50,215 bases of DNA from a virus (IMGVR_UViG_3300017734_000011:1-50215), one strand, 5' to 3'. Shown: positions 1 through 50,215, numbered from the stretch's first letter. The notes: generated from the letters alone by a model not told the origin. Program-made: numbers and translations.

Positions 1-459
1 AAGGTAGGTAGACCTAAATTTGTAGTTACAAAAGAAATGTGTGATAAGGCTGAAGCCTATGCAGCACAAGGATTAACACAAGAACAAATAGCTATGGCGT
101 TAGGTATAGGACTATCTACTCTATACGAAAAGCAGAATGAATTTACAGAGTTTGCAGAAGCTATAAAAAGAGGAAAGGGTAAAGGCATACAGACTATAAC
201 AAATAGGCTTTATGAAAAGGCTCTTGAAGGAGATAATACTGCAATGATCTTTTACCTAAAAAATAGAGCAGGATGGCAAGATAAGATAGAGAAAGAAACA
301 ATAGTAGAGCATAAACAAGTAATAGACTTAACTAGGATATCAGATGAGGAACTTGACAACCTTGAACGAACCCTTAGAAGAGCTTCAACGCAGAGCCTCC
401 AAAGAGAAGATGAGAAGGTCATTGAAGGTGTTCACAAAGAGATCGTGGCAAGCGATTGA
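1..459 (+). CDS. terS: Terminase small subunit (5' end outside window)
   Basis: Putative DNA-recognition subunit of the packaging motor. The frame is open from base 1, reading a GRPKF motif before the first internal ATG at 37, so the true start lies upstream of the window. The N-terminal half looks like a helix-turn-helix (LTQEQIAMALGIGLSTLYEK) and is followed by a helical segment and an IEKE-rich tail, as in small terminases of tailed phages. Its 3' end overlaps the large-terminase gene by 116 bp, the usual partner order. The identity rests on the HTH-like motif and position rather than on a strong signature. Confidence 0.8.
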   Translation, partial: KVGRPKFVVTKEMCDKAEAYAAQGLTQEQIAMALGIGLSTLYEKQNEFTEFAEAIKRGKGKGIQTITNRLYEKALEGDNTAMIFYLKNRAGWQDKIEKETIVEHKQVIDLTRISDEELDNLERTLRRASTQSLQREDEKVIEGVHKEIVASD

Positions 460-1849
460 GCCAGGTAGAGAATTTTACGACAATTGGCATATAGATGCAG
501 TTTCAGAACATCTACAAGCAGTCGTAGAAGGTGATATCAAAAGACTTATAATTAATATTCCACCAAGACACATGAAATCTATAAGTGTTGCAGTAGCATT
601 GCCCGCTTGGACTTGGACTATACAGCCATCTAAAAGGTTCTTGTTTGCTAGTTATGCTGGATCATTGTCTATAAGAGATAGTGTTAAATGTAGAAGGCTT
701 ATCGAAAGCCCTTGGTACAAAAGACATTTTGGTGATACATTCTCATTAACCACAGATCAAAACCAAAAACAAAGATTTGAGAATGATAAAACTGGTCAAA
801 GGATTGCAACCTCAGTAGATGGAGCACTAACTGGTGAAGGTGGTGACATAATTGTTATTGATGACCCTCACAACGTAAGAGAGGCTGAATCATCAACAGT
901 TAGAGAAGGCGTTCTAGAGTGGTGGGATCAGGCTATGCAAACTAGACTGAATGACCCAAAAACTGGAGCATTTATTATAATTATGCAGAGGGTTCATGAG
1001 AACGACCTTACTGGACACATATTAGCGAATGAGTACAATGATTGGGATCATTTATGTTTACCTGCGAGATACGAAATTGGTCACCCAACGCCAACTAGAT
1101 CATCGCTTGGCTTTAGCGACCCAAGAACTCAAGAAGGGGAGTTGTTGTGGGAGAAGAGGATTGATGAGAAAACTCTTGATAATTTGGAAAAAAGTTTGGG
1201 TTCATACGCTAGTGCTGGTCAATTGCAACAAAGACCAATGCCCAAAGGAGGTGGTATCCTCAAAGCAGAATGGTGGGTTCCCTGGGAGAAAGATGAACTT
1301 CCAGAGATTGAATACTTGGTACAAAGCTACGATACTGCGTTCAGTACTAAAGAAACAAGTAGCTACAGTGCAAGAACAACGTGGGGCATCTTTAGGCAAA
1401 ATGGACAAGTAAACGCCATAGTTGTAGAAATGTGGTATGACAAGGTAACTTACCCAGAGTTAAGAAAACTAGCACAAGAAGCATATGATGACTGGCAGCC
1501 AGATACAGTGTTAATAGAAAAGAAAGCTAGTGGTCAAAGTTTGCTACAAGATTTAAGGATGGGTGGTATACCAGTACTAGCTTATTCACCAGATAGAGAC
1601 AAGATTGCAAGGGCACATAGTAGTTCTGCATTGTTAGAGGATGGAAGAATATTCTATCCACAAGGAAAAAAATGGGCTAAAAACCTAATAGATATATGTT
1701 CAGCCTTCCCTGCGGGTGATAATGATGATATAGTTGACACTTGTACACAGGCTTGGCTAAGATTAAGAAAAGGTTGGTTCATCACTCATTCTACAGATTA
1801 TGATGAACAAGATGAAGTTCAGGAGAGAAGGATGACAATATATGGCTAG
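344..1849 (+). CDS. terL: Terminase large subunit
   Basis: ATP-driven DNA translocase and headful nuclease. Walker-A-like IPPRHMKS lies at residues 72-79 and Walker B IIVIDDP at 169-175. The C-terminal RNase-H-like nuclease has candidate acidic residues D330 (SYDTAF), E392 (LIEKK) and D459/D465 (DNDDIVD). The length of 501 aa is normal. The start at 344 has AGGA upstream; ATG 410 is an alternative. It overlaps the small terminase and ends 8 bp inside the portal gene, suggesting translational coupling. Confidence 0.96.
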   Translation: MRNLTTLNEPLEELQRRASKEKMRRSLKVFTKRSWQAIEPGREFYDNWHIDAVSEHLQAVVEGDIKRLIINIPPRHMKSISVAVALPAWTWTIQPSKRFLFASYAGSLSIRDSVKCRRLIESPWYKRHFGDTFSLTTDQNQKQRFENDKTGQRIATSVDGALTGEGGDIIVIDDPHNVREAESSTVREGVLEWWDQAMQTRLNDPKTGAFIIIMQRVHENDLTGHILANEYNDWDHLCLPARYEIGHPTPTRSSLGFSDPRTQEGELLWEKRIDEKTLDNLEKSLGSYASAGQLQQRPMPKGGGILKAEWWVPWEKDELPEIEYLVQSYDTAFSTKETSSYSARTTWGIFRQNGQVNAIVVEMWYDKVTYPELRKLAQEAYDDWQPDTVLIEKKASGQSLLQDLRMGGIPVLAYSPDRDKIARAHSSSALLEDGRIFYPQGKKWAKNLIDICSAFPAGDNDDIVDTCTQAWLRLRKGWFITHSTDYDEQDEVQERRMTIYG

Positions 1850-4292
1850 AGAACCTCAAGTAATTCCTTTTGCAGAAGGTATGCCTTCAGACGACTTTCA
1901 AATAGAAGACATTGGAAATGATGAGGTTTTGGTAGGCGATCCATCTTTAGATATTTTGGATGAGGAAGACACATCCTTTGACCAAAATCTCGCAGAAACA
2001 ATTGATGCAAAAGAATTAAATGCAGTAGCAAGCCAATTAATTACGAGTTACGAAGCAGACAAAGAAGCAAGGTCTCAATGGGAAGATAGATACAAGCAAG
2101 GCTTAGAGACACTAGATGTACATGGTGGTCAAGAAGAAGAGGAAGACCAAAGAGCTACAAGAGGATTAAGCAACGTAGTTCATCCTATGATAGCAGAAGC
2201 AGCTACACAATTTAATGCAAGAGCAATAGCAGAATTATACCCAAGTGGCGGGCCAGTTAAGACAATAATAGTTGGTGACCCAAGCGAAGAGATGGAAGAA
2301 CAAGCTCGTAGAGTTAAAGACTTTATGAACTATCAGATTACTCAAGACATGCCAGAGTATTTCCCTGACTTAGACCAAATGTTATTTCAGTTACCATTAA
2401 TTGGACATACATTTAAGAAAGTTTGGTGGGATGCTAATTTAGACAGACAATGCTCACAATTTGTAAAAGCAGAAGACTTTGTAGTTTCTCCAGAGAGTAA
2501 AGACCTTTACACATCAAGCAGATATACACACGTTATTCGTATGCCTAAGAATGACTTTAACAAATATGTTAAGGCTGGGTTCTATTTACCAAGTAAATAC
2601 AGTGGAGAAGATATAGACCCTAGTGGTGATGTAGGTAGTGAGATAGAGGGCGTTGATCCTTATGGAGATAGCGAAGACGAAGTAATGACGCTTCTAGAAA
2701 TACATGCGTATCAATCATTTGATGGCATAGATACTATGGAAGAAGATGATGAAGATAACATGGTCGCCCTTCCTTATGTAATTACAATTGATTACGATGC
2801 AGAAAAGATAGTAAGCGTAAGGCGTAATTGGAGAGAAGAAGACCCTAAGCAAAAGAGAAGAGATTGGTTTGTAAGTTACAAGTTCCTACCTGGGACTGGT
2901 TTCTATGGTTTTGGCTTGTATCACATGATAGGTGGGCTAGGCAAAGCAGCTACTGGATCACTAAGAGCGTTATTAGATTCAGCAGCTTTCGCTAACATGC
3001 AAGGTGGATTTAAGCTCAAAGGCAGAGTTACTGGTGGAGAAATGCAGATAAACCCTGGTGAGTTTGCAGACTTAGATGCCACTGTGGATGATGTAAACAA
3101 AGCTATTATGCCTCTACCTTTTAAAGAGCCTTCAAGCACCTTGTTCAATCTTATGAACGCTATCGCTGATGCTGGAAGAAGGTTTGCTAGTACTGCAGAC
3201 CTAAATGTTGGCGATGTTAACCCAAATGCTCCCGTTGGGTCTACAGTTGCACTGATTGAGCAAGGTAGTAAAGCCTTCAGTGCGATACATAAAAGATTAC
3301 ACTATTCGCAAGGGCAAGAGTTCAAGATGCTTGCCAAGCTAAATGCAGAATATTTGCCAGAGAGTTTTACTTTTGCATTAGGTGGTGTAAGTGAAACTAT
3401 ATTTTCTAGAGACTTTGACGATAGAATAGATGTTATTCCAGTCAGTGACCCTAACATTTTTAGTAGTGCACAAAGAATTGCACAAGCCCAAGCAGTGTTG
3501 CAAATGGCTACCACTAGCCCACAATTATTCGATCAGTATGAATCTAACAAAAGAATGTTAGAAGCAATTCGTATAAATAACATAGATGAAATCTTGAAGA
3601 AGCCAGACGATGCATCAAGGTTAGACCCAATAACTGAAAATACTGCCTTGATGTATGGTAAAGCCATAAGAGCCTTTCCAGACCAAGATCACGAAGCTCA
3701 CATTGCAGTACACTTACAGTTTCTGCAAGACCCATCTTTAGCTGGGAACCCAGGAGCGGCAGCTATGCAACCAATTATGATAGCCCATATAGCTGAACAC
3801 ATAGCCTTGTTATACAGACAAAAGATGCAAGCGAGTATTGGCGTATCCCTACCAACCTTGCCAGAGCTTCGTGACCCTAAGTTTAAGTTTGAAGATATTA
3901 ATCCAGATATGGATAGAATCATAAGCGAAAGAGCAGCAGAAGTTGTGGCTAAAGCACCTCAGATGGAAGCAATTGCACCATTGGCAAAAATGATGCAACA
4001 ACAGCAGCAACAACAAAATCCATTACAATATGCACAAGAGTTAGCGAAACTAGAAGCTGAAGCCCTCAAAGCTAGAACGCAAGTGCAGATACAAGCTGAC
4101 CAAGCAAAGGCACAACAGAAACTAGCTATTAATGAAGCAGAAGCGAAACAAGATTTGCAGATAGAGCAAGCCAAGCTACAAGCAGACTTACAAGCCAAAG
4201 TAGCCAAGTTGGAACTTGAACTGCAGATGGAGCGTGAAAAAAACCAAGCTGAAATACAAAAGGAGATTATCAATGATGCCTCAAGACAATAG
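1842..4292 (+). CDS. Portal protein
   Basis: An 816-aa protein directly after the large terminase. Features: an acidic N-terminus, a central core of the podovirus portal type (many Trp/Tyr-rich blocks such as FKKVWWD and WFVSYKFLPGTGFYG), and a C-terminal poly-Gln stretch near residue 717 followed by a long Lys/Glu/Gln/Ala coiled coil to the end, which could form the barrel inside the head. It would make the dodecameric vertex through which DNA is packed. An AAGGA ribosome site precedes ATG 1842. The P22-like portal assignment comes from position, size and architecture. Confidence 0.9.
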   Translation: MAREPQVIPFAEGMPSDDFQIEDIGNDEVLVGDPSLDILDEEDTSFDQNLAETIDAKELNAVASQLITSYEADKEARSQWEDRYKQGLETLDVHGGQEEEEDQRATRGLSNVVHPMIAEAATQFNARAIAELYPSGGPVKTIIVGDPSEEMEEQARRVKDFMNYQITQDMPEYFPDLDQMLFQLPLIGHTFKKVWWDANLDRQCSQFVKAEDFVVSPESKDLYTSSRYTHVIRMPKNDFNKYVKAGFYLPSKYSGEDIDPSGDVGSEIEGVDPYGDSEDEVMTLLEIHAYQSFDGIDTMEEDDEDNMVALPYVITIDYDAEKIVSVRRNWREEDPKQKRRDWFVSYKFLPGTGFYGFGLYHMIGGLGKAATGSLRALLDSAAFANMQGGFKLKGRVTGGEMQINPGEFADLDATVDDVNKAIMPLPFKEPSSTLFNLMNAIADAGRRFASTADLNVGDVNPNAPVGSTVALIEQGSKAFSAIHKRLHYSQGQEFKMLAKLNAEYLPESFTFALGGVSETIFSRDFDDRIDVIPVSDPNIFSSAQRIAQAQAVLQMATTSPQLFDQYESNKRMLEAIRINNIDEILKKPDDASRLDPITENTALMYGKAIRAFPDQDHEAHIAVHLQFLQDPSLAGNPGAAAMQPIMIAHIAEHIALLYRQKMQASIGVSLPTLPELRDPKFKFEDINPDMDRIISERAAEVVAKAPQMEAIAPLAKMMQQQQQQQNPLQYAQELAKLEAEALKARTQVQIQADQAKAQQKLAINEAEAKQDLQIEQAKLQADLQAKVAKLELELQMEREKNQAEIQKEIINDASRQ

Positions 4293-4683
4293 AATGATGA
4301 CAGGGGCGACTATGACCCCAAACGAAATGGCTAGAGAGAACATTCCACCAAATATGGATATGGGTCTTGAAAGTATGCCATTGGACATGGATGCCATAAA
4401 CGAAGTTCGTTTACTTATGGACTTGGGATTAAATCCACAAGATGCTATGGAAGCAGTAGTAAGAAAACGAGCAATGGGCACAGTGAGACCAGAAGAATTT
4501 GGTGGTCAGCAAATGCAAGCTCCTATGCCAAGACCTCAGACAATGGGTGGTCAGCAAATGCCACAACAATTAGGTGCATTACCTCAAATGCCACCTCAAG
4601 CACCACCACCAAGACCTGTTCAAAGAATGGATTCAGATAGAACCCAAGATATGGAAATGCAAAAATTCAATATGGGCACATAG
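4273..4683 (+). CDS. Met/Pro/Gln-rich protein after the portal
   Basis: Unrecognised. AGGAG at 4261-4265 favours ATG 4273 (or the next codon, 4276) over the upstream in-frame start at 4216, giving about 136 aa. The first half contains a predicted helix (AINEVRLLMDLGLNPQDAMEAVV, roughly residues 43-65); the second half is low-complexity Gln/Pro/Met. It overlaps the portal end by 20 bp. Its composition resembles the 123-aa protein at 36267, which also neighbours a paralogue of the next gene. Probably virion-associated by position. Confidence 0.75.
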   Translation: MMPQDNRMMTGATMTPNEMARENIPPNMDMGLESMPLDMDAINEVRLLMDLGLNPQDAMEAVVRKRAMGTVRPEEFGGQQMQAPMPRPQTMGGQQMPQQLGALPQMPPQAPPPRPVQRMDSDRTQDMEMQKFNMGT

Positions 4684-4692
4684 GATATATAA

Positions 4693-5730
4693 ATGGCTAG
4701 AGGCGACCAATACGGGGGCTATGGGGCGTTAAGTGACGCTTTAGGCAAAACTGATATGAGCATTGCAGATAAAGGATTAGGTATTGCTACAGGCTTTGGC
4801 ATTGGTAAAGGTCTTACAGAAATAAGCAATCCTCTTGGCGTAGCTTATAGCATTGGTAAAAGCGTTATGGGAATGACGCCTCAGCAACAAGCAGCTCAAG
4901 TCATGGGTAAAGAGTTTGGCTTTCAAGATGTTGTCAATACATTAAATCCATTTGGCACAACCAATGTAGATAAGCTTGCAACACAATTAGATGTAGATAA
5001 AAGTGGTAATTTAAGTCCAAGCGAAATATCACAAGGTATTGGTTATGGATATGGAAACGTACATGATGTTGTGTCAAGTATATCACCATTTGGTCCTGGA
5101 ACTAATGTAACTAACCCACAAACTTACACTTATAGCAAAAGCCAAGCACAAAGCATAGGTTCTGGAATTGGTAGTGGTGTTGGAGCAACTGGTGATCGTG
5201 GTGGAGCAAAAGGTGTAGGATATAGTGGAAGTAAGGGTGGATTTCTTGGATTTGGTAAGGCAGAAGGGGTTGATTCTAGTCAAAGCCAACAAACAGGAGC
5301 TCAAACTTCAATTACAGATACAACATCGCCTGGTAAAGACTTGTCAAATACATTTAGTGATGACGCAGCAACTCCCTCTGATTCATCAACTTACATATGT
5401 ACTGCACTATACGAAATGGGTGATATGAAAAAATATATCTACAAATATGATCAGATATATGGAAAACGTGTAGACCCATTGGTGTATAAAGGCTATTGTG
5501 TATGGGGAAAATATGTAGCTACAAAAATGAGAAACAAAGGAATAGTCTACAAAATCGCTAAGCCTTTAGCGTTAGCTTGGGCAAAACAAATGGCTTATGA
5601 CTTATCTAAGGGAAGATATGGCAAGAAGAGCAAGGTAGTTAAGGTTATAAGTAAAGTAGGCGAAGGCGTATGTTACGCTTTGGGATTTGTATCTAATATC
5701 AAGCAACTTATAGGAGAAAAACATGGCTGA
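4693..5730 (+). CDS. EF-hand protein with conserved C-terminal 'ICTxL' domain
   Basis: 345 aa, function unknown. The N-terminal half is Gly/Ser-rich. Residues 100-111 form a canonical calcium-binding EF-hand loop (DVDKSGNLSPSE, with D, D, S, G, L and E at positions 1, 3, 5, 6, 8 and 12). After a Gly/Ser/Thr linker, a C-terminal domain starts near residue 235 at TYICTALYEMG and continues with Tyr/Lys-rich helices. This domain resembles the C-terminus of the 489-aa protein at 34795 (ICNEL start, Lys-Gln-Met motif after a GYxxW block, closing VCWxLG). Likely a structural or tail-associated protein. Confidence 0.8.
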   Translation: MARGDQYGGYGALSDALGKTDMSIADKGLGIATGFGIGKGLTEISNPLGVAYSIGKSVMGMTPQQQAAQVMGKEFGFQDVVNTLNPFGTTNVDKLATQLDVDKSGNLSPSEISQGIGYGYGNVHDVVSSISPFGPGTNVTNPQTYTYSKSQAQSIGSGIGSGVGATGDRGGAKGVGYSGSKGGFLGFGKAEGVDSSQSQQTGAQTSITDTTSPGKDLSNTFSDDAATPSDSSTYICTALYEMGDMKKYIYKYDQIYGKRVDPLVYKGYCVWGKYVATKMRNKGIVYKIAKPLALAWAKQMAYDLSKGRYGKKSKVVKVISKVGEGVCYALGFVSNIKQLIGEKHG

Positions 5731-6007
5731 TATCAACATAGAAAACATGGAAGAGAACGCTGAACTTTTCATGGAAAAAATGGGCTTCCCTCATAATGCA
5801 CCAGGTTTAGAACTATCTGACGATCAGTTAGTTAACTTTCTATTGTTATGTTACCAAGGTATGATGCTTCCAGACGAAGATGAGGAAGAGGATTACGAAG
5901 AGATGGATGGAGACGTTAAGGTCAAAGTCATGAAAGTAGATAGTGGCGATATGAGAGGCGTCATGGATGAGATACTTGGTCATGGCTCACCAAAGATAGG
6001 AATGTAG
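5723..6007 (+). CDS. Small acidic protein
   Basis: 94 aa, unrecognised. It starts 8 bp inside the preceding gene with GGAG upstream. The N-terminus is predicted helical (MEENAELFMEKMGFP), the centre is an Asp/Glu run (DEDEEEDYEEMDGD), and the C-terminus is GSPKIGM. Strong acidity and position among virion genes would fit an assembly or DNA-mimic role, but nothing in the sequence decides this. Confidence 0.75.
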   Translation: MADINIENMEENAELFMEKMGFPHNAPGLELSDDQLVNFLLLCYQGMMLPDEDEEEDYEEMDGDVKVKVMKVDSGDMRGVMDEILGHGSPKIGM

Positions 6008-6009
6008 AT

Positions 6010-6144
6010 ATGCCAGGAAAAGTATATTCACCAAAACAAAAAAAGATTGCTAACATGGCAAAGCCAAAGAACAAGCTTACTGGTGCAGATTTTAAAAAAC
6101 TATCTATGATAAAGAAAAAGAAGTCTAAAACAAAGAAGGCATAA
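6010..6144 (+). CDS. Small Lys-rich conserved phage protein (44 aa)
   Basis: A 44-aa ORF between two genes, 2 bp after the previous stop and abutting the next ATG. It reads MPGKVYSPKQKKIANMAKPK, then NKLTGADFKKL and a Lys-rich tail. The KQKKIA...P-K-K-TGADF pattern recurs, to my recollection, as a small protein in many marine phage genomes. Very basic; it may contact DNA or help assembly. No function is established. Confidence 0.75.
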   Translation: MPGKVYSPKQKKIANMAKPKNKLTGADFKKLSMIKKKKSKTKKA

Positions 6145-7401
6145 ATGGCTAAAGGTAAGTTTCTATTAGAATTTCTGACTAAGAACTTTAAGCCTTTATT
6201 CAGTGAGAATGAACTTGGTGCTTTAGGTAATGTAGCCACTACAGAGCAAATCAAGAAAGAATTTGGAGCATTGCCTAAGTTTGAGATAACTGGCGATGAC
6301 ATACTTGGAGCTTTTGGAAATAGAACAAGAGCTATAGATATGTATAAAGATAACGCTCTTCCATTTCAAAGAGGTTACACTAAACTTGTTAGAGACCCAC
6401 TAAAAGATTTTAGTATGAGAGGGCAAGTTGGAGCTTTGCAACAAAACCCTACACTTGCTACAGATGCATCTGTTTTACAAGGCAAAACAATAATACCCAT
6501 AGTTGGAGATAGAACAAGCAGAGATGTAATAATAACAGGCATTGGAGATTTAGACTTTGACAAGCCAGTTAGAACATTTGGTGGTGTTCAATTTATGGAT
6601 GATCCAAATCAAGGTTGGGCATCTATGATGGAGGCTATGAAGTCTTTTAACAAAAAAGTTGAGACTGTGGAAGAGATGGGTGGTAAGCCTGTTGGTATGA
6701 CAACAACTATGGGAGAAAGAGGTGGAGACTTCTCTTTAGACACTGCAAATGTAATTATAGAATCATTAAAGGTTAAGAAAAATACTAAGAAAAACCTAAA
6801 TGAAATGACAAAAATTATTAAAAACCAACAATATAGAAAGGGTGAAAAAACATCTCAGCCTTTTGAAAAAGTACCTAATCTTAATAATGTTGAAGAATTT
6901 GCAAACTATTTCAGAACTTTACCTGGATCTGCAAGAGCAGAGTTGGTAAAGCTATTCGATAAAGGAGAAATGCAAAATTTAGGAGCACCAAATATAGGGC
7001 AAATAAGAATAGCAACTTCTAACCCAGGTCTACTAGATGCAGACTTTCTTGGTATGGGAGCAAGATTTACTGATTTAAAATCAGGTGTAGTGCCAAGTAA
7101 ACATCCAACATATGATTCACAAATCATGAAAGCTTCAGATGCAGAGGTGTATACGTTTGGTACAAATATTCCAAAAACAATTATGCTAAGAGAGCCTATG
7201 GCTAAAGTTAGATCAGAGGGCAAGGGGCTAGGTCAATTCAAATCTATGCCTGCAGATTACAGAAAGTTAGCCATGAATACCCCAGTCCAAGTAGCAGATC
7301 AACAGTTAATAGATGAGGCGTCTAAATTTCTAGAAATACAAAGAACACTAGGCGATGAAGAAGCATATAAGTACGCACAAAGTTTAATACCAGCAACATA
7401 G
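6145..7401 (+). CDS. Putative polyvalent-protein-type module
   Basis: 418 aa. Several blocks resemble a domain seen inside very large phage and plasmid polyvalent proteins: KPVRTFGGVQFMDDPNQGWASMM near residues 138-160, a VGMTTTMGERGGDFSLD block near 183-200, and a late segment with ADFLGMGARFTDLKSG and HPTYDSQIMK. Such modules are thought to be injected with the DNA and act on the host or its defences. Here the module is a free-standing gene. No catalytic motif is evident to me, and the family assignment is pattern memory needing profile comparison. Confidence 0.6.
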   Translation: MAKGKFLLEFLTKNFKPLFSENELGALGNVATTEQIKKEFGALPKFEITGDDILGAFGNRTRAIDMYKDNALPFQRGYTKLVRDPLKDFSMRGQVGALQQNPTLATDASVLQGKTIIPIVGDRTSRDVIITGIGDLDFDKPVRTFGGVQFMDDPNQGWASMMEAMKSFNKKVETVEEMGGKPVGMTTTMGERGGDFSLDTANVIIESLKVKKNTKKNLNEMTKIIKNQQYRKGEKTSQPFEKVPNLNNVEEFANYFRTLPGSARAELVKLFDKGEMQNLGAPNIGQIRIATSNPGLLDADFLGMGARFTDLKSGVVPSKHPTYDSQIMKASDAEVYTFGTNIPKTIMLREPMAKVRSEGKGLGQFKSMPADYRKLAMNTPVQVADQQLIDEASKFLEIQRTLGDEEAYKYAQSLIPAT

Positions 7402-7409
7402 GAGATAAC

Positions 7410-7589
7410 ATGTCTAAGAAACCAGGATTATACGCTAACATACATGCGAAGAGAAAAAGAATAGCTGCAGGCAGCGGAGAGAAAATGAGAAAAAAGGGTG
7501 AAAAGGGTGCACCAGCTAAGGGTACGTTTGCTAAGATAGCGAAACAAGAAAAGAAAAAGAAAAGCAAGAAAAAAACAAGGAAAGTATAA
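7410..7589 (+). CDS. Small Lys/Arg-rich conserved phage protein (59 aa)
   Basis: Starts at ATG 7410, with GGAG at 7401-7404, 9 bp after the previous stop. It begins MSKKPGLYANIHAKRKRIAA, then GSGEKMRKKGEKGAP, with a Lys-rich tail. The PGLYANIHAKRKRI-GSGEKMRK-G-KGAP pattern is a widespread small protein of marine phages and some plasmids as far as I recall; its function is unknown. The stop overlaps the next start (TAATG). Confidence 0.85.
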   Translation: MSKKPGLYANIHAKRKRIAAGSGEKMRKKGEKGAPAKGTFAKIAKQEKKKKSKKKTRKV

Positions 7590-7768
7590 TGGCTAAAGGC
7601 GTTAATCATTACTTCAAAGATGGCACTAAATATACTGGGGCAACACACAAGGATGCCAAAGGTAAAGTTATGTCAGGTGCTAGACATACTAAAAACAGTA
7701 AGTATTTAGTACATATGAAGGATTTATCTGCGACTGCAAAAAAGAAAGCAAAGAAAGCTAATGGCTAA
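7589..7768 (+). CDS. Small basic conserved phage protein (59 aa)
   Basis: TAATG overlap with the previous gene. The sequence runs MAKGVNHYFKDGTKYTGATH, then HKDAKGKVMSGARHTKNSKYLVHMKDLS and a Lys-rich end. The HYFKDGT..TG.THK...SG..HT..S..L.H..DLS pattern is a recurring small phage family in my memory. Probable virion or DNA-associated component; no function known. Confidence 0.82.
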   Translation: MAKGVNHYFKDGTKYTGATHKDAKGKVMSGARHTKNSKYLVHMKDLSATAKKKAKKANG

Positions 7769-8018
7769 GTATAAAGGTAAAAGTGTATCTCTAAATAAGC
7801 CTAGAAGAATAGCAAAGGGCGAAACATCCTATGGCAAGAAGAAGTCAGTTGTTTATGTAATGGATGGAGATAAAGTAAAGCGTGTGACATTTGGTGACCC
7901 AAACATGCGAATTAAGAAAAACCAAAAAGGAAACAGAAAGAGCTTTAGGTCTAGACATAACTGTGACAATCCAGGACCAAAGACTAAGGCAAGATATTGG
8001 TCATGTAAGGCGTGGTAA
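7761..8018 (+). CDS. Small conserved phage protein with RHNCDNPG...YWSCKAW tail
   Basis: 85 aa, overlapping the previous gene by 8 bp. The C-terminal half (FGDPNMRIKKNQKGNRKSFR, then SRHNCDNPGPKTKARYWSCKAW) is a strongly conserved block in many tailed phages, sometimes as a domain of larger head proteins. His 66, Cys 68 and Cys 82 could bind a metal, but this is inference. Very basic. Confidence 0.85.
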   Translation: MAKYKGKSVSLNKPRRIAKGETSYGKKKSVVYVMDGDKVKRVTFGDPNMRIKKNQKGNRKSFRSRHNCDNPGPKTKARYWSCKAW

Positions 8019-8019
8019 G

Positions 8020-8787
8020 ATGAACCCATTTGGTGTATTCGCAAAATTAATAAACAAAGGCGTAAGAAGCAAAGATGCAGTGCCATATCAAGGTGCTGGT
8101 GAAGTTTTAGATGATATGCCTACTGAAGAGCAGTTAAGAGAGTTAGGCAACTTACCAACTGAGCAAGAGTTAATAGAAAGAGGCTTTGACCCTTCGACTT
8201 TCTATCATGGAAGCCCAGTAAAAAATATTGATGAGTTTGTGCCACAAGCTTCTGACAGAACTGTTTTTGGAGGATTTAGAGACAAAAGAGTTGGTGAACC
8301 AGTAACATTCTTTAGTCAAGACCCAAGATATGTTGAAGGCTTTGCACTTAAGGGAGGTATGCCTGTAAATAAAGGTGGTCTTACCTACTATATGCCTCAT
8401 GAAAGTTCCAGAATATATCCAGTCAAAATTAAAATGAACAATGTATATGATTATAAAAACCCTCAACACCAAGAAATGTTAGAGCAACAACTAGGAGAAA
8501 GCCTAGATATGGATGTAAAGATTGGTGATGCATTTGTGTTACAAGACCCCAAAATAAGTAAAGCTATAAAAGATTTGGGCTTTGAAGGCTTTCTTACTAA
8601 CGAAACAGCTAGGTTTGGCAATAAAACAGTTGGTTTATTCTATCCAGAGAAGGGCAATGTAAGAAGTGTATTTGCACAATTTGACCCAGAGAAATCAGAC
8701 AAAGGTAATATATATGCTTCTATAATACCACCAATGGCAACTGCAGTAGGTGTTGGAGCACTAGCTGGACTAGATGAGAGCACATAA
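8020..8787 (+). CDS. Putative ADP-ribosyltransferase-fold protein (H-Y-E-like)
   Basis: Start set at ATG 8020, 1 bp after the previous stop; the upstream in-frame start at 7891 lies wholly inside that gene. 255 aa. The core reads TFYHGSPVKNIDEF at residues 60-73, VTFFSQDPRYVEGFA at 95-109, RIYPVKIKMNNVYDY at 131-145, LGFEGFLTN at 186-194, and closing VRSVFAQFDPEK at 214-225. This order (HGS, FFS-x-D-x-x-Y, YPV, LG(F/Y)-G, S-x-F-FDP) matches the ART domain embedded in phage polyvalent proteins. A hydrophobic patch follows near 234-250. It may modify host proteins on entry; activity is unproven. Confidence 0.7.
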   Translation: MNPFGVFAKLINKGVRSKDAVPYQGAGEVLDDMPTEEQLRELGNLPTEQELIERGFDPSTFYHGSPVKNIDEFVPQASDRTVFGGFRDKRVGEPVTFFSQDPRYVEGFALKGGMPVNKGGLTYYMPHESSRIYPVKIKMNNVYDYKNPQHQEMLEQQLGESLDMDVKIGDAFVLQDPKISKAIKDLGFEGFLTNETARFGNKTVGLFYPEKGNVRSVFAQFDPEKSDKGNIYASIIPPMATAVGVGALAGLDEST

Positions 8788-9359
8788 TGGTAAAACCTAT
8801 AGTAAAAGGAATTACTTACGTTTTAGACGCCCTTGGAAACAAGATAGGAGCATTGCCAAGCACTAGCAAAAGCTTAAGTGAGTATTCTGATATTATTGAC
8901 CAAAGTGTACAGTTAGACACCCCAGACGCTTATAAAAACTTATTTCATACAGATAAAGAGTTTGCCAAAGGTTATGGTGGGGAGTTAAAGTCTGGAGCTT
9001 TGAAATTTGGTAGTGAAGATATGCCTCCATCATTAACAGACAAAGAGCTTACTGATGCTCAAAAAGAGATACAAGAACTTACACAAGATTATCTAAAAGA
9101 CTTGCCAGAAGAAATAACAGTTTATAGATATGGCGATTTAGATGCAAATAGTGGTGTTAGTTCGTTTACATTAAACCCTAATTACAATGTTGATCTTAGC
9201 TTGCCTTGGCAAAAGCGATTGCAAAGTCCACTGCAAGCATTTAAAGTAAAGAAAAAAGATATACTAGCAAGCCCAGACATAAACGCCTTCTTTGGTGGTG
9301 GCAGAACATTTGATGAGCAAGAAGTTATTATTAGCAATGACAAAGTAAAGGTTGAGTAA
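8787..9359 (+). CDS. Putative ADP-ribosyltransferase (R-S-ExE type)
   Basis: 190 aa, TAATG-coupled to the previous gene. The C-terminal half carries what look like the three strands of the R-S-E class: Arg114 in ITVYRYG, Ser125/Ser126 in GVSSFTLNP, and the ExE pair Glu177/Glu179 in FDEQEVII, ending VKVE. The N-terminal half (LDTPDAYKNLFHTDKEFAKG) is helical, as is common before this fold. Small for a complete toxin. If real it transfers ADP-ribose from NAD to a target such as RNA polymerase or ribosomal protein, as T4 Alt/ModA do. Confidence 0.6.
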   Translation: MVKPIVKGITYVLDALGNKIGALPSTSKSLSEYSDIIDQSVQLDTPDAYKNLFHTDKEFAKGYGGELKSGALKFGSEDMPPSLTDKELTDAQKEIQELTQDYLKDLPEEITVYRYGDLDANSGVSSFTLNPNYNVDLSLPWQKRLQSPLQAFKVKKKDILASPDINAFFGGGRTFDEQEVIISNDKVKVE

Positions 9360-9553
9360 TGGCTAAGAGAACAAAAATAAAAAAGGTAGCTAACGCTGAA
9401 ATAAGAGCTGCTAAGAAATTTTTAAAATCAAAAGGTCTCGAATCTGATGAGGTAAGCCCAAAGAAGTTTGCTACTGCAGCTAAAAAGCTAGATAAAGGCT
9501 TTCAAGAAACCTTAGAGATATTGGCTAGAACACTATCAGCAGGACAAGTGTAA
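9359..9553 (+). CDS. Small Lys-rich protein
   Basis: 64 aa in a TAATG chain with both neighbours. Alternating Lys/Ala/Arg helices (KKVANAEIRAAKKFLKSKG and SPKKFATAAKKLDKGFQETL). Unrecognised; could be DNA-binding or a small virion protein. Overlapping starts and stops make it a real member of the operon. Confidence 0.75.
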   Translation: MAKRTKIKKVANAEIRAAKKFLKSKGLESDEVSPKKFATAAKKLDKGFQETLEILARTLSAGQV

Positions 9554-10014
9554 TGGATATCAAAGGCTTTTTAAGTAATTTAAAAATGAAAGCACCACAA
9601 GTTGATATTAGTGGTGGTCGCTCAGTAAATCAATTTGTAGTTAATTTGCCAACTAGCACACCTAACATTACAGAAATAAAAAACAGAGCTAGTGGTAGTG
9701 TGGATTTAAATTTTGAAGCACCCTCAATGGTAGAAGGTCAGCCAACTGTATTTGGCATGGGTGGTAGTGGTAATTTTATGGAAGGGCAAGTTAAGTTTCC
9801 AGAAGAACTACAAGTTTATGGTGCTCCTGAAAGTCAACAGTTTGGGCAAGGATTAACAGTGGATCAGATAAGGGCGTATTTAGGTATACCAATTACAGAA
9901 AACACAAGTTTAAATATACAAGGTCAAATAAACCCATACTACTTTGATCCTGTGGATGGAACACCACTTGGAAAAGAGAAGAATATTGGGGCAAACATAG
10001 AGTATAGGTTCTAA
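9553..10014 (+). CDS. Beta-rich protein with outer-membrane-like C-terminus
   Basis: 153 aa, unrecognised. It has alternating-residue strands (GSVDLNFEA, LNIQGQINPYYF) and ends NIGANIEYRF. An aromatic last residue on an alternating strand is the classic signature recognised by the BAM machinery, and similar endings occur in trimmed porin-like barrels. There is no signal peptide, so it would not be exported by Sec; it could instead be carried in the virion. It sits between polyvalent-type genes with 0-1 bp spacing. Confidence 0.7.
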   Translation: MDIKGFLSNLKMKAPQVDISGGRSVNQFVVNLPTSTPNITEIKNRASGSVDLNFEAPSMVEGQPTVFGMGGSGNFMEGQVKFPEELQVYGAPESQQFGQGLTVDQIRAYLGIPITENTSLNIQGQINPYYFDPVDGTPLGKEKNIGANIEYRF

Positions 10015-12690
10015 ATGGCTGAGACTGAGCTAGATAGATTTTTTAGAGAAAACAGAATTAAGGAAGCACAAAGCGTAGAGCCAAGTGTTTTTGAAAATCC
10101 TCAGTATGCTTCTATGATATACAATTCTAATGTGCCTCTAAATCAATTAGAAAAGAATATACAACAATCTCAAGGGGCTACATTAGAGCCATACAATCCT
10201 ACCATGAGAGAAAACATAAAGTATGGCATTAGAGACCTTTTAACATACTTAGGCACACCAGAGGGCACAGCAAGCAATGTGGCTAGAGGTTTTATGGGAA
10301 ACCCTAATGCTGAAGCATTTAGTAAGTCAGTAGGTTTGTTAGACGTTGCACCTATAGTAAACATACCATTCTATTTACAAGAAGCTGGAAGAGGATTTCA
10401 GAGGGCACAAAAAGGAACTGATTATATAGCTCCAGCTATAGAAGGTGGTGCTGCTATATTAGAAGGTGCACTAGTAACAAAACCTTTAGCAAAAAAACTT
10501 AAGGGCTTCTCACAATCACTATCGAAAAAGCTTAGAGGCGATACAGATGTATCAACACCAATCGTAGGAACATTACCTCTTAAATCTGAACCTAAAATGT
10601 TAGCAAGTACAAGAAGAATGCCACCAGGTGGTGGTAATGTTATGACAAACCCAAGAAAGTTAGATGAGTTAGGTTTTTTCTATAAATCAGAAGAAGTTGC
10701 TAACAAAATGAAACAAAACAAAGGTAGTGGAGCTGACTTTAAAAAATATTTTCAGAATCAAGGCGTAACTGAAGCCGAGTTAGCTGATACTGGTCTTGAT
10801 GATCTGTTTAAGGTTACAAGCAGACCTATTACAAAAAAGGACATATTACTTAAAATTAGAATGAATAAACTGCAATTATATGAGGATGTTTACCAAGACA
10901 ATCCAGTTGCAGAAGGTTCAAGCCTTATATTTGAGAATATAGCTGACAAAATATCAGAAACACCTTCATATAATAAATTTAGCAATTATGAAATAGATCA
11001 GCTAAATAGAGGTCTAAAAGTATCAGACGAAACACGAGCAGAAACAGAGCTAGTAAATCCTTCAAAAGTTTTGGAAGACACAAAGACAGGATACAGAATA
11101 GTTTATGATGATGAGAGCAACAGCTTTCTTAGTTTTGATAAAGATGCTGATATCTTCGATATTTCCCAATCAGAACAATATAAAATGTTGAGTGATTATG
11201 GCGATGATATGGATGCATTTAGATTTAACGAAATAGCTACTCCAGGCAACATAAACGAATCCATAGTTCAGACAGAAAGTTTTGCTATACAAAATGGCGA
11301 TTATATTGCTAAAGATGCTAGATTTTCAGAGAGCACACAACAAGGTGGCTCTAATTACAGAGAGTTTGTAATAGGTAAGCAATCAAATAACCCAACTTCA
11401 GCAAGATTAGGTGAGTATAGCGATATCGATGATTACCAAAATCCAACTCACTTTCCAAACTATAATCCAATTGTTCACCTTCGTACAAAGGATAGAACAT
11501 TAGAAGATGGAAGCAAAACTCTATATGTAGAAGAATTTCAATCAGATAGAGGTCAGGCAGGAAGACAAAGAGGCTTCGCACCAGGCACTAAATCATATGA
11601 GAAAAATAAACAAAAGTTCGATGAAGTAGATGACGAGTTATTTGGATTAAGAAATTTAAAAATCAAATTAACTGCACCAGAACAAGAGCTTTTGTATTCA
11701 CTGAAGAACCCAGGCAGACCACCAATTAGAGTGCCATTACGAGAAGATGTTTCTGGATTAATGGCTGAAAAATACAATCAAGGTGCAAAAATGCCTGAAA
11801 ACGTATTTGATTACGAAAATAGCAGAATGCCTGATGAATATAAGACTATGACTATGGCTGACTACATAGATTTTGTGAACAGTAATAATTTAGAAGATTC
11901 TATAACAACTTCTTTAGAGCCACTTAAAGCTTTGAGAAAAGCTGGATTTGTAGTTGAGCCTTTTGAAAAAATGCCAAAAGAACTTCAAAGGGATATAGTT
12001 GGCACATTCGTAAGATATACATCACCTAGTAAATATGATTTAAGAGGTAACAATCAATTTTCAGATGCAAAGACATTCGAAGCCTATGCAGACGATTTGA
12101 TAGCAAGAAGATATAGGCTTGACACTAAATTATCTGGCAATATTCCTGGTGGAGATGTGGTTGAAACCACTGAGGGATGGACTAAATTTGGTATAAAAAG
12201 ACTATTGCAGAGAGCAGTTCTAGAAGGTCATGACAGTGTTTCATTCTCACCTGGACAAGTCCAAGTTGATAGATGGGGTAATGAAGGACTACTTGAGCAC
12301 TATGAAGATAAAATACCATCTATGGCGAAGAAGGTTGCAGGAAAAGAAAATGTCAGCAAACAAATTGTAGAAATAAGACCAAAAAATTTACATACAGTCG
12401 TAATGCTAAGGGGTAGTTCACCATTAGATAGAGTGTATCAAGTTAAAGAGGTTGGCACTGATCTACCAGTTGCATCATTTAGAACTTTAGAGCAAGCTCA
12501 AAATAACGCTGATTTTAGAAACGCTACTCAAAAACAATCATCATGGACAATAAAAATTACGCCAGAATTAAAAGAAAAAGTTCTTAAGGGATTATCTCTA
12601 TTTACTATGGGTGCAGGAACTGCAATAGGATTAGAGGAGCAGTTAGGGGCACTAAGCAATATGCCTAGTACCCAAGCTAATGCTACCTAG
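10015..12690 (+). CDS. Large polyvalent-type protein
   Basis: 891 aa. The N-terminus (residues 45-160) holds Ala/Gly-rich amphipathic segments. The key domain spans about 440-760: YREFVIG, HFPNYNPIVHLRTKDR near 479-494 (His488), YVEEFQSDRGQ at 504-514 (Glu507, Asp511), and GWTKFGIKRLLQRAVLEGHD at 721-740 followed by VSFSPGQVQVDRWG. This H-x-R-x-x-DR / EE-x-QSD / KR-L-A signature matches a domain repeatedly found in large polyvalent proteins. A hydrophobic tail ends the chain. Likely virion-carried; biochemical activity unknown. The stop overlaps a convergent lipoprotein gene by 3 bp at CTAG. Confidence 0.75.
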   Translation: MAETELDRFFRENRIKEAQSVEPSVFENPQYASMIYNSNVPLNQLEKNIQQSQGATLEPYNPTMRENIKYGIRDLLTYLGTPEGTASNVARGFMGNPNAEAFSKSVGLLDVAPIVNIPFYLQEAGRGFQRAQKGTDYIAPAIEGGAAILEGALVTKPLAKKLKGFSQSLSKKLRGDTDVSTPIVGTLPLKSEPKMLASTRRMPPGGGNVMTNPRKLDELGFFYKSEEVANKMKQNKGSGADFKKYFQNQGVTEAELADTGLDDLFKVTSRPITKKDILLKIRMNKLQLYEDVYQDNPVAEGSSLIFENIADKISETPSYNKFSNYEIDQLNRGLKVSDETRAETELVNPSKVLEDTKTGYRIVYDDESNSFLSFDKDADIFDISQSEQYKMLSDYGDDMDAFRFNEIATPGNINESIVQTESFAIQNGDYIAKDARFSESTQQGGSNYREFVIGKQSNNPTSARLGEYSDIDDYQNPTHFPNYNPIVHLRTKDRTLEDGSKTLYVEEFQSDRGQAGRQRGFAPGTKSYEKNKQKFDEVDDELFGLRNLKIKLTAPEQELLYSLKNPGRPPIRVPLREDVSGLMAEKYNQGAKMPENVFDYENSRMPDEYKTMTMADYIDFVNSNNLEDSITTSLEPLKALRKAGFVVEPFEKMPKELQRDIVGTFVRYTSPSKYDLRGNNQFSDAKTFEAYADDLIARRYRLDTKLSGNIPGGDVVETTEGWTKFGIKRLLQRAVLEGHDSVSFSPGQVQVDRWGNEGLLEHYEDKIPSMAKKVAGKENVSKQIVEIRPKNLHTVVMLRGSSPLDRVYQVKEVGTDLPVASFRTLEQAQNNADFRNATQKQSSWTIKITPELKEKVLKGLSLFTMGAGTAIGLEEQLGALSNMPSTQANAT

Positions 12691-12818
12691 TTTAAACTCA
12701 CTAAAGTACCTACAAGCGTTCCTAGCCATATAGCCTTATCAACATGCATATTATTTAATTTGTAAGAACAAGAACTTAGTGATAATAAAAGCAAAATTGT
12801 AATTACAAAACTTTTCAT
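12687..12818 (-). CDS. Tiny lipoprotein (43 aa)
   Basis: ATG at 12818 overlaps the upstream stop (ATGA). Residues 1-17 are a lipoprotein signal peptide: Lys2, a hydrophobic stretch and lipobox LSSC with Cys17 as the lipidation site. The mature part is only about 27 residues and contains a second hydrophobic run (AIWLGTLVGTLVSL). It ends the four-gene minus operon and meets the plus-strand 891-aa gene at CTAG. Candidate roles are superinfection exclusion or outer spanin; the length is very short for a spanin. Confidence 0.75.
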   Translation of the reverse strand: MKSFVITILLLLSLSSCSYKLNNMHVDKAIWLGTLVGTLVSLN

Positions 12819-13030
12819 TTAATTCTAGCCTTTCTTAATAATTGTGCACAAATAACTCTGTTAAAGTTATGTCTATTAATTAAGTATTTATGCAAAGCCT
12901 TAATATTAGTCTTAGCTCTAATACAAAGAAGATACCCGTAATAAAACCTATGGGCATCCTTGGAGATATAAGCGTCACCTATGCATTGAAATACTGAGGT
13001 GTATCCTTTTATCATACTCATCATTGTCAT
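12815..13030 (-). CDS. Conserved small phage protein
   Basis: 71 aa. ATGA overlaps at both ends couple it to the peptidase-like gene before it and the lipoprotein after it. The block GDAYISKDAHRFYYGYLLC, then ALHKYLINRHNFNRVICAQLL, looks conserved, but I do not recognise a function. Basic, with three Cys. Confidence 0.75.
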   Translation of the reverse strand: MTMMSMIKGYTSVFQCIGDAYISKDAHRFYYGYLLCIRAKTNIKALHKYLINRHNFNRVICAQLLRKARIK

Positions 13031-13494
13031 GCCTCTACCTTCTCGTAATAAGCGTTAATAGTCCTAATAGCCTTGACGCCTTCCCAATATGAGTATCTAG
13101 TATCCCAAGTATCGTAAACAATGCCATCTTTCATAGTCATCATATGATTATTTATGCAGACAATAATGTTCTTGAGCTTACTCAATTGGTCAAGTCTTGT
13201 CCTTTCTTTAGAACCAAACTTAATTAATGGCACATATCGATAGCCTTTTCCAAGAATATAATCATGATACACCTTCTTAAAATTACCATTTCTAGGTGTG
13301 GCACTTTTCATCTTCTTAGATACTTTGTTATTTCGTGACTTCTTATAGGCTTTGTTGAGTTGGTATAACTCGTCATAAATAACCTTATAGTCAGTATTGG
13401 TTGAGATGGAGATTGCCCTTACGACACAATCCCCAGCTTCACCTTTAAAGTATTTTGATCTACCACCATCGTGGTATCTGTAATCTACATCCAT
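13027..13494 (-). CDS. Putative cysteine-peptidase-fold (C39-like) protein
   Basis: Start set at ATG 13494, which overlaps the upstream stop (TAATG) and has GGAGG 7 nt before it; 155 aa. GDCVVRAIS with Cys23, NNHMMTMKDG with His117, and YDTWD with Asp128 (or 131) are spaced like the Cys-His-Asp triad of papain-like/C39 folds. Similar proteins occur in early regions of many phages. It might cleave a host or phage protein, or be an inactive scaffold. Fold inferred from the triad pattern only. Confidence 0.6.
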   Translation of the reverse strand: MDVDYRYHDGGRSKYFKGEAGDCVVRAISISTNTDYKVIYDELYQLNKAYKKSRNNKVSKKMKSATPRNGNFKKVYHDYILGKGYRYVPLIKFGSKERTRLDQLSKLKNIIVCINNHMMTMKDGIVYDTWDTRYSYWEGVKAIRTINAYYEKVEA

Positions 13495-13727
13495 TAGCAA
13501 CCCTCCCTATATTGTGACCAATACTCTTCCCAAGCCCAATGGCAAACATCACTAATCATGTCGTCATATGCACCTACGATAAATTGACCATTACCAAGTT
13601 TTTTAATTTTATTACAAGTTATATCAAATAACTCAGTAACATTCTCTGATTCTGAAACCATATTAACAGTTATGTTGTTTACGATAGTTTCTTCAATATC
13701 CATTAGAAAGTTTTTGTATTTACTCAT
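13494..13727 (-). CDS. Small hypothetical protein, first gene of minus operon
   Basis: 77 aa with SD AAGGA at 13736-13740. N-terminus MSKYKNFLMDIEETIVNNI, C-terminus with clustered aromatic residues (CHWAWEEYWSQYREGC). Unrecognised. Transcribed from the minus promoter at 13762-13790 through the shared leader. Confidence 0.75.
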   Translation of the reverse strand: MSKYKNFLMDIEETIVNNITVNMVSESENVTELFDITCNKIKKLGNGQFIVGAYDDMISDVCHWAWEEYWSQYREGC

Positions 13728-13735
13728 TTTGTTTT

Positions 13736-13755
13736 TCCTTATTTAGTTGTTCGTT
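13736..13755 (-). promoter_or_regulatory. Shared 5' leader box, copy B
   Basis: Reads AACGAACAACTAAATAAGGA on the minus strand, the most divergent of five copies. It begins 6 nt after the -10 hexamer, so it should be the first bases of the mRNA, and ends in the Shine-Dalgarno sequence of the 77-aa gene. Confidence 0.65.
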
Positions 13756-13761
13756 GAAATG

Positions 13762-13790
13762 ATTCTATCATATACAAAAAGCAATGTCAA
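13762..13790 (-). promoter_or_regulatory. Sigma70-type promoter, minus operon
   Basis: TTGACA (13785-13790) and TAGAAT (13762-13767) with a 17-bp spacer, preceded by GGG. Near-consensus. It drives the four-gene operon ending in the lipoprotein and diverges from the plus promoter at 13826. Confidence 0.85.
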
Positions 13791-13825
13791 CCCATAAAAA
13801 ATGTTAAATAAACCCAAATTAGATG

Positions 13826-13854
13826 TTGACATATGTATTTACATTTGCTATAAC
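13826..13854 (+). promoter_or_regulatory. Sigma70-type promoter, plus
   Basis: TTGACA (13826-13831) and TATAAC (13849-13854) with a 17-bp spacer: strong. It reads toward the 41-aa and 49-aa genes and perhaps the SleB hydrolase. It lies 35 bp from the divergent minus promoter, so a regulator bound between them could act on both. Confidence 0.85.
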
Positions 13855-13870
13855 AATTAAATAGACGAAA

Positions 13871-13890
13871 AACGATTAACAAAATTTGGA
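13871..13890 (+). promoter_or_regulatory. Shared 5' leader box, copy A
   Basis: AACGATTAACAAAATTTGGA, the only plus-strand copy of the leader found before four minus transcription units. It includes the ribosome site (TTGGAG) of the 41-aa gene. It lies 16 nt past the -10, farther than in the other copies. Confidence 0.7.
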
Positions 13891-13897
13891 GTAAAAA

Positions 13898-14023
13898 ATG
13901 AAAGTTAAAGATAGAAAGTCAAAAGTACACTCAACAAGTAGAGGTTGGGAAAAAGCTTTAAAGAAAAGAGGTAATAAAAAGCAAAGACAATTCGACAAGA
14001 AACTTTCAAAAGGAGGATATTAA
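13898..14023 (+). CDS. Small basic protein (41 aa)
   Basis: ATG 13898 after GGAG. MKVKDRKSKVHSTSRGWEKA, then a Lys/Arg/Gln-rich end. Its last codons contain the AGGAGG ribosome site of the next gene, so the two are arranged as a pair. Early-type promoter and leader. Function unknown; could bind nucleic acid. Confidence 0.75.
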   Translation: MKVKDRKSKVHSTSRGWEKALKKRGNKKQRQFDKKLSKGGY

Positions 14024-14024
14024 T

Positions 14025-14174
14025 ATGGAAGAAGTACAAGCTTTAGTTCACATAACTAATTTAATAGAAGATAAAGGTGTAGAAAAGTGCACACCAAAAA
14101 CTCAAGAGGCGTATGAGATTTTAAAAGAATTAGCACATAAATTAGAAACTGAATATGTAATTTACAGACCATAA
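14025..14174 (+). CDS. Small acidic helical protein (49 aa)
   Basis: ATG 14025, 1 bp after the preceding stop, with AGGAGG upstream. MEEVQALVHITNLIEDKG, then a helical segment, ending EYVIYRP. Unrecognised; the strong ribosome site and tight spacing support it as a gene. Confidence 0.75.
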   Translation: MEEVQALVHITNLIEDKGVEKCTPKTQEAYEILKELAHKLETEYVIYRP

Positions 14175-14221
14175 GAAAGTTAATACACTATAAGATAATC
14201 TAATAGACTGGGAGGTTTATT

Positions 14222-14698
14222 ATGAAGATACTTTTGACGCTAACACTGTTAGCAGTGGTCACTATGTTCGCTCATAACTGCCGCAGTGATGAGGTAAACT
14301 GTTTAGCCCTTAATATATACCACGAAGCACGAAATCAGCCTACAGTGGGCAAATTAGCAGTAGCAATGGTGACTTTAAATAGAGTAAAAGACGAAAGGTT
14401 TCCAAACACTGTATGTGGCGTAGTTTTCCAGGGTCATTATAAGAATAATCAGCCAATTAAACACAAATGTCAGTTTAGTTGGTGGTGCGATGGCAAATCA
14501 GACAAGCCAAAAGATTTGCAATCTTGGGAATATTCGTTACAGTTGGCTAAGTCTATACATGAAGGGCATTTAGATAATATAGATTTAGTAAAAGATGCCA
14601 CACATTATCATGCAATTTATGTTAGACCTTATTGGGTTAACGCCAAACGTAAGATAAGGATAATTGCTGATCATGTCTTCTACAGTTGGGAAAAATAA
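14222..14698 (+). CDS. Secreted SleB-type cell wall hydrolase (endolysin-like)
   Basis: 158 aa with GGGAGG upstream. Residues 1-18 form a Sec signal or signal-anchor (MKILLTLTLLAVVTMFAH). The mature domain matches the SleB/hydrolase_2 family: CLALNIYHEARNQP with catalytic Glu35, VAMVTLNRV, FPNTVCGVVFQ, KCQFSWWCDG and ATHYHAIYVRPYW. These enzymes cleave the glycan strand of peptidoglycan. The secretory start suggests holin-independent export. A separate GH24 lysozyme lies at 31927. Confidence 0.9.
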   Translation: MKILLTLTLLAVVTMFAHNCRSDEVNCLALNIYHEARNQPTVGKLAVAMVTLNRVKDERFPNTVCGVVFQGHYKNNQPIKHKCQFSWWCDGKSDKPKDLQSWEYSLQLAKSIHEGHLDNIDLVKDATHYHAIYVRPYWVNAKRKIRIIADHVFYSWEK

Positions 14699-14990
14699 TT
14701 TTGATTTTTGCAAACGATGTGGAACTAGATTAAAACAAGTACAAAAGAGATATGCCGCTAGGTGTTGCTCAGAATGTCTTGTTGCTGAAAATAGACCAAA
14801 CTATGAATATTCTATGGCATGTAGAGAGGCTATGAACGCTGATAGCGATGAATCAGATGGGGGAAACGTATTTGAGGATGACCCAAAAGCAGTCAATGAA
14901 ATAGAGTATGGCAAAGTTACAAAACAGTCAGTAGGTTATGTATATACAGAAAGCCCCATGGCTGAACCAATTGTAGATATAAAAAAATAA
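14673..14990 (+). CDS. Cys-rich, zinc-finger-like protein
   Basis: About 105 aa from ATG 14673 (a TTG at 14664 is closer to the AAGGA and is an alternative). It overlaps the SleB gene by 26 bp. The N-terminal CKRCGTRLKQVQKRYAARCC followed by SEC is a probable zinc ribbon (CxxC...CCxxC). The rest is acidic, ending EPIVDIKK. Function unknown; a nucleic-acid or protein adaptor is plausible. Confidence 0.65.
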   Translation: MSSTVGKNNFDFCKRCGTRLKQVQKRYAARCCSECLVAENRPNYEYSMACREAMNADSDESDGGNVFEDDPKAVNEIEYGKVTKQSVGYVYTESPMAEPIVDIKK

Positions 14991-15019
14991 TATTTGGCTT
15001 TTAGTTCATATCAGTTATT

Positions 15020-15142
15020 ATGGATGGCATGAATAGAGCATCATTTCCATCACTAATGACGAAAGGAAACAAAAAAATGTATGGCAAAAAAACTAAGAAA
15101 AAAGTTGTTAAGAAAAAAGGTAAGAAGTATGGAAAAAAGTAA
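15020..15142 (+). CDS. Tiny Lys-rich protein (40 aa)
   Basis: Frame open from ATG 15020, with in-frame ATGs at 15029, 15056 and 15077. The sequence contains MNRASFPSLMT, then GNKKMYGKK and a run of Lys. AAAGGAA lies before 15077, so a 21-aa form is possible, but the MNRASFP start resembles a small conserved protein of other phages in my memory. Extremely basic. Confidence 0.6.
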   Translation: MDGMNRASFPSLMTKGNKKMYGKKTKKKVVKKKGKKYGKK

Positions 15143-15275
15143 AGATGTAGAGATTTTAGTTACTGGCGTCTCTATGTCTGGAGAGGTTAAACTAAATGAA
15201 CACAATAGAACTACTGAAGAGAATAAAGAACAATCTACGAGAACAGAAATCTGCGATAGCAGAGAAGATGATTGA
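15129..15275 (+). CDS. Possible small acidic protein
   Basis: 48 aa from ATG 15129 (MEKSKDVEILVTGVSMSGEV, then an acidic/polar tail). It overlaps the tiny Lys-rich gene by 14 bp and the next gene by 80 bp. The N-terminal half looks protein-like; the C-terminal half is merely the other frame of the next gene. Kept as a possibility only. Confidence 0.3.
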   Translation: MEKSKDVEILVTGVSMSGEVKLNEHNRTTEENKEQSTRTEICDSREDD

Positions 15276-15393
15276 AGGTAGAGAAACAGACTTTCATTCA
15301 TATCAAAAAGACGTTGGTATAGCCCAAGGACTTGAAGAAGCTTGTGTTATAATCGACAAAACATTAACTGACTTAGATCAAGGAGATGAATAA
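15196..15393 (+). CDS. Small helical conserved phage protein
   Basis: 65 aa with GGAGAGG upstream of ATG 15196. Two helices (NTIELLKRIKNNLREQKSAI and an EEACVIIDKTLTDLDQ end) suggest a small coiled-coil protein. It directly precedes the GroES-like gene and the scaffold. Function unknown. Confidence 0.75.
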   Translation: MNTIELLKRIKNNLREQKSAIAEKMIEGRETDFHSYQKDVGIAQGLEEACVIIDKTLTDLDQGDE

Positions 15394-15395
15394 AC

Positions 15396-15803
15396 ATGTC
15401 TCATCAACATGACGTAGCGAAGCTATATACCGATGAAGAGTCAAAGGCTACAATCGGTTCCCACCAACTTCCAACACCTATGGGTTGGAAAATTCTAATA
15501 CAACCAAACCAAGCCAAACAAAAAACTAAAAGTGGCATAATACTTCCAGAAAAAGCAAAAGAGAACGAAGCATATCTTACTGCTCATGGAACAGTTGCAG
15601 CTATTGGTGAGCTTGCTTACAGAGAAAGAGAAAGTGGAGCAAGTTGGCGTATCTATAATAAGCCAAAGGTAGGTGATAAGGTCACATATGGTAAATATGC
15701 TGGACAAAAACTTACAATCAATGGCGTTAGATTTCTTTTATTAAACGATGATGAAGTTACAAGCATTCTGCCTGAAGGCGTTGATGTAACTGCATATATA
15801 TAA
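15396..15803 (+). CDS. GroES-like co-chaperonin
   Basis: 135 aa, GGAG upstream. The Cpn10 fold is visible: PMGWKILIQP at 28-37, a mobile-loop equivalent KTKSGIILP at 43-51, HGTVAAIG at 64-71, KVGDKVTYGKYAG at 91-103 and LLLNDDEVTSIL at 115-126. The insert at 73-89 is longer than in GroES. T4 gp31 and related phage co-chaperonins partner with host GroEL to fold the capsid protein; its place just before scaffold and capsid genes fits that. Confidence 0.85.
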   Translation: MSHQHDVAKLYTDEESKATIGSHQLPTPMGWKILIQPNQAKQKTKSGIILPEKAKENEAYLTAHGTVAAIGELAYRERESGASWRIYNKPKVGDKVTYGKYAGQKLTINGVRFLLLNDDEVTSILPEGVDVTAYI

Positions 15804-15815
15804 TAGGAGGTTGTA

Positions 15816-16751
15816 ATGGAAGAAAAAAACAGTGCAATCGAAGAGATTGAAAAAGAAATAGAAGAGACTAGGCGTAAGGCTCAGTCAGATGACTTCGAAA
15901 TAGAGATAGCTGAGGAAAAAGAAAATAAAGCTGAAGCTAAATCTGAAGAGAACTCTGAAGAGGTCGAGGAAGTCTCTGAAACTAAAGAAGAGAAAGACAG
16001 AAAGTATAGTGAAGCAGTACAAGCTAGGCTAAACAAAATGTCTGCTCAAAGGCGTCAAGCTGAAACAGAAGCTAAGAAGTATCAAGAAGAAGTCGCTCAA
16101 TTACAAGCTAGGTTAGCTAGATTGGAAAACACAAATGTTGAGCAACAAACTGCTAGAGCACAAAGTGAGTTTGAAAATCGTTACCAACTTACTAAACAAG
16201 CTCTACATAAGGCAGTTGAAGAAGGCGATACTGATGCTCAAGTTAACTTCTCAGAACAATTAGCTGACATGAGAGCAGCTATGAGAGTTAGCGAAATGCA
16301 AAAACAACTAAGGCAACAACAACAAACACAATCGCCTACAGTTGGCAGAGCACAACAAGCTGCAGTTAATCCAGCACCCCCAAAAGCAATGAATTGGTGG
16401 CAACAAAACCAATGGTTTAATGCACAAGGATATGAGAGAGAAACAGCAGCGGCTAGAGCCATAGATGTACAACTCGACTTGGAAGGGTTCGACAAGAACT
16501 CAGACGACTATTATAGCCAATTAAATAGTCGTTTACAAAAGGTGTTTCCAGAGTTAGTATCAAGTAACGACCAAAGTACGAAGAGTAAGAGTAGAAAAAT
16601 AGTAACACCAACTACGGGTGGCTCATCGTATAGAGGTAACAGGGTTCGAATGACACAGGATCAGTTACGAATGGCTAGAGAGCTTGGAATAAATGATGAG
16701 GCAGGTTTGAAAAAATACGCTTCAGAAATTCAGAAAAGTCAAAGGAGTTAA
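15816..16751 (+). CDS. Capsid scaffolding protein
   Basis: 311 aa with AGGAGG upstream. Highly acidic N-terminus (about residues 1-65), then a long Gln/Glu/Lys/Arg coiled coil (about 66-125), a Gln/Pro linker and a basic C-terminal segment that could bind the coat protein. This charge layout and the position upstream of the major capsid gene are typical of podovirus scaffolds. The assignment is by architecture and synteny. Confidence 0.85.
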   Translation: MEEKNSAIEEIEKEIEETRRKAQSDDFEIEIAEEKENKAEAKSEENSEEVEEVSETKEEKDRKYSEAVQARLNKMSAQRRQAETEAKKYQEEVAQLQARLARLENTNVEQQTARAQSEFENRYQLTKQALHKAVEEGDTDAQVNFSEQLADMRAAMRVSEMQKQLRQQQQTQSPTVGRAQQAAVNPAPPKAMNWWQQNQWFNAQGYERETAAARAIDVQLDLEGFDKNSDDYYSQLNSRLQKVFPELVSSNDQSTKSKSRKIVTPTTGGSSYRGNRVRMTQDQLRMARELGINDEAGLKKYASEIQKSQRS

Positions 16752-16753
16752 TC

Positions 16754-17236
16754 ATGGCTGAAAATAGAAATGTGAGAGCAAACGAAACCCGAACTGGTGT
16801 ACGAGACGAGGAGTCAAGACCTCAGACACATTGGACACCACCAGCATTGTTGGATGCACCAGAACCGAGACCTGGTTATGTTCAGCGATGGGTAGCTACC
16901 TCGATTCAGGGGAAGGACACACCTGATAACGTATTCAAGAGAATGCGAGAAGGGTGGGAAGCTCGCCCTGCTAGTACTGTGAAAAGTAAGTTGTTCCCAA
17001 CTATTAATCATGGACAGTGGGAAGGTTGTATTGGAATTGAAGGCATGTTGTTATGCGAAATGCCTATAGAGAAGCATAAGCAGATGAAAGCTTACTACTC
17101 TAATAGGAACGTAGAACAAAATGAATCTCTTGCAGGCGACCTCGATGCATTAGGGCAAAGAACTGGACAACGAATCTATCAAGAGAGGAAGAGTTCAGTT
17201 AGTGGTGGCAGACAATTGTCTGCTATGGAAGACTAA
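16754..17236 (+). CDS. Structural or assembly protein between scaffold and capsid
   Basis: 160 aa, unrecognised. Conserved-looking blocks: RPGYVQRWVATSIQGKD, FKRMREGWEARP and IGIEGMLLCEMPIEKHKQMK. Starts 2 bp after the scaffold stop. Proteins with the GYVQRW...EGW pattern occupy this place in other marine phage genomes as I recall; a head-assembly role is inferred from synteny. Confidence 0.75.
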   Translation: MAENRNVRANETRTGVRDEESRPQTHWTPPALLDAPEPRPGYVQRWVATSIQGKDTPDNVFKRMREGWEARPASTVKSKLFPTINHGQWEGCIGIEGMLLCEMPIEKHKQMKAYYSNRNVEQNESLAGDLDALGQRTGQRIYQERKSSVSGGRQLSAMED

Positions 17237-17257
17237 CTATTAACTAGGAGATAAAAA

Positions 17258-17812
17258 ATGGCAAATGTTGATGCTGCTTTTGGGTTTGTACCCGTACGTC
17301 ATCTTAGTGGTAATGGTTACTCTCGTGCAAATGTATATACAATTACTTCGGGTTTAGCTGAGAACATCTTTACTGGTGATCTCTGCATAATCACTGCAGA
17401 TGGTGTAGTAACACCTCATACTGCCACAGAAGTTAATAATATAGGCGTTTTCGCAGGAGTGTCATACACTGCTTCAGATGGCTCTTATGTTTATTCACAA
17501 TACTGGCCGTCAGGAACTGTAGCTACAGATATAAAAGCTTACGTTTATGATGATCCTTATACTGTGTTTAAAGTTCAATCTGCAGGAACTACTGCTCAGA
17601 CAAACATTGGTAACTGTGCTGATGTCGTGGCTGGTGCTGGTTCCACAACCACTGGACAATCTGGATTTGAAATATCAGGAACTATGGCGGCAGGTACTGC
17701 AACCGCTAAGATCATAGCTCTATATGATGCTCCAGACAATGCCTTTGGTGCGAATGCAATCATGGAAGTTCTTATCAATGAGCACTTGCTCAAAGATAGT
17801 GCTGGAATATAA
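17258..17812 (+). CDS. Putative head decoration protein
   Basis: 184 aa. Small/polar, beta-rich sequence starting MANVDAAFGFVPVRHLSGNG, with repeating Gly/Thr/Ala strands and no charged helices, as in trimeric capsid decoration proteins. Sits 14 bp before the major capsid gene with AGGAG upstream. Role inferred from composition and neighbours. Confidence 0.7.
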   Translation: MANVDAAFGFVPVRHLSGNGYSRANVYTITSGLAENIFTGDLCIITADGVVTPHTATEVNNIGVFAGVSYTASDGSYVYSQYWPSGTVATDIKAYVYDDPYTVFKVQSAGTTAQTNIGNCADVVAGAGSTTTGQSGFEISGTMAAGTATAKIIALYDAPDNAFGANAIMEVLINEHLLKDSAGI

Positions 17813-17826
17813 GGGAGATTTAAACA

Positions 17827-18729
17827 ATGGCAATGAATAGAGCACAATTTGCAAAAATGCTTGAGCCTGGTTTGAATACCTTGTTCGGCTTAGAATATGA
17901 TAGTTACCCACCAGAGTATGCTGCAGTATTTGAAAGCAACACATCTCAAAAAGCTTTTGAAGAAGATGTATTGTTGACAGGTTTTGGAGCGGCTCCAACT
18001 AAAGACGAAGGTGCAAGCGTAAGTTACGATAGTGCATCACAACAGTGGACTGCTAGATATCAGCATGAAACTATTGCTTTAGCTTTCTCAGTTACTGAAG
18101 AAGCTGAGGAAGATGGTCTTTATGGGTCAATCGCATCTCGTTATACAAAAGCATTAGCTAGGTCTATGGCTTCTACTAAAGAAATCAAAGCAGCAAATGT
18201 TTTAAATAACGCTACAACAACAAATGGTGGCGATGGCGTTTCATTATTGAGCACATCACACCCAACCCAAAATGGCAACCAAAGTAACACTTTAGCTACT
18301 GCGGCTGATTTATCAGAGACTTCTTTAGAGAGCATCTTGATAAACATTGCAGATATGAAGGATGACAGAGGATTAAGAATTGCTGCACAAGGCACAATGC
18401 TTATTATCCCAACTGCCTATACTTTCGTAGCTGAAAGATTACTAGAGAGCCAGTTAAGAACAGGAACTGCTGATAACGATCTCAACGCTATCAAGTCTGG
18501 TGGATACTTACCACAAGGCTATCATGTGATGAGAAGATTAACAGACAGTGATGCATTTTTCGTTAAGACTGATGTTCCTGATGGACTTAAGATGTTCCAA
18601 AGAAGCCCAATGAAAAAGGGCATGGAAGGCGACTTTGAGACTGGAAACATTCGTTATAAAGTGAGAGAAAGATATTCTTTTGGTTTCACTGACTGGCGTG
18701 GTGTTTTTGGTACAGAAGGTGCAGCATAA
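17827..18729 (+). CDS. Major capsid protein (HK97-like, gpT-like)
   Basis: 300 aa with GGGAG upstream. Recognisable coat segments: ETIALAFSVTEEAEEDGLYG, STKEIKAANVLNNA, GTMLIIPTAYTFVAERLL, and a C-terminal FETGNIRYKVRERYSFGFTD-W-GVFGT, which matches the Mu gpT-like/HK97-fold family. It follows scaffold and decoration genes and is followed by a terminator, marking it as a highly expressed late gene. Confidence 0.92.
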   Translation: MAMNRAQFAKMLEPGLNTLFGLEYDSYPPEYAAVFESNTSQKAFEEDVLLTGFGAAPTKDEGASVSYDSASQQWTARYQHETIALAFSVTEEAEEDGLYGSIASRYTKALARSMASTKEIKAANVLNNATTTNGGDGVSLLSTSHPTQNGNQSNTLATAADLSETSLESILINIADMKDDRGLRIAAQGTMLIIPTAYTFVAERLLESQLRTGTADNDLNAIKSGGYLPQGYHVMRRLTDSDAFFVKTDVPDGLKMFQRSPMKKGMEGDFETGNIRYKVRERYSFGFTDWRGVFGTEGAA

Positions 18730-18742
18730 GAACCTCGCACTT

Positions 18743-18769
18743 GGAGAGGGGCTAGTCTCCTCTCCTTTT
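18743..18769 (+). terminator. Rho-independent terminator after capsid gene
   Basis: Stem 18743-18751 with 18757-18765 (GGAGAGG paired with CCTCTCC plus a G-T and a G-C pair), loop CTAGT, then TTTT. It probably limits or attenuates transcription past the capsid gene. Confidence 0.85.
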
Positions 18770-18822
18770 ACTATTAACCTTGACTGCGAAAGCAGACACT
18801 AGCCAAGACAAGGAGAATATAC

Positions 18823-19275
18823 ATGGCTAATACAACATTTACAGGTCCAGTTATATCTAACAATGGATTTCAAGTTGCTCCAGTAGAACTTGCTGATGGT
18901 GACATTACTATTACTAAATTAACACATGGTGGAAGAATTAACTTTGTTCCAGATGGTGGTCAAGACAACACATACACACTTCCAGCACCAGAAGCTGGGG
19001 TATCTTACAGATTTGTGTATGGTGGAGCTGCTGCCGATGCAACAGACGCTATATTCATAACACCTGGCAATGCAAACTTTTATATTGGTGGTGTAACTTT
19101 CTTAGATACTGACAATGAAATTAGTGCAGTATTTGCAGATGGAAACTCTAACAGTAGCTTACAAATAAATGTGCCAGCAGGATTTGATGTAACATTTATA
19201 GGTGTTGATAGCACAAATTATAGAGTTATGGGTTCTGTTACTTCTGCGACTGCCCCAGCGTTTGCTGACCAATAA
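18823..19275 (+). CDS. Beta-rich virion protein
   Basis: 150 aa with AAGGAG upstream, after the capsid terminator. N-terminus MANTTFTGPVISNNGFQVAP, then short beta strands rich in Gly/Asp/Asn and a QINVPAGFDVTFIGVD block. Looks like a head fibre, decoration or tail-associated protein; no specific family recognised. Confidence 0.75.
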   Translation: MANTTFTGPVISNNGFQVAPVELADGDITITKLTHGGRINFVPDGGQDNTYTLPAPEAGVSYRFVYGGAAADATDAIFITPGNANFYIGGVTFLDTDNEISAVFADGNSNSSLQINVPAGFDVTFIGVDSTNYRVMGSVTSATAPAFADQ

Positions 19276-19288
19276 TTAGGGGGTATAA

Positions 19289-19702
19289 ATGGCTGATATA
19301 ACAACCACTACTACTATTGAACAGAATACTAAAGAAGCTATTATTTCTTTTCAATATCAGTATGTAGATACTGGAAACGAATCAGCAGTCCTTAAAATAG
19401 ACGTCTCATCCCTAACACCAAACGCCAATGGCGAAGCGTGTACTGGGGTGAGAATTTTAGAGTGCTGGTGGGTGCTACATGGTTTAACGGTAGAAGTCTT
19501 AGCAGACGCCTCTACTGATATTATCATGTTGCATCTTGCAGAAGACCAACAAGGATATCAAAACTTTGAAAAATTTGGTGGGTTACCTTCTACAAAGTCT
19601 TTTGGCACAAGCCCAACTGGTGATATAAAATTTACTACGACTGGTGCTGGTGCTGTGGGTGATTCCTACCAAGTAGTCTTAAGGGTAGCTAAAAAGTATT
19701 AA
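19289..19702 (+). CDS. Conserved structural protein
   Basis: 137 aa. Contains ILECWWVLHGLTVEVLADAS, DIIMLHLAEDQQGY and KFGGLPSTK followed by TGDIKFTTTGAG and YQVVLRVAKKY. The block order recurs in marine podovirus-like genomes in my memory, always within the head-tail region. Exact role unknown. Confidence 0.75.
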   Translation: MADITTTTTIEQNTKEAIISFQYQYVDTGNESAVLKIDVSSLTPNANGEACTGVRILECWWVLHGLTVEVLADASTDIIMLHLAEDQQGYQNFEKFGGLPSTKSFGTSPTGDIKFTTTGAGAVGDSYQVVLRVAKKY

Positions 19703-19713
19703 GGAGAATAAAT

Positions 19714-19782
19714 ATGGCTCAAGTATCTTCAATTAGTAGGGTTGGAACTACTGAGCCATTTTATCTTCATCATGGAGCTTAA
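19714..19782 (+). CDS. Mini-ORF (22 aa), possible remnant
   Basis: AAGGAG 8 nt before ATG 19714, stop 2 bp before the next gene. The peptide MAQVSSISRVGTTEPFYLHH (plus GA) resembles only the N-terminus of a larger phage structural family that starts with R-VGT-EPF-LQV-RGQI. It is either a translated leader or the stump of a deleted gene. Confidence 0.5.
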   Translation: MAQVSSISRVGTTEPFYLHHGA

Positions 19783-19784
19783 GT

Positions 19785-20459
19785 ATGGCAACAAGTGGTA
19801 CAGTTGCATTTAGACCAGATGTAGAAGAAATAATCACTGAGGCTTTTGAGCGTTGTGGTATTGACGTACAAACAAGAACTGGTGATCAAGCTATATCTGC
19901 AAGAAGAAGCATTAACTTATTGTTTTCTGAGTTCGCTAATAGAGGCATAAACTATTGGACTTTATCACAAAACACGTTGCCATTAGTTAATGGTACTACG
20001 AGTTATACACTTCCAGTGGGAACTATAGATATATTAGACGCAGTTATAAGAGATAGCTCAAGTAACACAGATCAAATTATTAATAGAATTACAATACAAG
20101 ATTATAATCAATTGCCAAACAAAGATACTGCAGGAAAACCAAGTCAGTATATGATAGATAGGCAATATACGCCAGTAGTTTATTTTTGGTCAGTACCTAA
20201 TACATCTACATATTCCTTAGTTTATTGGGCTATGAACCAATTAGAGGATGTTACTTTATCTAATCAAGATGCAGATGTTCCATATAGATGGAGTGACACT
20301 ATATGTGCTGGGTTAGCATCTAAACTAGCTATGAAATACGCACCAGAGAAATTTCAGTTATTAAACGAGATGTATGAAAGGTCTTTTAACTTTGCGGCAT
20401 CTAGTGATAATGATGGCGTAAGCTTGAGGGTTCAGCCAACTGCGTTGAATATGACATAA
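19785..20459 (+). CDS. Putative head-tail connector or tail accessory protein
   Basis: 224 aa. The sequence EEIITEAFERCGIDVQTRTG, ARRSINLLFSEFANRGINYW, LPVGTIDILDAVI, and VPYRWSDTICAGLASKLAMKYAPEK matches the general plan of P22 gp4-like/adaptor proteins that bind below the portal. It may form the first ring of the tail. Tightly coupled to the following gene (TAATG). Confidence 0.75.
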   Translation: MATSGTVAFRPDVEEIITEAFERCGIDVQTRTGDQAISARRSINLLFSEFANRGINYWTLSQNTLPLVNGTTSYTLPVGTIDILDAVIRDSSSNTDQIINRITIQDYNQLPNKDTAGKPSQYMIDRQYTPVVYFWSVPNTSTYSLVYWAMNQLEDVTLSNQDADVPYRWSDTICAGLASKLAMKYAPEKFQLLNEMYERSFNFAASSDNDGVSLRVQPTALNMT

Positions 20460-21481
20460 TGGCGAAATTAGCTAGTGGCAAAAAATCTGTAGCGATAAGC
20501 GATAGAAGTGGTTTTAAGATTAAATATACTGATCTTAAGACAACTTGGGATGGCTTGCGTGTTGAGCCTAGCGAATGGGAACCGAAACATCCACAATTAA
20601 CGCCAGCCAAAAATGTTGTAGATGCTACTGCTTTATTCCAACCACGACCAGACAATGATTCTGAAAATGTATCTATATTTTATGGTTATAGTACGCAAGA
20701 TATATTTGCTTCAAGAGTAGAACGCTCACAAAAAGGTGTAGGTATTGTGGGGGTTGGTTCTGTAGGCTTCTTGGATACAATTAGGGCTGACATGAAAGTA
20801 GATGCCACTGGTGTTGCTGGTACTATGGCTATTGGTGACTTCGTTATTTCAGATAATGAAGATGTCGTTGTTACTGGCGTATCAGCCACTGGAGCAATTG
20901 GAACAGAAATAATTGATATTGGGGCAGAGCCTACAAGTGCAATTGGCACTGGTGCTATAGGCGAAGAAACTTTTGATACACAAACTGGAACATTAACTGG
21001 GGTTGTAGGAACTTCTGCAATTGGAACATACACATTCTTTATAACTACTGATGCTCCAACAACTGGCGTCAATGGCACTGGAGCTATTGGCTCAGAGACA
21101 TTAGAATCAGAGATTAGTGAGACTGGAGTGTCAGCAACTGGAGCTATAGGCGATGAAAGTTTACAAACTGAAGCTAATCCTTCTGGCGAAGCTGGAACAG
21201 GGGCTATAGGTGCAGAAGTTCCAGAGACAGAGTTAAGTGTAACAGGAGTTAATGGTACTGGGGCTACTGAAGCGTTTGGTGTAAGTGGCAATGGCAACAT
21301 ATTACTACAAGTCACTGGCGTAAGTGGTGTAGGTGCAACTGGTGCAGTAGGTGAAGAGATTGGTGTAGCAGAAGCTATTGAAACAGGTCTTTCTGGAACT
21401 GGAGCAATAGGAACATCAAGTGTACAAATAAATATTGGATTTGGTGAGGGCACATGGAGTTCAGGAACATGGGGAAATTAA
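20459..21481 (+). CDS. Repeat protein with degenerate zinc-ribbon-like N-terminus
   Basis: 340 aa. The N-terminus (ISDRSGFKIKYTDLKTTWDG, then LRVEPSEWEPKHPQL) parallels a phage family whose members, as I recall, have CDRCGF and a VC-x-x-C or similar at these points; the Cys are absent here. Residues about 115-325 hold ten imperfect repeats of TGVxGTGAIG followed by 8-14 variable residues. The end is GFGEGTWSSGTWGN. Most likely a virion fibre or decoration element. Abuts the adaptor gene. Confidence 0.75.
   Translation: MAKLASGKKSVAISDRSGFKIKYTDLKTTWDGLRVEPSEWEPKHPQLTPAKNVVDATALFQPRPDNDSENVSIFYGYSTQDIFASRVERSQKGVGIVGVGSVGFLDTIRADMKVDATGVAGTMAIGDFVISDNEDVVVTGVSATGAIGTEIIDIGAEPTSAIGTGAIGEETFDTQTGTLTGVVGTSAIGTYTFFITTDAPTTGVNGTGAIGSETLESEISETGVSATGAIGDESLQTEANPSGEAGTGAIGAEVPETELSVTGVNGTGATEAFGVSGNGNILLQVTGVSGVGATGAVGEEIGVAEAIETGLSGTGAIGTSSVQINIGFGEGTWSSGTWGN
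20801..21445 (+). repeat. Ten in-frame protein repeats (TGVxGTGAIG-type)
   Basis: Tandem coding repeats of about 54-75 bp with core (A/T)CTGG-GT--------GGAGCTATTGG. Some units differ by insertions (NGNILLQV unit) or altered core (TSAIGTGAIG). The DNA is diverged, so the repeat is mainly at protein level. Confidence 0.8.
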
Positions 21482-22108
21482 ATGAACTATACTAACTTAG
21501 TAGCAGACATACAAAATTTTATGGAAGATGATAGTACAGAGTTTCAAAACTCTATACCAGACATTATAACACAAGCAGAGGCTATGATATTTGCTAGATT
21601 GCCTAGTTTGCCTTGTTATAGACAAAAGCAGAGTGGTAACCTTGTGATTGGCACTGCTGAATATGCAGTAGCTAACGCTAGAATGATAAGGCAAGTGTCA
21701 GTAACCAAAGCAGATAGTGATGTAATATACTTAAAACACAGATTAGATTCATATTTAAGAGATTATGTGCCTAACGCCACCACACAAGGCACACCATTTA
21801 TGTATGCGACAAAAGACGCTGACACAAATGGAATTACAATATTACTGGGCCCAGTACCTTCAGCAACACTTGCTTATGAGGTAGACTTCGTGGGTCTAGA
21901 ACCAGGATTGTCAACTGTCGTAGCAAATAATTGGATAGGTGACAATGCAGAGCAAGTATTATTGTCAGCTTGCCTATATGAAAGTTCTTCTTTTCTAAAG
22001 GCACCCGATAGTGTAAACTTGTATAAGGCTCAGTTTGATGAAGCAATAGCTTTGTTTCAACAAGAGATGCAACGTAATTACAGAGCAGAATACGAAGGAG
22101 GTATTTAA
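21482..22108 (+). CDS. Adaptor-like head-tail connector
   Basis: 208 aa, immediately after the repeat gene. MNYTNLVADIQNFMEDDSTE, FQNSIPDIITQAEAMIFARLP and the C-terminal AEQVLLSACLYESSSFLK followed by a helix (QFDEAIALFQQEMQRNYRAE) match the SU10-type adaptor family that attaches to the portal. Two adaptor-like proteins (this and 19785) would form successive rings, as in short-tailed phages. Confidence 0.78.
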   Translation: MNYTNLVADIQNFMEDDSTEFQNSIPDIITQAEAMIFARLPSLPCYRQKQSGNLVIGTAEYAVANARMIRQVSVTKADSDVIYLKHRLDSYLRDYVPNATTQGTPFMYATKDADTNGITILLGPVPSATLAYEVDFVGLEPGLSTVVANNWIGDNAEQVLLSACLYESSSFLKAPDSVNLYKAQFDEAIALFQQEMQRNYRAEYEGGI

Positions 22109-22111
22109 AAG

Positions 22112-22534
22112 ATGGCAATTACACAAGCAATGGCAACTTCTTTCAAGTCAGAAATATTGCAGGAAGGTCACAACCTAGCAAATGGTGGAGATACTATTAA
22201 GATAGCTCTTTATACAAGCTCTGCTACATTAGGTGCTTCTACAACTGCATATAGCACAACTAACGAGGTGACTGGCACTGGTTATACTGCAGGTGGTGAA
22301 ACTTTAACAAACCAAGCAGTTGCTATAACTGGAACAACAGCACACTTTGATGCTGATGACCCAACATGGACTGGTGCAAGTTTTACAGCACGAGGTGCAC
22401 TAATTTACAATAGTACTAATAGCAACAAAGCTATAGCAATATTAGACTTTGGTGGTAATTTTACTGTATCAAGTGGTACGTTTAGAATTGTATTTCCAGC
22501 AGCAGGAGCAGCAGCGATTATAAGGATAGACTAA
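22112..22534 (+). CDS. Conserved virion structural protein
   Basis: 140 aa with AAGGAGG upstream. The block GDTIKIALYTSSATLGASTT, YSTTNEVTGTGYTAGGETLTN, TWTGASFTARGALIYN and FRIVFPAAGAAAIIRID recurs in phage tail regions, always near fibre genes. Likely a tail or fibre-anchor component; specific role unknown. Confidence 0.78.
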   Translation: MAITQAMATSFKSEILQEGHNLANGGDTIKIALYTSSATLGASTTAYSTTNEVTGTGYTAGGETLTNQAVAITGTTAHFDADDPTWTGASFTARGALIYNSTNSNKAIAILDFGGNFTVSSGTFRIVFPAAGAAAIIRID

Positions 22535-22535
22535 A

Positions 22536-24146
22536 ATGGCAAGCACATATGTTAATGATCTCAGGCTTAATGAATTAGGCACTGGCGATGCTAGTGGTAC
22601 TTGGGGAACTATAACTAACCTTAACTTAGAATTGATAGGTGAGGGATTAAGTTATGGTACTCAAGATTGTTTTACCTCAAATGCAAACGCTACAACCACT
22701 GTAGCAGATGGAGCAAGTGATCCAGCAAGAGCGATGTACTTCAAGGTAACATCTTCTGCCACATTAACTGCAACAAGAACATTAACTATAGCTCCAAATA
22801 CTGTATCAAGACTGCAATTTATAGAAAACGCCACAACTGGTGGTCAGTCTATAAACATATCTCAAGGCAGTGGGGCAAATGTAACAATTCCTACTGGAGC
22901 AACTAAGGCAGTTTACATGGATGGTGCAGGCAGTGGAGCAGCAGTCACAGACGCCTTTGCTGACTTAAATGTTGGAACTATAGATGCCACAACATTACAA
23001 ATAGGTGGCACATCCATTACTGCAACTGCAACAGAGCTAAACTACAATGATATTTCTACATTAGGTCAAGTACAAGCATCAAAGACAGTGACTGCTGATA
23101 GTAGTGGATTTGTTAACTTTGGTGATAATCAAAAAATACGTTTAGGTACAGGTAATGATTTAGAGATTTATCACAATGGCAGTAACAGTTATATAGACGA
23201 TACTGGTACTGGTAATTTATATATTAGAGCATCTGATTCTGTTAGATTACAGAGTTCAACTGGAGAACAAGGTGTTTTAGTTACTTCAAATGGAGCAGTA
23301 ACACTTTATTATGACAACGCCTCTAAACTCGCCACCAAATCAGATGGTGTAGACATCACAGGAGAACTACAGTCAGATAGTCTAGATGTAGATGGCAATG
23401 CAGATATTAGTGGTCAGCTAACTATGGGTGGCAATGTCAATCTGCAAGATAGCGACTACTTACAATTAGGTGCAAGCCAAGACCTACAGATTTATCATGA
23501 TGGTTCTAACTCATTCATAGATGAGAGAGGTACTGGTGATTTATACATAAGAGCAAGTGATGATTTAATTTTAGGAAAATACACTGGCGAAAGTATGATT
23601 GTTTGTAATGTTGATGCAAGTGTAGACCTTTATTATGATAATGCTGTAAAACTTAGCACAGCAACAGATGGTGTATATGTAACTGGAAGAATTCAATCAT
23701 CGACTGGTGTATTTCAAGGTGCTAATACTCTAGATAAAATAGTAATTGGTTCTGATGACATTGATTTTTACATCAACAACAGTAACGAATTTCGTATGCA
23801 ATCAGATGGTGACTTCCATGCAGATGGCGACATAATTGCTTTCTCAACAACTATATCAGACGAAAGACTGAAGACAGACATTGAGAAGATAGAAAATGCT
23901 ACAGACAAAGTAAGTCAGCTAAATGGTTACACATTCACATACAAAGCTGATGGCAAGAAATCAGCAGGTGTTATTGCACAAGAAGTAGAGAAGGTTCTAC
24001 CAAGTGCAGTAAGTGAAAAAGAGTTGCCATTAAAAATGGATGATGGCGTAGCATATAAGACTGTTCAATACGACCAAATCATAGGTCTGCTAATTGAATC
24101 AATCAAAGAACTCAAGCAAGAAATAAATGAATTAAGAGGTAATTAA
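22536..24146 (+). CDS. Tail fibre/spike with S74 intramolecular chaperone
   Basis: 536 aa. The N-terminal anchor (MASTYVNDLRLNELGTGDAS) is followed by beta-repeat modules; DLEIYHNGSNSYIDDTGTG, LYIRASD occurs near residues 208-230 and a second copy (DLQIYHDGSNSFIDERGTG) near 314-336. Residues 441-536 are a peptidase-S74/intramolecular chaperone domain: SDERLK with Ser441 and Lys446 as the self-cleavage dyad, AGVIAQEVEKVLP, and a C-terminal helix. The domain trimerises and releases itself from the mature fibre. Host recognition is the likely job. Confidence 0.92.
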   Translation: MASTYVNDLRLNELGTGDASGTWGTITNLNLELIGEGLSYGTQDCFTSNANATTTVADGASDPARAMYFKVTSSATLTATRTLTIAPNTVSRLQFIENATTGGQSINISQGSGANVTIPTGATKAVYMDGAGSGAAVTDAFADLNVGTIDATTLQIGGTSITATATELNYNDISTLGQVQASKTVTADSSGFVNFGDNQKIRLGTGNDLEIYHNGSNSYIDDTGTGNLYIRASDSVRLQSSTGEQGVLVTSNGAVTLYYDNASKLATKSDGVDITGELQSDSLDVDGNADISGQLTMGGNVNLQDSDYLQLGASQDLQIYHDGSNSFIDERGTGDLYIRASDDLILGKYTGESMIVCNVDASVDLYYDNAVKLSTATDGVYVTGRIQSSTGVFQGANTLDKIVIGSDDIDFYINNSNEFRMQSDGDFHADGDIIAFSTTISDERLKTDIEKIENATDKVSQLNGYTFTYKADGKKSAGVIAQEVEKVLPSAVSEKELPLKMDDGVAYKTVQYDQIIGLLIESIKELKQEINELRGN

Positions 24147-25436
24147 ATGGCAATTACTCCTTCTGGACAAGTAAAGTTTTCAGATTTAAGAACTGAGTTT
24201 ATAGGGGGGTCAGGTCAAGTACCACTAGGCAGTTTATATAGAGGTGGTTCTAATATTAGAGCTAAAAGTCCTGACAACAATGCTACTAATGATGCCGCAG
24301 ATGTGCCTACAAGTGGTGAATTGCAATTAAGCGATTATTATGGAACTGCTAAAAGTTTTACATTTACATACTCTTCTAATGCAACAGATCAAAACCTATC
24401 TAGTTTATTTGGGTCTACAGATTATGGAGTAGATTATCCAAAAAATGTTGTAATACCTTCTTCAGTTACTTTAGGCACAAATAACACTTCTGAATATGCT
24501 CTTGAGGCAAATAGTGGTGGTGCTGGAACAATTACTATTACAAATAATGGAAGTATTATCGGTGCTGGAGGAGGAGGTGGCTCTGGTGGAAGTGCGAATA
24601 GTGGAACTGGTGGTAATGGTTCTTCTGGAGGAGATGCTTTTAAGGCATCAGTGGCAGTAACTTTAGTTAATAATGGAAGTATGTTAGCTGGAGGTGGAGG
24701 TGGCTCTGGTGGAGGTGGTGGAGGTGTTGGTGGAGATTTAAGTCAGCAACAACAGACAACAGTTACACAAGGTCCGTTCCTTGGCGGTCCAGGTAATAAT
24801 TTCTATGCGTGGGCAACAGCACAGTCGTTTGGAAGCTATTCTGTTCCTTATGGATTCCCATCTCAGCTTGGCACTCAAACGTCTGGAAGATCAAGAGCAC
24901 AATTTGGTCCCGCTACTGGTGCTCCTAGTCTTCCTGAAGGTCCGCTGAATCGAACTTCATTTACTCAAGGTCAGTATACTTATAATAGGGGATCACAATC
25001 AGGAGGTAGGCAAAATGTAAATAAAGAGCAAGGTGAAAATCAATTTCAAATAGGCTACAGAACTACATATAGGGTTTTTAGAACCTTTCCACAATCACAA
25101 CAAACACAAGCATCAGGAGGTTCTGGAGGTGCTGGAGGTGCTGGAGGATTAGGCAGAGGCTTTAATAACCAACCAGGAGGAGATCCAGGGTCTGGAGGAA
25201 GTGGAGGGTCGCCAAGTACTGCAGGAGATGGTGGAACTGGTGGTACTGGAGGAGCAGGTGGTGGATATGGTCAAGCTGGAAGTGCTGGGGCTACTGGAGC
25301 AACGGGAACACCATCAACAACATCAGGAACTGCAGGAGGTTCTGGTGGTTCTGGGGGTTCTAGAGGAAATTACATTGAAGGTTTTTCAAACGTAACTTTT
25401 ACAAATAATGGTACAGTCGCAGGAGGCACAGAATAA
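24147..25436 (+). CDS. Glycine-rich tail fibre or tip adhesin
   Basis: 429 aa abutting the S74 fibre gene. N-terminus ITPSGQVKFSDLRTEFIGG and LQLSDYYGTAKSF is a common phage-fibre anchor. Two blocks of dense Gly tracts (about residues 130-200 and 320-410) surround a Gln/Phe-rich middle. Such Gly-rich tips can form polyglycine-II sandwiches, as in S16 gp38. The variable Gly-rich loops probably decide receptor choice. The assignment is by composition and position. Confidence 0.85.
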   Translation: MAITPSGQVKFSDLRTEFIGGSGQVPLGSLYRGGSNIRAKSPDNNATNDAADVPTSGELQLSDYYGTAKSFTFTYSSNATDQNLSSLFGSTDYGVDYPKNVVIPSSVTLGTNNTSEYALEANSGGAGTITITNNGSIIGAGGGGGSGGSANSGTGGNGSSGGDAFKASVAVTLVNNGSMLAGGGGGSGGGGGGVGGDLSQQQQTTVTQGPFLGGPGNNFYAWATAQSFGSYSVPYGFPSQLGTQTSGRSRAQFGPATGAPSLPEGPLNRTSFTQGQYTYNRGSQSGGRQNVNKEQGENQFQIGYRTTYRVFRTFPQSQQTQASGGSGGAGGAGGLGRGFNNQPGGDPGSGGSGGSPSTAGDGGTGGTGGAGGGYGQAGSAGATGATGTPSTTSGTAGGSGGSGGSRGNYIEGFSNVTFTNNGTVAGGTE

Positions 25437-25816
25437 TGGCAACATATGTTTGGACAATAAACACTTTACATACTAAAGATATTACAAAAAATGGAACTAC
25501 ATATAATGATGCAATACTTAGGGTAGAAGCAACTTTAACTGGAACAAGTGAAACTATTAACAGTATAACTTCTGAAGCAGGTTTTGATTTAGATATAAAT
25601 GTAGATAATATAGACAATAGCTTTACTGTATATGGTTCTGTTACAAAAGCAAATGTAATAAGCTGGATTGAAGGTAGGGTTGGGTCTACCCAATTAGCTG
25701 AGATTAAAACTGAAATTGAAAACAACATAGACTTTAAAGAAAAAATTGATGGATCAATTGCTAAAGGTTCAACTGATTCAGATGGTAATTTTACTGCATC
25801 TTTTCCCTGGTCATAA
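25436..25816 (+). CDS. Small tail-associated protein
   Basis: 126 aa overlapping the fibre stop by 1 bp. MATYVWTINTLHTKDITKNG, a beta-rich core and TASFPWS end. Resembles a small family often adjacent to phage fibre genes (DUF7936-like in my memory). It is the last gene before the oxygenase cassette. Confidence 0.7.
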   Translation: MATYVWTINTLHTKDITKNGTTYNDAILRVEATLTGTSETINSITSEAGFDLDINVDNIDNSFTVYGSVTKANVISWIEGRVGSTQLAEIKTEIENNIDFKEKIDGSIAKGSTDSDGNFTASFPWS

Positions 25817-25819
25817 CAT

Positions 25820-25848
25820 TTGACATACATTTTTGTTTCTTATAGATT
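25820..25848 (+). promoter_or_regulatory. Promoter of the oxygenase cassette
   Basis: TTGACA (25820-25825), 17-bp spacer, TAGATT (25843-25848); TATAGA at 25841 with a 15-bp spacer is an alternative. It sits in the 53-bp gap between the tail gene and the first oxygenase, so the cassette can be expressed separately from the late operon. Confidence 0.7.
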
Positions 25849-25869
25849 TATCTATAGGGTAGCAAGAAT

Positions 25870-26409
25870 ATGATAAACCAAAAACTTAAACTTTTAGAAA
25901 AAGACCATGCTAAGTGTTTTTCAGAGCACATGGCGTATATTGAAAAATTAATTAATCCCTCCACAGAACCCAGGTTTACTGGAACAAAAAGCGTTTATTC
26001 TGATCCAGTTTTTGAAAATTTGTTACACTTTATTAAACCAAAAGTAGAAGAAGCGTATGGTAAAGAACTAATTCCAACGTATTCTTTTTGGAGAACTTAC
26101 TATAAAACACAAGATTGTCCTCCACATACAGACAGACAATCATGTGAGGTAAGTGTCACTTTATGTATAGACGCATCACATAAAGAAGATATGTGGGCAA
26201 TAAATGTAGACGATAATGTTTTTAAATTAAATACTGGAGAAGGTGTAATTTACAAAGGATGTGAACAAGAGCACTGGAGACATGAATTACAATATGATTG
26301 GCACAGACAAGTTTTTTTACATTACATAGAAAAAGATGGTCAGTTTTATCCAGAGTTTAAATATGATGGTAGACCAAGTTTATATGAAAATATGTCGGTA
26401 TCAACATGA
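25870..26409 (+). CDS. 2OG-Fe(II) oxygenase-like protein 1
   Basis: 179 aa. The facial triad candidates are His86-x-Asp88 (CPPHTDRQSCEVSVTL) and His135 (GCEQEHWRH), with a basic residue near Arg146 before VFLHYI. The GVIYKGCE-HWR segment is characteristic of a phage/bacterial oxygenase subgroup. The reaction would be hydroxylation or related oxidation with 2-oxoglutarate and O2; the substrate is unknown. Stop overlaps the next ATG (ATGA), so it begins a coupled operon. Confidence 0.8.
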   Translation: MINQKLKLLEKDHAKCFSEHMAYIEKLINPSTEPRFTGTKSVYSDPVFENLLHFIKPKVEEAYGKELIPTYSFWRTYYKTQDCPPHTDRQSCEVSVTLCIDASHKEDMWAINVDDNVFKLNTGEGVIYKGCEQEHWRHELQYDWHRQVFLHYIEKDGQFYPEFKYDGRPSLYENMSVST

Positions 26410-27083
26410 ATTATCCAAGTTTACAAGTAAATAATTTTTTTGAAAAACCTAGTTACATTAAAGAGTTTGCTGAATCACTAGCATACGAAAAACCACCTGG
26501 GAATTATCCAGGACTAAGGGCAGAAGCAAAAGATGAGCAGAGCCAAGATATTATACAAAAAATTAATTGGAGAATCTTAAGACTTTTATACCCCGACTAT
26601 AATCAATTCAAAAACTTGACATATGAAACGACTTCTTCTTTTCAAAAAATAAGGTATGAAGATGCAGAGGCTCATATTTTAAATAAAGAACATCCAGGAA
26701 AAGGGTGGGTACATGGAGATCATGAGTCAAAGTTTACTGCTATAATATATCTTTCAGAAAACAACTTTTGTGGCACTGCTTTGTATTCCCAAAAAAGTGG
26801 ATTTAATCATGCTACATGTGATCCCACTGCAAAAATTGAATATTATAATAAAAGTCCTAATTTAAATATGGATGATTATTATAAAGAATTAAATAATCAT
26901 TTAAATCAGTTCAAATTAGATTGTTTATTTAATTCTTCTTACAACAAGTTAATAGGCTTTGATGGCTCAAACCTACATGGAGCAATGTTAAACTTAAAGC
27001 CAAATGAAGAAAGACTTACGTTTATTAGTTTTTTTAACATAAATGCTCCATACTATCCAATACCAGAAATGAGAAGAACATGA
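26406..27083 (+). CDS. 2OG-Fe(II) oxygenase-like protein 2 (DUF6445-like)
   Basis: 225 aa. GWVHGDHESKFTAIIYL gives His103-x-Asp105; SNLHGAM gives the distal His191; EERLTFISFF supplies Arg203 for 2OG. The overall plan resembles DUF6445-type proteins. It does not resemble oxygenase 1 beyond the core, so it is not a recent duplicate. Substrate unknown. ATGA overlaps on both sides. Confidence 0.82.
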   Translation: MNYPSLQVNNFFEKPSYIKEFAESLAYEKPPGNYPGLRAEAKDEQSQDIIQKINWRILRLLYPDYNQFKNLTYETTSSFQKIRYEDAEAHILNKEHPGKGWVHGDHESKFTAIIYLSENNFCGTALYSQKSGFNHATCDPTAKIEYYNKSPNLNMDDYYKELNNHLNQFKLDCLFNSSYNKLIGFDGSNLHGAMLNLKPNEERLTFISFFNINAPYYPIPEMRRT

Positions 27084-27643
27084 AGAGAAATATTATCGTA
27101 GCTAAAAACGCTATTTCTTCAGATTTATGCAATAAAATAATACAAGTAGCACAATCAGGATTTGCATCAGCGTTAACTGATGGAGGCAGAAACCAACCCA
27201 CCATAAGAAAAAGTGAAACAAGTTTTCTTTGTGGAAGTATAAAATATTTAGATATATACACCCCCATACTTCAGTTAATTAGTAAAGTTAATAATGAGTT
27301 TTATAATTTTGATTTATTAGAACCAGAAAATTTTCAAATAACAAAGTATGATGAAAAAAATCAAGGTTTTTATAAACCACATGAAGATGGTATTTACGAT
27401 AATGTACCATCAAATGAACTAGTAAGAAAACTTTCTGTTTCTATTCAACTAACAGCACCAGAATATTATGAAGGTGGAACGTTTGAGTTCCCAGATGATA
27501 AAGAAAAATTTGTAGTTGAAGACTCTTTAAGCCAAGGAACAGCTATATTTTTCCCTTCTTACATGAAGCATGGGGTTGTTCCAGTAACTAAAGGAACAAG
27601 GTATAGTTTAGTATGTTGGGTTCGTGGTCATAATTTTAGGTAG
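27080..27643 (+). CDS. 2OG-Fe(II) oxygenase 3 (PKHD/prolyl-hydroxylase-like)
   Basis: 187 aa, the clearest of the five. GFYKPHEDGIY gives His101-x-Asp103; RKLSVSIQLTAPEYYEGGTF is the strand before the jelly roll; GTAIFFPSYMKHGVVPVTKG gives His164; TRYSLVCWVRG gives Arg174. This matches the PKHD-type/prolyl 4-hydroxylase-like group. Phage members are often thought to act on proteins. All three metal ligands are present, so it should be active. Confidence 0.9.
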   Translation: MKRNIIVAKNAISSDLCNKIIQVAQSGFASALTDGGRNQPTIRKSETSFLCGSIKYLDIYTPILQLISKVNNEFYNFDLLEPENFQITKYDEKNQGFYKPHEDGIYDNVPSNELVRKLSVSIQLTAPEYYEGGTFEFPDDKEKFVVEDSLSQGTAIFFPSYMKHGVVPVTKGTRYSLVCWVRGHNFR

Positions 27644-27649
27644 AGTAAA

Positions 27650-28339
27650 ATGAACAAAAATGAATTTTTAGAGGCTTGCAAAAAAGAAACATCTTATGGT
27701 GATTTTTTTTATGCTGTATATGACGAATTTTTACCTTGGCAAGAATTTGGTCACATGAAAGACTATATGGAAAGTGAAATGGGTTGGATTATTGCTCCAA
27801 GCATAAATTACAATGATGTTTCTAATAACGATTTTTACATGGTAAATTCTATTTTTAACAATGAAAGACTTGCAAGAGATCAATGGAATACTTCTACTAA
27901 TGTAGAACCTTTTACAGCTTTAGCTTCTAAACTATACATTAATGCTTTAACGAGAATTAAGTGCAATTTTTATGTGGGTGCTAAAGAACATTATATTCAT
28001 GCACCTCATATTGATTACGCATATTACACAGTTGGTGCTTTATTTTTTCTTAGTGATTGTGATGCACCTACTTATTTAGCAGATGGCACAGAAATAGAGT
28101 CAAAAGCAAATAGAATACTAATATTTAATTCAGCTACTCCTCATTCTAGTTCAGCACCTACAAATGTTCCATATAGAATGACAATAAATTTTAATTATTT
28201 TGGTCGTGGTATTAACCCTATATATTTAAGAAACAGACCAAGGTCACAACCAACAATGGTATCTGAGAATTATCCCTTTTTAGATGATCGTCTAAATGAG
28301 TTAAAAAAGTTGCAAAAGTTAAATGAATCAAGCAACTGA
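27650..28339 (+). CDS. 2OG-Fe(II) oxygenase-like protein 4
   Basis: 229 aa. YIHAPHIDYA gives His120-x-Asp122; TVGALFFLSDCDAPTYLADG follows; FNSATPHSSSAP gives His165; PYRMTINFNYFG gives Arg176. A C-terminal extension of about 50 residues is basic. The only gene of the cassette separated from its predecessor by a gap (6 bp); it overlaps the next by 17 bp. Substrate unknown. Confidence 0.83.
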   Translation: MNKNEFLEACKKETSYGDFFYAVYDEFLPWQEFGHMKDYMESEMGWIIAPSINYNDVSNNDFYMVNSIFNNERLARDQWNTSTNVEPFTALASKLYINALTRIKCNFYVGAKEHYIHAPHIDYAYYTVGALFFLSDCDAPTYLADGTEIESKANRILIFNSATPHSSSAPTNVPYRMTINFNYFGRGINPIYLRNRPRSQPTMVSENYPFLDDRLNELKKLQKLNESSN

Positions 28340-29024
28340 TTTACTTTTATTTTCTGGAGGCATAGACAGCACAGTATTACTTAAACACTTTCTACAAGAA
28401 AGAAAAAAAGTAAGAGTTTTGTATATTGAGTTAGGTTGGGCAGAAAGGATGCATGGTAGAGTGCGTTTACAAAATATTGCTGCAAATAATATTCTTCAGT
28501 ATATGAGTAAAAAATATGGTGATTTTGAATATTCACAAGCTACTGTAATGACAACATTAAATGAAGAAAACGAGAGCACCTATTTTGGCACAGATAATCA
28601 ATGGTGTGCTTTTTATGGAGGAATGTTCTGTCAAAATTATAATATTAATCGCATGTGGATGGGTCATTATAGTTTTTCTGATGAAATATTAAGAAAAAAA
28701 TATACAAAACACGAAAACGACACAGATGGTTATGGTTTTCATTGTGAACCAGGAGACTATTCAAAGAAAAAGCTAGGGTTTTATGTTGATGTTGGTGCTA
28801 GACTACAAAATCTAAACATAGACCTTTGTACTCCAGCTATTGTATACAAAGGTGAAGGTGTAGATAGATTTAAAAATAAAAAAGAATTGTGGGATACATT
28901 AGAAATAGATTTGAAAAAAATGGTTAGAAGTTGCCTTTCAACTGAATGGCACTGTAATGACTGTCCTAAATGCAACAACCACAGAAAAATGAATATATAT
29001 GATGATAAAGGTATACCACTATGA
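28323..29024 (+). CDS. QueC-like PP-loop ATPase
   Basis: 233 aa. PP-loop motif LLFSGGIDSTVLL with SGGIDS at 11-16, and a C-terminal four-Cys set (Cys204, Cys211, Cys214, Cys217 in VRSCLSTEWHCNDCPKC). QueC, which converts 7-carboxy-7-deazaguanine to preQ0, has the same SGGxDS and C-x-C-x2-C-x2-C zinc motif. The middle is divergent (KKYTKHENDTDGYGFHCEPG), so the substrate may differ. No queD, queE or folE is seen in this window. Part of the coupled cassette. Confidence 0.75.
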   Translation: MNQATDLLLFSGGIDSTVLLKHFLQERKKVRVLYIELGWAERMHGRVRLQNIAANNILQYMSKKYGDFEYSQATVMTTLNEENESTYFGTDNQWCAFYGGMFCQNYNINRMWMGHYSFSDEILRKKYTKHENDTDGYGFHCEPGDYSKKKLGFYVDVGARLQNLNIDLCTPAIVYKGEGVDRFKNKKELWDTLEIDLKKMVRSCLSTEWHCNDCPKCNNHRKMNIYDDKGIPL

Positions 29025-29644
29025 AGAAAAACGTGCATGTGAAAAACTTTGTTATGACTATAGATAATATGCTTAGTTCTGAGATTTGTGATTTTATTGT
29101 TGAGAATATGAAAAATCCAGAAAAGAATTATAAACAACAAACAACTATAGACAACAGAAAAGGTAGACAAGATACACAAAGGGCAGGAACATTATATTTA
29201 ACACATTTAACTGGTCTACAAGTTTATCAAAATATAAACTTTGGTGGTAACTTAGGTAATATATTTACTAATTGTTTAGTAGAAGGTTTGCAAGTGTATT
29301 CCAATACAATGGCAGAAGCCTTGAAAGAAATATCGGATAATAATATTGTTGATTTTACAGAATTTAAATTTCAAGAAACAACTCAAAGTGGTGGCTTTCA
29401 TGATTGGCATTATGAAAGTGCTAGTCAGCAAACTAAACAAAGATTTTTAGTTTGGAGTATATTTTTAAACGATGTTGAAGAAGGTGGTGAGTTGGAGTTT
29501 TTGTATCACAGTATGAGAGTTAAACCAAAAAAAGGTAGCATGGTGCTATTCCCATCCTCTTTTACTCATACTCATAGGGGTAATCCACCTATATCCAATA
29601 CCAAATATATTGCTACGGGCTGGTACTATGCCTTCTCAGAATAA
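29021..29644 (+). CDS. 2OG-Fe(II) oxygenase-like protein 5 (HxE variant)
   Basis: 207 aa. GGFHDWHYESAS gives His130-x-Glu132 (Glu in place of the usual Asp); RFLVWSIFLNDVEEGGELEF follows; FPSSFTHTHRGNPP gives His183 or His185; Lys195 in NTKYIATGWYY replaces Arg as the 2OG anchor, as in prolyl 4-hydroxylases. Similar HxE/Lys forms exist in marine phages. ATGA overlap with the QueC-like gene. Confidence 0.82.
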   Translation: MKKNVHVKNFVMTIDNMLSSEICDFIVENMKNPEKNYKQQTTIDNRKGRQDTQRAGTLYLTHLTGLQVYQNINFGGNLGNIFTNCLVEGLQVYSNTMAEALKEISDNNIVDFTEFKFQETTQSGGFHDWHYESASQQTKQRFLVWSIFLNDVEEGGELEFLYHSMRVKPKKGSMVLFPSSFTHTHRGNPPISNTKYIATGWYYAFSE

Positions 29645-30776
29645 TGAAACAATTACCATACCTGTACATAGAGTCAGTACCATTACAAGCTCTAGTATGG
29701 AAGATTTTAGAATTAAAAATAATTATGGCAGAGAAGGCACACCCACAACTGATTTATTAGCTAATCGTTTATCTGATCTTTACAAATCAGATGGTTGTGT
29801 TTTGACACCTTCTGGAATGACATCTATCACACTTGCACTAATGTCAATCTTAAAATCAAAAGATCATATTTTGATACCAGATTGTATATTAGGCTCTGCA
29901 AGAAGATTCATAGAACAAGAGCTTCCAAGGTTAGAAATTACATATGATTTCTACAATGTTAGAGATTTAAAACAATTAGAAACACTTATAAATAATAATA
30001 CAAAAGCAATATATATAGAAAGTCCAGGCACATATACGTTTGAAATAACAGACATAAAAAAAGTTATAGAAATCTGCCAAAAACATAATTTAAAATCTAT
30101 AGCAGATAATACATGGGGAACAGCTTTACACTTTAATCCATTTGATTTTGGTGTAGATATAGTTGTTGAAGCTATTAGTAAATACGCTTCAGGTCACTCT
30201 GACGTAATGATGGGAGTAGCTTTGGCTAATGAAAACAATTTATTACAATTAAAAAGATGGTATAAAAACTGTGGGATATGTGTCAGTTCAGATGATGCTT
30301 ACTTAGTTCTAAGAGGCTTAGATACATTGTCTATGAGATTAGAAAAATCTTCAAAAAACAGTATAGAAATAGCTAAGTATTTAGAAAAAAATAAACAAAT
30401 AAAACAAGTTATTCATCCTGCTCTACGTCAACATCCAGATCATAAATTATGGAAAAAATATTTTAAAGGTTCTTGTGGTGTGTTTGCTATAGAGTTCCAA
30501 GATAAAATTGATGAATATGCTATAAATCAATTAGCAAATAACTGTAAACTATTTAATATTGGCACATCTTGGGGTGGACACCATAGTTTGTTAGCAACCA
30601 CAGATGTTTCTAAATGCAGAAATTTAAGTACAAGTTATGTACCTTCTGGTCAATATTTAAGAATTTATACTGGAACAGAGGAAGCAAAAGACTTAATAAA
30701 TGATTTAGATAATGCTTTTAATAAAATGAAAGAATACATTTATACAAGAGTTGGTGATGCCCTTTTGTTTTGGTAA
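29628..30776 (+). CDS. Cystathionine lyase/synthase-type PLP enzyme
   Basis: 382 aa from ATG 29628 (TTG 29610 is the longer alternative); overlaps the previous gene by 17 bp. Cys/Met-metabolism fold type I: YGREGTPT at 33-40, VLTPSGMTSITLAL at 58-71, YIESPGTYTFEI at 129-140, ADNTWGTAL at 159-167 and the PLP-binding Lys185 in AISKYASGHSDVMMG. Substrate could be a sulfur amino acid or an activated homoserine. It closes the cassette and may supply or transform a small building block for its neighbours. Confidence 0.87.
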   Translation: MPSQNNETITIPVHRVSTITSSSMEDFRIKNNYGREGTPTTDLLANRLSDLYKSDGCVLTPSGMTSITLALMSILKSKDHILIPDCILGSARRFIEQELPRLEITYDFYNVRDLKQLETLINNNTKAIYIESPGTYTFEITDIKKVIEICQKHNLKSIADNTWGTALHFNPFDFGVDIVVEAISKYASGHSDVMMGVALANENNLLQLKRWYKNCGICVSSDDAYLVLRGLDTLSMRLEKSSKNSIEIAKYLEKNKQIKQVIHPALRQHPDHKLWKKYFKGSCGVFAIEFQDKIDEYAINQLANNCKLFNIGTSWGGHHSLLATTDVSKCRNLSTSYVPSGQYLRIYTGTEEAKDLINDLDNAFNKMKEYIYTRVGDALLFW

Positions 30777-30807
30777 TACAAGTAAAGAATTTCGCCATCT
30801 GACAGTA

Positions 30808-30836
30808 TTGCCTAAAAACCTTATTTAATATAATAT
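30808..30836 (+). promoter_or_regulatory. Possible promoter before lysis genes
   Basis: TTGCCT (30808-30813), 17-bp spacer, TAATAT (30831-30836), inside the 90-bp gap after the PLP gene. The -35 is weak and the run of TA repeats makes the -10 unreliable. Confidence 0.4.
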
Positions 30837-30866
30837 AATAATATTAATATTTAGAGGTTAAATATA

Positions 30867-31031
30867 ATGACTAAAGTTACTGACGTTAAGTCACAACTAG
30901 ATACACATGAAGCGGTGTGTGCAGAACGCTGGAAGGAAACTATTCTTCGTATTAAAAGAATTGAAAGCATAATGATAGGCTTTGCAAGTACTTTAATTGT
31001 ATTTATGGCAACTATTATATACAAAATGTAA
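30867..31031 (+). CDS. Small membrane protein, holin-like (54 aa)
   Basis: AGAGG upstream of ATG 30867. Polar N-terminal half (QLDTHEAVCAERWKETILRI) followed by one transmembrane helix (MIGFASTLIVFMATIIY). The THEAVCAERW...RI-RIE block followed by a membrane helix is common in phages next to holin and lysin genes. Could be a class III-like holin or a holin partner. Confidence 0.75.
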   Translation: MTKVTDVKSQLDTHEAVCAERWKETILRIKRIESIMIGFASTLIVFMATIIYKM

Positions 31032-31032
31032 A

Positions 31033-31341
31033 ATGAAGAAATTTCAAAAAAATAGCAAATACGAAGAATACGATGAAGATGGCGATGGTATCGTAACAGA
31101 CGAAGAGCTATCTCATGTTAAAGAAATTAAAAAAACAGAAGACGAGTTAAGAAAACATTTAGCCCAACTGAGAATGGCTAGATATACATTAATATCTATG
31201 GGCTTGTTTACACTAGCTATGTTTTTTGTAGATATAGAAAGAGTTAAGGCGTTATCTGATATATCTAACCTATTTTATTTATCAGGTGCTGGTATTGTAG
31301 GGGCATATATGGGCACTACTGCATGGATGTCTAGAAAGTGA
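31033..31341 (+). CDS. EF-hand membrane protein
   Basis: 102 aa from ATG 31033, 1 bp after the previous stop. A perfect EF-hand loop at residues 14-25 (DEDGDGIVTDEE), a helical charged segment (EIKKTEDELRKHLAQL) and two membrane helices (about 54-70 and 77-95). It lies in the lysis block. Calcium sensing at the membrane is an inference; seawater and cell calcium differ sharply. Confidence 0.8.
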   Translation: MKKFQKNSKYEEYDEDGDGIVTDEELSHVKEIKKTEDELRKHLAQLRMARYTLISMGLFTLAMFFVDIERVKALSDISNLFYLSGAGIVGAYMGTTAWMSRK

Positions 31342-31532
31342 CTGTATTCATGCTAGTCTGTTATTTGGGGGCTAATATGGAATTTATATACTTTAAAAAC
31401 ATAAATGACTGTTTGTCCTATAAAAATCAATTGCATAACCAAATTATTAAAAAAAATGATAAAGAGCAAGTTTATCAATGCATGTGTAAATTGGTAGCTA
31501 ATGTAGATACAAATAAAATGAGGGTGTACTAA
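31338..31532 (+). CDS. Small Cys-containing protein of the lysis block
   Basis: 64 aa; GTG start overlaps the previous stop (GTGA), with ATG 31350 as the alternative. Short hydrophobic N-terminus (VFMLVCYLGA), then FIYFKNINDCLSYKNQLHNQ and YQCMCKLVANVD, ending MRVY. The paired Cys suggest a periplasmic disulfide. A similar small protein recurs in marine phages near holins as I recall. Confidence 0.72.
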   Translation: MTVFMLVCYLGANMEFIYFKNINDCLSYKNQLHNQIIKKNDKEQVYQCMCKLVANVDTNKMRVY

Positions 31533-31927
31533 TGTTAACTGCATTGATCGGGCCAGTATCTAATTTACTTGGCAAATTCATAGAAGATAAAGACATGAAG
31601 AACAAGTTGGCACATGAAGTGGCAACTATGGCTGAAAACCACGCTCAAGAACTAGCTAAAGGTCAGTTAGAAATAAACAAAGTCGAAGCCCAACATAAAT
31701 CTATATTTGTGGCTGGCTGGAGACCCTTCATTGGTTGGACATGTGGTATCGCTTTATGTTGGCATTTTGTCCTAGCTCCTGTTACAATATTCTTATGTGC
31801 ATATTTAGGAGTAACTATACCAGATTTGCCAAGTTTTGATATGGGGTCACTTATGACCGTTTTGATGGGAATGCTGGGACTTGGCGGGCTCAGAACATAT
31901 GAGAAGCAAAAAGGATTAACTAAGTAA
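31532..31927 (+). CDS. Holin, 3-TM GTA-type
   Basis: 131 aa, coupled to the previous gene (TAATG). Amphipathic N-terminus, then HKSIFVAGWRPFIGWTCGIA, a second helix (FVLAPVTIFLCAYLGV) and a third helix (LMTVLMGMLGLGGLRTYEK). The VAGWRPFIGW and GLGGLRTYEK signatures are those of the Holin_3TM family of gene-transfer agents and phages. It forms membrane lesions that release the lysozyme encoded next. Confidence 0.92.
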   Translation: MLTALIGPVSNLLGKFIEDKDMKNKLAHEVATMAENHAQELAKGQLEINKVEAQHKSIFVAGWRPFIGWTCGIALCWHFVLAPVTIFLCAYLGVTIPDLPSFDMGSLMTVLMGMLGLGGLRTYEKQKGLTK

Positions 31928-32379
31928 TGGATATAGAAGTTTTAAAACAACAATTAATAGAAGACGAAGGTTGTGAGTACGAAATATACCTAGATCATCT
32001 TGGATACAAGACTTGTGGCATTGGGCATCTATGTAGAGCTACAGACCCAGAAAACAATTTAGAAGTAGGAGATTCAGTTTCTGTAGAAAGAGTAAATGAG
32101 TTATTTGCTGAAGACATAGAAAAGGTCTTAGATGACTGCACCATACTCTATGACAACTTTTATGAGTTGCCAGAGGAGGCACAATTAATCATTGCCAATA
32201 TGATGTTCAATCTTGGTCGCCCTCGTTTGAGTGCATTTAAAAAAATGAAAGCTGCAGTAGATGACCATAATTGGATAGAAGCGGCTATACAAATGGAAGA
32301 TAGCAAATGGGCAAAACAAGTGCCTAATAGAGCAAATAGACTTTGTGATAGAATGAGAAATATAGGGTTTGTTACATAA
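31927..32379 (+). CDS. GH24 (T4-type) lysozyme
   Basis: 150 aa. Catalytic Glu14 in EDEGCEYEIYLD, Asp23 and Thr29 (GYKTCGIGHL) line up with T4 lysozyme Glu11/Asp20/Thr26; IIANMMFNLGRPRLSAFKKM is the C-terminal lobe and WAKQVPNRANRLCDRM the closing helix. No signal peptide, so it needs the holin. It hydrolyses the MurNAc-GlcNAc bond. The start overlaps the holin stop (TAATG). Confidence 0.93.
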   Translation: MDIEVLKQQLIEDEGCEYEIYLDHLGYKTCGIGHLCRATDPENNLEVGDSVSVERVNELFAEDIEKVLDDCTILYDNFYELPEEAQLIIANMMFNLGRPRLSAFKKMKAAVDDHNWIEAAIQMEDSKWAKQVPNRANRLCDRMRNIGFVT

Positions 32380-34286
32380 TGCCATTACAATTAATGCAAA
32401 TAAAACCAGGTATAGTAAAAGATATAACTCAGTATTCTGCAGGTAAGAACGGCCCGTATTGGATAGATGGCAATTTTATTAGGTTTAAAAATGGGTATGC
32501 TGAAAAAATAGGTGGTTGGCAAAAAGAAAGTTATTCAAGAGTAAATAATGCAGGAGATATAACTGATACTGAGACTTCAATAGTTGGTATTGCAAGAAAT
32601 ATGATATCTTGGAGATCAAGTACAGATGGTGAAGATAGAATAGCTATTGGTACACATAATCACCTTTACCTATTAGTTAACACTGCATTATATGATATCA
32701 CGCCTTTACGAAAAACATCTACCAACTTATCAAACCCAATAGCGACAACAGATCAGAGCACCATAGTTACAATTACTGATAATTCTCATGGAGCTTCAGA
32801 AGGTGACTTTGTTGTTATATCTGATGCTACTGCAACTGGAGGTATTTCAGCAGAGACGCTAAATGTTTCAGAAGGATATCAAATAACAATTGTAGATACA
32901 AATTCATATACAATTACAGTGCCCGCTGCAGCGACAAGTACAGTTGCTTCAGGTGGTGGTACTGCAGTAGATATAAAATATTTAATAGGCAAACAAGAGG
33001 GGCTAGGGCAACAGTCTGCAGACCCTGCTTTAGGCTGGGGTGTTGGTAGTTGGGGTTCAGCGGCTTGGGGCACACCTAGAGCTACAAGTGAGAGTGATGT
33101 AAAGCTAGAAAATTCTCAATGGTCTCTTAATTTGTGGGGAGAAGATTTGATTGCCACTGCAAGAAATGGGCAAATATATTATTGGGATGTTAATAATGGC
33201 GAAACAACTAGAGCAACTCTAGTGTCTGCAGAAGCAGACGCTACAAGCGTGCCAACAACTAACAGAATCTCTATTATATCTTTTCCAGATAGACATTTAG
33301 TGTGCATGGGTAGCGATCCTATAGGTAGTTTGGGAAACATAGACCCCATGTTAGTTAGGTGGTCAAATCAAGAAAACTTTGCACAATGGCAACCTACAGT
33401 TACAAATACCGCAGGTGATCAAAGATTAGAAGTAGGAACTAAAATTATAGGTGCAGTAAGTGCTAAGGATGAAACATTTATAGCAACTGATGAAGCTGCG
33501 TATGGTATGAGTTTTATAGGTCCGCCTTTTGTATTCTCTTTTAGATTATTAGCCACAAATTGTGGTGCTGGTGGCAAAAATACAATCATGGCAGTAGATA
33601 ACACTGTATATTGGATGGGTAAATCTAGTTTCTTTATATATGATGGTATTGTCAAAGACTTGCCTTGTTCAGTTCAATATTTTGTGTTTGATAGAATGCA
33701 ACTGGACTACATTGATAAAACAGTGGTAGGTCATAATAAAAAATTTAACGAAATTACTTGGTTTTATGTAAGTGAGGATAACTCAGCAGGAACAAACAAT
33801 CCTGAGCCAGATAGTTATGTTACATTTAATTACCAAGAATTAGCATGGTCTATAGGAACTCTAGAAAGAACTGTTTGGTCAGATGCATTTGGTGTTAGGC
33901 AAGTTCCATTTGCTTTTGATAAGGATGGTATACTTTATAATCATGAAACAGGCACAAGTGACAATGGTTCAGCTATGAATACTTTTGTAGAAAGTTCAGC
34001 TATGGAAATATCTCAAGCTGGTGATAATACATTTATGGTAGATAAAATTATACCAGACTTAAACACCACAAGTACATCAAGCTTGTCTTTGACACTCAAA
34101 ACCAGAAAGTATCCTAATGCTGCAGATATAACAAAAGGTCCGTTTACAATTACAGATCAGACTGAAAAAGTTAGCACTAGGGCAAAAGGTAGGCAAATGA
34201 CAGTTAAAATAGAGAGTGCAGGTACAGAAGATACTTGGCAATTGGGCGATTTTAGAATAAACACAAGACAGGATGGTTTTAGATGA
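32379..34286 (+). CDS. Tail nozzle/stabilisation protein (P22 gp10-like)
   Basis: 635 aa. N-terminus IKPGIVKDITQYSAGKNGPY then WIDGNFIRFKNGYAEKIGGWQ is a conserved start of podovirus tail hub/nozzle proteins, followed by beta-propeller-like sequence (repeated WSxxxW and GR/GS strands). P22 gp10 and similar proteins seal the tail below the adaptor ring. Family inferred from the start and size. ATGA overlap with the next gene. Confidence 0.75.
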   Translation: MPLQLMQIKPGIVKDITQYSAGKNGPYWIDGNFIRFKNGYAEKIGGWQKESYSRVNNAGDITDTETSIVGIARNMISWRSSTDGEDRIAIGTHNHLYLLVNTALYDITPLRKTSTNLSNPIATTDQSTIVTITDNSHGASEGDFVVISDATATGGISAETLNVSEGYQITIVDTNSYTITVPAAATSTVASGGGTAVDIKYLIGKQEGLGQQSADPALGWGVGSWGSAAWGTPRATSESDVKLENSQWSLNLWGEDLIATARNGQIYYWDVNNGETTRATLVSAEADATSVPTTNRISIISFPDRHLVCMGSDPIGSLGNIDPMLVRWSNQENFAQWQPTVTNTAGDQRLEVGTKIIGAVSAKDETFIATDEAAYGMSFIGPPFVFSFRLLATNCGAGGKNTIMAVDNTVYWMGKSSFFIYDGIVKDLPCSVQYFVFDRMQLDYIDKTVVGHNKKFNEITWFYVSEDNSAGTNNPEPDSYVTFNYQELAWSIGTLERTVWSDAFGVRQVPFAFDKDGILYNHETGTSDNGSAMNTFVESSAMEISQAGDNTFMVDKIIPDLNTTSTSSLSLTLKTRKYPNAADITKGPFTITDQTEKVSTRAKGRQMTVKIESAGTEDTWQLGDFRINTRQDGFR

Positions 34287-34471
34287 GCGAAACTGCACCA
34301 ACCAATATCAGTATTAGGATGCCAACTCCTACTAGGGAGTATCAAATAACGTGGGCTAATAATTTAGTTTCTTCAATAGATTTGCAGAATAGAAGCTCTA
34401 TACTAGCTCAGAATGCATCAAACAAGGCTACAGAGGACATAGCAGAAGCCTTGTCATGGTTCTATGCCTAA
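34283..34471 (+). CDS. Small structural protein
   Basis: 62 aa, ATGA-coupled to the nozzle-like gene. Polar N-terminus with Pro/Thr, then a helix (LQNRSSILAQNASNKATEDI) ending ALSWFYA. Unrecognised; likely a tail component by position. Confidence 0.65.
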   Translation: MSETAPTNISIRMPTPTREYQITWANNLVSSIDLQNRSSILAQNASNKATEDIAEALSWFYA

Positions 34472-34784
34472 TAGTTATAAAAATGCATTACTTGATTTAA
34501 CCACAACAAGCGAAACAACTTTATACACTGTGCCAACTGCAACAAGTACAATATTTAAGTCTATAATCGTGTCTGATGATAGTGGAAGTGGTGATAGTAT
34601 AACTTTAACCTTAACAAATGGGGCTAATGTGTTTAGTATATACAAAACAAAGACTGTAGGTGCAAATGGAACAGAAGAATTGCTATCACAACCTTTAGTG
34701 TTAGAAGAAGGTCAAGTCCTCAAAGTAACTGCAACAACTGCAAATAGATTGCATGTTGTGGGTAGCTTCATAGAGGTTACATAA
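34464..34784 (+). CDS. Beta-rich structural protein
   Basis: 106 aa. TTLYTVPTATSTIFKSIIVSD, SITLTLTNG and LVLEEGQVLKVTATTANRLH indicate an Ig-like or decoration fold. Overlaps the previous gene by 8 bp. Probably a head or tail decoration protein. Confidence 0.75.
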   Translation: MPNSYKNALLDLTTTSETTLYTVPTATSTIFKSIIVSDDSGSGDSITLTLTNGANVFSIYKTKTVGANGTEELLSQPLVLEEGQVLKVTATTANRLHVVGSFIEVT

Positions 34785-34794
34785 GGAGTTTAAA

Positions 34795-36264
34795 ATGGCT
34801 GTGCAATATGATGAATTTGGAAATGTATTGAACTTAACTGATTCACTTGATACGCCAAAAACATATAACATTTACGAAAACAGAGCCTACTCAAGTGGTC
34901 AAGGTACAAATTTGCAAAATGTCTATGGCACAAAAGCTATGCCTATGTTTGAGTTTATCAGACAAATTAAAGTTGGTGAGCGTACCTACGATCCCACAAG
35001 AGAAGAAGATAGACGATACAAAGATATGTATGAGAACTATCGTGGACTAGAGCCTGAAGCTCCATCATGGGAACAAGCTATAGGAGCTAGTGTAGCACCA
35101 CAAGTAGGATCAGGATTGCTTCAAGGTGTCGTAAATCCAGGAGAGTATTATGGTGGCAATGCATTTGATAGAGCGATAGAAGGAGTTAAAGATTCCTTTA
35201 GTAGTAGTCCTCAACAAAGAGTAACAAGTAGAATTGCAGATTTCGATCCAGAGCAGTATGTTTTAGGAAATGACCAAGCTTTTATTCCAGAGCTTGCTGA
35301 TCTAGAGGTTGCAAAATCCACAGGCAATCTTGATTTATATAAAGAACTAAAAACGCCATTAGATATGGGTGGTAAATTTAAAACGCCACAACAAAAATTA
35401 GAAGCAGAGACGTCAGACTTTTTTGGTTTTAAAAGACCAGACCAAACTGTATACGATGCAAACGAATTGAACTTAAGAGGTCTTCAGCTTAATCCTGAAG
35501 GTCAACTTACTACTATAGATGCATTTAATGAGCCAGTGGCATATCTCGATAGCTTTGATAACGTATCAGATACATTCGCAACAAATCCACAAGATTTTGG
35601 CATGAGTTATAGTGATCCAATTACATCGGCATCTGCTTTAACAAGCTCATCGCCACTAGCAACTGGGTTTCAAGGCTATGCTGAAAATGTCGTAGAAAAC
35701 TTAAATCCAGCAAGTGCTTTTGGAAAATCAAACTTTGCAGGAGCAGGAGGAGCAGGAGTAGCGTCTGCTGCGGTTACCCTTTTGGCGACTGGTGATGTTG
35801 AAAAAGCAGCAAAGACTGGTGTTGGTACGTTTGTTGGTAAAGCTTTAGGAACTGCATTGTTTATGGGTAACCCAATAGGTGGAGTTATTGGTGGTATGAT
35901 TGGTGGGGCACTTGGTGGTCGTGTGATATGTAATGAATTGAATAAACAAGGCTTGATAACAAGAAAAGAGCTTATAAATGACTATAAGTTCACTAGAGAT
36001 TATTTATCTACAAAACATGTTAATGGCTATCATCTATGGGCATTGTGGATGGTAAAACAAATGAGAAAAGGTAAATATGTTAAATTTTGGACACATGTGG
36101 TGAAACATCGTGCAAACGAAATAGCTTACATATATGGTGAAAGAAATAAACCAGATTACCTTGGAAAACTTTATAGGAAAATCTTTGAGCCCGTTTGTTG
36201 GACTTTAGGCTTATTTTGTAAAGAAACAGATTGGTCAGTATTATATAAAACAAAGGAGATTTAA
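34795..36264 (+). CDS. Structural protein sharing the 'ICxxL' C-terminal domain
   Basis: 489 aa. A polar Gln/Asp/Pro-rich N-terminal two-thirds, then a Gly/Ala stretch (GGVIGGMIGGALGG, about residues 360-377) and the C-terminal ICNELNKQGLITRKELINDY domain, which parallels the C-terminus of the 4693 gene: GYHLWALWMVKQMRKGKY here against GYCVWGKYVATKMRNKG there, both closing with VCWTLG/VCYALG. Gly-rich hydrophobic segment suggests membrane insertion; an ejection or tail-tip role is possible. Confidence 0.75.
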   Translation: MAVQYDEFGNVLNLTDSLDTPKTYNIYENRAYSSGQGTNLQNVYGTKAMPMFEFIRQIKVGERTYDPTREEDRRYKDMYENYRGLEPEAPSWEQAIGASVAPQVGSGLLQGVVNPGEYYGGNAFDRAIEGVKDSFSSSPQQRVTSRIADFDPEQYVLGNDQAFIPELADLEVAKSTGNLDLYKELKTPLDMGGKFKTPQQKLEAETSDFFGFKRPDQTVYDANELNLRGLQLNPEGQLTTIDAFNEPVAYLDSFDNVSDTFATNPQDFGMSYSDPITSASALTSSSPLATGFQGYAENVVENLNPASAFGKSNFAGAGGAGVASAAVTLLATGDVEKAAKTGVGTFVGKALGTALFMGNPIGGVIGGMIGGALGGRVICNELNKQGLITRKELINDYKFTRDYLSTKHVNGYHLWALWMVKQMRKGKYVKFWTHVVKHRANEIAYIYGERNKPDYLGKLYRKIFEPVCWTLGLFCKETDWSVLYKTKEI

Positions 36265-36266
36265 TT

Positions 36267-36638
36267 ATGGCTGAAGATATGAGAATGATGGGAGAAAGAA
36301 TGCCTATGGAAGCTCAAATGGGTGTTAGAGAAAGAATGCCTGCAAACCCACAACTAGACATGGGTATGCCATCAGAGGCAAATGAAGTGATAATGCGACC
36401 AAGTGAGGGTATCAAAAACGCATTATTCATGAGACTGAGTAATATGACTCCAGAAGAGTTGCAAATGTTAGACAGAGCAATTACGCCAGAGGTTGCTAGT
36501 GTTTTGGTTAAGTTGTTGCCAGAAATGCAACAGTTAATCGAGATGGTTGAGCAAAGTGGTGCAGGCGATGCTATGGAAGAAGATCAAATGGGATTAGGCG
36601 ATATGCCTAAAGACATGGGTGCGTTGGGTAACGTGTAA
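36267..36638 (+). CDS. Met-rich protein after the 'ICxxL' paralogue
   Basis: 123 aa. Met-rich N-terminus (MRMMGERMPMEAQMG), then a helix bundle segment (SNMTPEELQMLDRAITPEV, LPEMQQLIEMVEQS) and an acidic Gly/Met end. Similar in composition to the gene at 4273, and both stand beside 'ICxxL' genes. Unknown function. Confidence 0.7.
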   Translation: MAEDMRMMGERMPMEAQMGVRERMPANPQLDMGMPSEANEVIMRPSEGIKNALFMRLSNMTPEELQMLDRAITPEVASVLVKLLPEMQQLIEMVEQSGAGDAMEEDQMGLGDMPKDMGALGNV

Positions 36639-37078
36639 TGCAAGTAGTAAGGGCTGGTGCTAATGAAATATCAGCTTTGTACGTTATGCTTAAAGAAATG
36701 CATAGTAACACAGAAACAGATGTAGCACCTATCGATGAATATAAATTAGTAAGTAAAATCAATGAAGTAGTCCATAAAGGTTTGGTTTTGGTAAGCGTCA
36801 AAGATAATATGATTACTGGATCTATAGGAGGAATGACTACAAGTGATTGGTGGTCGAATCAGCCATTCCTTTCAGATATGTGGTTTTATGTCAATCCTTC
36901 ACAAAGAAAATCTGATGCTGCTATATCATTGATAAAGGCATTTATCAAAGTGGGAAAAGATGCTAAACTAAAAGTAAGATTAGGTCATATTTATTCTGGC
37001 GACTTAGATCGAAAGGATAAATTCTATGAAAGATTAGGGCTAGTTAAAGCTGGCTCTACATATGTGGAGAAAGAATAA
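36638..37078 (+). CDS. GNAT-type acetyltransferase
   Basis: 146 aa, TAATG-coupled. MLKEMHSNT near residue 17, GLVLVSVKDNMITGSIGG at 48-65 and FLSDMWFYVNPSQRKSDAAI at 77-96 follow the GNAT order, with a degenerate R/Q-x-x-G-x-G/A pyrophosphate loop (SQRKSDAA) and KDKFYERLGLVKAGSTYV at the end. This family is common among virion genes of marine phages. Substrate unknown; could modify virion or host proteins. Confidence 0.78.
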   Translation: MQVVRAGANEISALYVMLKEMHSNTETDVAPIDEYKLVSKINEVVHKGLVLVSVKDNMITGSIGGMTTSDWWSNQPFLSDMWFYVNPSQRKSDAAISLIKAFIKVGKDAKLKVRLGHIYSGDLDRKDKFYERLGLVKAGSTYVEKE

Positions 37079-38553
37079 TGGGTGGATTATGCCAAACACA
37101 AGTTCAGCCACTTCCAGATTATAGTGAAGTCGTAACAGATACGCAGTTACCTGGTTGGGTTTCTGAAGGTGGCAAAAGGCTTTTTGAAGAAGCATCATCA
37201 CTAGCAAGAGGTGAATATCCAGCATATGAAGATGCAAGGATTGCATCATATACAGACCCAGTCACTGGAGAAACATCTAAGTTATCACCAGACGAGTTAG
37301 CGGCCCAGCAACTTCTTAGAGATGGTGCAAGTGGTTATCAAAGTTACATCGATAGTGCTTCAGAGATGGCTAAGGGCTTGGGTCAAGGTTTTGAAGGTAT
37401 GTCCACAAGTGAGCTAATTGGTGATCCATATAGTGGTGCATCAAGAGACGAATTGCTTGGGGGTGCATTGCCAACGTATCAAGGTGCATCAAGAGCAGAT
37501 TTAATAGGTAGCTCTCTTCCTGCATACCAAGGTGCAAGTCGTGAAGATTTATTAGGTAATTACACTGGAGCTACAAGACAAGAATTGGTAGGCGAAAGTA
37601 TGTCGCCATTTACTATGGAAACTGCACAACCATTTTTAGATATATATCAAGGTGCACAAGACGCTTCAGTATCAGAGTTAGAAAGACAAACTGCAAGAGC
37701 TAATGCTAGGAACAGAGCATCAGCAGCTAGGTCTGGAGCTTTTGGTGGATCAAGATTAGGGATACAAGAAGCCCTAACACAAAGCGAAGGGGCAAGAGGG
37801 GCGGCAGATTTAAGAGCACAGGCAGCAGCACAAGGTCTGCAGTTTGCGGCTGGAAGATATGACCAAGATAGAGCACAATCAGAGCGTGATAGGCAAGCAA
37901 GGTTTGGAGCAGAAAACTTACTTCGTGGTCAGTTTATGCAAGATAGAGAAGGCAGATTTACTGCAGAAAACTTAATGAGAAGCCAATACGAACAAGATAG
38001 GGCACAAGCAGAAAGAGATAGATCAGCTAGATTTGGTGCTGAAGATGTGTTGAGAGGTCGTTTTGAGCAAGACAGAGCACAAGCTGAGAGAGATAGAAGT
38101 GCACGTTTTGGTGCAGAAGACGTTATGCGTTCTAGATATGACGCAGAAAGACAAGCTAGGTTTGGGGCACAAGACGCAGCAAGATCAGCATTTGAAACAG
38201 AAGAGGCTAGTAGGCTAAGGGCTACAGAAGCCTTGCAAGGTTTTGCACCACTTACACAAGCTCTAAGTGATCAGGCAGCATCAGGTTTATTTACCTCTGG
38301 GCAAGCACAAAGAGAGCTAGACCAAAGAGCGTTAGATATGGCTTATGCTGACTATGTAGAGCAAAGACAATATCCATATGATCAAATTAACTTTGCATTA
38401 GGGGTGCTTCAAGGTGTTCCATATGACACAAGAAATATAAGTCTTACACAAGGTCAACAGTTTATTCAGTCACCTAGTATATATGGTCAAACTATAGGTG
38501 GATTAGGTTCGCTGGGAAGTGCATACTTCTTGGCACAGAATAGAGGTCAATAA
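37078..38553 (+). CDS. Internal/ejection-type coiled-coil protein
   Basis: 491 aa, TAATG-coupled. N-terminus with LPGWVSEGGKRLFEEASSLA; residues about 115-180 carry four SGASRxELLG-type repeats (GASRDELLGG, GASRADLIGS, GASREDLLGN, GATRQELVG); residues about 255-370 carry repeats of ARFGAEDVLRGRFEQDRAQ type, predicted long helix. C-terminus GQQFIQSPSIYGQTIGGLGS. Likely an internal virion or tail-ejection protein; helical repeats suit extension during DNA delivery. Confidence 0.75.
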   Translation: MGGLCQTQVQPLPDYSEVVTDTQLPGWVSEGGKRLFEEASSLARGEYPAYEDARIASYTDPVTGETSKLSPDELAAQQLLRDGASGYQSYIDSASEMAKGLGQGFEGMSTSELIGDPYSGASRDELLGGALPTYQGASRADLIGSSLPAYQGASREDLLGNYTGATRQELVGESMSPFTMETAQPFLDIYQGAQDASVSELERQTARANARNRASAARSGAFGGSRLGIQEALTQSEGARGAADLRAQAAAQGLQFAAGRYDQDRAQSERDRQARFGAENLLRGQFMQDREGRFTAENLMRSQYEQDRAQAERDRSARFGAEDVLRGRFEQDRAQAERDRSARFGAEDVMRSRYDAERQARFGAQDAARSAFETEEASRLRATEALQGFAPLTQALSDQAASGLFTSGQAQRELDQRALDMAYADYVEQRQYPYDQINFALGVLQGVPYDTRNISLTQGQQFIQSPSIYGQTIGGLGSLGSAYFLAQNRGQ

Positions 38554-38555
38554 GC

Positions 38556-40169
38556 ATGAGTCAAGTTACGCTGACACAAAAAGACATTGATGAAATTGCT
38601 CCAGAAAACATAAAGTACTTTCAGCAACAGTTAGGTTTAGATAAATTAGTTCCAGGCACATATCAATATGGAAGTGGTGCAACTGCAAACAACCAAACTA
38701 CAAACACTCAAAGTTTTGGTGCGTCAGGCACAACACCACAAGCCCTCACTGGTGGTGCTTTAAACAATATTACTGATTATATACCTCAAGCTCAAACTTT
38801 AATGAGCACATTGTATGGCAAAACACCAGAGCAACAAGAAAGAGAAGACAGAATAAACACTGGACTTATGTTTCTTAACTTCTTTACTAAGATGGGTGCA
38901 GAGTCATCAAAGCCAGGTGCGACTGCATTTGGAGCAGCTAATATTGCTGGTGCAGATACTGCTAAAATGTATATAGATAGAATAAACAAAGAAAGAGAAA
39001 GAAAGCTAAAAGAGAGGCAAGGCGTAGTAAGTCTAGCCACACAACTTTATTCTAAAGACAAACCAACTGGTGCACCTAAAAATTACACTGTAGTAGATGC
39101 TAATATAGTCAATAGAACTTTTGGAACTAACCTTAAAGAAGGTGATCCAATTGCCTTATCAACAAAGCAATTTGCCAAAGTACCTACAGGATCACTAGTG
39201 GGATATCAAGCACCAAAAACTTCTACAGTTAAGCAAATGGGTGCTGGCGATGCTATTAATTATATGACTGAAATTCAAGCTACTCGCTATCTACTTAACA
39301 AAGGATTGGAACGAGACAATCCAAATTTCGAAAATATTAGAAATAGACTTATTACACAAGATGAAAACCTTTTAGGAACGCCTGTAATAATATCTGGTAA
39401 ACCTGCAGAAATAAATTTCACATCCAAAGATGGTTCAATAATTGATGCTGTTATTTCTCAAATTAAAGGTTCAGAAAAAACAGACTATGCACAATACAAG
39501 ACAAAAAAATTACAAGAAATTGCAAAAACAGATGCAGAGTATATCGAAAAAGTAACAAGATTTTTACCAAATCTACAAAATGCTATGGATACTCTACTAG
39601 ACCCCAATGTTAAAACTGGTGGTATAGAAGGTGCTTTATTACCAGCAAAACAATTCTTGAAGAGCATGTTTGGCTTCAAGGATGAAGATTTAAAAGATCA
39701 AGAGTTCTTAAGGTCTATATCTTTCCAATTAGCACCGCAAATGAGACCCAAAGGATCAGGCTCTACCTCAGATATGGAATTTAAAGCATATCAACAAGCC
39801 ATATTAGAGCTAGGCAACACCAAATTCGCTAACTATATCAACTTGTATTCTTTGAAAAAGATGACTGAAAATGCAATACAACTAAATCAGTTAGAGGCGG
39901 AGCTTTTAGTTGATCCTAAAAACTACTCAAGAAAATATATCAACGAAAAAATAAAAGAGTTCGACAAAGGAATATTTGAAAAATTTAATGCATATGTAGA
40001 AGAAGAAGGTAAGCTTGTGCCCAAATATGATAATGATGAAGTGAAAGAGCAGGCGTTTCAAGAGTATTGGGCAAGCCTACCAAATGGTGCAGTTTTTCGT
40101 AACGCTGACGAAAAAGGACAAAAAATTGTTGAAGATTCGGGACCTTTTTTAATCAAAGGCTTGAGATAA
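38556..40169 (+). CDS. Putative internal virion protein
   Basis: 537 aa, 2 bp after the previous gene. MSQVTLTQKDIDEIAPENIK at the start, Gln/Thr/Ala-rich to about residue 80, then a helical core with EREDRINTGLMFLNFFTK. Its neighbour to the right is another large ejection-type protein; the stretch FQLAPQMRPKGSGSTSDMEF looks conserved. No catalytic motif seen. Role by position only. Confidence 0.7.
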   Translation: MSQVTLTQKDIDEIAPENIKYFQQQLGLDKLVPGTYQYGSGATANNQTTNTQSFGASGTTPQALTGGALNNITDYIPQAQTLMSTLYGKTPEQQEREDRINTGLMFLNFFTKMGAESSKPGATAFGAANIAGADTAKMYIDRINKERERKLKERQGVVSLATQLYSKDKPTGAPKNYTVVDANIVNRTFGTNLKEGDPIALSTKQFAKVPTGSLVGYQAPKTSTVKQMGAGDAINYMTEIQATRYLLNKGLERDNPNFENIRNRLITQDENLLGTPVIISGKPAEINFTSKDGSIIDAVISQIKGSEKTDYAQYKTKKLQEIAKTDAEYIEKVTRFLPNLQNAMDTLLDPNVKTGGIEGALLPAKQFLKSMFGFKDEDLKDQEFLRSISFQLAPQMRPKGSGSTSDMEFKAYQQAILELGNTKFANYINLYSLKKMTENAIQLNQLEAELLVDPKNYSRKYINEKIKEFDKGIFEKFNAYVEEEGKLVPKYDNDEVKEQAFQEYWASLPNGAVFRNADEKGQKIVEDSGPFLIKGLR

Positions 40170-42505
40170 TGGGAATTACATTAAACAAACTACCAGGTGC
40201 TATTGACCCCAACAAAACAGAAATAGAAGACGAGTTTGAGGATGGTCAAGAGCCAATATTTGACACTCAAAAAAACATTGAGGAAAACGTAAGCCAACTT
40301 GGCGATATTGTTACTAGAATACCAGGGCAACTATATGACATGGCTACTGGCGACTATATGCAAGTTGAGTTTCCAGAAGCTAAAGAAACCACAGACATTG
40401 AAGATGTGGGATTTTTCGAAAGTTTAGTTCCTAACATAAAATTAATGTTTGCAAGAAATGATTTAGGCAAAGCTGAGATAATAGCTGATTCTTTTCAAGG
40501 TGACCAAAGGTTTGGTGGGGTAGCTATCGATAGATTTAAAAACCCATTTATAGTTTGGAATGGCGAAAGGTATTACATTAATAAACCAGGTATTAGTAAG
40601 CAAGATGCAGGAACATTGGTTGGGGAAATAATTAAGTACATGCCAGCCTCTAGGTTTGTAAGTGGAGCAAAGACGATCACTGGCAAGATAGCGTCAGGTT
40701 TACCATCATATACAGCTACAGAAATGGCAGGGCAAGCAATTGAAGGTGCTTTGACACCAAAGGTCACTGAAGCTAAAGACAAAACCTTCACAGAAGGTTT
40801 AAAAGAAGCTACTGGTATGGGAGCACTGGCAACTGGCATAGACATTGTAACACCACCAATATTAAGAGCCCCAGTAGAAGCAGTAAAAGGAGCTACAAGG
40901 GTAGGGGCGAGAACTCTTGGAAAGGAAATACCAGAGTTTGCAAAAAGCTCTATACAAGCATCTAAATATCCATTAACTCAAGGTCAGAGAACGTCAGAGC
41001 CATACACACCATTAAAAGGTAGTGCAACATCTCAATTTACGCCAGAGCTAGAAGCAGAAGATATTGTAAGAAATGCCGCAACTACTGATCCATCAGCCAA
41101 AGCTATTTTAAGAGGTTTTGATGAAAATCAATTAAATATAATTAGAGAAGATGCAAAAGCATTACAAGAGGAAATTGGCTCTGGAACTATGACAGGCATT
41201 GAATCTGAATCAATTCCTCTCACGGCTATAAGTGAAATTAAAAGCATAGTTACTGGAACTTCTAGAGACTTAAAGAAAAAGGCAGGACAAGGTTATGACT
41301 TGGTTAAGTATGCTTTGAAACAACCCATAGTTTCATCTCAAGGCATAAAAGCAATGTCACAAAATCTTTTGAAAATAATAGATAATGAGTTTGAGCAAGG
41401 CTTGACAGGATCTACCAGTATTAATTCTATGCCACTTTTAAAAGAACAAATAGACAATATAAAAAAATTAGCAACTACTGAGACAGATAAACCTTTTAGT
41501 CAACTAGCTGCTTACCAAAAGGAAATAAACAGAATATTTAGAACAGCAACTCCAGGATCGCCAGAGCAAAGAATACTTGGACAACTTAAAACATCTATAG
41601 ATGATTTTGTTTTTAATGGCATTGAGCAAGGATTTATTACTGGGAATCAAGCTATTCTAGACACATTAAAACAATCAAAAGATTTATATAGGCAATATAT
41701 TGGGCTAACAGGCAAAAAAACAACTAAAGAAATATCTGAACAGTCAACAAATAATATTCTAAGAAAGTTATCTAGTGAAGGAATGGAAGCTGATGCAGTC
41801 GTAAATGCTTTTTTTGGTCATACAAAATTTCAACCTGCATCTGTTATGGCTAATGTTCTTAAAAGATTTAAACAAGGTCTTCCAGAGGAAAAATATTCTG
41901 AAGTTACCTCCTTGCTTAAGGATGCTATTTTAGAAAAGGCATTTTCTGGGAAAGGTAAATCTGGCGTAACAAGAACAAACATTGTTAACAATTTCAACGA
42001 AGTTTTTAAACGAAACAAAAATTATATAAATGAGTTATTCACAAAAGACGAAATTAAAAAGATAGAACAATTTAGAAATAATGTGATGCCTACCTTGTGG
42101 GCTGAAATACAAAAAAATCAAAGTGGATCAGGGTATTTAGTATTAAGTGGCATGGCGAAAGCTGGTATTTTAAATTATGCAAAAACCTTGCCTGGAATGA
42201 AATTATTAGGTGTCTCTGATCAGATACAAATGGGGCAAACTCTATCAAGTATAAATAAAGCAAGAGATATGATAAAGCAGTATATCACTAGAGCAGACAA
42301 GCCATTATTTGATTTCCCGCTGCCAGCAATTAGAGAAGGAAGGCTTACAGTAGAGCCTAAAGGTGTATTTGTGAAACAAGCAGTTACTGCACCAGGTAGA
42401 GAAGAGATTATAGGTACTGAAGAAGTTGATACAACTGCAATTAAACCCTTAGTCGAAAGTATATCACAAAAGAGCATAGGCAAAATACTTGAAGCTATAA
42501 GGTAA
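40169..42505 (+). CDS. Large internal/ejection protein
   Basis: 778 aa, TAATG-coupled. Acidic N-terminus; RFGGVAIDRFKNPFIVWNGE, YYINKPGISKQDAGTLVGEI near 115-150 is a recurring block in short-tailed marine phages. Ala/Gly-rich segments (about 165-260) could insert into a membrane; the C-terminal 450 residues are helical. Likely forms part of the conduit that carries DNA across the envelope. Inference from size, context and composition. Confidence 0.72.
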   Translation: MGITLNKLPGAIDPNKTEIEDEFEDGQEPIFDTQKNIEENVSQLGDIVTRIPGQLYDMATGDYMQVEFPEAKETTDIEDVGFFESLVPNIKLMFARNDLGKAEIIADSFQGDQRFGGVAIDRFKNPFIVWNGERYYINKPGISKQDAGTLVGEIIKYMPASRFVSGAKTITGKIASGLPSYTATEMAGQAIEGALTPKVTEAKDKTFTEGLKEATGMGALATGIDIVTPPILRAPVEAVKGATRVGARTLGKEIPEFAKSSIQASKYPLTQGQRTSEPYTPLKGSATSQFTPELEAEDIVRNAATTDPSAKAILRGFDENQLNIIREDAKALQEEIGSGTMTGIESESIPLTAISEIKSIVTGTSRDLKKKAGQGYDLVKYALKQPIVSSQGIKAMSQNLLKIIDNEFEQGLTGSTSINSMPLLKEQIDNIKKLATTETDKPFSQLAAYQKEINRIFRTATPGSPEQRILGQLKTSIDDFVFNGIEQGFITGNQAILDTLKQSKDLYRQYIGLTGKKTTKEISEQSTNNILRKLSSEGMEADAVVNAFFGHTKFQPASVMANVLKRFKQGLPEEKYSEVTSLLKDAILEKAFSGKGKSGVTRTNIVNNFNEVFKRNKNYINELFTKDEIKKIEQFRNNVMPTLWAEIQKNQSGSGYLVLSGMAKAGILNYAKTLPGMKLLGVSDQIQMGQTLSSINKARDMIKQYITRADKPLFDFPLPAIREGRLTVEPKGVFVKQAVTAPGREEIIGTEEVDTTAIKPLVESISQKSIGKILEAIR

Positions 42506-42510
42506 ATGAC

Positions 42511-43281
42511 ATGGTTGTCGCAGAAATTTTAACTGGTATAGCATTAGTCAAAAAAAGCGTTGACTTTATAAAAGAAAACATCTCCACAGTTCAAGATATC
42601 CAAGGCATAGCAAAACAAATAGATGGCTTTTTTCTAGGCGAAGAGCAGATGAATAAAGGTCAAGGCAAGGGCATGTCTATTATGGAGCAATTTGGCTCAG
42701 TCGAATCAAGTGCTACAGATTATATAGACAGAAAGCTTCTTGAGGAGAAACGTCAGGAGTTAAAGAATTTAATCAATCTTAGATTTGGGCCGCAGGCATG
42801 GGATCAGATACTTGCAGAACGTGCAGAAAGAATTAATAAAGCCAAAGAAGCACAACGACAAGCTAGAATAGAAGCTAAGAAAAGACAAGATGAGCTACTT
42901 GAAACTGTAAAATGGGTAGGAATTACTTTTATATGTATTGGTGTGTTGTTAGGTGGTTTAGTAGTAGGCGTAAAAGTATTTGCTAAAGGTAATACTTATC
43001 AGTCAAAAAACACACAATTTAAAGGACTTACTAAACAACAACAACTGAATCAAGGTTTAGTAACGCCACCTACAATGACACTATGCAGACTTATGAAGCA
43101 GAAAGTTTACAAAGATAAAATGGCTTGTATCTATCGAGGTGCAAATAAAACCTATGAAATGGAATTTACTGATATTCGAGTGGGATGCCCAAAAAGCTAT
43201 CGTTGTGTGTTAAATGAAAATGGCAAAGAACCATCTATTGATGATATTATGGATAGCCTCAGATCAATAAAGGGTGATTAG
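42511..43281 (+). CDS. Membrane-anchored virion/ejection protein
   Basis: 256 aa. Two hydrophobic/amphipathic regions: near the N-terminus (EILTGIALVKKSVDFIKENI) and a clear transmembrane helix at about 132-157 (TVKWVGITFICIGVLLGGLV). A Lys/Arg/Glu/Ala helix (about 82-130) precedes it; the C-terminal half has four Cys, including MACIY and YRCVLN. Last gene of the plus structural operon; overlaps the convergent minus gene by 23 bp with no terminator in between. Confidence 0.72.
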   Translation: MVVAEILTGIALVKKSVDFIKENISTVQDIQGIAKQIDGFFLGEEQMNKGQGKGMSIMEQFGSVESSATDYIDRKLLEEKRQELKNLINLRFGPQAWDQILAERAERINKAKEAQRQARIEAKKRQDELLETVKWVGITFICIGVLLGGLVVGVKVFAKGNTYQSKNTQFKGLTKQQQLNQGLVTPPTMTLCRLMKQKVYKDKMACIYRGANKTYEMEFTDIRVGCPKSYRCVLNENGKEPSIDDIMDSLRSIKGD

Positions 43282-43855
43282 TGGCGTTATATTTAGGGTT
43301 ATATGATTTTCTGTCTTCACCTATATACTCATGTGAATAACATAATCTGTCTTTTTCTATAGTGTGGTGATTTATATAACTATTACCATTGGTGCTTTTA
43401 CTTCTATCTAGTAGGTTAGCTGAAGTAGCTTTCCATATAGGCGAACTTTCTCTGTATAGCCCCATCCTCATGTGTGATGTTTTGCTAAAATATCTGTAAC
43501 CTTGCTCAATATGTAAGTCAGCTATAGCGTCAGAAAATCGAGTTCCAATGCCTAGCCCTTGAAAGTCTGGTATTATTACAGTTCTGCATTCTCTCCATTT
43601 CTTTCTAATATCGCCTTCATATAAAGGTGGAGTTTTGCCTGGAAAACTTATAGTTGCACTAAAACCAATAATATTACCTTCCCATACTGCAAAGAAGCAT
43701 CTAGTAGATAAAGGCAAGTCCTCGCTCAGATAATGATGTTTTTTAAATACATCCCATAGCCTTCTGTCGCCATGAATTATATCTACATTTATTTTAGGCT
43801 TAGTAAGTTTTGTAGATAGATATCTAGATTTACCTTTGTGATATTCCCATTTCAT
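43259..43855 (-). CDS. GNAT-domain protein (duplicate of the fusion's C-terminus)
   Basis: 198 aa, TAATG-coupled to the fusion gene. The whole length aligns with the C-terminal half of the 381-aa protein by eye: KKHHYLSEDLP, PPLYEGDIRKKWRECRTVII, PDFQGLGIGTRFSDAIAD with the acetyl-CoA loop QGLGIG, and RLCYSHEYIGE. More than half of positions look identical. Probably an acyltransferase working with, or derived from, the fusion. No ATPase domain. Ends in a convergent overlap with the plus operon. Confidence 0.82.
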   Translation of the reverse strand: MKWEYHKGKSRYLSTKLTKPKINVDIIHGDRRLWDVFKKHHYLSEDLPLSTRCFFAVWEGNIIGFSATISFPGKTPPLYEGDIRKKWRECRTVIIPDFQGLGIGTRFSDAIADLHIEQGYRYFSKTSHMRMGLYRESSPIWKATSANLLDRSKSTNGNSYINHHTIEKDRLCYSHEYIGEDRKSYNPKYNATNHPLLI

Positions 43856-45000
43856 TAGAACAAACTTTGTTGTGGGTCATCGGGTCGATTATACTTAGGG
43901 TCATAGGACTTGTTGTTTTCCCCTATGTATTCATGAGAATAACAAATCCTATCTCTTTCTAATGGTATAAGACGCTTCTTATGGTCATGTATATCACTAC
44001 TTCTATCTTTTAAATTACTAGCACTCGCTCTCCATAGAGGTGACTTTTGTCTGTACTCACCCATCCTAATATGCGAGGTCTTAGAATAGTAACGAACATT
44101 TTTCTCTATCATCATATCTGCAATAGCGTCAGATAGCCTTACACCTATCCCTAGCCCTTGAAAGTCTGGAAGGACTACTGTTCTAGCCTCACGCCATTTG
44201 AGACGCTTGTCGCCTTCGTAAAGAGGTGGTGTCCAACCTGGCAAAGACATTACAGAAGCAAAACCAATAATCCTATCGTTCCATACTGCCAAATAGCAAT
44301 GTGCAGAGGCAGGGAGGTCTTCAGTTAGATAGTGATGCTTTTTAAATAATTCCCAGTGGTTTCTGTTCCCTTTGACAATTTTAACTTCAATGGGTTGCCG
44401 AACTAACCCCCTTGATGCGAATCGCTTCACATCAGTGTTAAATACCCAATCTGGCTGCAGCCATTCTAATATATCATCATGACAAGTAGCTAATACAATA
44501 TTCTTAAGACCTTTACGTTTTACATACTTATACAAAGACAACGAACATGATTTAGCTACGTCTCTGTTTACAACTGAGGTAAACTCATCAATGACAATAT
44601 TGCTACCTAGCCTTCTAGCTAGGTCACATCTAAACCCCTCACCATTAGACAATACATGACGAGGTTTAGCCCAAGTAGGAACAGTATTAAGACCAACTGC
44701 ACCAAATCGTTCTATGGCGTCTTCTACGCTATCAAAATGAGATGCTATAGTTCTGTTATTATCCCAAGTCAATTCTTCTTCTTTACCATACTTAGCAAGC
44801 ATAGAGGACTTACCACTACCACTTGAGCCATATATAACACCAATAGAAAAGTCTTCTTTAAAAGGCTCAAAATGAGGTAACTCAAATTCAGTAACCCCAT
44901 CAAATTTATAATCAAAGTTCTTAAATATCTCTTTATCTATATCAGTTAGCTCTACCTCACTTCTTAATATAGTTTTCTTGTATCCATATAAATCTTCCAA
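43855..45000 (-). CDS. ABC-ATPase fused to a GNAT acyltransferase
   Basis: 381 aa. TTG start at 45000 chosen because AAGGAGG lies 6-7 nt upstream. Residues 1-200: ABC/SMC-type ATPase with Walker A GSSGSGKS (58-65), signature LSNGE (117-121), Walker B IVIDEF (135-140) and switch His174 (ATCHDD). Residues 205-381: GNAT domain with PDFQGLGIG (279-286). The fusion is known in phages and bacteria, with no established function that I know of. DNA or protein acylation is conceivable. Followed directly by a GNAT-only copy. Confidence 0.85.
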   Translation of the reverse strand: MEDLYGYKKTILRSEVELTDIDKEIFKNFDYKFDGVTEFELPHFEPFKEDFSIGVIYGSSGSGKSSMLAKYGKEEELTWDNNRTIASHFDSVEDAIERFGAVGLNTVPTWAKPRHVLSNGEGFRCDLARRLGSNIVIDEFTSVVNRDVAKSCSLSLYKYVKRKGLKNIVLATCHDDILEWLQPDWVFNTDVKRFASRGLVRQPIEVKIVKGNRNHWELFKKHHYLTEDLPASAHCYLAVWNDRIIGFASVMSLPGWTPPLYEGDKRLKWREARTVVLPDFQGLGIGVRLSDAIADMMIEKNVRYYSKTSHIRMGEYRQKSPLWRASASNLKDRSSDIHDHKKRLIPLERDRICYSHEYIGENNKSYDPKYNRPDDPQQSLF

Positions 45001-45010
45001 AATATCCTCC

Positions 45011-45036
45011 TTAAAGTAAAGGGAGCTTTCGCTCCC
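45011..45036 (-). terminator. Hairpin/terminator downstream of DUF932 gene
   Basis: On the minus strand GGGAGC-GAAA-GCTCCC (stem 45031-45036 with 45021-45026, GNRA loop) followed by TTTACTTTAA. It lies in the 42-bp gap between the DUF932 gene and the ATPase-GNAT gene, whose Shine-Dalgarno follows. It may terminate or attenuate transcription. Confidence 0.75.
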
Positions 45037-45042
45037 CTATTA

Positions 45043-45957
45043 TTATGCATTTTCGAGTTGTTTCCACTTATTACTATTAATCATAGACCTAACATCGTTT
45101 TGTCTACGTTGCTGAACTATATGATTGTTAGTGCTATTAGCTTTTACATCACCTAAGTGTGTAGACCATGCAGTTGCAGACTGATATGCACACCAAAGAG
45201 AGCCTTTAGCACCATTTCTGCCATAATCACCCTTACCATGAATTTGAGCTACCTCAGCCTCATATAAACCCATTAAATGATATAATTGTTTTTTGTTAGT
45301 GTCTGACTGACCACTAGCTAATTTAATTTCGTTAGCTTGGCTTTTAGCTATAGTAGATTTGAACAGATCGATAACTTGATCATCTTCTACTTTAGTATCC
45401 CACCACTTGTTGAAAGTCTGAGCTTCATTAGTAATCGCACTAACTGCATTCTGTATCTTTTTGTTAGAGGCGTCTACGTTGAAGTGTGTAGTATGTCTGT
45501 TAGCAGTATAAGCAATCTTTTGACCACTTACTAAGGTATTGAAACATACATGGTTCATCCAACCAAAGAAGGACTGAAACTTCCATCTAGCGTTGTAACT
45601 ATTTCTAGCTACAAACTTAAGTGACAAATCATGGTCGCCAACTTGAGTGTTATGTGCTGGAAGTAACAATTCCATCTTAGCCATAGCACCATTTTCGTAG
45701 GTATCTACTTTGATTTCGTGATCTGTAAAATCTAGACCACCACTTTTCATAGCCTCGATAGCTCCACCAAATGCATCTATATGATGTATTGGCTTGTATC
45801 TAGAACCTACGATACCAAGAGGATCACCTTCTTGCTGACCATAGGTATTAAGGCGAACTACTTTTCTGCCCATATGTGAAGGGATACCTTGGATATCCCT
45901 CACATCGATTTTAAATGATACGTCTTGTAACGCTTCTTCCATTTTAGTATCTAACAT
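45043..45957 (-). CDS. DUF932 family protein
   Basis: 304 aa, TAATG overlap with the upstream gene. Contains LGIVGSRYKPIHHIDAF, LSLKFVARNSYN, FGWMNHVCFNTL and a C-terminal AYQSATAWSTHLGD, matching the phage/plasmid DUF932 family. Function unsettled; such genes are frequent in early phage regions. Transcribed from the promoter at 46376. Confidence 0.88.
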   Translation of the reverse strand: MLDTKMEEALQDVSFKIDVRDIQGIPSHMGRKVVRLNTYGQQEGDPLGIVGSRYKPIHHIDAFGGAIEAMKSGGLDFTDHEIKVDTYENGAMAKMELLLPAHNTQVGDHDLSLKFVARNSYNARWKFQSFFGWMNHVCFNTLVSGQKIAYTANRHTTHFNVDASNKKIQNAVSAITNEAQTFNKWWDTKVEDDQVIDLFKSTIAKSQANEIKLASGQSDTNKKQLYHLMGLYEAEVAQIHGKGDYGRNGAKGSLWCAYQSATAWSTHLGDVKANSTNNHIVQQRRQNDVRSMINSNKWKQLENA

Positions 45958-46340
45958 TATGCTACTCCTGCTAATTTAAATAATTTTCTATGTCTGAACT
46001 CGATATTGTATTCCCAAGCTAATTGGTCGCCATCATATCGATAGTCAGGCTCTAACTCATCTGCTTCAATTATCCATCTGATTGCAGTTCTGTAGTTTTT
46101 AGCACCTAGCTTGCAAACCCTCTTTATTCTTTCAGCAAGCATTGAAGCGTTATCTTTTTTGGCTTGAGCTTCTTCAGCATCGTTCTTAACCATATCATCG
46201 ATAAGGTTATCCCAAATAGCTTGTTTGGCATCTTGATCTGCAATTTCCCACTGAAACCAAAAATTATCTCTAGGTCTGTGACCCCAAGCATCTTTGTGTA
46301 AATCTGACACTAGATCGTCTGAGTAAGTATATTTAGTCAT
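45957..46340 (-). CDS. Conserved early phage protein
   Basis: 127 aa with AGGAG upstream inside the shared leader. WGHRPRDNFWFQWEIADQDAKQ, an Ala/Glu/Lys helix and NYRTAIRWIIEADELEPDYR. The GxRP...FW..W pattern recurs in early regions of marine phages in my memory. First gene of the promoter C unit. Function unknown. Confidence 0.75.
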   Translation of the reverse strand: MTKYTYSDDLVSDLHKDAWGHRPRDNFWFQWEIADQDAKQAIWDNLIDDMVKNDAEEAQAKKDNASMLAERIKRVCKLGAKNYRTAIRWIIEADELEPDYRYDGDQLAWEYNIEFRHRKLFKLAGVA

Positions 46341-46347
46341 TTGTTTC

Positions 46348-46367
46348 TCCTAATTTTGTTGATCGTT
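46348..46367 (-). promoter_or_regulatory. Shared 5' leader box, copy C
   Basis: AACGATCAACAAAATTAGGA on the minus strand; starts 8 nt after the -10 and ends in the Shine-Dalgarno of the 127-aa gene. Confidence 0.75.
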
Positions 46368-46375
46368 ATTTTATT

Positions 46376-46404
46376 AATATAATATATGTATATACATAAA
46401 GCAA
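46376..46404 (-). promoter_or_regulatory. Promoter, minus
   Basis: TTGCTT (46399-46404), 17-bp spacer, TATATT (46376-46381), preceded by GGGG. Drives the 127-aa, DUF932 and possibly ATPase-GNAT genes. Confidence 0.75.
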
Positions 46405-46422
46405 CCCCTAAAAAGAGTTTTT

Positions 46423-46608
46423 TTATATTTTATTTATAAATTCTAATTTTGCATATATTATAGAAGCAACCTTAACCATATTCTCTATGCGATTAAGGCT
46501 TTCTTCTTTCGACAAATTACCTTGATTTGTGTCTGATTTAAACTTTTGTAATAGCTTTCTGAGATGCAAAGCCTCATCTGAAGCTTCTTTAACAAGCAAG
46601 TTAGCCAT
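46423..46608 (-). CDS. Small helical protein
   Basis: 61 aa, AAGGAA upstream. Almost all helix (EALHLRKLLQKFKSD, SLNRIENMVKVASIIYAKLE). Overlaps its upstream neighbour by 8 bp. Unrecognised. Confidence 0.65.
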   Translation of the reverse strand: MANLLVKEASDEALHLRKLLQKFKSDTNQGNLSKEESLNRIENMVKVASIIYAKLEFINKI

Positions 46609-46804
46609 ATGGTATTTCCTTAATTAACATTTTATCTCTTATATAACTACCATGTTTATAACCTTGTTTATAATAATCAGAGAAAGTCTTTTCAGTATCT
46701 TGCTCTTCATTAATAATTGCATCATGTACACCATCTTTGAAGTAAGCTAAATATTCTCTACGTTTATGGCGTAAAACTTCATTTTCATTATTTCCATTAG
46801 TCAT
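46601..46804 (-). CDS. Small hypothetical protein
   Basis: 67 aa. Charged, with aromatic residues in the middle (REYLAYFKDGVHDAI, FSDYYKQGYKHGSYIRDKM). Overlaps both neighbours by 8 bp, consistent with a real operon member. Unrecognised. Confidence 0.65.
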   Translation of the reverse strand: MTNGNNENEVLRHKRREYLAYFKDGVHDAIINEEQDTEKTFSDYYKQGYKHGSYIRDKMLIKEIPYG

Positions 46805-47060
46805 ACAAAAAATCTCCTTGCATTGGGTCGTGAGTTAAAGGTTTGAAAGTTATATTTATTAACTTATAAGTTCCTTTGAATTTAGATTGTATAGGCTTTG
46901 GGTTAGGCTTAAGTGCTTTTAATTCCTCTACGTTTAACTGCATCTGTTTGTCATTATGAGTTATAATAATACCACCCATCTTTATTGCTTTTTCTAGCTC
47001 ATAGTCTCTTATGCTAACGTATTTACCTTGCCATAGTTTAGTTACTAATCTTTTGTACAT
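46797..47060 (-). CDS. Small hypothetical protein
   Basis: 87 aa, GGAGG upstream. Basic N-terminus (MYKRLVTKLWQGKYVSIRDY), GGIIITHNDKQMQLN, then Lys/Pro. Unrecognised. Confidence 0.65.
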   Translation of the reverse strand: MYKRLVTKLWQGKYVSIRDYELEKAIKMGGIIITHNDKQMQLNVEELKALKPNPKPIQSKFKGTYKLINITFKPLTHDPMQGDFLYD

Positions 47061-47074
47061 TTTACGCCTCCTTA

Positions 47075-47407
47075 TTAACCCAACATATTATCTCTTTTTT
47101 GTTTCTCATATTGAGTAACTCGTGCTTCTTTTTCTTGTAGCTTTAACTTGGTTTCTAGATTATCCAACTTTTCGTCTGACATATCGTGATAGTAACCATC
47201 ATGACTTCTAAAAGAATCAATTAGATAGAGAAGGTCAGCTATCTCATATTTATTTAACAAGTTTTTATTATGAGAGTTGGCGTACCTAATAATCTTTCTC
47301 GTATGATCTGAGATATGTGAAAAAAGATCATCATCCTTTATATTTCTTGCCATTGTTTTTATAAAGGTCGCACTTCCTTTAATTAGCTCAGTTCTATAGT
47401 TTTTCAT
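47075..47407 (-). CDS. Small hypothetical protein
   Basis: 110 aa. Helical with His/Asp/Lys (DDLFSHISDHTRKIIRYANS, KYEIADLLYLIDSFR). Overlaps the previous gene by 14 bp. The C-terminal third is a charged coiled coil. Unrecognised. Confidence 0.7.
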   Translation of the reverse strand: MKNYRTELIKGSATFIKTMARNIKDDDLFSHISDHTRKIIRYANSHNKNLLNKYEIADLLYLIDSFRSHDGYYHDMSDEKLDNLETKLKLQEKEARVTQYEKQKRDNMLG

Positions 47408-47840
47408 CGTAATACCCCTCTTGATTTTCTTCTTTACTCATCCATTCTTCCCATTCTCTTCTGCCTACTTCTCTTGAAGCAAGTCTTTTTCTTTTAATTT
47501 TTCTTTTAGTTTTATCTGACCCAAAAATTAATGGAGTTACAGTCTGACTTAGTTTCATTGCACCCTCAAAATCTCTAGATAAATTTAAAAAACATTGCTC
47601 TTCTACAAGTGCCTCAGCTACATAATCTTCTCTCTTTTTCGTCATCCAATAATTATTTATTGTTTTTTGAAGAATATTCGTAAGTTCAAAGGTTATCTTA
47701 ACTGCCTCATCGTCATTTAAATTAGGCGTTGGACTACCACCTATATTATAGAATAAGGTCATATCTTTAATGCTCCAATCATTCTTAATAAAATCCCACG
47801 CTTGACTTTTGCCAAGTTTTACTTTTCTACCCCAACTCAT
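47394..47840 (-). CDS. Hypothetical protein with basic linker
   Basis: 148 aa with GGAGG 8 nt upstream. Helical core (FELTNILQKTINNYWMTKKR, DYVAEALVEEQCFLNLSRDF), then KTKRKIKRKRLASREVGRRE and an acidic tail. Could bind nucleic acid; unrecognised. Confidence 0.7.
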   Translation of the reverse strand: MSWGRKVKLGKSQAWDFIKNDWSIKDMTLFYNIGGSPTPNLNDDEAVKITFELTNILQKTINNYWMTKKREDYVAEALVEEQCFLNLSRDFEGAMKLSQTVTPLIFGSDKTKRKIKRKRLASREVGRREWEEWMSKEENQEGYYDEKL

Positions 47841-47842
47841 AT

Positions 47843-47974
47843 TTAACCTCCAAAATTAGCGTTGTAACAAACATTATCTATTAGGCATAAAAACCAAAAT
47901 AAATAATAAAAGAAATACATGGTGGCTATAGCTGATGCTATAACCCCCATAAATTTTAAGACACTAAGCAACAT
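47843..47974 (-). CDS. Tiny membrane protein (43 aa)
   Basis: ATG 47974 lies inside the end of the upstream 96-aa gene, and its last codons supply GGAGG for the next. MLLSVLKFMGVIASAIATMY, FFYYLFWFLCLIDNV is one or two hydrophobic helices. An inner-membrane phage peptide, perhaps acting in exclusion or host takeover. Position and coupling support it; no homology known. Confidence 0.6.
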   Translation of the reverse strand: MLLSVLKFMGVIASAIATMYFFYYLFWFLCLIDNVCYNANFGG

Positions 47975-48254
47975 TGTTGTCAATCCTAAGTTCATCTTGC
48001 CTAGCAACTTCTTGATCTATAAGAAACTGTGGATCAAAACCTTTAGTCTGCATGAAACTCTCATACTCTTTATATGTCATTTCATCAGCTTTTGTTTGTT
48101 CATCTATTAGCTTACGTTTTTCAGCTAACATATTCTTTACTTGCTTTAGAGCTTGAGTGAGGAAGTAATCATCAGCACCATATAGTGCTCTATGAGAGTT
48201 TAGGTCTGCTTCAATTCTTTCTAAAGTAGCACCATCTCTAAGTAGTTCGTTCAT
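47964..48254 (-). CDS. Small early protein, coiled coil
   Basis: 96 aa, AGGAG in the leader. DGATLERIEADLNSHRALYG then FLTQALKQVKNMLAEKRKLI and a Glu/Lys helix. First gene of a long minus operon ending at 46423. Unrecognised. Confidence 0.72.
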   Translation of the reverse strand: MNELLRDGATLERIEADLNSHRALYGADDYFLTQALKQVKNMLAEKRKLIDEQTKADEMTYKEYESFMQTKGFDPQFLIDQEVARQDELRIDNNVA

Positions 48255-48262
48255 ATCGTTTC

Positions 48263-48282
48263 TCCTAATTTTGTTAATCGTT
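48263..48282 (-). promoter_or_regulatory. Shared 5' leader box, copy D
   Basis: AACGATTAACAAAATTAGGA on the minus strand, nearly the consensus; starts 5 nt after the -10 and contains the ribosome site of the 96-aa gene. Confidence 0.78.
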
Positions 48283-48287
48283 AATTA

Positions 48288-48316
48288 TTTATTGCATATG
48301 TAAATATATAAGTCAA
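48288..48316 (-). promoter_or_regulatory. Promoter, minus
   Basis: TTGACT (48311-48316), 17-bp spacer, AATAAA (48288-48293). Preceded by GGG and the terminator of the gene upstream. The spacer (TATATATTTACATATGC) is very close to that of the plus promoter at 13826. Confidence 0.72.
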
Positions 48317-48319
48317 CCC

Positions 48320-48344
48320 AATAAAAGGGGTAATTAAACCCCTT
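48320..48344 (-). terminator. Rho-independent terminator
   Basis: On the minus strand AAGGGG (48339-48344), loop of 8, CCCCTT (48325-48330), then TTATT. Just downstream of the 115-aa gene and upstream of the next promoter, separating two transcription units. Confidence 0.8.
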
Positions 48345-48347
48345 ATG

Positions 48348-48695
48348 TTAGTTTATTGGAACTAGGTAGCCTAAGTCAGAGTAAGCACCATTTACATGTA
48401 CAGAAAACTCTTTGTCGCCTCTACCCTTAATACGAACTATGTCGCCATGATTTATTGGTAACTCTTTAGAAAGCCTTTCGCCTTCAGCACGATCTGCATC
48501 AGTGTAAACTGCTTTGATGCAAGCACCTACTGACATAATCCAAATCTTATCTTCAGATTGGTCTTCGAAAAGATAGCATTTAGAAAAACCTCTATTGTGA
48601 TTAACATTAAAAGTTAACTCTTGGTGCTCACTTTTTCTGTTAAGAATGCTATCACCATTTTTATCCCAAATGCTTTCTATATCTAAATATCTCAT
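48348..48695 (-). CDS. Small early protein
   Basis: 115 aa from ATG 48695, which has GGAG upstream; the in-frame ATG at 48707 is inside the leader. IVRIKGRGDKEFSVHVNGAY near the C-terminus looks like a small beta barrel; N-terminus ESIWDKNGDSILNRKSEHQ. Monocistronic between promoter E and a terminator. Unrecognised. Confidence 0.7.
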   Translation of the reverse strand: MRYLDIESIWDKNGDSILNRKSEHQELTFNVNHNRGFSKCYLFEDQSEDKIWIMSVGACIKAVYTDADRAEGERLSKELPINHGDIVRIKGRGDKEFSVHVNGAYSDLGYLVPIN

Positions 48696-48702
48696 TTTTA
48701 TC

Positions 48703-48720
48703 TCCATTTTGTTGTTCGTT
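48703..48720 (-). promoter_or_regulatory. Shared 5' leader box, copy E
   Basis: AACGAACAACAAAATGGA on the minus strand, lacking two bases present in copies A, C and D; starts 8 nt after the -10. Confidence 0.72.
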
Positions 48721-48728
48721 ATTTTTTT

Positions 48729-48757
48729 AATATAATTTTTGTAGACACAAATGTCAA
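48729..48757 (-). promoter_or_regulatory. Promoter, minus
   Basis: TTGACA (48752-48757), 17-bp spacer, TATATT (48729-48734), preceded by GG. Drives the 115-aa gene. Confidence 0.82.
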
Positions 48758-48804
48758 CCCTTATAAGATGTTTTTATAAAATAAATTTAGATGGAATTTA
48801 GTGT

Positions 48805-48879
48805 GAGGTGATTAGGCAATATAAATCTGGAGGAAACCTAACCACCTCTATCCACGCTCAGAGGTAGAGATCAGCGTGG
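48805..48879 (-). ncRNA. Two-stem RNA element at operon 3' end
   Basis: In minus-strand RNA the first stem is CCACGCT/AGCGTGG (48873-48879 with 48852-48858), the second is 12 bp (48837-48848 with 48805-48816) with one G-U pair that would be an A-C mismatch on the plus strand. The hairpin-1 loop carries ACCTCT, able to pair with AGAGGT of stem 2, so a switch or pseudoknot is possible. It follows the 111-aa stop by 2 nt, and no promoter or ORF is seen inside it. Could be a terminator/processing element or a small RNA. Confidence 0.55.
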
Positions 48880-48881
48880 AA

Positions 48882-49217
48882 TTATAACTTTATTGACCTA
48901 TAGTTAGCTGACATTGTTTGCCAAGCGTTAATCTTGGCTTCAGCAGCTATTCTCATAAATCTTAACTTCTCATCTCTTTCTATAGCAATTTGCATTGCTC
49001 GTAAATGTTTTACATATTCGTCACTAGCATAAGCTTCTCTTTCTTGTGCTGACACTGAAATATCTAAATGATCTTTCATAATAAGTGCTTTTAATGATTT
49101 TCTGTATTCTTCTAGATATATTCTTTCTGCTTTAGCTTTAGCTACCTCCGCAGCGGAATCTCTTAAATAATCTAATGCTTTTGATACTTCTTTTTCTGAA
49201 ATTATTTGTTCGTTCAT
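48882..49217 (-). CDS. Coiled-coil early protein
   Basis: 111 aa, ATGA-coupled to the HNH gene. Charged helices throughout (VSKALDYLRDSAAEVAKAKA, EYVKHLRAMQIAIERDEKLR). Frequent in phage early operons next to recombination genes, as I recall. Function unknown. Confidence 0.75.
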   Translation of the reverse strand: MNEQIISEKEVSKALDYLRDSAAEVAKAKAERIYLEEYRKSLKALIMKDHLDISVSAQEREAYASDEYVKHLRAMQIAIERDEKLRFMRIAAEAKINAWQTMSANYRSIKL

Positions 49218-49555
49218 TTTTTAAATCTTTCTTGGTTATATGGCGAGATACTCCACCAATATGTAGCTTTATCTCTACCAAAATCTTCATGCAAATCGTA
49301 CTTGCCCCAAAAACTATCTTCGTCACCTTGAGTGTCATGTAACTCAGCGTGATGATAATAACACAATGGAATTGCATTGTTGTCGCTTGATTTCATGCCC
49401 ATACCTCTTTTGCCTTCATATGGCTTCAGAAGATGATGAGCTTGAACATTACCTCTACACCAATCAGCAGCTATGCCATTTAGACAACATACTTGTTTAG
49501 CTACAAACATAAGGTGTTTTTTGTTTTTAACTTTAACAGATTTAGGTATTAACAT
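49214..49555 (-). CDS. HNH/DUF968-type nuclease-like protein
   Basis: 113 aa from ATG 49555 (the TTG at 49567 is an alternative). HLMFVAKQVCCLNG at 14-27, VQAHHLLKP at 38-46 with His40/His41, MGMKSSDNNAIPLCYYHHAELH at 52-73 with Cys65, His68, His69 and His73. Matches the DUF968/lambda Rap-like HNH family involved in recombination. Cys-His pattern suggests zinc binding. Lies in the same operon as the SSB-like gene. Confidence 0.85.
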   Translation of the reverse strand: MLIPKSVKVKNKKHLMFVAKQVCCLNGIAADWCRGNVQAHHLLKPYEGKRGMGMKSSDNNAIPLCYYHHAELHDTQGDEDSFWGKYDLHEDFGRDKATYWWSISPYNQERFKK

Positions 49556-49556
49556 C

Positions 49557-49967
49557 TTAGAAACCAATATCTTCTATATTGTTGTTATAAAGCACATTTT
49601 TCTCACTATTTGGATCATTGTCTATGCTATCTTCATTATTAGTGAATTCTCTAGCTTTTAGGCTAGTGTAGGCGTTCCCTGCTTCAGATACATCTTTCCA
49701 AGCAGAAATAGTCATAGCACCACTATTCATGATTTTATTAACTACACCTTTAGCATCTGGAGATTTATCAGTCTGTTTACTGTCGTTTGCCTTCAGAGTT
49801 CCTATAGCTCTATAAAGCTCAACCATAGGCTGACCATCTTTGTTTTTACGTTTTACGCCAATAATTCTATGCTCTTCACCCTCAAGGTTTAATTTGCCTT
49901 GTTGTACAATTTGCCAATCATCAGTGTTTTTATATAATATCCCAGAATTTGTGTTATCTTTTTGCAT
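49557..49967 (-). CDS. Putative ssDNA-binding-like early protein
   Basis: 136 aa from ATG 49967, set by AAAGGAG upstream (the ATG at 50003 lies inside the previous gene). SGILYKNTDDWQIVQQGKL, beta-strand pairs, and GAMTISAWKDVSEAGNAYTS recall the small OB-like phage family with LFKNekK...G...W.K.SK.GkkYlSL. Weak similarity only. Adjacent HNH/DUF968 gene suggests a role in DNA metabolism. Confidence 0.55.
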   Translation of the reverse strand: MQKDNTNSGILYKNTDDWQIVQQGKLNLEGEEHRIIGVKRKNKDGQPMVELYRAIGTLKANDSKQTDKSPDAKGVVNKIMNSGAMTISAWKDVSEAGNAYTSLKAREFTNNEDSIDNDPNSEKNVLYNNNIEDIGF

Positions 49968-49968
49968 T

Positions 49969-50215
49969 TTATTCTCCTTTAAAAAGTTTAATATATTGTT
50001 CACATTTTTTTATCATAGTTGTGGCGTTCTTTTTATGTTGTTCGCCAAGCTCTTCAGCCCACAATTTAATATCTTGCAACTGAATTATAGTAGCAGAACA
50101 ACAAGAATGATTGCTCTTTATCATGCTTATAGCTTTATTTAATTCACCTAGATAAGTTCCAAATGCAGATACAGATGAAGCAATATTGCCATCTTTGTTA
50201 AATAAAACATACTTA
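49969..50215 (-). CDS. Partial early gene (5' end outside window)
   Basis: Open through the right edge; at least 81 codons to the stop at 49969. Ends TMIKKCEQYIKLFKGE; contains SNHSCCSATIIQLQDIKLWA. Helical, basic. Its last codons hold the AAAGGAG site of the next gene, so they are coupled. Unrecognised. Confidence 0.7.
   Translation of the reverse strand, partial: KYVLFNKDGNIASSVSAFGTYLGELNKAISMIKSNHSCCSATIIQLQDIKLWAEELGEQHKKNATTMIKKCEQYIKLFKGE

Follow-up and report, generated by a model that had tools for sequence, protein, structure and literature searches.

Genes for 2OG-Fe(II) oxygenases rank with the most common genes of unexplained function in marine phages, and for the phage enzymes both 2OG/nitrogen signalling and DNA repair have been suggested in print (PMC3037559, PMC11288001). 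In T4-like cyanophages and pelagiphages (syn9, S-RSM4, S-CREM1, and Mosig) homologues of the five oxygenases described here (ox1, ox3, ox4, ox5, and ox2) occur in tandem, often near Gly-rich ORFs. The gp38 adhesins of T-even-like phages such as S16 and PP01 are built on a Gly-rich polyglycine scaffold with hypervariable loops. The gp38-like adhesins of enterobacterial phages function without such enzymes, and we know of no enterobacterial gp38 locus that carries them. In the locus reported here the enzymes are encoded next to a predicted tail-tip gene and are inherited and swapped together with it among related viruses, which suggests chemical decoration of the tip.

The locus lies within a sequence of 50,215 nucleotides from a marine bacterial virus (IMGVR_UViG_3300017734_000011:1-50215), referred to here as the window, and its features are listed in Table 1. 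The seven enzyme genes were found to be tightly coupled, as the initial annotation had proposed, with overlaps of 4, 4, 17, 4, and 17 bp and a single 6-bp gap (the ATG of the PLP enzyme gene lies in a frame which opens with a TTG at 29610). Independent contigs contain all seven with the order preserved, at 44–100% protein identity, so that these are not chance ORFs, and a neighbourhood survey, which could have found that the genes never co-occur, revealed consistent co-occurrence. The cassette had been described as self-contained and as starting at 25820. Position 25820 instead marks the −35 box of the conserved promoter, and the first gene begins at 25870. Nor is the cassette self-contained: it forms the distal portion of a larger conserved unit which is headed by the adhesin gene and includes the DUF7936 gene and a promoter of its own, and the cassette moves between phages together with these.

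Table 1. Features of the adhesin-oxygenase locus and its upstream neighbour (positions in the window).
Feature	Position	Strand	Remarks
Tail fibre, Peptidase_S74 (intramolecular chaperone)	22536..24146	+	Upstream neighbour of module; PF13884 7.5e-19, tail-fibre PHROGs
Gly-rich tail-tip adhesin (predicted), gp38-like, 429 aa	24147..25436	+	Polyglycine scaffold; AF2 and Foldseek; proposed substrate
DUF7936 small protein	25436..25816	+	Always between adhesin and ox1; PF25590 1.1e-9
Sigma70-like promoter TTGACA-17-TAGATT	25820..25848	+	Conserved, in the gap before ox1
ox1	25870..26409	+	2OG-Fe(II)-type oxygenase, core; phrog_2954 1.4e-42
ox2	26406..27083	+	DUF6445/phrog_1644 oxygenase-like, accessory; PF20043 1e-9
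ox3	27080..27643	+	Prolyl-4-hydroxylase/PKHD-like 2OG oxygenase, core; PF13640 2.8e-14
ox4	27650..28339	+	2OG oxygenase-like, core; phrog_274 4.7e-34
PP-loop ATPase	28323..29024	+	Divergent QueC/Cap9-like, accessory; PF06508 6.6e-5
ox5	29021..29644	+	Prolyl-4-hydroxylase-like 2OG oxygenase with HxE, accessory; PF13640 6e-15
PLP enzyme	29628..30776	+	MetC/cystathionine beta-lyase family, accessory; PF01053 (Cys_Met_Meta_PP) 6.8e-96

The product of the gene at the head of this unit is predicted to be a gp38-type tail-tip adhesin, with a putative location at the fibre tip and a putative role in receptor binding. Its AF2 model had a mean pLDDT of 79 (about 90–97 in the Gly-rich blocks), and Foldseek gave PP01 gp38 (7.7e-4) and S16 gp37-gp38 (0.016) as the top PDB matches and a Gp38-domain protein as the top match in a viral library (2e-22). 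An alignment of 50 adhesins located a hypervariable middle region (aa ~211–310) within a conserved Gly scaffold, and the protein has the PGII-type Gly-rich scaffold with hypervariable segments by which gp38-like adhesins are recognized. The Peptidase_S74 fibre gene was also upstream in the surveyed loci. A tblastn search of isolated phages gave no match to the DUF7936 protein or to the adhesin, the adhesin query being largely of low complexity and masked by the filter, and no tRNA or Rfam element was found. Promoter scores of at least 10/12 were obtained for 14 of 49 distinct gaps, compared with 1.9 (maximum 6) in shuffled sequences.

All five oxygenases carry the HxD/E...H iron triad of 2OG-Fe(II) dioxygenases. 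These ligands had been read from the window alone and proved to be invariant in alignments of up to 21 diverse homologues (9–21 for each protein), namely H86xD88 and H135 in ox1, H103xD105 and H191 in ox2, H101xD103 and H164 in ox3, H120xD122 and H165 in ox4, and H130xE132 in ox5, where H183 and H185 are both invariant and either may be the distal ligand. The 2OG-binding Arg or Lys, ~10–12 residues past the distal His, is also invariant in ox2 (R203), ox3 (R174), ox4 (R176), and ox5 (K195); for ox1, R146 was read in the window sequence, in a column which is not among the listed invariant ones. Profile searches tied ox3 (3e-7) and ox5 (5.6e-12) to the PDB prolyl 4-hydroxylase 3itq and returned no PDB relative for ox1, ox2, or ox4. 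Of the folds expected in the initial annotation, that of the PP-loop protein was recovered in a model of low confidence, and the double-stranded beta helix of the oxygenases is putative. The PHROG names "ferrochelatase" (ox1), "DNA endonuclease V" (ox4), and "minor coat protein" were judged to be misleading because the families concerned carry invariant 2OG-oxygenase ligands.

The order adhesin, DUF7936, ox1, ox3, ox4 was unbroken in about 50 distinct viral loci, and every contig reaching past the cassette contained the DUF7936, ox1, ox3, and ox4 genes outward from the adhesin. Only ox1, ox3, and ox4 form a core that is always present. The PP-loop gene was found in 15 of 37 modules and the PLP gene in five of the 37, solely alongside the PP-loop gene; these two and the other oxygenases are exchangeable accessories. 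The gene coupling noted in the initial annotation is real, but the seven genes do not constitute an obligatory pathway. The window shares its backbone with Roseobacter phages CRP-901/902, both of which lack the module; its head and portal genes are 73–87% identical to theirs, while its module proteins are 75–100% identical to those of loci L003, L005, L007, and L009, whose flanks were mostly unmatched or below about 55% identity. Sharing of the module by phages of unrelated backbones indicates that the adhesin gene is transferred jointly with the enzyme genes. The accessory set also co-varies with the variable region of the adhesin to a degree that relatedness of the scaffold does not account for (partial Mantel r=0.39, p=2e-4, n=33), in a type of test which can be anticonservative.

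It is rather unlikely that the adhesin locus is simply an exchange hot spot in which oxygenases travel with adhesins without acting on them, their roles lying elsewhere, for example in the DNA repair or 2OG/nitrogen signalling suggested for the cyanophage enzymes (PMC3037559). Adhesin loci do recombine often, the accessory content is variable, and other roles have already been proposed in print. However, passengers would not be expected to form the constant three-gene core, in constant order, that follows the adhesin in all modules surveyed; ox1, ox3, and ox4 are mutually different and all retain their ligands; and further phage groups show the association too, with Gly-rich adhesins of other kinds. 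The published signalling or repair view does not predict adhesin linkage.

Among isolated phages, the cassette oxygenase families recur beside different Gly-rich proteins in Mosig, HTVC033P, S-RSM4, S-SSM5, ACG-2014g, and MS29. Six of nine ox1 homologues in isolated pelagiphages and cyanophages lie within 4 kb of a Gly-rich adhesin-like ORF compared with 0.89 expected (Fisher p=2e-4), the nine isolates not being independent because they are mostly related Kyanoviridae. A universal link between oxygenases and adhesins was rejected, as ox5-type genes also occur beside RecA in Melnitz and in the early-gene region of RHph_Y65, and no Gly-rich gene adjoins the ox2-type loci of P-SSM2 and P-HM2. The initial annotation knew of no published phage pathway with this gene set; oxygenases of these families do cluster near Gly-rich proteins in isolates, but the PP-loop protein was found in no isolated phage. 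In S-CREM1 and S-SSM5 a halogenase or carbamoyltransferase gene adjoins the oxygenase cluster.

Linkage to the adhesin, and accessory content that varies with its variable region, would equally be expected if the enzymes acted on the host surface, oxidizing or otherwise altering the receptor or making a small molecule so that new virions avoid a dying cell or rival phages are kept out, since this too would couple them to adhesin specificity. This has a small but appreciable probability. The promoter of the operon would permit expression apart from virion assembly, and the halogenase or carbamoyltransferase neighbours are of the sort seen in small-molecule or glycan tailoring. Against it, the enzymes closest to ox3 and ox5 are protein hydroxylases, and the cassette contains no recognizable glycosyltransferase, transporter, or secretion signal.

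The PP-loop protein contains the SGGxDS pyrophosphate motif of the QueC family (as SGG[IVP]DST) and four Cys residues, Cys204/211/214/217 (C-x6-C-x2-C-x2-C), all invariant in 15 homologues, in agreement with the initial reading of an SGG motif and a QueC-like Cys set. The QueC zinc motif is C(x)8CxxCxxC (PMC13329287), from which the phage protein differs in having a first spacer of 6 rather than 8. None of the 15 homologues has the YPDC substrate motif of canonical QueC, and the score against the TIGR00364 equivalog was 19.6 bits (cut-off 150); the protein is thus not a preQ0 synthase and shares the family fold only. In Foldseek the low-confidence model matched Cap9 (1.3e-5), YcfA (6e-5), and QueC (7e-5). 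Bacterial homologues gave only weak matches over a short segment.

Hypermodification of phage DNA with 7-deazaguanine or oxidized bases, by the QueC-like enzyme together with oxygenases of the AlkB/TET type, is very improbable. Pfam does place the protein in QueC, just over threshold, and 7-deazaguanine in phage DNA is known according to literature cited in PMC13329287. However, besides the missing YPDC motif, QueD, QueE, FolE, and DpdA were not recognized among the window proteins scanned (part of the ORFs), the oxygenases are nearest to protein hydroxylases, and the genes lie in the tail-fibre/lysis region. Canonical queuosine/7-deazaguanine synthesis was rejected on the QueC motif, the equivalog score and the lack of a recognized partner among the proteins scanned. 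A CBASS or Qat defence system was likewise rejected, PADLOC giving only a weak QueC match.

The PLP enzyme had been described as a lyase-family protein with its PLP Lys, and this was substantiated by the PF01053 match and by Lys185 in SKYASGHSD, which is invariant together with L88, S314-W315, and R345. In the PDB it matched MetC (2.3e-66). The PLP Lys, SW motif, and carboxylate Arg align to those of Escherichia coli MetC and the YGR motif is also common to both, but the phage clade has Leu88 in place of the stacking Tyr111 (Leu in all six homologues), and the window protein falls below every curated equivalog cut-off, those of CBL included. The clade was found only within the adhesin-oxygenase module; tens of further matches in the phage collection (~30% identity, many of them short unannotated records) look like host DNA and were set aside.

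Synthesis or degradation of an amino-acid-derived metabolite in the host by the PLP lyase, the oxygenases, and the carboxylate-activating enzyme (for example a compound that supplies nitrogen or sulfur, or an antimetabolite of the 6-thioguanine kind) is a distinctly unlikely function. It would agree with the YcfA match and with the occurrence of the PLP gene only beside the PP-loop gene, as 6-thioguanine synthesis uses a PLP desulfurase and PP-loop pair (PMC7994395). However, the PP-loop and PLP genes are optional, whereas the adhesin and the core oxygenase trio are always present, and the PLP clade was encountered only inside the module. In the YcfA/TgsA-TgsB system a PP-loop enzyme is similarly paired with a PLP sulfur-mobilizing enzyme, but no NUDIX gene or efflux partner was recognized here and the phage PP-loop gene also occurs without the PLP gene.

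The adjacent Gly-rich protein, one of the targets considered in the initial annotation, is now the best-supported candidate, and we put at about even the chance that the cassette is a post-translational tailoring operon which hydroxylates and further modifies the receptor-binding tip. This reading is favoured because the prolyl 4-hydroxylases that ox3 and ox5 resemble have proteins as their substrates, because the nearest fold to the PP-loop protein, Cap9, modifies a protein (PMC13279940), and because of the adhesin identity, the strict linkage, the joint exchange, the tracking of the variable region by the accessories and the recurrence in other phage groups. Against it count the ox5- and ox2-type genes located away from adhesins, the separate promoter, with which co-expression with the adhesin is not assured, and the enterobacterial gp38 proteins, which work without enzymes, so that modification is not generally required. 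In the proposed mechanism the adhesin would be made together with a DUF7936 helper and the dioxygenases would be expressed from the conserved promoter. The ox1, ox3, and ox4 trio would hydroxylate conserved adhesin positions; for the prolyl-4-hydroxylase-like ox3, P210, P315, and P343 are among the conserved prolines which are candidate sites. Further marks, suited to the variable region that binds the receptor, would come from ox2 and ox5. In the window phage the PP-loop enzyme may adenylate a carboxylate and attach a further group, for which the MetC-like enzyme would probably supply the nucleophile (ammonia, sulfur, or an amino-acid-derived unit), leaving a chemically diversified tip. More tentatively, and at somewhat under an even chance, marine phages may possess a general, exchangeable system in which ribosomal adhesins are multiply hydroxylated and, in the window lineage, conjugated by a QueC-like ligase fed by the PLP enzyme, host range then arising from post-translational chemistry as well as sequence. 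Such a system would account for the abundance of 2OG-Fe(II) oxygenases in marine phages, and enzymatic tailoring of a receptor-binding protein would join the known phage routes for diversifying host recognition. The strict, transferable linkage provides a concrete candidate substrate for these oxygenases, one which can be tested directly.

Decoration of a phage tail tip by oxygenases has, as far as could be found, not been described before. With Cap9 of type IV CBASS (protein deazaguanylation), the nearest solved structure to the PP-loop model, and with QatC, the phage protein has the SGGxDS and Cys4 motifs in common, but identity is <20%, the substrate-pocket motif differs and the candidate substrates lack an N-terminal glycine. 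The adhesins begin MA, MT, or MP rather than MG (the DUF7936 protein of the window begins MATY), so that Cap9-type conjugation to an N-terminal glycine is not supported, and no CD-NTase, Cap10, or Qat partner was recognized in the neighbourhood. The locus provides a new context for a QueC-family enzyme, just as protein modification is emerging as an activity of this family. The matches to the prolyl 4-hydroxylases of Bacillus anthracis (3itq/5hv0) and Chlamydomonas (2jig) span the catalytic domain of ox3 and ox5, but the phage enzymes are shorter, phage-encoded, and present in sets of three to six, with HxE replacing HxD in ox5. The cyanophage and pelagiphage clusters differ in that the QueC-like/PLP pair was not found in them. 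The adhesin matches S16 and PP01 gp38 in predicted fold (9v85, 6f45) but is longer, marine and coupled to the DUF7936 gene and an oxygenase operon. Each enzyme singly belongs to a known superfamily; the novelty lies in the type of system, a conserved locus that joins an adhesin to its proposed tailoring enzymes.

Seven coupled genes (25870-30776) were found on the plus strand of the window, a 50-kb IMG/VR virus record, downstream of genes for a Gly-rich gp38-like adhesin and a small DUF7936 protein. Searches of Pfam, PHROGs and NCBIfam identified ox3 and ox5 as two clear 2OG-Fe(II) oxygenases, ox2 as a DUF6445 protein, the PLP gene product as a strong match to Cys/Met-metabolism PLP enzymes and the PP-loop protein as a weak match to QueC. 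All five oxygenase families have, without exception, HxD or HxE and a distal His, and the 2OG position is taken by Arg or Lys (alignments of 9-21 homologues). Prolyl 4-hydroxylase structures were matched by the profiles of ox3 and ox5; as no solved relative of ox1, ox2 or ox4 was obtained by profile search, we infer their fold from motifs and family assignments. The PHROG family names were 'ferrochelatase' for ox1 and 'DNA endonuclease V' for ox4. The names of phrog_2954 ('ferrochelatase'), phrog_1644 ('minor coat protein') and phrog_274 ('DNA endonuclease V / denV') sit on families whose 2OG-oxygenase ligands were invariant in this survey, and all three appear to be incorrect in many records of marine phages.

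Features of the module, the window and compared viral loci
Feature	Location	Strand
Adhesin	24147-25436	
DUF7936	25436-25816	
ox1	25870-26409	+
ox2	26406-27083	+
ox3	27080-27643	+
ox4	27650-28339	+
PP-loop	28323-29024	+
ox5	29021-29644	+
PLP	29628-30776	+
Antisense ORF, 131-132 aa	28781-29179	-
GTA_holin_3TM holin	31532-31927	
Phage lysozyme	31927-32379	
Two GNAT acetyltransferase-domain genes and a DUF932 gene	43259-45957	-
PHROG/RefSeq names in question	window 25870-26409, 26406-27083, 27650-28339; isolates L115, L117, L118, L120-L124	
Deletion scar	L002/L003, around 11288-11536	
Oxygenase run, Mosig	L118:7102-12187	
Gly-rich ORFs and oxygenase run, S-CREM1 (L119)	53526-64780	

The AlphaFold model of the adhesin, built from 26 homologues, has a mean pLDDT of 79, with high confidence across the Gly-rich blocks. 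Its only significant PDB match was PP01 gp38 (7.7e-4), S16 gp37-gp38 being next (0.016), and the best viral model match came from a Rhizobium phage, a protein with a Gp38 domain (2e-22). Among 50 adhesins the Gly scaffold is common to all and the middle (about aa 211-310) differs, which is the pattern of a receptor-binding tip.

Linkage was surveyed with the adhesin, not the cassette, as seed. In the best 80 of 156 adhesin loci, a sample biased to closer relatives, the adhesin is followed by DUF7936, ox1, ox3 and ox4, in that order, on every contig running beyond the cassette, and ox2 or other genes are inserted among them. The universality of ox4 rests on this survey instead of on the count of 37 complete modules, which required ox4. 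The PP-loop gene was present in 15 of these 37, an upper estimate since part of them came from a PP-loop-seeded search, and the PLP gene in five, always together with the PP-loop gene. Most other accessory proteins also resemble small oxygenases; a non-oxygenase family (c11, 229-251 aa) follows ox4 or the PP-loop gene in L062, L068, L069 and L102. A conserved -35/-10 pair precedes ox1 (at least 10/12 in 14 of 49 distinct gaps, compared with 1.9 in shuffles).

The head, portal and terminase genes of the window are 73-87% identical to those of CRP-901 and CRP-902, two Roseobacter phages that carry another fibre gene and lack the module. For the proteins of the module, identity to four other loci (L003, L005, L007, L009) is 75-100%, while the remaining genes of these loci are mostly unmatched or fall below about 55%, except for part of the L003 S74 fibre (73%). 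Adhesin and enzymes have thus moved between phages together. The accessory set was correlated with the variable region of the adhesin when either scaffold distance (r=0.39, p=2e-4) or ox3 distance (r=0.32, p=2e-4) was controlled for, by tests which can be anticonservative.

In isolates, ox1 homologues, usually with ox3 and ox4, adjoin Gly-rich proteins of other sequence. A 23% Gly protein is followed by six oxygenase-like genes in Mosig, and two 34% Gly proteins by ox3, an ox6-like gene and ox1 in HTVC033P; ox1 homologues likewise lie beside Gly-rich proteins in S-RSM4, S-SSM5, ACG-2014g and MS29. The distance from ox1 to a Gly-rich ORF was <4 kb in six of nine genomes (random placement would give 0.89; Fisher p=2e-4, or 0.003 at the loosest Gly threshold, values indicative only as the phages are partly related) and 8-13 kb in the other three. 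The adhesin association is not universal among 2OG genes: those of the ox5 and ox2 types are found in replication or early regions as well. In Mosig, a SAR11 myophage, the oxygenase run extends into annotated heme oxygenase and phycocyanobilin:ferredoxin oxidoreductase genes, although its host is no phototroph with phycobilins. In S-CREM1, two Gly-rich ORFs precede a gene annotated as tryptophan halogenase and, consecutively, eight oxygenase genes and one annotated JmjC.

SGGxDST and C-x6-C-x2-C-x2-C are kept in all 15 PP-loop homologues (44-89% identical). AlphaFold modelled the protein with low confidence (pLDDT 63), and the best solved matches of the model were Cap9 (1.3e-5), YcfA (6e-5) and QueC (7e-5); Cap9 also came first in a profile search against PDB sequences, but not significantly (E 0.025). 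The canonical YPDC motif, reported to be essential for QueC (PMC13329287), is absent, which makes a preQ0 synthase unlikely. The gene was found in no isolated phage of the collection, and bacterial genomes gave short weak matches only. Two weak profile matches on a 3.2-kb Hwanghaeella MAG contig (L104; 27% identity over 110 residues) may represent a remote relative or a broken QueC. The antisense ORF opposite the PP-loop/ox5 junction, which several related loci also keep open (L003, L007-L009, L016-L019), is probably a shadow of conserved coding.

The phage PLP clade is MetC-like (PDB match 2e-66) with Lys185, Ser314-Trp315 and Arg345; an invariant Leu88 stands where MetC has Tyr111, and the score fell below every curated lyase cut-off. 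Each of the eight viral relatives found lies either within the module or on a contig truncated next to it. L002 and L003 have no PLP gene, and its first codons (MPSQNN) remain after ox5, joined to an unrelated 82-aa ORF, a scar showing a recent gene loss in which the PP-loop gene and ox5 were retained.

The locus is best explained by action of the cassette enzymes on the adhesin, given the strict order, the joint mobility, the matching of accessory genes to the variable region and the recurrence with other adhesins. The linkage is solid; the substrate and chemistry are what we infer. As follows from the enzyme family, the core trio (ox1, ox3, ox4) would hydroxylate the adhesin. The PP-loop enzyme would activate a carboxylate; ammonia, sulfur or an amino-acid unit would come from the PLP enzyme, which occurs only together with the PP-loop enzyme. 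Because the adhesin starts MA, MT or MP, conjugation at an N-terminal glycine is unlikely. In full-text searches of open-licence literature, no paper was found that describes phage oxygenases modifying an adhesin; the roles proposed so far for phage 2OG oxygenases are in 2OG/nitrogen signalling and in DNA repair (PMC3037559; PMC11288001). For the putative PP-loop/PLP step, YcfA-type sulfur transfer and Cap9-type conjugation may serve, by analogy, as two precedents.
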